Assembly (NCBI GenBank): GCA_014729085.1
Contig: WJKM01000005.1
Location: 1-37,815, forward strand
Source of the DNA: Candidatus Dojkabacteria bacterium
Lineage (GTDB): Bacteria > Patescibacteriota > Dojkabacteria > B142 > WJKM01
Reading direction: 5' to 3'
DNA length: 37,815 bases
Shown here: positions 1-37,815 of the stretch, in pieces
Layout of the letters: each line of letters begins with the position of its first letter
How positions within the stretch are numbered: position 1 is the stretch's first letter
Position numbers and translations under genes: made by a program
Notes under the pieces: model-generated
Databases searched by the model: none
The model's input: only the letters and a program-made list of their open reading frames with translations
Told to the model about the DNA's origin: nothing

Positions 1-247
1 CACAGCTTGTGTCTGTCTCTATCCCAAATGCATTCTTTACAAACTTTGCCATTGCTCCTCTTGTTACTTCCCTCTCCTCATGATACATGCCGTCTGAATA
101 TCCGCTTATTATCCCATCATACAACAACTCTAATATATGCTCTTCAAATACGCTTCCTTCTATATCTGAAAGCATAACCAAAGCATTGACTTGAAAGGGA
201 AGAATAATAAATAAACTTATACATAAAAAAGATAATATTTTTTTCAT
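1..247 (-). CDS. SLH-domain surface protein, N-terminal fragment (runs off the window start)
   Basis: The 82 visible codons read toward the window start from an ATG at 247. They begin with a typical signal peptide: a Lys-Lys start, then a hydrophobic stretch to about residue 22 ending near VNA. One S-layer homology repeat follows, with the hallmark GIISGYSDG turn and a VTRGAMAKFV segment in place of the usual TRxEFA. SLH repeats bind secondary cell-wall polymers and hold proteins on the cell surface. The rest of the gene lies outside, so its effector domain is unknown. Two further SLH proteins in this window (starts at 4176 and 20720) share the architecture. The start is well supported by the signal peptide. 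Confidence is high for the SLH assignment and nil for specific function. Confidence 0.85.
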   Translation of the reverse strand, partial: MKKILSFLCISLFIILPFQVNALVMLSDIEGSVFEEHILELLYDGIISGYSDGMYHEEREVTRGAMAKFVKNAFGIETDTSC

Positions 248-284
248 ATATATTATTTAAAAATAAAATATGTAACATTTTCCC

Positions 285-326
285 GTTTGATATCACCATA
301 TCATGTTTATATCAAACCTGAGGTTT
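285..326 (-). promoter_or_regulatory. Overlapping inverted repeats upstream of the SLH gene
   Basis: GTTTGATAT (285-293) and ATATCAAAC (309-317) form a perfect 9-bp inverted repeat. Overlapping it, AAACCTGAGGTTT (314-326) is a 13-base palindrome with 6-bp arms. A minus-strand TACAAT, a -10-like hexamer, lies immediately upstream at 327-332, so the palindromes would cover the transcription start and leader of the SLH gene. This could be an operator or an mRNA hairpin; no regulator is identified. Confidence 0.35.
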
Positions 327-421
327 ATTGTACAATAGATCTTTGCGACTATCTATTACAACTTATACAAAATCTTATATATGAATTATATTTGAATTTT
401 CAACAACTAATCAAATAGTCT

Positions 422-449
422 TTGCTTTTAGCAATCCTAAAATTATAAA
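422..449 (+). promoter_or_regulatory. Likely sigma-70-type promoter of the SGNH hydrolase
   Basis: TTGCTT (422-427), a 16-base spacer and TATAAA (444-449) precede the ATG at 481 by about 30 bases. The spacing fits a housekeeping promoter with a short leader. No Shine-Dalgarno sequence is present between it and the ATG. Confidence 0.45.
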
Positions 450-480
450 ATTATCTTATTAATTCAATATGTAGATTTTC

Positions 481-1098
481 ATGGCTAGAATTTGTATATT
501 CGGAGATTCCATAGCAAAAGGACATAATGATTACAAAAATGGCGGTTGGGCCACATTACTTGGAAACCGACTGGAAAGAGAGTGTAATGACCTTAGTACA
601 TACAATTTATCAATTTCGGGAGACACTTCACAAAATATATTAAATAGATTTGAAATTGAGGCTAAACTTAGAAATCCAGTTGGGATACTTTTTGCATATG
701 GAATTAATGATGCTGCAATCAACATCAAGTCAGGGAAAACTCAAATCAATCTAAAAAAATTTGAAGAAAATACACAGAAATTAATCAACATATGCCGAAA
801 ATACTCATATAAAGCAATGTTTCTTGGTCCTACGAGTATAAACCAACAACTCTTAAACCCAGTACCTTGGATTCCCGATACCAAATACGGTCTGGAAAAA
901 ATAGAAAAATATCATACAAGATTAAAAACTATATGTAAAAATCGGGAAGAATATTTTATTCCGTTAATAAAACTACTTTCAAATTCAGACCTAGATGACG
1001 GCGTTCATCCCAATTCCCAAGGTCACAAAAAAATATTTAAAAATATTTATTCTTTTCTGAAAGATAATGACCTAATTTCAAAATTAGATGAGAATTAG
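481..1098 (+). CDS. SGNH/GDSL-family hydrolase (esterase/lipase-like)
   Basis: This 205-residue protein shows the four SGNH blocks. FGDSIAKG carries the nucleophile Ser10. SGDTS has the oxyanion Gly47. GIND has Asn76. DDGVHPNSQGH supplies the Asp173-x-x-His176 pair. Family members are esterases, acyl-thioesterases or carbohydrate deacetylases, and the substrate cannot be read from the sequence. There is no signal peptide, so the enzyme is probably cytoplasmic. The length is normal for a single-domain member. It is preceded by its own probable promoter and converges with the gene ending at 1103, leaving only four bases between them and no obvious terminator. It appears monocistronic. The fold and catalytic set are clear; the substrate is unknown. 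Confidence 0.85.
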   Translation: MARICIFGDSIAKGHNDYKNGGWATLLGNRLERECNDLSTYNLSISGDTSQNILNRFEIEAKLRNPVGILFAYGINDAAINIKSGKTQINLKKFEENTQKLINICRKYSYKAMFLGPTSINQQLLNPVPWIPDTKYGLEKIEKYHTRLKTICKNREEYFIPLIKLLSNSDLDDGVHPNSQGHKKIFKNIYSFLKDNDLISKLDEN

Positions 1099-1102
1099 AA
1101 AG

Positions 1103-1729
1103 TTAGGAAATTTCATTAATAATTTTTTCAACTCTCTTCTTTTGAGACTTCTTCAGTTCAGGTAACCTTGCCTGTAGGACCTTAATAAATTCTTTTTTAT
1201 TGTTCTCGTCTACAGTGACAATAATACTTACACTATTTTTTGCAATATCCTTGGGCCTATCTTTTTTCAAATATTGAATAAGAAGTGGAAAAAATTTCTT
1301 TCTATATCTTTCTTTCTCAGCAGAAACGTTTGCCAAGACTCGAATCCCCCAATCTCTTGTAATAATAGATCCCTTTTCAATTGCATTTATTACTTCCTCC
1401 TTACGTTTCCATATTTCATCTGCTTTCATGTGTGCAATTGTGCCTAATGCTGTCATTGCACCCCACACAAGTCTATTATTATTAGAAGATAAAAGATCTA
1501 TGAATTCAAAAACATAGTTTTGAATCAATTCAGGTTTTCTGTAACCAACTTCATAAAGTACTTTTATCGCATCACTCTGAATAGATTTTGATTCTTCTCC
1601 AAAGACGAACTCAATTAATTCCTTTACAGCCTCCCTCTGATTTTTTTGACAAATTTTTTCAGCTAATTGAATGTTTAATTTTTCATCTTTTCTATCATTT
1701 TGAGATGCTAACGAATTTCTTATATCCAT
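1103..1729 (-). CDS. HEAT-repeat-like alpha-helical protein, function unknown
   Basis: The 208 residues are predicted to be almost entirely helical, with paired amphipathic helices. Examples are the segments around RLVWGAMTALGTIA (about 85-98) and TRDWGIRVLANVSA (about 124-137), which resemble HEAT/ARM repeats. Such folds are usually scaffolds for protein-protein contacts. Similar HEAT-like proteins occur as uncharacterised single genes in other anaerobes, but no specific role is known to me. There is no signal peptide or membrane segment. The gene diverges from the TetR gene at 1799 across a 69-base gap that holds a promoter and palindrome. The TetR operator could therefore also control this gene; that is inference from position. 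Real gene: high confidence. Fold: moderate confidence. Confidence 0.65.
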   Translation of the reverse strand: MDIRNSLASQNDRKDEKLNIQLAEKICQKNQREAVKELIEFVFGEESKSIQSDAIKVLYEVGYRKPELIQNYVFEFIDLLSSNNNRLVWGAMTALGTIAHMKADEIWKRKEEVINAIEKGSIITRDWGIRVLANVSAEKERYRKKFFPLLIQYLKKDRPKDIAKNSVSIIVTVDENNKKEFIKVLQARLPELKKSQKKRVEKIINEIS

Positions 1730-1731
1730 AT

Positions 1732-1761
1732 TTGAAAATTTTAAGAATTTAGTGGTATAAT
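1732..1761 (+). promoter_or_regulatory. Promoter of the TetR-family gene
   Basis: TTGAAA (1732-1737), an 18-base spacer and a perfect TATAAT (1756-1761) give one of the best sigma-70-type promoters in the window. The start site should fall near 1768, inside the palindrome at 1765-1782, which gives a leader of about 30 bases. Confidence 0.65.
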
Positions 1762-1764
1762 TTT

Positions 1765-1782
1765 ACTGAGTAACCACTCAGT
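1765..1782 (+). promoter_or_regulatory. Palindromic operator, probably for the adjacent TetR regulator
   Basis: ACTGAGT, four bases (AACC), then ACTCAGT form a perfect 7-bp inverted repeat. It begins three bases after the -10 hexamer, so it covers the expected transcription start. TetR proteins commonly bind such short palindromes and repress their own gene. Assignment to this regulator is inferred from position. Confidence 0.6.
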
Positions 1783-1798
1783 TGTCAAGACACTTTCT

Positions 1799-2371
1799 AT
1801 GACTGCTAAAAGAAATAAAGAAAAAACAATATCAAAAATCATCAAAGTATCAATAAAACTTTTTGAAAAAAAAGGTTTTAACAACACTTCAACAGAAGAA
1901 ATTGCAGATGAAGCCGGGGTGGCTCATGGAACAATTTTTTACTACTTCCCGAAGAGAGCGGACCTCGTAATTGCCGCTATTTACGAAGCAATGAAAAAAC
2001 TTGCTTACCAAATAATTTTAAAATCAAAGAATAAATCAAGTCTTGAAGAACTATGCGAATTATTTATTGATGAAGTAATGAAAAATTCTAAATTTTATTC
2101 AAAGCTAGTGAAAGAATTACCTATCATGCCGCTTAAAACCCAAAGATTAATTTATGCTTCTCTAAGTGGCTTCTCAACTTATTTTGTTGAGGAAATTAAA
2201 CGTATTAGAAAGGATAAAAAAAGAATCCCTGCTCATCTATTTTCGTTTTTTTGGTTTGGGATGATTAATTATATATTTTCCTATGAGGAACTACTTAACT
2301 CTGAAAAAATTCTATATGAACACAAAAATGAATTGATACAGATATTTGTCAATTCAGTTAAAAATACTTAA
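1799..2371 (+). CDS. TetR/AcrR-family transcriptional regulator
   Basis: Residues 8-55 form the canonical TetR helix-turn-helix: a helix ending in FEKKGFNNTS, then TEEIADEAGVAHGTIFYYFP and a KRADLV cap. The remaining 135 residues are the variable helical ligand-binding and dimerisation half, so the inducer cannot be inferred. The length (190) is typical. The start follows a clear promoter and a palindrome overlapping the predicted transcript start, which suggests autorepression. The zinc-ribbon gene at 2387 begins 15 bases downstream and is probably co-transcribed; the pair ends at the terminator at 2693-2723. The divergent HEAT-like gene may be a second target. No efflux pump lies beside it, which is unusual for AcrR-type members. 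Confidence 0.9.
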   Translation: MTAKRNKEKTISKIIKVSIKLFEKKGFNNTSTEEIADEAGVAHGTIFYYFPKRADLVIAAIYEAMKKLAYQIILKSKNKSSLEELCELFIDEVMKNSKFYSKLVKELPIMPLKTQRLIYASLSGFSTYFVEEIKRIRKDKKRIPAHLFSFFWFGMINYIFSYEELLNSEKILYEHKNELIQIFVNSVKNT

Positions 2372-2386
2372 TTTCTTAAATTAATC

Positions 2387-2656
2387 ATGATGTCTGATGA
2401 CAAAAAAATGTGCATAGTCTGCACAATGCCCCTTGTAAACAAAGATGATTTCCCAGGGGGAGATACCTCATTAAACTACTGCAAACACTGTGGTACAGAA
2501 GATAGCATCTACCCCTATTCGGTACTTGTAGAGGGTATGAAAGATTTTTTAATGGAATCTCAGGGAATGGATGAAAAACAAGCAAAAATTGCCGCAAAAG
2601 AAATGATAGATAATAGCGAGGCAGTGAAACAAGCCCTGGTTAATAAACCGGAATAA
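2387..2656 (+). CDS. Small zinc-ribbon protein
   Basis: In this 89-residue protein, CIVC (Cys9, Cys12) and CKHC (Cys32, Cys35) are spaced to bind one zinc. The motif resembles the putative zinc-ribbon family PF12674, whose members carry a short helical tail. Here the tail (about residues 45-89) is helical and charged, with a GMDEKQAKIAAKEM segment. The function is unknown; such proteins are often small accessory or nucleic-acid-binding factors. Two in-frame ATGs (2387, 2390) are possible starts, neither with a Shine-Dalgarno sequence. It follows the TetR gene by 15 bases and is followed by a strong terminator, so the two probably form one transcript. Confidence 0.75.
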   Translation: MMSDDKKMCIVCTMPLVNKDDFPGGDTSLNYCKHCGTEDSIYPYSVLVEGMKDFLMESQGMDEKQAKIAAKEMIDNSEAVKQALVNKPE

Positions 2657-2692
2657 TGCTGTATGTAGAGTTAATAAATAATTACTGAATAT

Positions 2693-2723
2693 AAAAAGTG
2701 GGACTTAAAAAGCCCCACTTTTT
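2693..2723 (+). terminator. Rho-independent terminator (probably bidirectional)
   Basis: AAAAAGTGGG (2693-2702) pairs perfectly with CCCACTTTTT (2714-2723) around an 11-base loop. The A-run on one side and T-run on the other allow termination from both directions. It lies between two convergent genes (ends at 2656 and 2740). Confidence 0.8.
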
Positions 2724-2739
2724 GTGGTCTTCCTGTCTG

Positions 2740-4176
2740 TTAATTCTCAAAAAGCAGAAATTTCACTGTCAATCTATCATTACCTAAATTTACACCCATA
2801 AAGCTATATCCTACAGCAAAATTGTATATATCAGGATATGATGGATCAAACTGAAACTTAATCACGGTAGTGCCAACACCAGGAGATGTTTCATAATATG
2901 TAGACTGAATACTAGTAACTAAGGGATTATCTGTGACTGATTCAGTAAATGTCCCATTTTTATTTGTCAAATCTGTATGAACATCATCAATTCTAATATA
3001 CAAACTTGGCCCCCCGACATCTTCTGCATAATACATGTGAGTAGGAGTAGAAGCACCAAAAAATTCGAATTTATATCTGAAAATATCTGTATCAAATACA
3101 TTGTCTTCCCTGGTATATTGAATTCTAGAAGGAATTGTAGTGTATTCATTCCAAGCCTTTGCATCTTGCCAATTCAAGTCTGGAACTACCTGTGCTGTAA
3201 GCTCTTCAAAGGTCTTATAACTTTTATTCGTTATGTTATTATCTAGTCTATATATCAACTCTACAAATTCAGCTCTTGTTATTTTATGCTCTATTGATGA
3301 AATAGAATCCGGAATAGCATGTCTTTCCTCCAATTCTAATATATAAGGTTTAAAAATGTAGTTTGGATCATCGCTTGGGACATTACCAGTCGTATATCCA
3401 TAAGCATTTGAAACAATCTTAGACACCTCACCAAATTTAATGTTTCTTTCTGCTTTATATTCTCCATCTGAATATCCACTCACTATACTTTCTCTTTTTG
3501 CAACACAAATATATTTTGCAAATGTATACGTTGGAGTAACATCTGGAAAACTATAATCGTAGTAATTACAGTCATTTATTGTATTCTCATCAAATTTTGC
3601 ATTAATCATAACTTTTGTAAATTCTCCTCTGGTAATCAATCTTTCCGGTTTAAAAGTACCATCGGTATATCCGCTTACAATATTGTTTTCAACTGCATAA
3701 ACAATAGCATCATAATACTTATAACCTAGCGGAACATCTGGAAAAATACTTGAGCCTGGAGGCGTAGAACTATTATCCTGTATAGTGAAATAATCATCTG
3801 ATTGATCACTAAGACTTCCTGCTCCAGTCTCATAACCTGTTATGTCAATCAAATATTCGTCACTGGACATACCACTTGTATCCCATTCATAAGAACCAGT
3901 ATTATCTATACTAGTTTCAATCCAAGACAAACTTCCTGGCCCCCGAGAATATCCAAGCGTAACCTTGTCGATATTTTCTGTGGAGTCCCATTCAATTGTT
4001 ACTATATCTCCTTTTTGATACACCTCTCCTCCATTTGGAGAAGTTATTTTTATACTTCCATCAATTGCAGCATTTGCCTTATTGATAAATAGAAAAGTAG
4101 CAATTAAAAACAATGCAGTTGTACTTACAAAATATCTACTAATAGTAATAATACTTTTGATATAAGATTTATTCAT
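2740..4176 (-). CDS. Secreted SLH protein with an N-terminal Ig-like (Kre9/Knh1-type) domain
   Basis: This 478-residue exported protein has a signal peptide with a hydrophobic core at about 15-31, cleaved near ANA-A at 37. Next comes a beta-sandwich beginning ITSPNGGEVYQKGD, the pattern of the Ser-Thr-rich/Kre9-Knh1 Ig-like family (about 40-133). Three SLH repeats follow (about 143-315), shown by NIVSGYTDGTF with ITRGEFTK, by SIVSGYSDGEY, and by a third with ITRAEFVELIY. The last 160 residues are a beta-rich domain I do not recognise. The SLH repeats should anchor it to the wall or S-layer, leaving the other domains exposed. It appears monocistronic, with the shared terminator at 2693-2723 downstream. 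The role could be adhesive or structural; no catalytic motif is visible. Confidence 0.85.
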   Translation of the reverse strand: MNKSYIKSIITISRYFVSTTALFLIATFLFINKANAAIDGSIKITSPNGGEVYQKGDIVTIEWDSTENIDKVTLGYSRGPGSLSWIETSIDNTGSYEWDTSGMSSDEYLIDITGYETGAGSLSDQSDDYFTIQDNSSTPPGSSIFPDVPLGYKYYDAIVYAVENNIVSGYTDGTFKPERLITRGEFTKVMINAKFDENTINDCNYYDYSFPDVTPTYTFAKYICVAKRESIVSGYSDGEYKAERNIKFGEVSKIVSNAYGYTTGNVPSDDPNYIFKPYILELEERHAIPDSISSIEHKITRAEFVELIYRLDNNITNKSYKTFEELTAQVVPDLNWQDAKAWNEYTTIPSRIQYTREDNVFDTDIFRYKFEFFGASTPTHMYYAEDVGGPSLYIRIDDVHTDLTNKNGTFTESVTDNPLVTSIQSTYYETSPGVGTTVIKFQFDPSYPDIYNFAVGYSFMGVNLGNDRLTVKFLLFEN

Positions 4177-4567
4177 TTTGTTACTTTATAAATTAAGTAT
4201 TTGTCTCTCAATAGAGTAATTATATCACTATTCCATAAACAACATTCAAAATAATTTGTGCTTTCCAATTATACAAAGTTAGTATCTTTATAAATATAGA
4301 CTGTTTTAGAATTCCTTTAGTATTTGGAATATAGCCTCCCCTAAACTTCTTAGTTCTAGCGAAATATAAAGATAAAAGTCCTCCCTAAAAAACACTAAGT
4401 TAAAATTCCGATCTAACCCAAATAAAAAGAGATTGCACATAAGCAATTAAACACTATGTGTATTTTTGCAAACTATTTTAGCTTTTAATTTACGATCAAT
4501 ATAATGATTAAATATCAGACCTATAAGAATTTACACGTTGTGAGAATTAATTATTATATTTCTACAA
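4177..4567. other. Divergent intergenic region between the SLH and phosphorylase-like genes
   Basis: No coding sequence is supported here. I see a probable promoter for the plus-strand gene (4530-4557). ATTTTTGCAAAC at 4462-4473 recurs in variant form upstream of two other genes. On the minus strand, GGAGGACTTTT (plus 4374-4384) recurs at 21708-21718. No convincing hairpin or riboswitch was found. Confidence 0.5.
4530..4557 (+). promoter_or_regulatory. Possible near-leaderless promoter for the phosphorylase-like gene
   Basis: TTTACA (4530-4535), a 16-base spacer and TATTAT (4552-4557) lie just before the ATG at 4568. Transcription would start only a few bases ahead of the start codon, giving an almost leaderless mRNA. 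This fits the lack of ribosome-binding sites in the window. Confidence 0.35.
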
Positions 4568-5803
4568 ATGAAAATTTCTGATATTTATCAGATACCCAAC
4601 ACACACAGATTGAGTCCATCTAAGCTTAGATATCTTAATTCCCTTGTACCCGAATATCCGATTCTCAATAAAACAAAGAAAATAAAAATAAAACAAACCT
4701 ACTTCAAAAAATCGCCTGAAAATACCGAACAATATACATATGTAAACCACCAAAATAATATCAATCCCCATCTCTTTAAACCTAAATACTACTTCAATTC
4801 AAACAATTCAGAACTACTTATATATTGTGCAAATCAAGAGGTTGTTGCACACACAACAAGAGCACTTGCAACAATTAATAGTTTTATGTATTTAAAAGAT
4901 TTGGAAATTGAACTTAGTAAAGACGAAAAAGACATATCTAAACTAGACTTAGGAAAAACAAATTCAAATCTCATTATTTGCAATATCCAAAGTTTCTTAA
5001 ACTTTTTAAAAATAATATATTTCTATTCCATTAACCTACCAGAGGAAAAAATACAGAATTATTTTACACAAAAGGAACTCTCCCGTCTGGAAGCAAAGAA
5101 TATACAAGAAAACCTAAATCATCAAACTGAAATAATTGATGAGAAAAAGTATAACTTTGTAGATATTTTCAATCTGGAATTTATCAATACAACATCTCCA
5201 TATATACACGCTGTAAAAATTTCATGGGGTGGGACCGATCTTACAGTTGTACAACTGGTATGGGGAGTAACTCTTGCAGAAAATCTGCTTAAATTGATAG
5301 TAGAAAACAATCAAGTGTCAAGAATAGGGTTCGTAGGGGGTGCTGGTTGTATTGGAGATAATCCAGCTGACATAGATGATGTTTTTGTTTTAGATAATGT
5401 TTTATATGGAAACGACAAAGATGGTTATGAATTAAAAAATATCAAAAATCAAATAAAATATGTAGATGAAAATATTTTTTTTCAAAACAAGAAAACTGTA
5501 GTTGGAAATCTCAAAACCGTAGTTCCTGAGCTCGGCTCAATATCTACAACCAAACATTATAAACAAAGCCTAGACAAGATTTCTGCATTTGATATGGAAT
5601 TTGAAGGCTTCCATAATGCTTTAAAAGGTGAAGATGTTAAGATCGCTGCTATCTATTACTACATGGATAAGGAAGATGCGGGTATAGAACTAGGTGATAC
5701 ATATTATTATAAACCATTCTTAAAAAAACTATTTAAAGATTTTAATCGCGGAAAGTATTACTGTTATGAAAAGGTCTGGAATTGGTTCATTCAATCTAAA
5801 TAA
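4568..5803 (+). CDS. Nucleoside-phosphorylase-like protein with an unrecognised N-terminal half
   Basis: The last 200 of 411 residues resemble the purine/uridine phosphorylase and MTA/SAH nucleosidase fold. RIGFVGGAGCIGD (about 252-264), followed by an acidic DIDDVFVLD, matches the glycine-rich phosphate/ribose loop and the GD-x-V strand. AFDMEFEGFHNAL (about 340-352) matches the DMExxxF ribose-binding signature. These enzymes cleave N-glycosidic bonds of nucleosides. The first 200 residues are Asn/Lys-rich, contain an Arg/Ala-rich helix (about 92-106) and match nothing I recognise; they make the protein much longer than the usual 230-290 residues. There is no signal peptide. It is flanked by gaps of 391 and 317 bases, so it is transcribed alone. 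It could be a salvage enzyme or an NAD/nucleotide-degrading effector. Confidence 0.5.
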   Translation: MKISDIYQIPNTHRLSPSKLRYLNSLVPEYPILNKTKKIKIKQTYFKKSPENTEQYTYVNHQNNINPHLFKPKYYFNSNNSELLIYCANQEVVAHTTRALATINSFMYLKDLEIELSKDEKDISKLDLGKTNSNLIICNIQSFLNFLKIIYFYSINLPEEKIQNYFTQKELSRLEAKNIQENLNHQTEIIDEKKYNFVDIFNLEFINTTSPYIHAVKISWGGTDLTVVQLVWGVTLAENLLKLIVENNQVSRIGFVGGAGCIGDNPADIDDVFVLDNVLYGNDKDGYELKNIKNQIKYVDENIFFQNKKTVVGNLKTVVPELGSISTTKHYKQSLDKISAFDMEFEGFHNALKGEDVKIAAIYYYMDKEDAGIELGDTYYYKPFLKKLFKDFNRGKYYCYEKVWNWFIQSK

Positions 5804-6120
5804 ATATTTTGATTCAATAAAATGAATTCAAGTATAACATCTCATATTATCCCTTCTTAACAAACTTATTACTCTCAATTTATATAATATCAACTATTGT
5901 TTACTCATAGATATAGCATATAAGTGACGATGAAGAAATATATGTGCGCATTTTTGTAAACAGTTTAATAAAAAAACACAAATCCTATAGAATGAATATA
6001 TAATAATCAACATACTACTATTATTAGTTCAAAACGAATATATATTTTTTCATTAAAATGGAATATAATGAGGAAACTATCTTCAAATGATAGATTATTT
6101 TATTTTTTTATTTATTTAAA
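5804..6120. other. Intergenic region upstream of the Spo0M-like gene
   Basis: No gene is supported. ATTTTTGTAAAC at 5950-5961 resembles the element at 4462-4473, with further loose similarity around it. TATAAT at 6064-6069 could be the -10 element for the gene at 6121 (leader about 45 bases), but its -35 is poor. CTATC and GATAG (arms of a 5-bp hairpin) lie just downstream. Confidence 0.4.
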
Positions 6121-6645
6121 ATGGCAGAAGAGAAAAAAAATTCCAAAGATGCTCCAAAAAAAGTCGGGTTTTTCCAAAAGGTAAAACAATGGCTTGGTAT
6201 TGGAGGAGTCAAAGTAAAACTGGATGTCCCTCCAGAAGTTAACTCAGACGATAATGAGATTAAAGGGAAACTCCTACTTACAGCAAAAAGTGAGCAACAT
6301 GTAAAATCCTACGAGATTGTATTCGAAGAAAAATGGCAATATAAGAAGAATGGGGAAACTAAGTATAAGACAATTCAACTTGGTAAAAGAGTAGTTGAAG
6401 AACCTTTCGACATAAAAGAAGGGGAAGAAAAAGAAATCGAGTTTAGTTGCCCATTCCAATTTGCAAAAACAATGGAGGATGAACTGAAAGATAAAGGCGG
6501 GGTACTTGGCGCAATTGGATCCGCAAGCGCTTTTGTTAAAGGTCATAAATCCACATACTGGCTTAAGGCAACTGTAGATGTTGACAAAACAGCTATTGAC
6601 CCAAGCGCTAATAAAATCATTAATGTCGTACGAAAGAAAAAATAA
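6121..6645 (+). CDS. Spo0M-like arrestin-fold protein
   Basis: After a Lys-rich 20-residue head, this 174-residue protein runs GFFQKVKQWLGIGGVKVKLDVP, then an NEIKGKLLLTA strand. This is the layout of the SpoOM family (PF07070), whose N-terminal beta-sandwich is arrestin-like. The middle has alternating strands with a YEIVFEEKWQY segment. A Gly/Ala-rich loop follows (about 122-138), then a final strand pair. Family members in Bacillus are soluble cytoplasmic proteins tied to sporulation and cytoskeletal control; in a non-sporulator the role is unknown. It is shorter than the roughly 250 residues of Bacillus Spo0M, matching only the arrestin-like part. The next gene starts 22 bases downstream, so the two probably form an operon closed by the terminator at 7465. 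Confidence 0.6.
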   Translation: MAEEKKNSKDAPKKVGFFQKVKQWLGIGGVKVKLDVPPEVNSDDNEIKGKLLLTAKSEQHVKSYEIVFEEKWQYKKNGETKYKTIQLGKRVVEEPFDIKEGEEKEIEFSCPFQFAKTMEDELKDKGGVLGAIGSASAFVKGHKSTYWLKATVDVDKTAIDPSANKIINVVRKKK

Positions 6646-6667
6646 TTTATTTATTTAGTTTAATAAA

Positions 6668-7432
6668 ATGGATGTCAGTAAATTACCAAAAAAAGTAAGA
6701 ATTATTATTCTTATTGTAATTGGTGTACTTGTTCTAGCCTGTGGTGTTATTTATCTTCTAACTAAAGAAAAATACGACCCTGAAGTTCTAGAAGAAAGAA
6801 AATCTCAAATGCAGGAAATGTATACCAAGCTTGGAAAAATATATAATAATTTCCCTTCAGAAGAAGAACTAGCTGAAACAGTCGCTTGTGATGATTCAGC
6901 AATTAAGGAAAAAGTTAATCACGAAAGGGAAACTGTTCCCTACTTTGAGCATACTTATTATGAATACCTCTCCAGATTTGGTTCCGGATCAATTATGGAA
7001 GATGATTCACTTGACTGGATCAACAGCAACTCCTTTAGCCAAATGAAGGAGCTTGAAGAAATTGATACAATGATTGAATCAAAAGTTGGTTTGAACTCTG
7101 TTGAAGAACTTAATCAGGATGGACATGTAGTAGTTTTCTACCCTTTCGAGGTTTATCTTCCAGAAATTACTGAGGATGGAGATACATACTATATCGGAAG
7201 CTATGATGGTGCCCTAGTAGTATTTGACTATGAGGAAGCCAAACCAGTGTGCCATACAACATTTAGTGTAGAGAGCAGTCCAACAATTAAAGTATCTGAA
7301 GGTAAACTTACCTCAGAAGATGAAAAAACAATTATGAAAGATTTCAAAGAAAATTTCGGTAAAGAAGTCAAAAAGGCTATTGAAGAAATTTCGTCTGAAA
7401 TCAAACTTAGCAAAACTATTTGGACTATGTAG
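6668..7432 (+). CDS. Membrane-anchored protein of unknown function
   Basis: This 254-residue protein has a single strongly hydrophobic segment at about 10-32, preceded by positive charges. The remaining 220 residues should therefore face outside, anchored at the N-terminus. The outer part is acidic (many Glu/Asp), mixed helical/beta, and ends in a Lys/Glu-rich helix. A Cys sits just inside the hydrophobic segment (LACGVIY), but the context is not a good lipobox because the segment continues past it. No family is recognised. It follows the Spo0M-like gene by 22 bases and precedes a strong terminator, so the pair is likely one transcript. A surface partner for the arrestin-like protein is possible but not shown. 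Confidence 0.6.
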   Translation: MDVSKLPKKVRIIILIVIGVLVLACGVIYLLTKEKYDPEVLEERKSQMQEMYTKLGKIYNNFPSEEELAETVACDDSAIKEKVNHERETVPYFEHTYYEYLSRFGSGSIMEDDSLDWINSNSFSQMKELEEIDTMIESKVGLNSVEELNQDGHVVVFYPFEVYLPEITEDGDTYYIGSYDGALVVFDYEEAKPVCHTTFSVESSPTIKVSEGKLTSEDEKTIMKDFKENFGKEVKKAIEEISSEIKLSKTIWTM

Positions 7433-7464
7433 TAAACCTTAATTACTTAAATTAGTATTAAGTC

Positions 7465-7496
7465 AAACCCTGTACTTTATGAAGTACAGGGTTTTT
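7465..7496 (+). terminator. Strong Rho-independent terminator
   Basis: AAACCCTGTACTT (7465-7477), a TATG loop and AAGTACAGGGTTT (7482-7494) form a perfect 13-bp stem running into a T-tract. It closes the Spo0M-like/membrane-protein operon. Its core (CCCTGTA, TTTATG, TACAGGG, T-run) is shared with the terminator at 35842-35873. Confidence 0.9.
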
Positions 7497-7560
7497 GCTA
7501 CTATGCTTTATAAAATGAGAAGCTTATAGCTTAATATACTTTTAAATTAAATTACCAAGT

Positions 7561-7860
7561 ATGGAAGATTCCCCCTGGAGACCTACAGATTGTAGTTTGG
7601 AAACCGAATTACCTACTTTATTAGGCTTTGCACCAGAAAGATTAAAATATATAGATAATGGTACTAATGGTGGACCTATTGTGTTTAAAATACCTCCTAC
7701 TGGTCCTGAAGCAAGAGAAGGAGGACTCCGAACTGGAGCCCAACTTACTGCTGATATACTACTAACATGTATGAGATGCGGAGGTTGTATGCCTAGTTTT
7801 CTTTCCAGCGAAACTCCAATTGAAAGAACAGTGACAATAACTAGAACTCGCAAAGAATAA
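7561..7860 (+). CDS. Small protein with a CxxCxxC motif, unknown
   Basis: This 99-residue ORF starts with an ATG behind an A/T-only leader. A TATACT hexamer (7535-7540) about 20 bases upstream may be its -10. It is rich in Pro, Gly and Thr and contains CMRCGGC near residues 70-76, which could bind metal or be redox-active. There is an additional Cys at 11. No family is recognised. A slightly longer ORF (7542-7853) lies on the opposite strand. I favour the plus strand because of the cysteine cluster, the normal start context and the lack of any convincing pattern in the other reading. It ends five bases before the convergent RidA gene. Confidence 0.5.
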   Translation: MEDSPWRPTDCSLETELPTLLGFAPERLKYIDNGTNGGPIVFKIPPTGPEAREGGLRTGAQLTADILLTCMRCGGCMPSFLSSETPIERTVTITRTRKE

Positions 7861-7865
7861 AGTAT

Positions 7866-8240
7866 TTACTTACTTGCAATCATACTAATCTCAATGATCG
7901 CCCCTAACGGTAAAGCCTTTACACAAACAGCTTCTCTGGCTGGGAAAGGTTCGTCAAAGTATTGAACGTAAATCTCATTAAATCTCTGATAATCCTCCAT
8001 ATTTGTTAGAAATACGGTTACTTTTACAACGTCTTCAAAACCTAGCTCTGCTTCTTCAAGTACGGTTTGAAGATTATTCATTATTTGATCTACTTTATCT
8101 TTAAAACTACCTTCTACTAATTCTCCATCGGGTGTCAAATGCACCTGACCTGATAGAAAAACCAAATTCCCATTTTCTATTGCTTGAGAGTATATACTGG
8201 GGGCAGAAGGTGCTTTGTCTGTGCTGACTGCTTTTTTCAT
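7866..8240 (-). CDS. ridA: RidA family (YjgF/YER057c/UK114) enamine/imine deaminase
   Basis: The 124-residue length is exactly family-typical. Visible signatures include an N-terminal AIENGNLVFLSGQV strand, the VVKVTVFLTNMEDY block and PAREAV with Arg102, the residue that positions the carboxylate of the enamine/imine substrate. The closing stretch PLGAIIEISMIA carries Glu117. RidA hydrolyses reactive 2-aminoacrylate and related imines released by PLP-dependent dehydratases; it acts as a cytoplasmic trimer. The gene has its own probable promoter and is convergent with the small gene ending at 7860. Some family members have other substrates, so the exact activity is inferred from the conserved Arg. 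Confidence 0.9.
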   Translation of the reverse strand: MKKAVSTDKAPSAPSIYSQAIENGNLVFLSGQVHLTPDGELVEGSFKDKVDQIMNNLQTVLEEAELGFEDVVKVTVFLTNMEDYQRFNEIYVQYFDEPFPAREAVCVKALPLGAIIEISMIASK

Positions 8241-8269
8241 GTTATTATTTTTTATAATTAAAGAAAACT

Positions 8270-8299
8270 ATTATACCTTTATATAAATAATTGAACCAA
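8270..8299 (-). promoter_or_regulatory. Probable promoter of ridA
   Basis: Read on the minus strand: TTGGTT (plus 8294-8299), an 18-base spacer and a perfect TATAAT (plus 8270-8275), about 30 bases before the ATG at 8240. Confidence 0.45.
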
Positions 8300-8333
8300 A
8301 TAAATAAATAACTAAATCTTATTTATAGCTAAA

Positions 8334-9053
8334 ATGATTACCGGATTCTCTACTGGAACATTTCATAAAAACCCAAATGTAAAGAACAAAAATTCTAATG
8401 AAATACTTAATTTATTTCTCAAGCATAGTTTTCAAGCTGTTGAAATCTGCTGTTTAGATTGTAAAGAATTATTTGAGATTAATACACTTAATAATAGTTT
8501 ATTAAAAAGATTTTCATACAAATCATTGCATGCTCCTGCACTAGATTTCGTATATGAAGATAATAAAACAACATTAAGCATTTTAAATAAAGTGAGGGAT
8601 TTACACTGCAAATATGATTTCAATTTAATAGTATTTCATCCCGATAGAATTAAAAACATATCCATACTCAATAGTTACAATGATCTTCCTATTGCATTTG
8701 AAAATATGAATTCCCGTAAAAAAACGGGTAAAACATTCTCACAACTTCAAAAAACCTTTTCTAATAATAACTATAGAATGGTCTTGGATCTTCAACATGC
8801 ATATTCTAATGACACGAGCATGAAATTGGCTAGTGATCTTTACAAACAGTTCAAGCCAAGAATAGCTGAAATCCATATAAGTGGACAAACTCACATTCCA
8901 GGGCAACATACTCCCCTCTTCAAATCCAAACAAGTCAAAATTATTAAGTCTATTCCAAATCTAAAAATCCCGATAATTATTGAAAGTCCAGTCAACAATA
9001 GAATACAAATACAAAAAGAATATAATTACATAACAGAAAATATTGTAAAATGA
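8334..9053 (+). CDS. Xylose-isomerase-like TIM-barrel protein
   Basis: This 239-residue protein has the metal-ligand pattern of the AP-endonuclease-2/sugar-isomerase superfamily (PF01261). SLHAP (His66), VFHPD (His102), AFENM (Glu123), LDLQHA (Asp152, His155), EIHISG (His181), GQHTPL (His192) and IIES (Glu217) appear in barrel order. Members bind two or three divalent metals and either isomerise or epimerise sugars or cut abasic DNA. The compact size and the IHISG-then-QHTP arrangement fit a sugar isomerase or epimerase better than endonuclease IV, but this is judgement. There is no signal peptide. The next gene begins ten bases downstream, so the two are likely co-transcribed. Confidence 0.75.
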   Translation: MITGFSTGTFHKNPNVKNKNSNEILNLFLKHSFQAVEICCLDCKELFEINTLNNSLLKRFSYKSLHAPALDFVYEDNKTTLSILNKVRDLHCKYDFNLIVFHPDRIKNISILNSYNDLPIAFENMNSRKKTGKTFSQLQKTFSNNNYRMVLDLQHAYSNDTSMKLASDLYKQFKPRIAEIHISGQTHIPGQHTPLFKSKQVKIIKSIPNLKIPIIIESPVNNRIQIQKEYNYITENIVK

Positions 9054-9062
9054 TTTAATATC

Positions 9063-9638
9063 ATGAAATTAGAAAATAAAAATAAAATTCTACCTCAGTT
9101 CATTAGTCTATTTAGTTTCGCTCTAGCCCTAACGATCCTATTTCTTTCTATGCGTGCTGTTATGAAAATTGGGGGTTATTGTGCTGAGGGAGGGCCTTAC
9201 GTAATCACCGTACATTGCCCCAAAGGAATATCTATTTTAATGCCACTCTCAATTTTTCTGCTTATTCCCTCTTTTTCTGTTTATGGTATGAACAAAATTG
9301 ACAAAGGCCCAAATTATACAATACTTTTTTGGTCATTTGTTTTCGCACTTCTTGGTTGGAATTTTTTAGAATTTGGTATTTTAGGAACTCCTGATCAAAG
9401 AGGAATAGTAATTGGCTGGCTTATTTGTGCCTTTGTATTTTTTTTATTTGGATTAGGGCCTATTATTTTATTCGGCCCTAAAAAAACCTTGTCTTTTCTA
9501 GTGGGTTACGAAGGAGATGAATACAGTCCGAAAATACTACCCTTTACTAAAGAAAGAATGATATTGGTTACCATACATATATTGGCTCTTATTACTGGAA
9601 TAATTTTAGGAATACTCCTATTTATTTACTTCACCTGA
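9063..9638 (+). CDS. Small polytopic membrane protein, unknown
   Basis: The 191 residues contain about five hydrophobic segments (approximately 13-35, 52-73, 82-106, 114-140 and 164-190). The short loop after the first segment holds two Cys (around YCAEGG and VHCPKG), which could form a disulfide outside. No transporter or enzyme motif is recognised. It follows the TIM-barrel gene by ten bases, probably as one operon, and is convergent with the large DUF2298 gene ending at 9650; no clear terminator lies in the 11-base gap. Confidence 0.6.
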   Translation: MKLENKNKILPQFISLFSFALALTILFLSMRAVMKIGGYCAEGGPYVITVHCPKGISILMPLSIFLLIPSFSVYGMNKIDKGPNYTILFWSFVFALLGWNFLEFGILGTPDQRGIVIGWLICAFVFFLFGLGPIILFGPKKTLSFLVGYEGDEYSPKILPFTKERMILVTIHILALITGIILGILLFIYFT

Positions 9639-9649
9639 TCCTAAATAGT

Positions 9650-11740
9650 CTAGATATGTAATTTTATTATTCTAGTCTTCTTATTTTCAAAGATAGTCTC
9701 TCCTAAGGAAATTAATTTTTCTTCTTGAACTTGTTCTTTATAATAATCCTTTTCTATTTGTCCTAGAATAATTAAATCAATATCATATTTTTTGAGAATT
9801 TCCTTAGTTTTCTCAATATTTTCTCCAGTATAGATATATTTAACCTCTTTTTTTCTCCGTCCTACCTCATGATTTTCAAAAGAAATATCTGTATAGTTCT
9901 TTTGCCAACGCCAGGAATATTCATGCAATGGGTAGCCGAGAATAGTTGGCCATCCTAAAATCGAAGAAAAGTAATTAAATTCACCATAACTATAACCTGC
10001 TGCTTCAACGATATTAAATCTTTCCTTATTTGAATCAAGCTTATATTTATTAAGAAATTGATATGCTTGAAAATCATAAGGGTATTGTTTCTGCCAAAAA
10101 GATAAATTTTCAGAGAACTTAACCTGCTTGTTACCCTCAACTATAGTTCTGATTGTAATTATCGGACGTATGGATTGAAGTAGAATAGTGATCAAGATAA
10201 ATAATAATAGAAAAAATTTCTTTATATCAAAAGATTTTCTTAACTTTACTAAAGTCAATATTAATAAAGGACCCAATAATAATCCCAACCATGTCCATAA
10301 GTGATAATAGGTTTTAAATACTGTATTCTGTCTATAGTAACGATTTCCAACATTGTAATCAATCAAATAAAATAATTCTACAAATACCCAAAAGAAAGAA
10401 ATATTGATCGCGAAGATTAGAATGAAGAGTAATATTTTTTTACGTATAAGAAGTCTTCTCTTGTTGTCAAAAAAACTGATAAGACTAACTGAAAATAAAA
10501 CAATAAATGGACCCCATAAGCTCACCCACATAAAAAATGGAGATCTATCCCTAACAATACCTAACCCAGATATTGGAATATTAACATTCAAAGACCATGG
10601 TAAAGTGAAAATATAAAAAAGCAAAGGTGTCAGAACAAGAGCAATTAATATATATATATAATTTTGTTTAATTTTTTTAAAATATCTAAAAATTAATATT
10701 GTTCCACCTAAGACCGTTAAAGGAAAAACATCCCACGAATTAGTAATAAATAAAATACTTAGGAGGAATACAATTAATAAATATAATTTCCAGTTAAATT
10801 TTGTGGAATCTTTTTTTATCCAAACTAATAAATATGTAAAAATCAGCACTATAGACGTTAATAATCCCCAAATGTATGCGTGTAGATTATCACGCCAGAA
10901 TAAATCAAAGGAAAAAGAGGTGACCGTATTGGGAATTGTATAAAAAGTACTATCCACGAAAGTATAACGATGAACCAGAGTATCCAATCTCAAAGAATCA
11001 AGAAGTAAATATCCTATACCCCAAAATAATTCATAAAAAGTTCCAGCGAACATCACAAAGAATATGCTTAATAATCCCGAACAAAATAATAATCTCTTAT
11101 TCTTTTTTAATGATTTAAACTGCCTTCCTATTTCTATACTAAGTTGAAAAACTAAAATTCCAAAAATTCCAAAAATCCAAACAGCTACCAGTGGGAAGCC
11201 TTGGATAATATTTACTTGTGCTGTTTGTAAAATTAAATAAGCAATATAGTGCCCAAAATAATAATAATTCAAGTTTTTTCCTAGATACCAAACATCAAAT
11301 AGCGGTAAATAATCGACATTATCAAGCGATTTCAGAAATGCTAGATTCATAAATCTTTCAGCCCATCTTACATCGTAATTATGCCTTAAAAGCCAAAACA
11401 TAAAAGCTGATAACAATAAAAATAAAATTTGCACCTTTAAAATTCGACGAATATTTATATTTCCTCTTTTAATTAACTTAAGTTTTATTTGTAGAAGAGA
11501 ATTAAAAATGATCCACAACAATATGAGTAAACCTAGCCCTAAATTTGAAAATCTCAGTATTCTAAAACTGGAGAGGCAGAAATAAGTATAACCGATAACT
11601 AACCAACCAAAAATATGGGAAATAGTATATCCTTTATCTGATAATTTCTTAAAAAACACAGAAGTAAAAGGCCAGCTAACAAAGCCCATGAATATATGAA
11701 CAAGGGATATTCGAAAGAAACAAAATAGATCATTCCACAT
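9650..11740 (-). CDS. DUF2298 (Chlor_Arch_YYY) multi-pass membrane protein, probable GT-C-like glycosyltransferase
   Basis: The 696-residue protein has roughly a dozen or more transmembrane segments and a soluble C-terminal 150 residues. The loop NLNYYYFGHYIAYL (about 156-169), preceded by FDVWYLGK, matches the triple-Tyr signature that names the Chlor_Arch_YYY/DUF2298 family. The N-terminal segment around KKLSDKGYTISHIFGW also fits. Family members in Chloroflexi and archaea are thought to be membrane glycosyltransferases, by topology and genome context; the activity is not proven. The ATG at 11740 gives a family-like N-terminus. The pilin gene ends 36 bases upstream on the same strand, so the two may share a transcript, which suggests surface or pilin glycosylation as one possibility. 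Confidence 0.75.
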   Translation of the reverse strand: MWNDLFCFFRISLVHIFMGFVSWPFTSVFFKKLSDKGYTISHIFGWLVIGYTYFCLSSFRILRFSNLGLGLLILLWIIFNSLLQIKLKLIKRGNINIRRILKVQILFLLLSAFMFWLLRHNYDVRWAERFMNLAFLKSLDNVDYLPLFDVWYLGKNLNYYYFGHYIAYLILQTAQVNIIQGFPLVAVWIFGIFGILVFQLSIEIGRQFKSLKKNKRLLFCSGLLSIFFVMFAGTFYELFWGIGYLLLDSLRLDTLVHRYTFVDSTFYTIPNTVTSFSFDLFWRDNLHAYIWGLLTSIVLIFTYLLVWIKKDSTKFNWKLYLLIVFLLSILFITNSWDVFPLTVLGGTILIFRYFKKIKQNYIYILIALVLTPLLFYIFTLPWSLNVNIPISGLGIVRDRSPFFMWVSLWGPFIVLFSVSLISFFDNKRRLLIRKKILLFILIFAINISFFWVFVELFYLIDYNVGNRYYRQNTVFKTYYHLWTWLGLLLGPLLILTLVKLRKSFDIKKFFLLLFILITILLQSIRPIITIRTIVEGNKQVKFSENLSFWQKQYPYDFQAYQFLNKYKLDSNKERFNIVEAAGYSYGEFNYFSSILGWPTILGYPLHEYSWRWQKNYTDISFENHEVGRRKKEVKYIYTGENIEKTKEILKKYDIDLIILGQIEKDYYKEQVQEEKLISLGETIFENKKTRIIKLHI

Positions 11741-11776
11741 ATTTCTGTGGGCTCAGAAGAAAAAATACAACTTGAT

Positions 11777-12217
11777 TTATAGACTTGTAACATATCCATT
11801 ATTTGTACCTTCCAACACTACACCTAGTCGTAAATTCGTAGGTTCAAAACATACTGTAACTGTATTCTCCTCTCCACCGCCTCCTCCAGTACCTCCACCT
11901 AAATTGCTACAGCTTGAAAGAACACTCCCGACATTAGTAAAACCTTGTACCGGGTAGGTCCCTACAACACTCCCCCCCGAATCCGTAAACTCCAGATTGT
12001 TACCAGACTTTCTTAATCCAGAAGGATACATAAATGTATTTGTTTGAACGTCAGCAGCAAGTAATTGCAAATCTTCAACAACTTTTCTTCTTTTAGTGTT
12101 ACGTGCATTTCTTTGCACAATTTGAATACCATATGCCGCAATTGATATAAGCACAGCAATAATTGCCATGGCAACCAACAATTCAACTAAGGAGAATGCC
12201 TTGTTAATTTTCTTCAT
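11777..12217 (-). CDS. Type IV pilin-like protein (prepilin)
   Basis: This 146-residue protein starts with a short positive leader, MKKINKA, then FSLVELLVAMAIIAVL. That is the class III prepilin signature, with Glu at +5 of the mature protein. The -1 residue is Ala rather than the usual Gly, which prepilin peptidases tolerate in some cases. A long N-terminal helix (to about residue 45) is followed by a beta-rich head. A Gly-rich linker (GGGTGGGGGEE, near 107-117) lies between two Cys that could make the D-region disulfide. It should be processed and assembled into a pilus or pseudopilus. No PilB, PilC or PilD gene is in this window. The DUF2298 gene follows 36 bases downstream. Confidence 0.85.
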   Translation of the reverse strand: MKKINKAFSLVELLVAMAIIAVLISIAAYGIQIVQRNARNTKRRKVVEDLQLLAADVQTNTFMYPSGLRKSGNNLEFTDSGGSVVGTYPVQGFTNVGSVLSSCSNLGGGTGGGGGEENTVTVCFEPTNLRLGVVLEGTNNGYVTSL

Positions 12218-12325
12218 TATTCAAGATTTAACACTTTATATATATATTAAAATATCATATTTTTTCTGAACAAGCTACTAATTTTAAAGCTTTAGATATA
12301 CCATGAATTAAACATATTAAATCAG

Positions 12326-12356
12326 TTTACAAAAATATGTTAGAAATAATTATAAT
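12326..12356 (+). promoter_or_regulatory. Probable promoter of the CarS-like operon
   Basis: TTTACA (12326-12331), a 19-base spacer and a perfect TATAAT (12351-12356) lie about 22 bases before the ATG at 12379. The -35 is embedded in GTTTACAAAAAT, a motif whose reverse complement or close variant appears at 4462 and 5950. Confidence 0.45.
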
Positions 12357-12378
12357 AAAACAATATACTTAGGTACTT

Positions 12379-13818
12379 ATGAACAGAATATCAAAAATTT
12401 TTAAAAATAACTTATATATCATTCCATTATTATTATTTATATATGGCTTATTTATTCGACCGTCCAGTCTTTTTTTATGGACTCTTGTTTATCCTTTCGC
12501 TAGAGGTAAATCCGATGCAAAAAGTCTTGGTTTCTTTTTATATAGTTTTGTATTCCTACTCAGTTATAGCTTAATTAAACCAAAAATCAAAATATTAAAA
12601 ACACATGAAAAAAAGTTAAACGCCTTAATATATTCATTACTTATTTTTTTATTTCTAACTGGCTTAGTAACATTTCTATTTATCACATTCAAATACGAAC
12701 TAAATCCGTTTGTAAGATCTGTTTTTGTAGTTGATGGACGTTTCGATTCTACTGTAAGCCTAATTCATATCCATACCCTTAAGCCTATTTTGACTATTTT
12801 CCTAAAAATCCTTGGGAAGCAAGATATATTTGGATATGGAACGGGTTTAATTTTTACTGAATTAATTAACGAATGGTTATATTTCTTAATCTTCATTTTA
12901 TACATTGCATTCATCATTTTAATAATAATCAAAGGCAGCATTCTACTATCAAAGACCAATAAAAAAATTTCATTAGCACTTGCATATCTTATTTTTTCAT
13001 ACATGGTTATAAAATCAATTGTTGATGGAGGTTTATTCTGGTTTGAAAGTATTTTTGGATTAGGAGGATTATTGTTCTTATTGTATGACAAAAAATTTAA
13101 GACCTTAAAACAATTTAATTACTTTTCAGCTTTTCTATTGCTTTATTGTCCAATATATATACTATTGTTGATCCAAACCATTGAAATAGGAATCGATTCA
13201 AAACTATTTTATGTTTTTTTTCCGATTTTTGGAACCTTAATATTTTGCCTGAGTATATTAACATTAACTCGACCATACAAAATGTCAAAATGGACTGTAT
13301 ATGGAGGAATTCTAATAGGATTCATTATAGTATTTTTCGAAAATCCCATTTCGGCTTATGAATATAGTTACACTCCAATACCTCAAAACTCTGAAGTATA
13401 TATTACAACCTACAATAAAAACCTACACTTACCCATAGTCAATAAGGAAAAAAATTTAAAAACATTTAGGTATAAAACGAAACAAAATACTACAATAAAA
13501 AAACTATTATCTAAATATAATTTACCTATCACTTACAACTTAATAAACATTCCAGACATAAATTGTAGACTCTCTCATCCTTCTGATATTTGGACATATG
13601 ATCTACTGGTTTTAGAACATGATAAACTTAATTTGGAAGATAGATCTAACGGTTATTTTATTTTTTCAAAAGTTTATGAAAACCCCTCGGAAAAAAATGG
13701 TTTCTCTATTACTTTCCAACTTCAGGGATGTCATACTCAAATGGAAACTACAATTGTTAACCATTTAGACGAGAGAGGATTTACAAAATTTTTCATTACT
13801 GACAAAAGAAGAACCTAG
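12379..13818 (+). CDS. Multi-pass membrane protein with a C-terminal extracytoplasmic domain
   Basis: About nine or ten hydrophobic segments fill the first 330 of 479 residues. The last 145, from about FENPISAYEYSY, form a soluble, strand-rich domain with two Cys. No motif that I recognise is present. The gene ends in TAG directly followed by the ATG of the CarS-like gene at 13819 (zero-base gap), and the methyltransferase follows 14 bases later, so the three almost certainly form an operon. That context suggests a role in making, flipping or modifying a lipid-linked molecule. A probable promoter lies just upstream. Confidence 0.6.
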   Translation: MNRISKIFKNNLYIIPLLLFIYGLFIRPSSLFLWTLVYPFARGKSDAKSLGFFLYSFVFLLSYSLIKPKIKILKTHEKKLNALIYSLLIFLFLTGLVTFLFITFKYELNPFVRSVFVVDGRFDSTVSLIHIHTLKPILTIFLKILGKQDIFGYGTGLIFTELINEWLYFLIFILYIAFIILIIIKGSILLSKTNKKISLALAYLIFSYMVIKSIVDGGLFWFESIFGLGGLLFLLYDKKFKTLKQFNYFSAFLLLYCPIYILLLIQTIEIGIDSKLFYVFFPIFGTLIFCLSILTLTRPYKMSKWTVYGGILIGFIIVFFENPISAYEYSYTPIPQNSEVYITTYNKNLHLPIVNKEKNLKTFRYKTKQNTTIKKLLSKYNLPITYNLINIPDINCRLSHPSDIWTYDLLVLEHDKLNLEDRSNGYFIFSKVYENPSEKNGFSITFQLQGCHTQMETTIVNHLDERGFTKFFITDKRRT

Positions 13819-14319
13819 ATGTTTAAATTATCACTTATATTACAACTACTCATTCCTTTATGGCTAACTAATGCTGGTTTTAATATTTGGTCCTTTATTA
13901 GAAAGAAATATAATTTACCTGACTACTCATTGGACTTAAATAAAAAATTTTTTGATCAAAAAAGAATTTTTGGTGATTCAAAAACAATGATGGGAATTCC
14001 ACTTTCTCTTATTCTAGGATGCTTATCTGGTCTATTAATACAAAAACTCAATTTAGGATTCATACTTGGTATTTCTACATATATTGGTTCAACTATTTCG
14101 GGATTTTTCAAAAGAAGAATTGGTCTTAAAAGAGGAGCTTCATTTCCTGTCTTGGATCAATCAGATTACTTAATTGCCGCATATTCCATTCTCAATATAT
14201 TAAATATCAACTATTTTGATAATCAAACTTATATATATGCATTTTTTACTACTTTAATTGTCCATTCTTTAACAAACATTATCACCTATAAAATGGGGAT
14301 AAGAAAGTATCCCTGGTAA
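13819..14319 (+). CDS. CarS-like CDP-archaeol synthase / CTP-dependent lipid cytidylyltransferase family (DUF46)
   Basis: This 166-residue polytopic protein carries the conserved blocks of the CarS family (PF01864). The first is WLTNAGFN near the start. Next is SLDLNKKFFDQKRIFGDSKT (38-56), equivalent to the PLDxGxxFxDGRRxxGxxKT box. SGFFKRRIGLKRGASFP (94-110) with VLDQSDY follows. HSLTNIITYKMGIRKYPW closes the protein. CarS in archaea uses CTP to activate unsaturated archaetidic acid; it is a distant relative of bacterial CdsA. The bacterial homologue may activate phosphatidate or an isoprenoid phosphate; the substrate is not readable from sequence. It abuts the upstream membrane protein gene and precedes a methyltransferase gene by 14 bases. 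Confidence 0.8.
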   Translation: MFKLSLILQLLIPLWLTNAGFNIWSFIRKKYNLPDYSLDLNKKFFDQKRIFGDSKTMMGIPLSLILGCLSGLLIQKLNLGFILGISTYIGSTISGFFKRRIGLKRGASFPVLDQSDYLIAAYSILNILNINYFDNQTYIYAFFTTLIVHSLTNIITYKMGIRKYPW

Positions 14320-14333
14320 TAATTCTTAATCAA

Positions 14334-15068
14334 ATGCTTAATAAACCACGATCCCTTTTTCGGAGATACATAATAAAAAAGCATCTAAATCCTGGAAAAA
14401 ATTTCCTTGAAATTGGACCTGGAGATCTCAAAATATCTCAATTATTCTTAACTCAATTTCATAAGGGGACTTGCATAGATATCAATCAGAATGTCAATGC
14501 TTTATATAATCAACTTCCGGATAAAGATAAGAAAAAACTTAAACTTATTATTAATGATTTTGTAATTCATAAATTTAAGCAAACCTATTCTTGTATAATT
14601 GCATGTGAAGTGCTCGAACATGTTCCAAGTGATAAACTTTTTTTAAAAAAAATTTACTCTCTACTAGATAAGCAGGGGCAAGCAATTTTATCAGTCCCCG
14701 CAAAAATGAATCTCTGGAATACAGATGATGAACTGGCTGGACATCTAAGACGATACGAAAAAACACAACTTAAAGACTTATTAAGTAAGATTGGTTTTAA
14801 AAAAATCAAAATATTCTCGTACGGTTTTCCCTTTACTTGTATCATAAGAATAATACGGATTTATTTAGCAAAAATATTCTTGGCTAGCGTTCAATCTTCA
14901 ACCCAAAAGGAGAAAACAAAATTGAGCGGTATTGATCCAAAATTAAATAATTTAAATTTTCTAAACCTAATTTTAAATCAACTTACTTTCCTGCCTCTGA
15001 ATATTATCAGCTCCCCTTTTAACCAATTAGACTTATCAGATGGCTATATATTATTTGCAGAAAAATAA
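14334..15068 (+). CDS. Class I SAM-dependent methyltransferase
   Basis: FLEIGPGDLKIS (24-35) is motif I of the Rossmann-fold methyltransferases. CIDINQNV gives the acidic residue (Asp49) that binds the SAM ribose. IIACEVLEHVPSD (88-100) is the typical post-II/motif IV block of the Methyltransf_11/UbiE-like group, and GQAILSVPA is motif VI. The C-terminal 80 residues contain hydrophobic amphipathic stretches (around CIIRIIRIYLAKIFL), which suggests membrane association or a lipid-like substrate. The length is 244 residues. It is third in the operon behind the CarS-like gene. The substrate is unknown; a lipid or glycan intermediate is a fair guess from context. Confidence 0.8.
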   Translation: MLNKPRSLFRRYIIKKHLNPGKNFLEIGPGDLKISQLFLTQFHKGTCIDINQNVNALYNQLPDKDKKKLKLIINDFVIHKFKQTYSCIIACEVLEHVPSDKLFLKKIYSLLDKQGQAILSVPAKMNLWNTDDELAGHLRRYEKTQLKDLLSKIGFKKIKIFSYGFPFTCIIRIIRIYLAKIFLASVQSSTQKEKTKLSGIDPKLNNLNFLNLILNQLTFLPLNIISSPFNQLDLSDGYILFAEK

Positions 15069-15202
15069 TATATACTAGATATTATGTTTTTTAGTATAAT
15101 TTTCTGCTAAATATTATTCATTCTTACATCAAGCTTCTTTAGCATTATTCTAGGAAAGACAGACAAGTTCTTATACACTTTTGTATATATTAGAATAATA
15201 TT

Positions 15203-16030
15203 ATGAATAATGTTAATCTCTTACTTATTGAATCGAGTTTAGATACCACCTTAAAATTTATTCATTTTGAAGCTTTAAAAAGAGGTATAAAATCGCAATA
15301 TCTCAACTATGAGGAAATTGCTAAACCATGGGTTTTTATACCTAAATTGAATGTAAATGAAAATACTATTGCTTTTTTCGCTTTACCCTTTACTGTTAAT
15401 CAAGTAGAAAAAAATTATCAGGCTATTCGAGAGAATTACAGATTTAAGGGTATTGTCAATAATGATATGCTTACTCATAATTTTCTCAAATTAGAAAACA
15501 AAAGATATGAAACTTATATATTTAGTAAACTCTCTCTCCCTTTTTCTAGATTTACAAATCTGCATAAACCGCAATTTCCCATAATTGCAAGAAAGTGTAT
15601 TAGTGGAAGAAGCAAAAATAACTTTTTAATTCAAAATCAACAACAGCTTGATACTTTTATTAGAAAATATGATGTAACCAACTGGATCTTTCAGGACTAT
15701 CATGAACTTGTTGGTGATTATCGAATCTTTGTACTGGGAGATAAACCTCTTTGTGTAGTCAAACGTAATGTAAAAATACTTCCCAATAAAAGAATAATAG
15801 TGAAAATTGCAGAAGAAAGCTCCCTACCGAAAAATGTTTTAAGAGAGTGTATGGAATTAACTAAATATATTGGAGCTGATTTTCTTGGAATAGACATTGG
15901 AATTACAAAAAATGGAAAGCACTTTTTCATTGAATACAATGGAAGGGCTCAATTCAAAACAACAAAAGAAAAAATCAAATCAGACATTGCAGAAAAAATT
16001 TTGGACTATATCCTAAATAAATATAAATAA
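15203..16030 (+). CDS. ATP-grasp ligase, RimK-like
   Basis: The 275-residue protein shows ATP-grasp features. The central region has IIARKCISGRSKN (Lys and a Gly-rich loop for ATP). WIFQDYHE is the adenine-binding hinge, and DYRIFVLGDK matches the DxRxxVxGxK block of RimK-type ligases. The C-terminal GADFLGIDIG and FFIEYNGRAQF supply the Asp/Glu/Asn metal ligands. The first 90 residues form the pre-ATP-grasp domain. These enzymes join a carboxylate to an amine through an acyl-phosphate. Possible products include modified peptides, tetrahydromethanopterin-type cofactors or polyglutamate tails; none can be chosen here. Its end overlaps the convergent gene at 16013 by 18 bases. Confidence 0.8.
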   Translation: MNNVNLLLIESSLDTTLKFIHFEALKRGIKSQYLNYEEIAKPWVFIPKLNVNENTIAFFALPFTVNQVEKNYQAIRENYRFKGIVNNDMLTHNFLKLENKRYETYIFSKLSLPFSRFTNLHKPQFPIIARKCISGRSKNNFLIQNQQQLDTFIRKYDVTNWIFQDYHELVGDYRIFVLGDKPLCVVKRNVKILPNKRIIVKIAEESSLPKNVLRECMELTKYIGADFLGIDIGITKNGKHFFIEYNGRAQFKTTKEKIKSDIAEKILDYILNKYK

Positions 16031-16414
16031 AGCATATACTGATAAAGCTACCAAAATGAAAGTAACAAAGAAAATGATAATAAGTGAGATATTATTTAGT
16101 TCTTTTAATCGGAATTTATTGTTTTTCTTTTGTATCATCTTATCTTTCTTGGAGTAATGTTGTTTAACAACCTCTTCATATTTTCTGAATTCAGAAGGAA
16201 CTTCATCCCAGCTTGTATATTTTTTCCCATTTATATCAATCAATCTCACGCTCCTCCCTGCTGAATTTTTTGTTAGGTTCTCAAAAATATCGGGAATATT
16301 ATTATTGTTTTCATCCTGAAATTTCTTTTGCAATTCTGGAGGCATTTCATCTATGTCTGAATAAGTTTCTCCATTTACAACATACTTTTGCTTTTTAATT
16401 GTAAAAATATCCAT
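16013..16414 (-). CDS. Tail-anchored protein with two internal repeats, unknown
   Basis: In this 133-residue protein, the segments KYVVNGETYSDIDEMPPELQ (about 10-29) and LIDINGKKYTSWDEVPSEFR (about 58-77) are clearly related. They share I/V-NGxxY, a D-E-M/V-P and an acidic/aromatic end, so the soluble part is a tandem duplication. Between them, DENNNNIPDIFE looks like a short Asp/Asn calcium-loop-type sequence. A basic stretch (about 88-107) precedes one C-terminal transmembrane helix (about 110-132), suggesting a tail anchor with the repeats in the cytoplasm. No family is recognised. The 3' end overlaps the ATP-grasp gene by 18 bases on the opposite strand. Confidence 0.6.
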   Translation of the reverse strand: MDIFTIKKQKYVVNGETYSDIDEMPPELQKKFQDENNNNIPDIFENLTKNSAGRSVRLIDINGKKYTSWDEVPSEFRKYEEVVKQHYSKKDKMIQKKNNKFRLKELNNISLIIIFFVTFILVALSVYALFIFI

Positions 16415-16449
16415 AAATGTTTGTTTATTAATTTATTAAAATAAAAGAT

Positions 16450-18747
16450 CTAGACTTTGGCATTTATCGTCCTCTTTACATTATCTTCCGGAATAAAAAT
16501 AGTACCATTAAAAGTATTTCCGATAATATTTCCGTCTATCTCTATCTCGCCAAGCGTAGAATCAGCATAGGAGTCTATTCCTAGCATTGAAACAATATCA
16601 GGAGGTAATTCTACTATATAATTCATCGTATAAGTACCTTCTGCTTTTACATTATTAAATTCATCCAAGGTTCCTTCTACTTCTGCATGCATATCAAACT
16701 CTGTTGGAAAACTCTGTCCATCTTCTGTAATTGTAATATTATCTTTACCTTTAAGTATTATGTCAACACTGCCATCAGATTCAATTACAATAGTTGAATT
16801 TAGATGAATCTTTGGTCTTGCAGTAACTGTATCTATACCCACTAAAGGAATCTGAGCACTTCCATCCATTTCCATGCCGGACTGTTGTAAAAACAATTTG
16901 GTACATGCACTAGTATCCATTCTGGTGATAGTTAAAATTTCGTCTGCTTCTTCTTGATTTAAGAATCCAAAATCCCATTCAACTGTACCTGCTTCCTCTA
17001 ATTTTTGAATGCTTTCTCCACCAATCAATCCATTTTCATTTTGCATTTCAATTTGTAAGGACGTACCGCCAACACTTGCCAAATCTATACCTGCCTTAAT
17101 ATCGTATCTTTGTCCTCCATTTCCATCTCTTTGCTGTTTCACAGCATATGCATCCACCTTTGACAGTTCTTCAAGCTCCCACTGATCAGTTATTTCTGGC
17201 CTCTTATCTTCTGGTAACTCCTGAATAACTCTCAATACAGCTTTATCGATTCTTAAAATTCTACCGCCAATATCTTTATCTACTTGAGACACAAGACCAG
17301 GTTCATTTTTAATATAGACCTCTGTATCTCCGGTTTCCCTAAGTATTTTTTTAATTTCTGCAGCTTTTAGTTCGGGATTAATAGATTTTAGAATTGAAAT
17401 AGCCCCAGTTACTTGGGGTGTTGAAAAACTAGTACCATCAACACTAACAACTTTCCCATCTTTTCCAAAACCAACTGGTACAGTTGACCCAACAGCACTA
17501 AGAGTTATCTCGCCATCTTTTTCGTCTGATCTATTACTGAAATAGGACGGATTCCCATGTTTATCGACAGAACCGACAGTTATAATGTTATCTAAATTTA
17601 GACCGCCAAAACCATAATTTGTTCCGTCTAATTTGACTCCTAAATTGCCCTCATTCCCTGCTACTACAACTAGCACTACATCGGGATGTTTTTTTTGTAT
17701 ATACTGTGCATATTTCCTATATATATTTGTCCACCCATGGTTCTGAGGACCCGGTTTCTCAAAACCCATGGAATAATTAATAATCTTAGCGCCATTATCA
17801 ATTTGTCTTTGTATATGACTAATTGTCTGACTTGAATAGCTCCCCCCCATAAATTCAATATCTACTTGCTTTAAAGAACTAGGTGAAGTCGCTGTATTAG
17901 CAACTTTTATATTTAATTTGTCTTTAAGCCCACCAGCTACTCCTACTACACCCCCATTATCCCAATCTGCCCCTATCATGTTAGTTACTGCCGTACCATG
18001 ATTCAAATGCCCCATATCAATTTTACCCTTATCATCTCGTGAAGGTTTGTTGTTCACATCACTTTTATCAAGGGCTTCTATCTTAACCTCTCCATTTATT
18101 TCTGTAGAAATATCTGTTGTATTTAATCCTGTATCTACTACACCCACCTGAATATTATTTAACTTCACCTTACTTGTATTTATATACCTCCAAGCTTTAT
18201 CAAGCCCTATTCTTTGATATACCTGCAGGTTATTATTTTCGTCGTATATATCCTCATATCCATAAATTGTACAAGGCTTGCCCTTAATTTCTTTTTTATA
18301 AACCATCATATCAGGAACTACAGTCTCGACTTCTGTATATTCTTTGATTTGTTTAATATAATCTAATAATTCACCCGAAGCATTTATATTAGCCGACACT
18401 TGATATAGGCCTATTTCTGGGAATTCACCAATAATCTCTCCATCCATACTCTTTACAATATCTTTTAGCTTATCTTCTTGAGAATTTTCCTCTAAAAGAA
18501 TAAACACATTGCCTGCCGCTACTTCCCCCCAATTTTCAGTTTGAATAGGACTCATTTCCTCAGAAATTTGGAAATAATTTGATATTCCTGGATCCTCATT
18601 TTTATTCTTTTCTGTCTTGGATTCCTCTTTTCCCAAAAAATACAAAGACATAATGCAAACAAAAATTCCAACACATATGAATCCTAATATACCTAAAAAA
18701 ATAATTATTTTTATGTACAGTTTTTTTCTTGGGGTATTATTTTGCAT
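16450..18747 (-). CDS. Membrane-anchored subtilisin-like serine protease (S8)
   Basis: This 765-residue protein has a hydrophobic anchor at about 12-38. An I9-like propeptide region follows (about 78-150), then the S8 catalytic domain (about 175-510). The catalytic Asp205 is in VGVVDTGLN, His250 in LNHGTAV and Ser440 in DGTSFSTPQVTGA; Asn365 in VVAGNEG is the oxyanion residue. All four are intact, so the enzyme should be active. Residues 510-765 are beta-rich, with no recognised domain, and may recognise substrate or fold over the active site. The protein should sit on the outer face of the membrane and process surface or scavenged proteins. Its 236-base upstream gap contains the two-hairpin element at 18812-18869, oriented toward this gene. 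Confidence 0.9.
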   Translation of the reverse strand: MQNNTPRKKLYIKIIIFLGILGFICVGIFVCIMSLYFLGKEESKTEKNKNEDPGISNYFQISEEMSPIQTENWGEVAAGNVFILLEENSQEDKLKDIVKSMDGEIIGEFPEIGLYQVSANINASGELLDYIKQIKEYTEVETVVPDMMVYKKEIKGKPCTIYGYEDIYDENNNLQVYQRIGLDKAWRYINTSKVKLNNIQVGVVDTGLNTTDISTEINGEVKIEALDKSDVNNKPSRDDKGKIDMGHLNHGTAVTNMIGADWDNGGVVGVAGGLKDKLNIKVANTATSPSSLKQVDIEFMGGSYSSQTISHIQRQIDNGAKIINYSMGFEKPGPQNHGWTNIYRKYAQYIQKKHPDVVLVVVAGNEGNLGVKLDGTNYGFGGLNLDNIITVGSVDKHGNPSYFSNRSDEKDGEITLSAVGSTVPVGFGKDGKVVSVDGTSFSTPQVTGAISILKSINPELKAAEIKKILRETGDTEVYIKNEPGLVSQVDKDIGGRILRIDKAVLRVIQELPEDKRPEITDQWELEELSKVDAYAVKQQRDGNGGQRYDIKAGIDLASVGGTSLQIEMQNENGLIGGESIQKLEEAGTVEWDFGFLNQEEADEILTITRMDTSACTKLFLQQSGMEMDGSAQIPLVGIDTVTARPKIHLNSTIVIESDGSVDIILKGKDNITITEDGQSFPTEFDMHAEVEGTLDEFNNVKAEGTYTMNYIVELPPDIVSMLGIDSYADSTLGEIEIDGNIIGNTFNGTIFIPEDNVKRTINAKV

Positions 18748-18811
18748 AATGAAAAGATTTATATCTAGTATAAAGATACTTTATCTTAACAAACAGAAAA
18801 GAATAGTGCAC

Positions 18812-18869
18812 ATAATCCTCGCTACGCTCGGAATTATTTGCCTTCATCCCGTAAAACAGGATTTCGGCA
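18812..18869 (-). ncRNA. Two adjacent structured hairpins with GA-rich internal loops (candidate leader RNA or regulatory element)
   Basis: Read on the minus strand, the first hairpin (18869-18839) has a TGCC/GGCA stem and a symmetric GAA/GAA internal loop. A 7-bp stem ATCCTGT/ACGGGAT (one G-U pair) and a TTT loop complete it. One base later, the second (18837-18812) has ATAAT/ATTAT, CC/GG with one bulged T, a tandem GA/GA loop, a GC/GC pair and a GTA loop. On the plus strand the G-U becomes a C-A mismatch and the GA loops become TC loops, so the minus-strand RNA folds better. The stretch is noticeably GC-richer than its surroundings. It could be the 5' leader of the protease gene, the 3' end of the SLH gene transcript, or a small mobile repeat. 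Confidence 0.4.
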
Positions 18870-18983
18870 GCTTGTATGTAAAAATGTAAATTTTTAGAAA
18901 ATTTCCAATTTCCGTAACAACAAGAATTGTGGGGAGCAGAAAGTCTATATAAATGAAATTTATGTTTCTGTATATAAAGAGAT

Positions 18984-20720
18984 TTATTTGAATCCAATTA
19001 CATTTGGCCTTCGATTTTCTTCCAAAAAATTATATTCTTCATAATCTTTAGAGTATAGTTGGACGGAATTTCCACCATCTAAAGCAATAATAGTCGGATA
19101 GCTATTTCGAAATTCTTCCATATTTAATATTATATGAGTAAGTTCATTTAAAGAATAAGCTTTTTCTATTGCTAGTATTAAGTATTTAGTTCTTCTATTT
19201 TCTCCGATTACAAGAATATTTCTTTTCCTTTTATGCTTCCCATTTGCAGAATTATTAACCCAATCGAGTTCAATATCACCATCCCGAGACATTAATGGAC
19301 CTGTTTGAAACTCTAAATAACGATCATATCCTTCCCTCATAGGCTCAAAACCCTCAACATCGTAAACCATCATCTCATTTGTTGCAGTATCGTATCTTAC
19401 AATATGTGTAACCTGCGAATCTTCATGAAGTTGTTTAACTGGAAATAAATGCTGGCCGTAATAATTTAAAAGTCCTGCATGTAGATATTCCCAATAATAT
19501 TGTTTATCATTATCAAGATCAAGATCTCTGGAAAACGCCTTAGAAATCCAACCTTGAATATTGTCATCTATATCTAAAATTTCATACCACTCTTCATTTT
19601 CATTTAACTTTTCGACAATTTCAAAATCATATAACTTACCGATTATGTTGTCCTCTGTTTCCGTCGTGGGTGTGGAACGTATACGCAGATAAGAATGTGT
19701 CCCCTCAATAATAACATAGGATTTACTTCTATCTAAAACATCACCCAAAGGCCTTTCTCTCTTAAATGCACCAAAATAAGATGCATTAGCAGCAAATACA
19801 AAATTATTCTGTTCTGCTATTTCATGTAATGTGAGCAAATTTTCCCTATTGTATTTAAAATAAATATCGCCATAAGTCTTAAGCATTGTAAGACCAAGAT
19901 CATGAAAGTGATTCAAATATACCCCATCCTTATACTTATCATCCGAGGATTGAATTTTTGCGCTAATGATACTTAAAGATGGAAAATTAGAATTTCTATT
20001 TGTACCTGCATATAAAGATGAATTAACAATTATCTTTGCCAACTCTCCTCTAGTCAGGAAGTCTTCGGGACGATAAAGATCAGAATTAGTATTAATAACT
20101 TGGTCAAATACACTTAGATCTTTCGAAGTTCTATAGAGCTTCTTGATGAAAGTAGCGAAAACATTCTCTTCGGTTATATCTGAAAAGAACTCTTCAGTGT
20201 CTTCTGCTAACTTCCGTTCTAGAATTTTCTCCAAACTATTACTTATAAATTTTGCTGTCTGTCCCCTACTTACTTTTTCTTCTGGTTTGTATTCACCATC
20301 AGTATATCCATGAATAATGCCTGCTTTTTTCAAAGAATAAATATACTTATAGAAAACATGGCTTTCAGAAACATCTGGGAACTTTTCTAAATCTTCAAGT
20401 TCTGTTTCAGAAAGTGTTAATCCAAATGCATTAGAGACATATTTTGCAAATTCCCCTCGAGTAACCTGATTATTTGCGCGGTATGTTCCATCAGAATAGC
20501 CGGAGATAAAATAATTGTAATATAAAAAATTCACATAGTAACAAAGCTCAGTGTTTTCCGTAACATCACTCAGCTCGCATTTACATCTAAAATCCTGTGG
20601 CAGACTATTAATATCCTGAGCATACGAGTAATTAATAAAAGTCACAACTATAAAAAAAGAGAGGGTATGAAAAAGAATAGATACTTTCTTAACCATTGAT
20701 TTTAGGAATTGTCTGTTCAT
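18984..20720 (-). CDS. SLH-anchored surface protein with phosphodiester-glycosidase (NAGPA) domain and SH3-like insertion
   Basis: The 578-residue protein has a signal peptide (hydrophobic core about 16-30) and three SLH repeats (about 58-235). The repeats are marked by FISGYSDGTY with VTRGEFAKYV, by IIHGYTDGEY with VSRGQTAKFI, and by LTRGELAKIIV. The C-terminal half matches the NAGPA family (PF09992). FVFAANASYF (near 280) and IIALDGGNSVQLY (near 550) are its two most conserved strands; family enzymes cleave sugar-phosphodiester bonds on glycans. Between them lies a bacterial SH3-like segment, SYLRIRSTPTTETE to IQGWISKAF (about 327-382), usually a peptidoglycan-binding module. It probably trims wall or capsule glycans at the surface. 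A promoter is likely at 20747-20775. Confidence 0.8.
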   Translation of the reverse strand: MNRQFLKSMVKKVSILFHTLSFFIVVTFINYSYAQDINSLPQDFRCKCELSDVTENTELCYYVNFLYYNYFISGYSDGTYRANNQVTRGEFAKYVSNAFGLTLSETELEDLEKFPDVSESHVFYKYIYSLKKAGIIHGYTDGEYKPEEKVSRGQTAKFISNSLEKILERKLAEDTEEFFSDITEENVFATFIKKLYRTSKDLSVFDQVINTNSDLYRPEDFLTRGELAKIIVNSSLYAGTNRNSNFPSLSIISAKIQSSDDKYKDGVYLNHFHDLGLTMLKTYGDIYFKYNRENLLTLHEIAEQNNFVFAANASYFGAFKRERPLGDVLDRSKSYVIIEGTHSYLRIRSTPTTETEDNIIGKLYDFEIVEKLNENEEWYEILDIDDNIQGWISKAFSRDLDLDNDKQYYWEYLHAGLLNYYGQHLFPVKQLHEDSQVTHIVRYDTATNEMMVYDVEGFEPMREGYDRYLEFQTGPLMSRDGDIELDWVNNSANGKHKRKRNILVIGENRRTKYLILAIEKAYSLNELTHIILNMEEFRNSYPTIIALDGGNSVQLYSKDYEEYNFLEENRRPNVIGFK

Positions 20721-20746
20721 ATTTACTAATTAATTAAATAGTAGAT

Positions 20747-20775
20747 ACAATAATATTATAACCTGAAACAGTCAA
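20747..20775 (-). promoter_or_regulatory. Probable promoter of the SLH/NAGPA gene
   Basis: On the minus strand, TTGACT (plus 20770-20775), a 17-base spacer and TATTGT (plus 20747-20752) precede the ATG at 20720. A perfect TATAAT also lies within the spacer but at the wrong distance from TTGACT. Confidence 0.4.
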
Positions 20776-20801
20776 ATCAATTAAATAGTTGATGTGAAAA
20801 C

Positions 20802-21545
20802 TCATATTGAAAACATTCTTCCCACTAAAAAGGCAACAAGAGCAGACACAGACCCTGTAGCAAGCATCTCAAAAATTGATCGTTTTAGACTCTCTTTAGT
20901 AGTCTTCCATCTTAATATCCCAAGAAGTATAAGAGATATAAATGTAAATAGGGAAGAAATATACAAAGCAGTCTTCATGTTTTCTTTGAAAATGACAACC
21001 GGCATTAAGGGTATGAATCCAAAAACCACAAATGACAAAAAGGTAGCAACAGAACTGATGACTGGACTCTCTTCTTCTAAATTTGGTATCTCTATTTCTC
21101 TATTCATCATCCATTCAAGCCAATATGATTTGTTTTTCATTATTATTGAAGTCATTTTCTCGGCTTGCTTTTCCGTAAATCCCTCTTTCTTCAATATATT
21201 CATAGTTTCCTCTTTCTCAGTCTCAGGTTCATTTTCTATAGCATACTGTTCTTTCTTCTTTGCATGTTTATAGACACCTTTATGCGCTCTAATAGATAGG
21301 AAATTTCCTAGGGCCATAGATGTCGCATCTGCAAAAAGATTGGCAAGCCCAAACAACAAAACTGTTAAAAAGGAGTACATAGCAGTTGTATCTTTAAAAT
21401 TTGCTCCAGAAAAACCCGCTATAACCACAAAAGTAGATATTATCCCATCATTACCTCCATATACTATTTCCTTTAAATATTTAGAAAAAATACTGAGTTG
21501 AGTATTACTCTCAATTATATCTATCTTTCTATTTTTAATATTCAT
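20802..21545 (-). CDS. VIT1/CCC1-family iron/manganese transporter
   Basis: This 247-residue protein matches the VIT family. It opens with YLKEIVYGGNDGIISTFVVIAGFSGA (about 24-49), the signature first helix carrying an Asp on the transport path. A second helix ends in LFADATSMALGNFLS. A cytoplasmic Glu-rich metal-binding stretch follows (about 95-160; many Glu, with Met residues in WLEWMMN), then three more helices. Characterised members export Fe2+ or Mn2+ from the cytoplasm in exchange for protons. In this setting it could regulate the iron pool that also feeds hydrogenase Fe-S clusters, but that link is inference. A strong hairpin lies 36-65 bases upstream of its ATG. The SLH/NAGPA gene follows on the same strand but has its own likely promoter. 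Confidence 0.85.
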   Translation of the reverse strand: MNIKNRKIDIIESNTQLSIFSKYLKEIVYGGNDGIISTFVVIAGFSGANFKDTTAMYSFLTVLLFGLANLFADATSMALGNFLSIRAHKGVYKHAKKKEQYAIENEPETEKEETMNILKKEGFTEKQAEKMTSIIMKNKSYWLEWMMNREIEIPNLEEESPVISSVATFLSFVVFGFIPLMPVVIFKENMKTALYISSLFTFISLILLGILRWKTTKESLKRSIFEMLATGSVSALVAFLVGRMFSI

Positions 21546-21850
21546 AAATTTATCTTTTTAAGTTAATTCTTTTATTTTAAAGGAAAAAATACTTTATTTG
21601 TATTTTTTCCCAAAATATATAATAATTTTGACTAAAAGTAACATTAATATTATAATATTATAGGCTTTAATTTATTCTTAAAATACTCGAAAATGTGTCA
21701 AATCAAAGGAGGACTTTTTTTTGCGTTTAATATAATGGTAACCCTGTTTATTCTACATACCTATACATACTAACTTCATTCCAGATACCCACAAAGTTTG
21801 ATATACCCAAAGTTTTAACATATACTATTAGTATTCTTTATTCTTTTTTT
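21546..21850. other. Divergent intergenic region with a hairpin, an AGGAGG and a TATAAT
   Basis: GGAAAAAATAC (21582-21592), a 7-base loop and GTATTTTTTCC (21600-21610) make a perfect 11-bp hairpin in the likely leader of the minus-strand VIT gene. AGGAGG at 21707-21712, within GGAGGACTTTT, is not followed by any usable ORF. TATAAT at 21731-21736 may be the -10 for the plus-strand gene at 21851, with an unclear -35. Nothing coding is supported. Confidence 0.5.
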
Positions 21851-22516
21851 GTGGGCACGAAACCAAATCAATCAAATTTGAAAAAGTTTATTACAAAACT
21901 TAAGAAACTTTCTTATCTTAAGAAGGAAAGACCTAACATTGCTAAATTCAATAAAGATGCATCTTTCATAAAAAGATTCAAAACCGGTTTTACAACTTTC
22001 CTATTTATAATTTTTGTTATTTCGACCATATATAAAATCGAACAAGAACTTCGAATATTTACACCTATATATCATGACCTGACAGCTAAGATAACCAGAT
22101 CAAAGGATAAAGTTAAGGGTTTATTTACATCAAATGTTATGCTTAATGAACAAAATGAATTTGACGGTATATATGAAATCAATATTAAAGAAGGTAGCTG
22201 CAATCTAAATAATCTGGATATTATGGAGTTAAATGCTTTCCCTTCCAAAGAAATTGAAGTGAGACAACGCTTTGTTTCTTATCCTAATGGAAACACAGTA
22301 TTTATAAATGAATATGGCGATACTTCAATACAATTCAACAAAAATACTGAAGGAATATATGGTCAATATAAAGATAATCTTTACTTTAATAAAGATGGTG
22401 ATGTAGTTCTTGTAAAAGGCACTTTTTCATTTACAGCTCCTAATAAAGTGAATAGTGAAGTGAAGGAAATAGTTTGCATCGGTCAGTATGCAGGGCATCG
22501 TATTGCTTATTATTAA
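21851..22516 (+). CDS. Single-pass membrane protein, unknown
   Basis: The 221-residue reading starts at GTG (21851). No ATG, GTG or TTG lies in frame between it and the upstream stop at about 21727, and the next Met is near residue 95, beyond the membrane segment, so GTG is preferred. The first 45 residues are Lys-rich. One transmembrane helix follows (about 50-64, FTTFLFIIFVISTIY), then an exported beta-rich domain with repeated Gly-Tyr/Tyr-Gly turns (EFDGIYEIN, TEGIYGQYKDNLYF) that loosely recall MORN or beta-hairpin repeats. Two Cys (CNLNN and EIVCIGQYAG) could form a disulfide. No family is assigned. It ends two bases from the convergent thioredoxin-like gene. Confidence 0.55.
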   Translation: MGTKPNQSNLKKFITKLKKLSYLKKERPNIAKFNKDASFIKRFKTGFTTFLFIIFVISTIYKIEQELRIFTPIYHDLTAKITRSKDKVKGLFTSNVMLNEQNEFDGIYEINIKEGSCNLNNLDIMELNAFPSKEIEVRQRFVSYPNGNTVFINEYGDTSIQFNKNTEGIYGQYKDNLYFNKDGDVVLVKGTFSFTAPNKVNSEVKEIVCIGQYAGHRIAYY

Positions 22517-22518
22517 GC

Positions 22519-22788
22519 CTAGTTCCCAAACTGATCATCACAAAATGCTTTTTTACAACCTTTTATAGCTTTTTTTATTACCTCTCTAGAAGGAATATTA
22601 CCAATGCTAACAACGAGCCCGTTTACAACCAGAGCCGGGGTTGAATGAATTCCATTATCTGTCACTTCCTCAATTTTTCTAATTCTTTTGATTTCAGCTT
22701 TCTTATCAATTTCTTTCAAAACTTCCCTAACAAGATCATATGTCTCTAAGCCTCCAGCTTCATCTGAGCCATAAATTATGATTTCCAT
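22519..22788 (-). CDS. Thioredoxin-fold protein of the MTH895/TM0996 type lacking the CxxC motif
   Basis: The 89-residue length and pattern fit the small redox-active-disulfide protein family. An N-terminal strand runs into a loop-helix, YGSDEAGGLETYDLVREVL. HSTPALVVNG holds the cis-Pro (Pro51), and a final helix follows. In relatives the loop is GTGCxxCxxT; aligned here, the two cysteines become Glu10 and Gly13, so normal thiol chemistry is lost. Two Cys instead sit at the C-terminus (Cys78 and Cys83, CKKAFC). A weak AAAGGAAAAG stretch precedes the ATG, one of the few Shine-Dalgarno-like sites here. It is the last gene of the hyp operon, 11 bases after hypB. It may bind metal or a partner during hydrogenase maturation; this is inference. 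Confidence 0.65.
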   Translation of the reverse strand: MEIIIYGSDEAGGLETYDLVREVLKEIDKKAEIKRIRKIEEVTDNGIHSTPALVVNGLVVSIGNIPSREVIKKAIKGCKKAFCDDQFGN

Positions 22789-22799
22789 ATTCTTTTCCT

Positions 22800-23462
22800 T
22801 TATATTTTAAATAATCCAGATTTATCTGCTATCCATTTATACCATTTTTGCATACCCTCACCGTTTATTGCAGCAACTTTCATAATATCTAGATCCCTTT
22901 TTACTTCTCTACAATAATCTAGAGTTTGCTCTATATCATATTCAACGAAGGGTAGAAGGTCTATTTTATTTACTAAACAAAGATCTGATGAATGGAACAT
23001 ATTTGGATATTTAATAGGTTTATCCTCGCCCTCAGTGACGCTAATAATAACAACCCTAAGGTTTTCACCAAGGTCAAACATTGAAGGACATATTAAATTT
23101 CCAACATTTTCAATAATAACTAAAGAATTATTGCTTGGCTTTAATTTATCTACAGCTTTCTTAATATTGACTGCATTAAGATGGCATGCCTTTCCAGTAT
23201 TAATCTGAACAGCTTCAGCACCCGCTTTCTTAATCCTCTCAGCATCTCGAGAAGTTTGCTGGTCCCCTTCTATTACATAAATATCAATTTTGTTTTGTAA
23301 ATCCTCTATTGTTTTTTCAATTAGAGTTGTTTTACCAGATCCAGGAGAACTTACCAAATTGAGAACAAATAAATTATGATCACGAAAATATTTTTTGTTT
23401 TCTTCTGCGGTAAGATTATTTTTCTTCAAAATATTTGATTCTACCTTAATTTTTTTTGCCAT
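22800..23462 (-). CDS. hypB: Hydrogenase nickel-incorporation GTPase HypB
   Basis: This 220-residue GTPase delivers nickel to the hydrogenase large subunit together with HypA. Walker A is SSPGSGKTT (38-46). The nickel/zinc site in the GTPase domain is present: Cys93-His94 in GKACHLNA and Cys125 in GNLICPSMFDLGE. NKIDLLP (165-171) is the guanine-specificity loop. The N-terminal His-rich stretch and the CxxCGC high-affinity nickel site seen in some HypB proteins are absent, so nickel storage is unlikely. There is no Shine-Dalgarno sequence. The gene lies 24 bases after hypA and 11 before the thioredoxin-like gene, all in the minus-strand hyp operon. Confidence 0.95.
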   Translation of the reverse strand: MAKKIKVESNILKKNNLTAEENKKYFRDHNLFVLNLVSSPGSGKTTLIEKTIEDLQNKIDIYVIEGDQQTSRDAERIKKAGAEAVQINTGKACHLNAVNIKKAVDKLKPSNNSLVIIENVGNLICPSMFDLGENLRVVIISVTEGEDKPIKYPNMFHSSDLCLVNKIDLLPFVEYDIEQTLDYCREVKRDLDIMKVAAINGEGMQKWYKWIADKSGLFKI

Positions 23463-23486
23463 TTAAGATTTAATAAAGATTAAAAA

Positions 23487-23828
23487 TTATTCACCAGAAA
23501 TTGACTTAACTCTCAATTCTTTTCCTTGTAATACTTTTGGGTTAAAATCATTACAGTCTGGACAACGGGACTGAAGAGTGTCCATATTGAATGTAAGACC
23601 ACAACTTAAACATTTACCTAATCCAGAAATATATATTATCTTCAGATTAGCAGACTCCAGGTTCGTATTAACTACAGCTGAATTTAATGCAAATTCCAAA
23701 GCTTCGATTTCAACTCCAGCAAGCATTCCAACTTCTATTTCAACTTCAGAGATAAAACTTATTTCATGTTTATCTGCATAATTTTCTGCGATAGCAACTA
23801 TATTCTCTGCAAGTGAAAGTTCATGCAT
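23487..23828 (-). CDS. hypA: Hydrogenase nickel chaperone HypA
   Basis: This protein passes nickel to HoxH with HypB. I place the start at the ATG at 23828, giving MHELSLAENIV and 113 residues. His2 right after the initiator Met is the conserved nickel ligand and must be N-terminal. A longer in-frame reading from 23867 would bury it behind 13 extra residues and is rejected. The zinc site is CLSC (Cys73, Cys76) and CPDC (Cys89, Cys92), spaced normally. The length equals that of typical HypA. A 96-base gap separates it from hypE upstream; no clear internal promoter was seen there. hypB follows by 24 bases. Confidence 0.95.
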   Translation of the reverse strand: MHELSLAENIVAIAENYADKHEISFISEVEIEVGMLAGVEIEALEFALNSAVVNTNLESANLKIIYISGLGKCLSCGLTFNMDTLQSRCPDCNDFNPKVLQGKELRVKSISGE

Positions 23829-23924
23829 TATTGAGTAATTTAATTTATTAACAAAATTGTCTATCAATTATAACTTCTACAGATTCAGTTGAGAAATAAA
23901 TTTCTAGGTCAGGATCGCTTATAA

Positions 23925-24938
23925 TTAACATATTCTAGGTAATTGTTCTCCGGTTAACATATCAACGATTCTTTTTCCTCCTACTGCAGTATTTAACACT
24001 ACCTTTCCGTTATACTTTTCCGTTACTTTACCTATTATACTACTATCTTTTCCAAGTTTATTATTATGTAGTATTCCAATAACCTTTTCTGCAATACTTT
24101 TATCAACTACCATTACAAATTTGCCTTCATTAGCAATATATAGAGGATCAAAACCAAGTAGTTCACACAGACTTTCCACATCTTCCTTCATAGGTATACT
24201 CTTTTCATCAATCTCTACACCTAAATTAGTTGAGGAAGCAATCTCTACCAAGACCGTTGCTAACCCTCCTCTGGTGGGGTCTCTCATAAATTTTACCCCT
24301 TCTATTTGCGATAATACTTTCTGAATTAAATGATTTAGGCATGCACAATCTGACTGAATATCTGATTCGATATCAAAATCCTGGCGGGAAGATAAAACTG
24401 CCATTCCATGGTCTGCAATACTACCGTTAATAATAACAACGTCTCCTGGCCTGATATTAACCATTTTACCCATGTTCGCAACACTTTTGGGAAAAAATCC
24501 AATACCTGCAGTATTAATAAAAACTTTATCACATTTTCCCTTATCCACTACTTTAGTATCTCCTGTAACTATTTCCACTTCTGCTTTTTCTGCTTCCTTT
24601 GCAATAGATCTTACAACTTTCTCAAGGTCTTTTATAGGAAATCCTTCCTCCAAGATAAAACTTAATGATAAATACTTTGGGACAGCTCCGGATACTGCAA
24701 TATCATTAACAGTACCACAAACTGCCAATTTACCAATATCTCCTCCCTGGAAAAAAATTGGATCTACAACAAATGAATCGGTCGTAAATGCCAGTGAACT
24801 AGTGTCTGTTTCAAAAACAGCAGAATCAGTAAGTTTTTTTAATATACTACTCTTGAAGTATTTTAAAAACAATGCTTTTATTAATGTCTGGGAAGCCTCT
24901 CCTCCACTTCCGTGAGCTATTAAAACTTCTTTTTTCAT
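23925..24938 (-). CDS. hypE: Hydrogenase maturation protein HypE
   Basis: HypE converts the carbamoyl group received from HypF on its C-terminal Cys into thiocyanate, and so supplies the CN ligands of the NiFe site. The protein has 337 residues and ends exactly in PRIC, with the essential Cys last. The N-terminal half shows the PurM/ThiL-like ATP-binding fold: HGSGGEAS, then FTTDSFVVDP and GTVNDIAVSGA. RDPTRGGLATVL is in the middle. Its ATG overlaps the hypD stop (ATGA, four bases), which implies translational coupling. All key features are intact. Confidence 0.95.
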   Translation of the reverse strand: MKKEVLIAHGSGGEASQTLIKALFLKYFKSSILKKLTDSAVFETDTSSLAFTTDSFVVDPIFFQGGDIGKLAVCGTVNDIAVSGAVPKYLSLSFILEEGFPIKDLEKVVRSIAKEAEKAEVEIVTGDTKVVDKGKCDKVFINTAGIGFFPKSVANMGKMVNIRPGDVVIINGSIADHGMAVLSSRQDFDIESDIQSDCACLNHLIQKVLSQIEGVKFMRDPTRGGLATVLVEIASSTNLGVEIDEKSIPMKEDVESLCELLGFDPLYIANEGKFVMVVDKSIAEKVIGILHNNKLGKDSSIIGKVTEKYNGKVVLNTAVGGKRIVDMLTGEQLPRIC

Positions 24939-26032
24939 ACTCTATTATACTTGTAATATGCGGCACATGCACCCTCGGAGGATACCATGCATGCTCCAAC
25001 TGGATTAATAGGTTTACATACTTTACCAAAAAGCTTGCAATCCTTTGGGCATTTAACTCCCTTTAAAATTTGCCCACATATACAGCCTTTTGGTTCAACT
25101 GTTTTTTCTACTTTGACTTTTATCTGCTCTTCAGCATCATACTCCTCAAATTTATTTCTGATTTTTAAACCGCTGTTTTCTAGTACTCCAAGCCCTCTCC
25201 ACCAATCATCTCTTGGTTCAAATACCTCTTGAATCAATTTTTGTGCTTTTAAGTTCCCCTCAGGTTTAACGGCTCTTTTATACTGAATTTGAACTTTGAA
25301 TTTATTTTCCTCTATTTGTTTTATTAGTAAATATATTGACTGCAAAATATCAACTGGTTCAAAACCTGCAATTACAACGGGTATATTGTATTTCTTAGCA
25401 ATAAAATCATAAATTTTAGAGCCAGTAACAGTACTTACGTGTCCTGGAGCAAGATAACCGTTTAACTTCACTTTTTCATCAATCAGAGCTTTCATTGCTG
25501 GGGGCATAAGCTTATGTGCGGAATATACTAAAAAGTTACTAAGGTCTTCTTTTTTTGCAATTTTGATTCCTGCCGCACTTGTCGGAGCTGTTGTCTCAAA
25601 ACCAATACCTAAAAAAACAACTTTTTTTTCTGAGTTATGTTTGCTCTGAATCTCTCTTGCAATTTTTATTGCATCCATTATTGAGTAAACAATGCGAATA
25701 TCTGCCCCTCTTGCTTTTTCTTGACCAAGCGAAGAGCTCGAGCCAGGTACTTTCATTAAGTCTCCGAATGTTGTAATTATTACATCCTCCAATCTACTAT
25801 ATGCAACTGCTTTATCGATATATTTACGCGAAGTTACACATACCGGACACCCAGGTCCTGAAATTAACTCAATATTATCCGGCAATAATGACTTTATCCC
25901 GAATCTAAATATTACCATAGTATGCCCTCCACATACTTCCATTAAACGTACCTTCTTCGTAGAAATTGCTTTAATCTTCTCAACAATATTTTCAATCTTT
26001 TTTGTTTCTCGATATTCAGAAATATAATCCAT
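24935..26032 (-). CDS. hypD: Hydrogenase maturation protein HypD
   Basis: HypD is the Fe-S scaffold that, with HypC, carries the Fe(CN)2CO unit. Visible motifs are VCGGHT (Cys34, His37), GPGCPVC (Cys62, Cys65) and GFETTAPTSA. The C-terminal cysteine cluster CICG...CPKDC...C...GACMVSSEGAC includes the ligands of its [4Fe-4S] cluster. I choose the ATG at 26032 (365 residues); a TTG one codon earlier is in frame but adds nothing. The start lies three bases after the TGA of the upstream membrane-protein gene, and the end overlaps hypE by four bases, so translation of this block is tightly coupled. Full length and all motifs are present. Confidence 0.95.
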   Translation of the reverse strand: MDYISEYRETKKIENIVEKIKAISTKKVRLMEVCGGHTMVIFRFGIKSLLPDNIELISGPGCPVCVTSRKYIDKAVAYSRLEDVIITTFGDLMKVPGSSSSLGQEKARGADIRIVYSIMDAIKIAREIQSKHNSEKKVVFLGIGFETTAPTSAAGIKIAKKEDLSNFLVYSAHKLMPPAMKALIDEKVKLNGYLAPGHVSTVTGSKIYDFIAKKYNIPVVIAGFEPVDILQSIYLLIKQIEENKFKVQIQYKRAVKPEGNLKAQKLIQEVFEPRDDWWRGLGVLENSGLKIRNKFEEYDAEEQIKVKVEKTVEPKGCICGQILKGVKCPKDCKLFGKVCKPINPVGACMVSSEGACAAYYKYNRV

Positions 26033-26035
26033 CAA

Positions 26036-27280
26036 TCATTTGTAATGTATAATTTGGGTCTTGTAATACTTTGAGTACTTATCTTCTCCATAATCTTTTT
26101 TAATCTCCCGAAAAGTATCCACATTGGCAGATCGAACAATATCAACTCTAAAGCCTCCATCTTTTAAATACCATAAATAATCTCTATGCACGTAATATAC
26201 ATGTTGATTATCCATACAATAAGAAATCCCTACGCACCGGAATGAATTAACTGTTAGATCTTTTAATTTTATATATCTGTGATCGTAATTCTTATAATAA
26301 ACATTTCCCCAAATATCTCTATAAAAAATATTCTTCATTAATTTATTGTTAATCTCGTACTTCTGGTTTAAAAATAAAAGACCTAAAATAAGACTAACTA
26401 TGATCACTGTCATATGCAAGCTATATTTTTTTAAATTTATATAGAACTTTTTGAATTCTTTTTTTCTATTACGAATCTGTGATTCACCTTTTTTAATTTC
26501 ATTTTCAGTTCTTTTAAATATATGTTTAATAATTTTTGATAATGGAATTGACAGACTCACTAAAATGTTGAAACAAAGCGATATTAAAAGCAAGAAGAAG
26601 TCCAATTCAGTTATGTTCATATCTATCCAATAATAAACCATTATAAGAAAGAGTATCACTTCTAAAGGAACTAAGAGAATACATAGGAGAATGGTAAGCA
26701 GTTTCTTATCAATCAAAATAAATAACACCTTTAAGAGTGGAAATACTAAAAATATAACGAGAGCAATCATACCAATAAAACTAGCAAATATTGACAAATC
26801 ATATAAATATATTGAATACCCTAATGGACTAATGCTTAACAACAACAATATGATCAGCATTAGTTTAGAAACAATAGGTTTATTATCTTGCTCTGAGTAT
26901 ATGCTTTTATAAATAAATTTTAATAAAAGTAACAGCAACAAGAACAAATCTACTAAAACGTTTATCAAGACACCGAATAATGCAAGAATATCTTTTCCAT
27001 AACTATTTCCAAAGGCAACTATAAAGAGAAACAACTCTGCGGGTAAAATAAATAAAGTAAGAATATTCCTTGCTTTTTCGAAATTGAAAAAATACAACAC
27101 GGCCTTAACAAGTGGAACGATTAATATTATGCTTACCATAATCACAGATGCCAGATCTCTTAAAATCAACTTAATATCCCAAAGCAATGGAATTAATACT
27201 AATATGAAGGATATCAACAATACTATTGAAGAAATTAGTCCATATATTTTGATTCCTTTTTTCTTTTTAAAAATTGTCAT
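26036..27280 (-). CDS. Membrane protein with a C-terminal DKNYY-like domain, embedded in the hyp operon
   Basis: This 414-residue protein has about seven or eight hydrophobic segments in the first 245 residues. A charged Lys/Arg-rich cytoplasmic loop follows (about 250-285), then one more membrane helix (about 287-305) and an outer C-terminal domain. That domain (GNVYYKNYDHRYI, then MDNQHVYYVHRDYLWYL, VDTFREIKKDY) resembles the DKNYY family (PF13644), short repeats of unknown function found on surface proteins. It is not a known Hyp or Hox component. It sits between hypC and hypD, its TGA three bases from the hypD ATG, so it is surely co-transcribed and coupled. A role in metal supply, or membrane attachment of maturation, is conceivable; nothing in the sequence proves it. 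Confidence 0.65.
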   Translation of the reverse strand: MTIFKKKKGIKIYGLISSIVLLISFILVLIPLLWDIKLILRDLASVIMVSIILIVPLVKAVLYFFNFEKARNILTLFILPAELFLFIVAFGNSYGKDILALFGVLINVLVDLFLLLLLLLKFIYKSIYSEQDNKPIVSKLMLIILLLLSISPLGYSIYLYDLSIFASFIGMIALVIFLVFPLLKVLFILIDKKLLTILLCILLVPLEVILFLIMVYYWIDMNITELDFFLLLISLCFNILVSLSIPLSKIIKHIFKRTENEIKKGESQIRNRKKEFKKFYINLKKYSLHMTVIIVSLILGLLFLNQKYEINNKLMKNIFYRDIWGNVYYKNYDHRYIKLKDLTVNSFRCVGISYCMDNQHVYYVHRDYLWYLKDGGFRVDIVRSANVDTFREIKKDYGEDKYSKYYKTQIIHYK

Positions 27281-27339
27281 TATTATTCAATTAAGATTAA
27301 TCTCTATATATTTAGAATAAACACGTTACATCAAACTCT

Positions 27340-27552
27340 CTACTCCATAAACTCATCCAATAAATCTAGTGTTTCTTTTGCTTCTTTCTCATCCAGCTTC
27401 TGTAAGGCAAACCCAGTATGAACTAGAACAAAATCTCCTTTTTCGACTCCATCTACTAATTCCAGACTAATATTTACTTTCACACCTCCAACTAAGGCTT
27501 CAGCTTGTCTGCCACTGATGGATACAATTTTTGCTGGAATGGATAAACACAT
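27340..27552 (-). CDS. hypC: Hydrogenase maturation chaperone HypC
   Basis: This is a 70-residue protein with the invariant start MCLSIPAKI; after Met removal the N-terminal Cys binds the iron precursor held with HypD. The core GDFVLVHTGFALQKLDEKEA is the family signature. HypC also acts as chaperone for the immature large subunit, here HoxH. The gene lies 40 bases after hypF and 59 before the DKNYY-like membrane gene. Only one hypC-type gene is present, which suits a single hydrogenase. Confidence 0.95.
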   Translation of the reverse strand: MCLSIPAKIVSISGRQAEALVGGVKVNISLELVDGVEKGDFVLVHTGFALQKLDEKEAKETLDLLDEFME

Positions 27553-27592
27553 ATATACTTAAGATTTGAAAGTTAATAAAGATTTAAATTCT

Positions 27593-29899
27593 TCACAAAT
27601 TCTGAGCTGCAACTGCTAATTGTCCTAATGAAATTCCACCATCATTTGAAGGAATTATTTTATTTGAATATACTTTAAAACCAAGCTTTTTTAATTCTTC
27701 TTCGGTATTCGACAATAAAAATTTATTTTGAAATACTCCTCCAGATAATATAACTTTTTTTATATTGTTTTCTTGAGTAATTTCTTTACAAACCTCAATA
27801 ATCATTTTAACCAAAGTGTTGTGAAACTTGAAAGAAATCTCTTTTTTTTCAACATTGTTGTGCACATCATTTAATATTTGTTCCATCATAGATTTAACTG
27901 AAATACAATCTGAAATAATAAAATCGTAGTGTTCTTTTTCATTGTATCTGGGGTTTAATTCTTTGGAATATAATTCTGATTCTAATCTCATTGGAGCTTC
28001 TGCATGAAATGTACTCTTGGTACACAAACCAGTCATTGCGGAAACAGCATCAAACAAACGTCCAACACTGGATGTTTCTGGACAGTTTATATCTTTTTCA
28101 AGCATTTTAAGTATTTTCATAGTTCTTTGCTTGTCTTTTTGTAAAGAAACTGGATATTCATTTATTTTTTTTAATCCCATGGAAAAAAGATAGGCGATAC
28201 TCATCCTAAAAGGCTCTTGAACTACTTTGTCGCCACCAGGCATGGGAATGTTTTCAAAATGATATTGTCTTTCAAAAGCTTGTAAGTCACATACAAAAAA
28301 CTCCCCGCCCCAAATTTTGCCATCAACTCCATACCCCATTCCGTCGAAAGCCACCCCAACGACTTTTTCATTAAGTCCATATTCTGCCATGCAAGAAGCA
28401 ATATGAGCATGATGATGTTGAACAGCTAAAAGTTTAACATCCTTTTTCTTCTCAAATTGTTTTGCATATTTTGTAGATAGATAATCCGGATGCATATCAT
28501 GTGCAATTATCTGGGGAGAAGATTTAAACAACTTCTTGAATTTTTCAATATTACTTTCAAAGAATTCATATGTTGATAGATTTTTTAAATCACCCATATA
28601 CTGACTAGGAACAGCCTGCTTGTTATTTCCTACACAAAATGTACTGTTAAGCTCTGCACCTACTGAAAGTATTCCATCAACCTGATATTTCATTCGAAAA
28701 GGCCTTGGTGCATAACCTCTGGAACGCCTTATCATTCTCTCCTCTTCATCATCACAAAAAACCACAGAGTCATCTAATCTATTTTCAATTTCACGGTTAT
28801 AGATCACTAATCCATCCACCAACTTAGAAAACTTACTAATTGCAATCTTATTTTGAATAATGATAGGTTCTCCAGAAACATTTCCACTTGTAAATACTAA
28901 GGAAGAAACCTCAAGCTCTCTAAAGAGAAGATGGTGAAAAGGCATATATGGCAACATAATTCCCAGTGTATTCAGGTTACCTGTTATATTGCTAGCAATG
29001 TCAGGAGATTTATTATTACTTTTCTTCTTTTTTCTCAATAGCACAATGGGCCTCTTCCAAGATGTGAGAATTTGTTCTTCTTTCTGATTTACCTTGCAGT
29101 AATTGTTGATCTTTTTCACATCCTTAAACATTAAAGCTAAAGGCTTTTTACTTCTCTTTTTAAATTTTCTAATTCGACTTATCGCCTTATTATCAAAAGC
29201 ATTACAAACCAAATGAAATCCCCCCAAACCTTTGATTGCTAATACTTTACCTTTGTTAATCATTTTGGCTACCATTCTTACAATTTCCTTAATATTATCT
29301 ATCTCTTCTCCATTTTTCAAAATAAACTTATATTTAGGGCCGCATAAATTACAAGCCACAGGCTGTGCATGAAAACGTCTATCAAGTACATCTTCATATT
29401 CCTTTCTGCATTTTTCACACATTGGGAAGTCTTTCATTGTTGTCTTGGCTCGATCATAGGGTAAGGATTTTATGATAGAGAATCTAGGACCACAATTAGT
29501 ACAATTTGTGAGTGGATAATTAATTCGATGTTTCTGTACCTTCATGTCTTTCAAACAATCTTTACACACGGCAATATCCGGACTTATTTCTGTTATTCCT
29601 TTTTTGCTTTTTCTACTCTTAGTGATTTTAAAAGAGTCTGCAGAAAAGCTCTCAATTTCTTCACAACTGATAGAAAATATTGAAGAAGCAGGGGGAGACT
29701 CCTTCTCTATGGCTTCTAAAAAATATTTTAATTTATTTTGATCAAGGATTGCTTTAATGAACACACCTTCGCTTGTATTGTTTACCTCTCCTTTTACATT
29801 GAATCTCTTTGCCAATCTGTATATAAAAGGTCTAAATCCCACTCCTTGAACTAATCCTTGTATTTTAATAGATATAAATTTGATTTTTAATAGTTTCAT
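27593..29899 (-). CDS. hypF: Carbamoyltransferase HypF
   Basis: HypF uses carbamoyl phosphate and ATP to carbamoylate the C-terminal Cys of HypE. The 768 residues hold all expected domains. The acylphosphatase-like domain (about 8-95) has QGVGFRPF and NNTSEG. Two zinc fingers follow, with Cys112/115, 133/136, 161/164 and 183/186. A YrdC-like domain (about 205-395) contains KGLGGFHLVCNA and TSGNVSGEP. The Kae1-like C-terminal domain has VQHHHAHIASCMAEYG and AFDGMGYG. The start at 29899 gives a natural N-terminus. It is the first gene of the hyp operon and diverges from hoxF across 105 bases. Confidence 0.95.
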   Translation of the reverse strand: MKLLKIKFISIKIQGLVQGVGFRPFIYRLAKRFNVKGEVNNTSEGVFIKAILDQNKLKYFLEAIEKESPPASSIFSISCEEIESFSADSFKITKSRKSKKGITEISPDIAVCKDCLKDMKVQKHRINYPLTNCTNCGPRFSIIKSLPYDRAKTTMKDFPMCEKCRKEYEDVLDRRFHAQPVACNLCGPKYKFILKNGEEIDNIKEIVRMVAKMINKGKVLAIKGLGGFHLVCNAFDNKAISRIRKFKKRSKKPLALMFKDVKKINNYCKVNQKEEQILTSWKRPIVLLRKKKKSNNKSPDIASNITGNLNTLGIMLPYMPFHHLLFRELEVSSLVFTSGNVSGEPIIIQNKIAISKFSKLVDGLVIYNREIENRLDDSVVFCDDEEERMIRRSRGYAPRPFRMKYQVDGILSVGAELNSTFCVGNNKQAVPSQYMGDLKNLSTYEFFESNIEKFKKLFKSSPQIIAHDMHPDYLSTKYAKQFEKKKDVKLLAVQHHHAHIASCMAEYGLNEKVVGVAFDGMGYGVDGKIWGGEFFVCDLQAFERQYHFENIPMPGGDKVVQEPFRMSIAYLFSMGLKKINEYPVSLQKDKQRTMKILKMLEKDINCPETSSVGRLFDAVSAMTGLCTKSTFHAEAPMRLESELYSKELNPRYNEKEHYDFIISDCISVKSMMEQILNDVHNNVEKKEISFKFHNTLVKMIIEVCKEITQENNIKKVILSGGVFQNKFLLSNTEEELKKLGFKVYSNKIIPSNDGGISLGQLAVAAQNL

Positions 29900-29916
29900 A
29901 ATTAATCGATAAATTT

Positions 29917-29922
29917 ATTATA
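29917..29922 (-). promoter_or_regulatory. Putative -10 element of the hyp operon
   Basis: On the minus strand this is a perfect TATAAT, 17 bases before the hypF ATG, so the leader would be only about ten bases. No good -35 is seen at 16-18 bases, which may mean an activator is needed. Confidence 0.35.
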
Positions 29923-29950
29923 CAATCCTATTTTGCATTTTGTATTTTAA

Positions 29951-29980
29951 TAGACATTTAAAAGTGTTAACATTTATATG
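29951..29980 (+). promoter_or_regulatory. Putative hox operon promoter with a palindrome in its spacer
   Basis: TAGACA (29951-29956; five of six to consensus), an 18-base spacer and TATATG (29975-29980) precede the hoxF ATG at 30005. The 8-base palindrome TGTTAACA (29965-29972) lies inside the spacer, where a bound regulator would block polymerase. The -35 region is back-to-back with that of the divergent hyp operon. Confidence 0.4.
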
Positions 29981-30004
29981 AAAGGTTTTCAATAAGAAAT
30001 TTAA

Positions 30005-31783
30005 ATGACGAATTCAGATATTCAAGAAATACTTGGTAAGTATAACAATGACCGATTCCGGCTCATGGATATTTTGTTAGATATCCAGGATAAGTACGGT
30101 TATATACCAAAAAAATTTTTTAATCTAATTGGACAAGCTGTTGGCTTGTCAAGTGCTAAAGTTGAAGAAACTGTGACTTTCTATCATTTCTTTCACACTT
30201 CTCCAAAAGGTAAATATACTATTTATCTTAATGACGGAATAGTAGCAACCATGAAGGGAAGGGACAATATTTTGAAACAATTTTCAGAACAAACAGGATG
30301 CCAAATTAATTCTGTTTCAAAAGACGAAAAATTCGGGCTCTTTTCAACTCCTTGCATTGGAATGTCTGACCAAGAGCCAGCAGCAATTATTAATAAACAT
30401 ATTTTTACTAATCTAACCGTCGAGAAAGTAAATCGAATTGTTAGACTAATGAAGAAGGATACTCCTATTCAAAAAATAATTCAAACTATCTATGAGAGTG
30501 ATAAAGTTCAAAATTTAATCCATACAATGGTAACAGATAATATTAAAAAAACAGGCTCTGTTTTGTTAAATAAATATAAAAGAGGCTCTGCAGTAAAAAA
30601 ATCTCTTAATAAAAACCCTGAGGAAATATTGGAAGAGATAAAGAATTCAAATTTAAGAGGACGTGGAGGTGCAGGGTTTCCAACTGGAACTAAATGGGAG
30701 TTTTGTACTAAATCTAAACAAAAGCCAAAATTCATAGTTTGTAATGCAGATGAAGGAGAACCGGGAACTTTTAAGGACCGGGTTCTTTTAACAAATTATC
30801 CCGAATTATTATTTGATGGAATGATTATTGCCGGCTATACACTAGGAGCTGAACACGGAATAATCTACTTAAGATACGAGTACTCATATTTAAAGAATTT
30901 TCTACAATCAAAACTTGAACAATATAAAAAAGAAAATTTACTTGGTAAAAAAATTGTAAACAGTGATTTTAATTTTGATATAAGAATCCAACTTGGTGCA
31001 GGATCTTATGTTTGTGGAGAGGAAACCGCATTAATCGAATCAATGGAAGGCAAACGCGGAGAGCCTAGAAACAGGCCACCTTTTCCCGCCTCCTGCGGAT
31101 ATGTAAATAAGCCCACAACAGTTAACAATGTAGAAACTTTATCTTGTGTACCAAAAATAATCAACCATGGCTCTGAGTGGTTCAAATCCTTTGGCACAGA
31201 AGAATCTGCAGGTACTAAGTTATTGAGTATATGCGGAGATTGTGGTAATTCGGGAGTATTTGAAATTGAATTTGGAATGACTATCAATGAAATGCTCGAA
31301 ATGGCCGATACAATAGAAACACAAGCTGTAGTTGTCGCCGGCCCGTCTGGAAAAATCATTTCCGAAAATGAATTTAACAGAAAAATTTGTTTTGAAGACT
31401 TAGCAACAGCTGGTGCAATGATTATTATTGGCAAGCAAAGAAATCTTCTAGAAGAAGTTGTCCCTAACTTTTTAGACTTTTTCATTGACGAATCTTGTGG
31501 GTCGTGTACCCCATGCAGGGTAATTACGACTCATGCCAAAAACAGATTGAAAAAAATTCTTGCAGGAAAAGGAACAACAAAAGATCTGAAAGATATAAAA
31601 TCTTGGGGTAACTTAATGCAAAAATCTAATAGATGCGGACTTGGAAAAACTGCATTAAATCCTCTATTAACAACAATTAAATTTTTTCCTGAACTCTATG
31701 AAAGATTAATCAAAGATAAGGAATATATCTCAGAATTTAATCTTGAAAAAGCAACAGCAGACTATGAAAAAATTACTAAATAA
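30005..31783 (+). CDS. hoxF: NAD-reducing hydrogenase diaphorase subunit HoxF (NuoE-NuoF fusion)
   Basis: This 592-residue subunit exchanges electrons with NAD(H) through FMN. Residues 1-150 are a NuoE-like domain, and 180-592 are NuoF-like. NLRGRGGAGFPTG and VCNADEGEPGTFKDR bind FMN and NAD, and GAGSYVCGEETALIES is conserved. Cys498, Cys501, Cys504 and Cys544 hold a [4Fe-4S] cluster. In the NuoE part, the four [2Fe-2S] ligands align to Asn76, Ala81, Cys117 and Ser121, so only one survives and that cluster should be absent. The fusion and length match the HoxF of Ralstonia-type soluble hydrogenases (about 600 residues) rather than separate HoxE plus HoxF. First gene of the hox operon. Confidence 0.93.
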   Translation: MTNSDIQEILGKYNNDRFRLMDILLDIQDKYGYIPKKFFNLIGQAVGLSSAKVEETVTFYHFFHTSPKGKYTIYLNDGIVATMKGRDNILKQFSEQTGCQINSVSKDEKFGLFSTPCIGMSDQEPAAIINKHIFTNLTVEKVNRIVRLMKKDTPIQKIIQTIYESDKVQNLIHTMVTDNIKKTGSVLLNKYKRGSAVKKSLNKNPEEILEEIKNSNLRGRGGAGFPTGTKWEFCTKSKQKPKFIVCNADEGEPGTFKDRVLLTNYPELLFDGMIIAGYTLGAEHGIIYLRYEYSYLKNFLQSKLEQYKKENLLGKKIVNSDFNFDIRIQLGAGSYVCGEETALIESMEGKRGEPRNRPPFPASCGYVNKPTTVNNVETLSCVPKIINHGSEWFKSFGTEESAGTKLLSICGDCGNSGVFEIEFGMTINEMLEMADTIETQAVVVAGPSGKIISENEFNRKICFEDLATAGAMIIIGKQRNLLEEVVPNFLDFFIDESCGSCTPCRVITTHAKNRLKKILAGKGTTKDLKDIKSWGNLMQKSNRCGLGKTALNPLLTTIKFFPELYERLIKDKEYISEFNLEKATADYEKITK

Positions 31784-31800
31784 ATTATTAACTTTATAAT

Positions 31801-32019
31801 ATGACAAACATTCTAGATATCTCACAAGCTCTTACAAATGAGATGGACCTTGTGTTGCATGCAAATGATCTAAAGAAAAATGCCCAAAATAAGGATTTCA
31901 AAGAGATGCTAGAAAAACTTGAAATGCTCGGAATCGAGAAAGCCTTAATATGGCTTAAGATTTTAAAAGAAGGACCATGGGAGGAAGCTTTAAAGGAAAG
32001 TCTTAAAGAATTGAAATAA
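31801..32019 (+). CDS. Small helical protein between hoxF and hoxU, unknown
   Basis: The 72 residues are predicted to be nearly all helix, with balanced charge and a central LEKLEMLGIEKALIWLKILKEG segment; no Cys and no signal peptide. It lies 17 bases after hoxF and 30 before hoxU on the same strand, so it is within the hox operon. It matches no Hox or Nuo subunit known to me. It might be a small accessory subunit or assembly factor of the diaphorase, suggested by position only. Its length, codon use and start context resemble those of its neighbours, so I consider it a real gene. Confidence 0.65.
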   Translation: MTNILDISQALTNEMDLVLHANDLKKNAQNKDFKEMLEKLEMLGIEKALIWLKILKEGPWEEALKESLKELK

Positions 32020-32049
32020 TTTATATGTTAATCTAATCTGAAACTAATA

Positions 32050-32766
32050 ATGAGCAAAAAAGTGAAATTCACAATTGACGGTAATGAAATTTCAGCTGAA
32101 GAAGGAAAAAATCTACTAGATGTTGCTTGTGAAAACGGCTACTATATTCCGGCACTTTGTCATATGAAAGGCCATAAGCCTGCAGGATCCTGCAGACTTT
32201 GCAATGTAAAGGTCAACGGAAGAATAATGACCGCATGCACCACTCTAGTTTCAGAAGGAATGGAGGTAATAACAGAAGATGAAGAATTGGCAGAGCTTAG
32301 AAAAACTATTCTTGAAGCTATGTTTGTTGATGGAAATCACTTCTGTCCGGCTTGCGAAAAAAGTGGAGTTTGCGATCTACAGGCACTTGCTTATAAACAC
32401 AAAATCATGTCTCCAAAATTTAAGTATGAATTCTCTAACAAAAAAGTAGAAGCAGAAGTTCCTAAAATAATGCTGGAAAAAAATAGATGTATCTTATGTA
32501 AAAAATGTATAAGGGCAATTAAATCCAAAGACGGAAAAAATATATTTGGATTTAAAGCCCGAGGGAAAAAATTGGAGATTACAATGGATGAAGAGCTTGC
32601 CGCTCAGATGACAGACGAAGATATTCAAAGGGCTATGGACATCTGTCCTGTTGGTACTATTATAAAAAAAGAAAAAGGTTTTAAAATTCCCATAGGTAAG
32701 AGGAAATATGATAAAAAGCCTATTGGTGATAATGTAGAAAAGCACAAAGAAAAAGAGAAAGACTAA
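32050..32766 (+). CDS. hoxU: Hydrogenase diaphorase subunit HoxU (NuoG-N-terminal-like)
   Basis: This 238-residue Fe-S subunit carries electrons between HoxF and HoxY. The plant-type ferredoxin domain has Cys37, Cys48, Cys51 and Cys63 for a [2Fe-2S]. NHFCPACEKSGVCDLQ (His97, Cys99, Cys102, Cys108) is the His/Cys [4Fe-4S] segment. Cys147, Cys150, Cys153 and Cys199 (in DICPVGTI) bind another [4Fe-4S]. The size matches HoxU (about 234 residues) and is much shorter than NuoG, so there is no molybdopterin-like domain. The C-terminal 20 residues are very Lys/Glu-rich. It is in the hox operon, 39 bases before hoxY. Confidence 0.95.
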   Translation: MSKKVKFTIDGNEISAEEGKNLLDVACENGYYIPALCHMKGHKPAGSCRLCNVKVNGRIMTACTTLVSEGMEVITEDEELAELRKTILEAMFVDGNHFCPACEKSGVCDLQALAYKHKIMSPKFKYEFSNKKVEAEVPKIMLEKNRCILCKKCIRAIKSKDGKNIFGFKARGKKLEITMDEELAAQMTDEDIQRAMDICPVGTIIKKEKGFKIPIGKRKYDKKPIGDNVEKHKEKEKD

Positions 32767-32805
32767 TTAATTGGTATGTTTTTAATTGTTTAAGCTTAAT
32801 TTGCT

Positions 32806-33357
32806 ATGTCTAAACCAATTGTAGCGACAACTTCTCTGGCAGGCTGTTTTGGTTGCCATATGTCGCTTCTGGATATCGATGAGAAAGTATTGGATTTATT
32901 TAAACTGGTTGAACTGAATAAATCTCCACTTAACGATATTAAAAAATTTAATAAAAAATGTGATGTTGGGATTATTGAAGGAGGTTGTGCAAATGATGAA
33001 AATGTACATGTTCTTAAAGATTTCCGTAAAAATTGCAACACACTAATAGCTCTTGGTTCATGCGCAATAACTGGAGGACTGCCGGCTCTCAGGAATAACA
33101 TCAAATTAAAAGAGTGTATGGAAGAAGCTTATATTAATAATATCACCACTAAAGATAATAACAAAGAAGAAATAATTCCCTGCGATAAAGATATTCCTAA
33201 AATTTTGGACAGAATCTATCCCATAAACGAAGTAGTAAAAATTGATTACTATATTCCAGGTTGCCCACCAAGGGCAAAACTTATCTGGCTGACACTTAGA
33301 GCTTTAATAACTGGAGAAGAAGTTGATATACCTTACGAAGTCATTAAATATGATTAA
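32806..33357 (+). CDS. hoxY: [NiFe] hydrogenase small subunit HoxY
   Basis: This 183-residue small subunit carries the proximal [4Fe-4S] cluster. The ligands are Cys14 and Cys17 (AGCFGCHMS), Cys86 (LGSCAITGG) and Cys153 (PGCPPRA). The short form, with a single cluster and no Tat signal, is typical of cytoplasmic group 3 enzymes. There is no C-terminal membrane anchor. It forms the hydrogenase module with HoxH. A 118-base gap with a small inverted repeat separates it from hoxH, longer than the other gaps in the operon. Confidence 0.95.
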   Translation: MSKPIVATTSLAGCFGCHMSLLDIDEKVLDLFKLVELNKSPLNDIKKFNKKCDVGIIEGGCANDENVHVLKDFRKNCNTLIALGSCAITGGLPALRNNIKLKECMEEAYINNITTKDNNKEEIIPCDKDIPKILDRIYPINEVVKIDYYIPGCPPRAKLIWLTLRALITGEEVDIPYEVIKYD

Positions 33358-33433
33358 AAAAATTGGTAAAGTCAGAATGCAATATACTAAAAATATTTGC
33401 AAAAAAAATAATCGATGACAATCAACCATTTCA

Positions 33434-33453
33434 AGATTACTATCAAATAATCT
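33434..33453 (+). repeat. Small inverted repeat upstream of hoxH
   Basis: AGATTA (33434-33439) and TAATCT (33448-33453) are perfect 6-bp arms around eight bases, in the 118-base hoxY-hoxH gap. It is too weak for a terminator and has no T-tract. It could be an RNA processing site, an operator for an internal promoter, or chance in AT-rich DNA. Confidence 0.25.
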
Positions 33454-33475
33454 AAATTACTAACTAATACTATCT

Positions 33476-34918
33476 ATGACAAAAAAAATTACAATTGACC
33501 CAGTAACAAGAGTTGAAGGACATGGAAAAGTCACTATTCATCTAGATGAAAATAATAAAATAAAAGAAAGTCGTTTTCATATAGTTGAATTCCGCGGTTT
33601 TGAAAGATTTGTGAAGGGACGACCATACTGGGAGATACCTGTACTTGTCCAAAGACTTTGCGGAATATGCCCTGTAAGTCATCATCTGGCAGCTGCTAAA
33701 GCTATGGACATGATAGTAGGAGCTAATTCATTAACTCCCACTGCAGATAAGATGAGGCGACTAATGCACTACGGACAGATTCTGCAATCTCATGCCCTTC
33801 ACTTTTTTTATTTAGCATCCCCTGATTTACTCTTTGGATATGAAGCCAATGTTGAAAAAAGAAATGTTGTCGCAGTTGCTATGGAAAACAAAGAATTGGC
33901 ACTTCAAGGTATTAACATGAGGAAATTTGGTCAGGAAATAATAAAAATAACTGCCGGAAAAAAAATTCATGGAACAGGGGCTATTCCTGGAGGAATCAAT
34001 AAAAATTTAACTACAGAAGAGAGAGACTTTTTTCTGAAAGGAGAAGAGAACATGAATGTAGAGCAAATAATAAAGTGGGCTCGAGGAGCTTTGGATTTTT
34101 TTAAAAACTATCATTCAAAACATAAAAAATTTATTGATGACTTTGCATATTTTCCTTCCAACCATCTCAGCTTAGTTACAGAAGATGGCGCTTTTGACCC
34201 ATATCATGGCGTTTTAAGAGCAGTTGATTCAGAAGGAAATATAATTTTTGATAAAGTCGATTCTACAGACTACTATAAATATATGGGTGAGCAAGTTAAA
34301 AACTGGAGTTATATGAAATTTCCATTTATTTTATCCATTGGAAAAGAAACCGGTTGGTATAGAGTCGGACCATTAGCAAGGATCAATACCTGCGACTTTA
34401 TGCCCTCTCCTCTTGCCCAAAAAGAGCTAGAGGAATTTAGAAGTTATAATGATTCCAAACCAAGCAATAGTTCTATGCATATGCATTGGGCAAGGCTTAT
34501 AGAAATACTGCATTGTGCTGAAATGGTTCAAAAATTACTTAATGACAAAGACCTTGAAGGAACTGATTTAGTAAAGAAAGGCAATAAACAGGAAGAAGGC
34601 ATTGGATTGTTAGAGGCACCTCGAGGTACGTTATTTCATCATTACAAGGTAAATGAAAATGATTTAATCTCCATGGCAAATCTTATTGTAGCTACAACTA
34701 ACAATAATGAGCCCATGAACAAAGCGGTAAACTATGCGGCAAAAGAACTCATGAACAAACAAAAAGAAATAACTGAGGAAATGATGAATGGTGTTGAAGT
34801 TGCAATTCGTGCATATGACCCATGTCTTTCATGTGCTACACATGCCCTTGGACAGATGCCGTTAAAAATTAGTCTCTATGATTCGAACAATAAACTAATA
34901 AATCAAAAAATAACTTGA
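33476..34918 (+). CDS. hoxH: [NiFe] hydrogenase large subunit HoxH
   Basis: This 480-residue catalytic subunit makes or oxidises H2. The N-terminal ligand motif is RLCGICPVSHH (Cys62, Cys65), preceded by DPVTRVEGHGKV. The C-terminal motif DPCLSCATHALG supplies Cys450 and Cys453. All four cysteines of the NiFe site are therefore present and the enzyme should be active. Cleavage after His456 would remove 24 residues, the same number reported for Ralstonia HoxH. Length and motifs fit group 3d. The gene ends in TGA at the expected family C-terminus and overlaps the hoxW start by four bases (TTGA). Confidence 0.97.
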   Translation: MTKKITIDPVTRVEGHGKVTIHLDENNKIKESRFHIVEFRGFERFVKGRPYWEIPVLVQRLCGICPVSHHLAAAKAMDMIVGANSLTPTADKMRRLMHYGQILQSHALHFFYLASPDLLFGYEANVEKRNVVAVAMENKELALQGINMRKFGQEIIKITAGKKIHGTGAIPGGINKNLTTEERDFFLKGEENMNVEQIIKWARGALDFFKNYHSKHKKFIDDFAYFPSNHLSLVTEDGAFDPYHGVLRAVDSEGNIIFDKVDSTDYYKYMGEQVKNWSYMKFPFILSIGKETGWYRVGPLARINTCDFMPSPLAQKELEEFRSYNDSKPSNSSMHMHWARLIEILHCAEMVQKLLNDKDLEGTDLVKKGNKQEEGIGLLEAPRGTLFHHYKVNENDLISMANLIVATTNNNEPMNKAVNYAAKELMNKQKEITEEMMNGVEVAIRAYDPCLSCATHALGQMPLKISLYDSNNKLINQKIT

Positions 34919-35373
34919 AAAAAATACTTATATACGGAATCGGAAACCCTTCACGACAAGATGATTCGCTGGGACCACAATTTATTGAAAAATTTGATAT
35001 CTGGATTTCCAAACAAAACTTCCCACTTGAGATAGAAACAACTGCAAATTACCAACTTAATATTGAAGATGCTGATCTAATATCCCAAAAAGACTTGGTA
35101 ATCTTTATTGATGCAACAAAAACAGATATCACAAATTTTGAATTTTCCTCTCTCATGCCTAGACAAAACATATCTGAATATACAACTCATTCCTTAAATC
35201 CCGAACAAATATTAAACCTATGTCAGAAATTATATAAAAACTATCCAGAAACATATATGCTTCAAATTAAAGGATACTCATGGACGTTAGGAGAAAAAAT
35301 CTCGGAAAAGGCAAGTCGAAACCTGGATGATGCAGTATCTTACTTTAAGAATTGGTTGAATAAACTTACTTAA
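34915..35373 (+). CDS. hoxW: HoxH-specific maturation endopeptidase HoxW (M52 family)
   Basis: This 152-residue protease removes the C-terminal extension of HoxH after nickel insertion. IYGIGNPSRQDDSLGP carries the first metal-binding Asp (Asp17, equivalent to Glu/Asp16 in HybD). The FIDATKT strand gives the second Asp, and THSLNP gives the His ligand. The start is TTG, overlapping the hoxH stop in TTGA; no ATG or GTG lies nearby and the TTG gives the expected N-terminus, so coupling to hoxH is likely. Last recognisable gene of the hox operon; no clear terminator follows in the next 180 bases. Confidence 0.93.
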   Translation: MKKILIYGIGNPSRQDDSLGPQFIEKFDIWISKQNFPLEIETTANYQLNIEDADLISQKDLVIFIDATKTDITNFEFSSLMPRQNISEYTTHSLNPEQILNLCQKLYKNYPETYMLQIKGYSWTLGEKISEKASRNLDDAVSYFKNWLNKLT

Positions 35374-35558
35374 ATTCATATCTTCATGATATCAGGCCTT
35401 ATCACTTTTATGCTATTACGGCAAGATTATAGCCATATCTGTACCTTTATTATTTTAAAGGACTAATATTTGAAATTTTTATGCCACCTTTTTATATTTT
35501 TTAAGTTTTCGTTTATATATAGTCATTTTTATTTAAATTTATATTTTAAATTAAAATT

Positions 35559-35735
35559 ATGACTCAATATAATGATCAAGGATGGGATGATTCTAAAGAA
35601 AGCTATGACGGACAGGATTTCGAAAAACCAGTTGATGATTATATTGCTGATTATGAAGAGGATTCAGATCTTTATCAAAGCGATCCATATGTAGATGATA
35701 TTTATAATGATTCATATGAATATGAAGAGGAGTAA
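35559..35735 (+). CDS. Short, extremely acidic Tyr-rich protein, unknown
   Basis: The 58 codons run from an ATG at 35559 to TAA at 35735. The product has 22 Asp/Glu, only two Lys and nine Tyr, with a net charge near -20 and no hydrophobic stretch, so it is probably disordered. It ends YEYEEE. The start has the A/T-only leader (TTAAAATT) seen at other genes here. It lies 185 bases after hoxW, on the same strand, and before the hairpin at 35812. Function unknown; acidic mini-proteins can be DNA mimics, metal binders or chaperone-like. The compositional bias makes a chance ORF unlikely, but expression is unproven. Confidence 0.5.
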   Translation: MTQYNDQGWDDSKESYDGQDFEKPVDDYIADYEEDSDLYQSDPYVDDIYNDSYEYEEE

Positions 35736-35785
35736 AATTCCTGCCCCTTAAGATTATTTATATCTTATCTTAGTCTCATAATTAA

Positions 35786-35818
35786 ATGGGAAAGAAAAAA
35801 GGTGGAAAGAAGAAATAA
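35786..35818 (+). CDS. Possible micropeptide MGKKKGGKKK
   Basis: Ten codons from the ATG at 35786 to TAA at 35818 give MGKKKGGKKK: six Lys and three Gly after Met. The leader ATAATTAA resembles other starts in the window. Its last codons overlap the left arm of the hairpin at 35812-35837. It may be a real basic micropeptide, perhaps a partner of the acidic ORF 50 bases upstream, or merely a purine-rich run before a terminator. Confidence 0.25.
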   Translation: MGKKKGGKKK

Positions 35819-35837
35819 AGCATAAATGCTTTATTTC
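35812..35837 (+). terminator. Hairpin, probable terminator of the hox/acidic-ORF transcript
   Basis: GAAATAAAGCAT (35812-35823) and ATGCTTTATTTC (35826-35837) form a perfect 12-bp inverted repeat with a two-base AA loop (four in practice). Its right arm is T-rich, but a full T-tract is lacking. The stronger terminator at 35842 follows within five bases. Confidence 0.5.
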
Positions 35838-35841
35838 CATT

Positions 35842-35873
35842 ACCCTGTATCCTTTATGGTACAGGGTTTTTTT
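35842..35873 (+). terminator. Rho-independent terminator
   Basis: ACCCTGTA, a bulged T and CC pair with GG and TACAGGGT, followed by a run of Ts (to 35872). The T-tract reaches into the stop codon of the convergent gene ending at 35872. The stem closely resembles the terminator at 7465-7496. Confidence 0.8.
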
Positions 35874-37263
35874 ATTCGAAAGCCAAGAGCTCTGGCCTTA
35901 AAAGTAATATCAAACCAATAATAAATATTACTATTCCTCCTAATAATCGTGATAATTTTGCATATTTATTTTCAATACCAATAGCTTTTAGAGTAATCAT
36001 AGCTGCAAAAAATACGAATAGATCATCTATCATAAAGAAAAGAATATACAGTAGCATATATGAATAATACTGCCATGTAGAAAGATCACTTAAACTCAGG
36101 ACTTGCGTATATATTGCCGGCAATCCAGCAGAACATAAAAGTTCGACTAAATTAACTGCAAATGCTAATGCAATAATCCCCAATATGGCTACTATAAAAT
36201 TTTTTTGAAGAGTTACTTCCTTTAATTTTGAAAATACCTTTCTTTTTTTATCAATCTCTTCTCCTTTACAACTACTATCTTCATTAAAGAAATAATCATA
36301 TAAATTATAAATTCCAACTCCAAGTGCAAAAATACCAATACTTTTTTGAATCCATGGGACGTAGCCAAGAAAAATAAAGAAGTTCAACCATGCAGTCATG
36401 AATAGAAAATAAACAAAAGCTGAGGTTGCAATAAATGCAATCCCTAGTATCCACATTCGCTTCCTATCCTTCATTCCTAAAAGTAGACTTATCAGAAAAA
36501 GAAGAGCCCACATTGCACATGGGTTAAATCCATCAAGTACTCCAAGAATTATAGTTAAAACCGGAAGTGAAAAATCACCTGCAGTTATTTCTCCAAGTAT
36601 AGGAACTTCAAATTTTTTTTTCATAGGATCAATCTCAAATGTAGTCTCTTTTTTATTATCTAAATCTTCTTCTTGTACTATTTGTTCTTTTGTTGTTTCT
36701 TCCTGTATCTCACTCTCCTTTGACTCAGATTTTTCTGTTCGATCTGGATTTGAATTTGACTCCTCCGTTTCAGAAATACTAAGAGTTGAGGTCGGACTGT
36801 TTGTATTCTGCTGTGTAGGCATAGAAGAAGGTGTATTCGTAGGTACCTCTGTTGGTACGTCTTCATTTATTACCTGATAAACAATATCTATATCCCCTGT
36901 CTGCTTTACAGATTCAATTATGCTTTCTATTTCCTTACCTGTCGTTGAATCACTTGAATAACCTACTATTGTCTTATCAGAAATGATTGTAACTGGTACC
37001 CCTCTATACATTTCGCCTAATTTAGAAAGAGCCTTTTCTAAAATCAGAATATTTTCTCTTTCACCAACGTCAAAAGTTCTTAAATTTACTTCATCATCTT
37101 CTTTTACCAACTCTTCAAGAAAAGGTTTTTCCTTCATACAATGAGGACATGAGGTTGAGTAAAAGAGATTGACTGTAACATTGGCAGCAGAGACTTTTAC
37201 TGAAGATAAAAACAAAAAAAATAATGTAGCAAATAAGACAATAACAAAATACTTAGATTTCAT
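35872..37263 (-). CDS. Exported thioredoxin-like domain fused to a CcdA/DsbD-type membrane domain
   Basis: This 463-residue protein has a signal peptide or anchor (about 6-26). An outer thioredoxin-like domain follows (about 28-125) with FYSTSCPHC (Cys39, Cys42) and a cis-Pro in GVPVT. A Thr/Ser/Glu-rich linker (about 133-215) leads to a six-helix CcdA-like domain (about 230-455). Its redox pair is Cys248 in GFNPCAMW and Cys376 in ELLCSAGLPA. Such proteins pass reducing power from cytoplasmic thioredoxin across the membrane to outer disulfides. The order is reversed relative to E. coli DsbD, whose thioredoxin domain is C-terminal. The thioredoxin gene 21 bases upstream is the natural electron donor, and a DUF134 regulator precedes it. 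Confidence 0.85.
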   Translation of the reverse strand: MKSKYFVIVLFATLFFLFLSSVKVSAANVTVNLFYSTSCPHCMKEKPFLEELVKEDDEVNLRTFDVGERENILILEKALSKLGEMYRGVPVTIISDKTIVGYSSDSTTGKEIESIIESVKQTGDIDIVYQVINEDVPTEVPTNTPSSMPTQQNTNSPTSTLSISETEESNSNPDRTEKSESKESEIQEETTKEQIVQEEDLDNKKETTFEIDPMKKKFEVPILGEITAGDFSLPVLTIILGVLDGFNPCAMWALLFLISLLLGMKDRKRMWILGIAFIATSAFVYFLFMTAWLNFFIFLGYVPWIQKSIGIFALGVGIYNLYDYFFNEDSSCKGEEIDKKRKVFSKLKEVTLQKNFIVAILGIIALAFAVNLVELLCSAGLPAIYTQVLSLSDLSTWQYYSYMLLYILFFMIDDLFVFFAAMITLKAIGIENKYAKLSRLLGGIVIFIIGLILLLRPELLAFE

Positions 37264-37284
37264 TTCATCAAAGAAGTAAAAAAT

Positions 37285-37557
37285 TTATCTATTTTTATAT
37301 TTATTAATTAACTCCACAAGTTTTTCCTTGGCAATCTCCCCATGAAGTCTTGTGATTTCCTTACCTTCTTGATCAAGAAAAATAAATATAGGAAGTCTAG
37401 CCTCATTTATATTATATTCTTCTAACTTTTCTTCATCTTCATCGAAATCTAAATAAACTGTATCCAGCCAAGAATTCTCATCTTCAATCTCTTTCCATCT
37501 GGGTTTCATTACTAAACATCCGTTGCACCAAACTGCCCCGATTTTGATAACTTTCAC
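37285..37557 (-). CDS. Small thioredoxin-family protein
   Basis: This 90-residue cytoplasmic protein has the fold start KVIKIGAVWCNGCLVMKP. The active site is Cys11-Asn-Gly-Cys14, which differs from the standard CGPC. A cis-Pro is in RLPIFIFLD, and a final helix follows. The YLDFDEDEEKLEEYNI segment is the usual V-D-x-D-x-x-x-x-x-A-x-x-Y-x-V block. It is likely the reductant for the neighbouring CcdA-type protein, 21 bases downstream. The DUF134 gene ends 18 bases upstream. All three genes are on the minus strand and probably co-transcribed. Confidence 0.85.
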   Translation of the reverse strand: MKVIKIGAVWCNGCLVMKPRWKEIEDENSWLDTVYLDFDEDEEKLEEYNINEARLPIFIFLDQEGKEITRLHGEIAKEKLVELINKYKNR

Positions 37558-37575
37558 ATTAATAAAAATAATAAT

Positions 37576-37815
37576 TTATTTAAGATTCTCAACTTTTCTA
37601 ATATGAATGGCTTTTCCTTTCATTAAAGCTTTAGTTAATTTTTCCAATGCGCTAGTTAAATCTCTTTGGTACTGACTTTGGGAAATCTTCATTGACTCAG
37701 CAGCTTCTGACTGGTCAATTTTTTCAATGTACCGAAGACGAAGAGCCTCAAGCTCCTCGTCTAGCACTTCCACAACCTCAAGATCTTTTAGGGGAATTCC
37801 CCGAGGTTTATAATA
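37576..37815 (-). CDS. DUF134-family DNA-binding protein, 5' end beyond the window
   Basis: The reading is open to the window edge (80 codons). It begins within YYKPRGIPLKDLEVVEV and continues DEELEALRLRYIEKIDQSEAAE, MKISQSQYQRDL and a final GKAIHI. These are the core and helix-turn-helix of the DUF134 family (PF02001). A GTG at 37773 could be taken as a start, but the upstream in-frame residues match the family, so the gene is truncated by the window rather than short. DUF134 proteins usually begin with a Pro/Arg-rich segment, missing here. It probably regulates the thioredoxin/CcdA operon it heads. Confidence 0.8.
   Translation of the reverse strand, partial: YYKPRGIPLKDLEVVEVLDEELEALRLRYIEKIDQSEAAESMKISQSQYQRDLTSALEKLTKALMKGKAIHIRKVENLK

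Follow-up and report, generated by a model that had tools for sequence, protein, structure and literature searches.

A CarS-like protein without a metal-binding aspartate and a predicted outward-facing membrane protein of a new family adjoin prepilin genes in Patescibacteria: a putative pilin-accessory cassette

We found a conserved set of genes in a 37,815-nucleotide stretch of DNA from a Candidatus Dojkabacteria bacterium (the window), in which a type IV prepilin gene adjoins the genes for a membrane protein of the 'FAGGRS' family and for a relative of CarS. Computation established this gene set, the loss of a metal-binding aspartate from its CarS-like member, the separate branch that this protein forms together with its fellow variants, and the co-occurrence of that branch with the membrane protein. 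Our best explanation, to which we assign a probability of about 0.58, is a pilin-accessory cassette of Patescibacteria, in which an outward-facing membrane protein and a CarS derivative would act on the partner pilin. Because a key residue is lost and a pilus-subunit gene adjoins the set in several groups of tiny bacteria, the data suggest that the altered CarS relative has left lipid synthesis and works for the pilus instead.

Table 1. Genes and residues of the studied region, with positions counted from the first letter of the window.
Feature	Position	Strand	Remarks
Membrane protein, 479 aa, 'FAGGRS' family, about 9 TM helices	12379..13818	+	Outward-facing invariant residues and extracytoplasmic C-terminal domain (predicted)
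CarS-like protein, 166 aa, variant branch, CarS fold	13819..14319	+	PF01864; cytidylyltransferase activity probably absent
Class I methyltransferase, 244 aa	14334..15068	+	PF13489; neighbour in the window's genome only
Type IV prepilin, 146 aa, KINKAFSLVELL, C-terminus ..LEGTNNGYVTSL	11777..12217	-	PF07963 N_methyl, 32.2 bits
DUF2298 membrane protein	9650..11740	-	PF10060, E 2.2e-46
FARGKSDAK, residues 40-48 of the membrane protein, equivalent to the FAGGRSxxK family signature	12496..12522	+	Predicted extracytoplasmic
HIHTLK of the membrane protein, invariant H130, H132 and K135	12766..12783	+	Loop 3, predicted extracytoplasmic
DGG, residues 216-218 of the membrane protein, invariant	13024..13032	+	Predicted extracytoplasmic
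Ser91 of the CarS-like protein, replacing the metal-binding Asp (TmCdsA D219)	14089..14091	+	Sequence comparison
Asp116 of the CarS-like protein, counterpart of TmCdsA D249, kept	14164..14166	+	Sequence comparison

The preliminary description of this region had recognised three genes separated by gaps of 0 bases (membrane protein and CarS-like protein) and 14 bases (CarS-like protein and methyltransferase), and this layout was confirmed, with all three on the plus strand. As had been claimed, the second of them encodes a homologue of CarS: its product matches PF01864 with 74.4 bits (E 1.5e-20; cut-off 22 bits), PF01148 (CdsA) is absent from the Pfam matches of this product at E<=1, and the structure model (mean pLDDT 84.9) resembles ApCarS 5guf, at TM-scores of 0.67/0.70. 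The third gene indeed encodes a methyltransferase, of class I (PF13489, E 6.7e-15), in which a single stretch is moderately hydrophobic (best mean over 19 residues 1.68). The 'intact motifs' ascribed to the CarS-like protein, however, were an error: the aspartate of GD...S..KRR is Ser91, and KT(W/I)RG reads KTMMG in the window.

In TmCdsA, D219 is one of two aspartates that hold the metal centre, according to excerpts of PMC7018664. The pair formed by the counterparts of D219 and D249 is incomplete in the window, with serine in the place of D219, and the same aspartate is lost from all eight variant CarS proteins (His in five, Ser in three). Asp loss as a common event in CarS was rejected, since Asp is kept at this position in 52 of 55 further CarS-like proteins from the phylum and the remaining three, the low scorers G097, G311 and G147 (<=49.5 bits), have Glu. 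The five His members additionally lack the lysine of GxxK[TS], which is kept in 55/55 of the other CarS-like proteins, and carry DH where others have DQ. KRR is kept in all eight variants and the D249-equivalent Asp in seven, the exception being locus L086 (DHIS). The variants thus share these kept residues, the fold, the length class and five long helices with CarS (PF01864; ApCarS 5guf; canonical Patescibacteria relatives), and differ from canonical CarS by the missing D219-equivalent (8/8), the missing GxxK[TS] lysine (5/8), their separate branch and their occurrence only beside the membrane protein.

In two trees, a single branch sets the variants apart from the rest, with support of 95/96 (46 rows) and 93/93 (62 rows). 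A profile built from the same variant proteins that it then scored gave 182-220 bits for the variants in four of the five phylum genomes with the membrane protein and found no variant in the others of the 379 phylum genomes, the next-best protein across all 379 reaching 94 bits. This profile matched 50 genomes, and the matching proteins of all 50 were read; for G348 and G194, the frames that were read lacked a CarS motif. The profile search returned no variant CarS without the membrane protein, either in the 379 phylum genomes or in the genomes of the nine relatives, and the branch was found only beside this membrane protein family. As judged from residues and model, the CarS derivative keeps the fold and is probably without cytidylyltransferase activity. 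A working CDP-lipid synthase is unsupported, because a catalytic metal ligand is gone in 8/8 branch members; as the variants fall under Pfam 'CDP-archaeol synthase' without a catalytic Asp, they should also not be taken as evidence for archaeal-type lipids in bacteria. The loss of the D219 counterpart alone does not prove inactivity, since eukaryotic CDS has Gly at this position (excerpts of PMC7018664) and three CarS-like proteins have Glu.

With a first profile, the membrane protein was found in 5 of 379 phylum genomes; in the one of these five that has no CarS variant, the contig stops inside the membrane-protein gene. The window protein, used as the only query, gave no match in a first search of genome contigs, and a match from a second profile (G254, 18.7 bits, internal stop) was dropped as chance. 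The window and nine relatives make up ten loci, which correspond to nine distinct ones. The genes for the CarS-like and the membrane protein are adjacent in seven of the nine relatives found; four loci show an overlap of 4-20 bp, the pair of the window abuts, that of L086 is separated by 5 bp, and in L093 and L094 the two genes diverge with 8 bp between them. Their coupling exceeds chance. L092 has the pilin and the membrane protein and no CarS-like match anywhere in its genome, so the CarS-like gene is dispensable there, and the genome of L091, a locus at a contig end, likewise gave no CarS-like match. We saw no sign that the MAG was contaminated with a contig from elsewhere, because G138, G091, G342 and G263, which correspond to the contigs of L086, L087, L088 and L091, all belong to the window's phylum.

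The operon coupling proposed in the preliminary description therefore holds for the CarS-like and membrane-protein genes, whose link is conserved over distant lineages, but not for the methyltransferase, a homologue of which is absent from the loci of all nine relatives. As conserved partners, the methyltransferase, an ATP-grasp protein and DUF2298 were rejected, since tblastn gave no match at E<=0.01 in 9/9 of these loci. That description had itself named two observations that would speak against it, a mutated CarS active site and close homologues in unrelated operons without the same partners; by sequence the active site is mutated, and separation from a partner was observed for the methyltransferase only.

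The membrane protein had been taken for one of no known kind, and this was borne out. None of the ten family members has a Pfam or NCBIfam family above cut-off; the best known-family match is that of L089 to the MIP channel model TIGR00861 (20.6 bits, E 3e-4, where the cut-off is 171), which L090 also matches weakly and far below cut-off (E 8e-3). The three members scanned had no match in PHROGs, a PDB sequence search with the family profile gave a best match of E 0.16, and with the model, which is of middling confidence (pLDDT 69.6, pTM 0.70), Foldseek searches of PDB and BFVD gave nothing at E<=0.001 and VIA-align gave Z values of <=5.0. A reading as a known transporter, ligase or GT-C enzyme found no support in these searches, a GT-C or O-antigen-ligase fold having been sought with this model, and no sequence match to a known family of the TfpO/TfpW/PglL type of pilin glycosyltransferase was seen in 10/10 members. 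A mobile-element origin was also rejected, with no relatives in viral contigs (searched with the family alignment), phages (window protein) or plasmids (L087's protein). Across the ten rows of the family, A41, G43 and S45 of the FAGGRSxxK signature are invariant and K48 is nearly so, position 44 is Lys in the window and Arg in the other nine, and H.H..K (H130, H132, K135) and DGG are invariant throughout. The positive-inside rule places the invariant residues outside, loop 1 being poor in Lys and Arg; in this predicted orientation the invariant Ser, His, Lys and Asp would face outwards.

A prepilin gene adjoins the set in 10/10 loci (nine of them distinct), as against 0/29 canonical CarS loci that served as control (458 ORFs, 405 kb). 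In L086, only the C-terminal part of the pilin is present, at the contig start and with a stop in frame before it, and it is missed by the control pattern. As background, the prepilin pattern matched 7 times, and a wider version of it 10 times, across 1.17 Mb from two of the genomes; an 84-aa ORF in L160 that fits the pattern was dropped as spurious. The prepilin gene stands upstream, downstream, divergent or convergent depending on the locus while its adjacency is constant, which argues for selection. The pilin is followed by a gap of 2-11 bp in L086 and L089-L092, too short to hold the terminator that has been described behind pilA.

In the window, the prepilin gene lies divergently upstream of the membrane-protein gene, 161 bp away and beyond the region that the preliminary description had covered. 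The protein has no DPCG..C region, which most of the others possess, and tblastn matched it weakly (E 9e-6 to 7e-4) with pilins at five of the nine relatives' loci. Downstream of the prepilin gene and sharing its strand, the DUF2298 gene follows after 36 bp and is a possible co-transcript of the pilin. A PilB-type ATPase and a PilC-type piece are encoded in the window's genome. Partner pilins end in S-[FLM] in 7/10 loci, a small count, compared with 0/9 other pilins (1/9 counting Ser-Tyr).

We infer that the set acts on its pilin, that the CarS derivative is inactive as an enzyme and that the chemistry could be of the following nature. The prepilin would insert into the membrane, where the membrane protein might grip its globular part at the outer face via the extracytoplasmic C-terminal domain. 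The outward Ser/His/Lys/Asp cluster could then modify the pilin, with the C-terminal Ser-[Phe/Leu/Met] as candidate site, or ready it for assembly. The CarS derivative, its CDP-lipid synthesis lost, would act as a lipid-binding or structural subunit.

Such an arrangement has counterparts in known systems. A pilA gene with an accessory gene (tfpO, tfpW, tfpX, tfpY or tfpZ) is established in Pseudomonas aeruginosa, according to excerpts of PMC11841053. Like these cassettes, the set has a pilin gene beside a membrane-protein gene, kept together in different lineages; unlike them, it has a membrane protein that neither reached the cut-off of a known family nor matched any fold with confidence, and a second accessory protein is derived from CarS. 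The pilin oligosaccharyltransferase TfpO/PilO targets a C-terminal serine (excerpts of PMC6385209). Here, too, the partner pilins mostly end in Ser followed by a hydrophobic residue and the membrane protein adjoins the pilin; in contrast to TfpO/PilO, no shared family was found, and the C-terminal Ser is a correlation only.

Other explanations have to be weighed against this one. It is unlikely, though worth considering, that the CarS derivative is still CTP-dependent with a re-built metal site and supplies an activated lipid, from which the membrane protein transfers a phospho-headgroup or lipid to the pilin. The kept fold, D249 counterpart (7/8) and KRR (8/8) would fit, as would the Gly of eukaryotic CDS at the D219 position (excerpts of PMC7018664), and the DH of the five His members is what a new metal site might carry; yet the same five have lost a GxxK[TS] lysine that is kept in 55/55 proteins elsewhere, L086 has also lost the D249 counterpart, L092 manages without a CarS gene, and the serine of the window is a poor metal ligand. 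A doubtful alternative is an assembly aid without covalent chemistry, with the membrane protein serving its own pilin in the manner of TfpY, as chaperone or adapter, and being stabilised by the CarS derivative. TfpY-like accessory proteins do adjoin pilin genes and aid assembly, and their pilins proved to be unmodified (excerpts of PMC11841053), but the invariant Ser, His, His, Lys, Lys and Asp are polar, of catalytic type and on one membrane side, which, as an argument only, exceeds the needs of a scaffold.

We consider the initial proposal very improbable, in which the three genes form an operon and together make a methylated lipid or lipid-linked glycan that is activated with CDP. PF01864 membership and the close spacing on one strand favour such an operon, against which stand the metal ligand lost in 8/8 variants, the missing methyltransferase homologues in 9/9 relatives' loci, the prepilin as conserved partner and a second, canonical CarS-like gene of the same genome, which lies near a CDP-alcohol phosphatidyltransferase on contig C21. 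The C21 protein, the only one in the window's genome to match PF01148 (28.2 bits), is the likelier lipid enzyme; because the third partner is a prepilin and this separate canonical gene exists, a lipid role for the window set is unsupported. In six variant genomes, a search for CarS-like proteins gave no canonical one, and the variant could thus be the only such enzyme there. Hardly credible is a prepilin adjacency due to chance or hitch-hiking, with the pair serving an unrelated membrane role: prepilin genes are common in the phylum and the window pilin is divergent and of another type, but the contrast of 10/10 loci (nine distinct) with 0/29 control loci and the persistence of adjacency under varying placement oppose it.

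Cultivated Patescibacteria are obligate episymbionts, and Saccharibacteria use type IV pili to attach to their hosts and for twitching, according to excerpts of PMC12206443. Our searches of the open-access literature on CarS, pilins and Patescibacteria or the candidate phyla radiation found no earlier description of the gene set, and on the best reading the pilin-accessory arrangement is known, while the CarS-derived subunit together with the 'FAGGRS' membrane protein is a new version of it. A pilin equipped with two accessory proteins of its own, rare (5/379 genomes) but present in distant lineages, would offer a handle on the making or decoration of the pilus. A bolder and rather improbable form of the cassette reading is that the lipid-cytidylyltransferase fold was re-coded, its Asp-Asp metal site becoming one with His in most members, and was recruited for building the pilus, where it and an outward-facing enzyme from a novel family would decorate the pilin's C-terminal serine with a group derived from a lipid. 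If true, this lipid-derived modification of the pilin C-terminus would be of a kind without prior description, in bacteria whose relatives bind their hosts by pili.

Re-reading of the gene positions in the window, one entire contig of 37,815 bases from a genome of 1.6 Mb in 23 contigs, confirmed the three genes of the preliminary description. They encode a 479-aa membrane protein, for which no Pfam family above cut-off was found, a 166-aa CarS-like protein (PF01864 above cut-off, 74.4 bits, E 1.5e-20) and a 244-aa Methyltransf_23 enzyme. The DUF2298 neighbour (PF10060, which we take to be a GT-C-type family) is a possible pilin-linked glycosyltransferase in this genome.

Features of the window around the CarS-like gene
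Feature	Coordinates	Strand	Remarks
Type IV prepilin gene	11777-12217	-	Upstream, divergent; outside the stretch first described (12379-15068)
DUF2298 membrane protein gene	within 9650-12217	-	36 bp after the prepilin gene, on its own strand; PF10060, E 2.2e-46
Variant CarS gene	13819-14319		Product matches phrog_32313 (E 2e-16, unknown function); CarS-like proteins are present in some phages
RimK-like ATP-grasp protein gene	15203-16030	+	Downstream of the methyltransferase gene; PF08443, E 1.8e-8
Run of hydrogenase genes	22800-35373		Presumably hydrogenase maturation proteins and a multi-subunit NiFe hydrogenase (read from translations)

A profile of the membrane protein matched 5 of 379 phylum genomes; a ten-member profile returned the same five and a sixth match (18.7 bits, with an internal stop), which was dropped. 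A scan of named genomes gave nine loci (L086-L094), four of them (L086-L088 and L091, which include CPR3 and Doudnabacteria) identical to phylum matches, and the window is accordingly placed in Patescibacteria. The nine are in bacterium USDE_metabat.163, CPR3 GWF2_35_18, two Doudnabacteria, two Nomurabacteria, bacterium D4_MAG_00069, and one Patescibacteria MAG with its near copy WY2.bin70. Including the window there are ten loci, nine of them distinct. The zero-base gap reported between the CarS-like and membrane-protein genes holds in the window, and a variant CarS gene adjoins the membrane-protein gene in 8/10 loci, with overlaps of 4-20 bp in L087-L090, a 5 bp gap in L086 and a divergent arrangement, 8 bp apart, in L093 and L094. 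The L091 locus stops at a contig edge and L092 lacks the variant; neither genome contains a variant-profile match. The proposed methyltransferase partner did not hold up: in the nine relatives' loci, each 3.7-13.4 kb long, neither it nor the ATP-grasp or DUF2298 protein finds a match at E<=0.01. Linkage over greater distances than these loci cover may exist.

All ten loci have a prepilin gene adjoining the set. In L086, L087, L089, L090 (three in tandem), L091 and L092 it precedes the set on the same strand; in L088 it follows the CarS gene, in L093 and L094 it is convergent at a distance of 2 bp, and in the window it is divergent. Of the L086 prepilin only a C-terminal part, preceded by an in-frame stop, lies at the start of its contig. 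A prepilin motif pattern that detects the prepilins of the window, L087 and L088 and misses the L086 fragment turned up none among the 458 ORFs (405 kb) of 29 canonical CarS loci from this phylum. Its background was 7 matches in 1.17 Mb of the genomes of the window and L087 (10 with a wider pattern), one background match being judged spurious.

The CarS motifs, first described as intact, are altered: the Asp of GD...S..KRR is Ser in the window protein and His or Ser in 8/8 variants. A search with the window protein matched 41 of 379 phylum genomes, and three matched proteins read GH...S..KRR instead of the canonical motif. With later members added there are eight variants (seven distinct), carrying His in L086-L090 and Ser in the window, L093 and L094. 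The comparison set comprised 55 other CarS-like proteins, 46 from the variant-profile search of the 379 genomes (all other matches that show the motif) and nine from a class search; Asp stands in 52 and Glu in three low scorers (G097, G311, G147), with no case of His or Ser. The GxxK[TS] Lys is retained in every one of the 55; five variants have STT there. We regard the gene set and the lost Asp as almost certainly real.

When the E. coli CdsA and TmCdsA chains are aligned, the GD Asp corresponds to residue 239 of the TmCdsA chain and the second DRxD Asp to residue 269. These numbers exceed D219 and D249 of the literature by 20 each, as a constant offset would give; D219 and D249 form the dyad that holds the Mg-K centre (PMC7018664, in excerpt). 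The D249 match is present in 7/8 variants and is also gone in L086. According to the same excerpt, the matching Asp is replaced by Asn in a daptomycin-resistant Streptococcus that has lost CdsA function, and eukaryotic enzymes have Gly at position 219; loss of the Asp is thus strong, though not final, evidence of inactivity. The CarS derivative is probably inactive as a cytidylyltransferase.

Phylogeny, a check proposed in the preliminary description, sets the variants on a branch apart from other CarS-like proteins. The seven distinct variants fall on one side of a branch with support of 95/96 in a maximum-likelihood tree of 46 proteins and 93/93 in a second of 62 rows (17 proteins added, ApCarS left out), although the bootstrap had not fully settled in either and several variant branches are long. 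Across the 379 genomes the variant profile scores 182-220 bits in four (those of the window, L086, L087 and L088) and 94 or lower in the next, with no fifth genome at variant level, a gap flattered by training on the same proteins. As modelled, the window protein retains the CarS fold, and 5guf is its only PDB match at E<=0.001. The Glu-type proteins (loci L208, L220, L221) read NSF..KR, group at 99/90 on long branches and are possibly another sub-branch.

The operon was first read as a route to a CDP-activated lipid, with a search for cdsA and pgsA suggested as a check; genes matching PF01148 and PF01066 lie on another contig, C21, outside it. PF01864 has two matches in the genome, the window protein and C21:84444-84986. 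The latter has complete motifs (GDHKTIRG, GDAVKSFFKRR, DQLD), lies two genes from a PF01066 CDP-alcohol phosphatidyltransferase (125 bits) and is the sole genome match of the CdsA profile PF01148 (28.2 bits); on these grounds it is most likely the housekeeping CDP-lipid enzyme, if any exists. PF01148 matches occur in 12/85 genomes of the class and are lacking in 73/85, and a match to the window CarS is absent from 74/85; many of these genomes may use lipid uptake or other enzymes. At L022:9433-12512, on C21, the canonical CarS-like gene stands beside a 314-aa protein without Pfam match, and 310-323-aa proteins with a similar start adjoin canonical CarS in L026-L029 and L032, a recurring neighbour.

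We favour instead, at a probability of about 0.7, that the set serves the pilin. The genome probably can make a pilus, since it encodes a PilB/MshE-type ATPase (T2SSE, 421.7 bits) and a PilC-type piece (T2SSF, 52.1 bits). Outside the window, on contig C15 (L164:41-5285), the genome has a pilus locus in which a PilC-type piece is followed by six proteins that fit the prepilin pattern. The module pilins belong mostly to one family (..AP..DPCG..C..LE..SF), those of the window and L093 being shorter and different. Seven of ten loci have pilins ending in S-[FLM] (SL in the window, SF in L086-L090, SM in L092), the others in SFR (L091) or GS (L093, L094); nine other pilins of the window and L087 genomes end in YI, ID, DY, RD, TR, TR, TR, PR and SY. 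As a mark of module pilins such ends are suggestive only. TfpO targets the C-terminal serine of its pilin (PMC6385209, in part).

In the ten membrane proteins, most Lys and Arg of the short loops is found in loops 2, 4, 6 and 8 and, in members that have it, the N-terminus, whereas loops 1, 3, 5 and 7 are poor in them and the C-terminal domain (~150 residues) is balanced. Individual loops deviate, loop 4 of L086 lacking both residues, and the first helix is absent in L089, L090 and L092. The positive-inside rule predicts an outward position for the invariant A41, G43, S45, S124, H130, H132, K135, D216, G217 and G218 and for the C-terminal domain, with its nearly invariant Cys; K212 lies where a helix reaches the outer face, and the invariant Tyr203 is inside a helix. 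In CarS and CdsA the active site faces the cytoplasm (excerpts of PMC9385802 and PMC7018664). An outward polar cluster next to a pilin fits action on its globular part, and covalent modification is a tentative further step. An AlphaFold model of the membrane protein (pLDDT 69.6, pTM 0.70) gave no fold match, its confidence being too low for this to be telling.

In the pilin–accessory cassettes of P. aeruginosa, pilin glycosylation is the work of tfpO or tfpW, and tfpY-like genes aid assembly (PMC11841053, in excerpt); the present set resembles them in gene arrangement, but by sequence belongs to no known family. In Saccharibacteria, type IV pili mediate twitching and attachment to the host, with O-glycosylation predicted for three pilins (PMC12206443, in excerpt). 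One Parcubacteria genome and bacteria of the FCB group are reported to have close homologues of GGGP and DGGGP synthase together (PMC7852524, in excerpt), and such reports make 'CarS' labels in this phylum invite a lipid reading. For the variant branch, the label 'CarS' is misleading.
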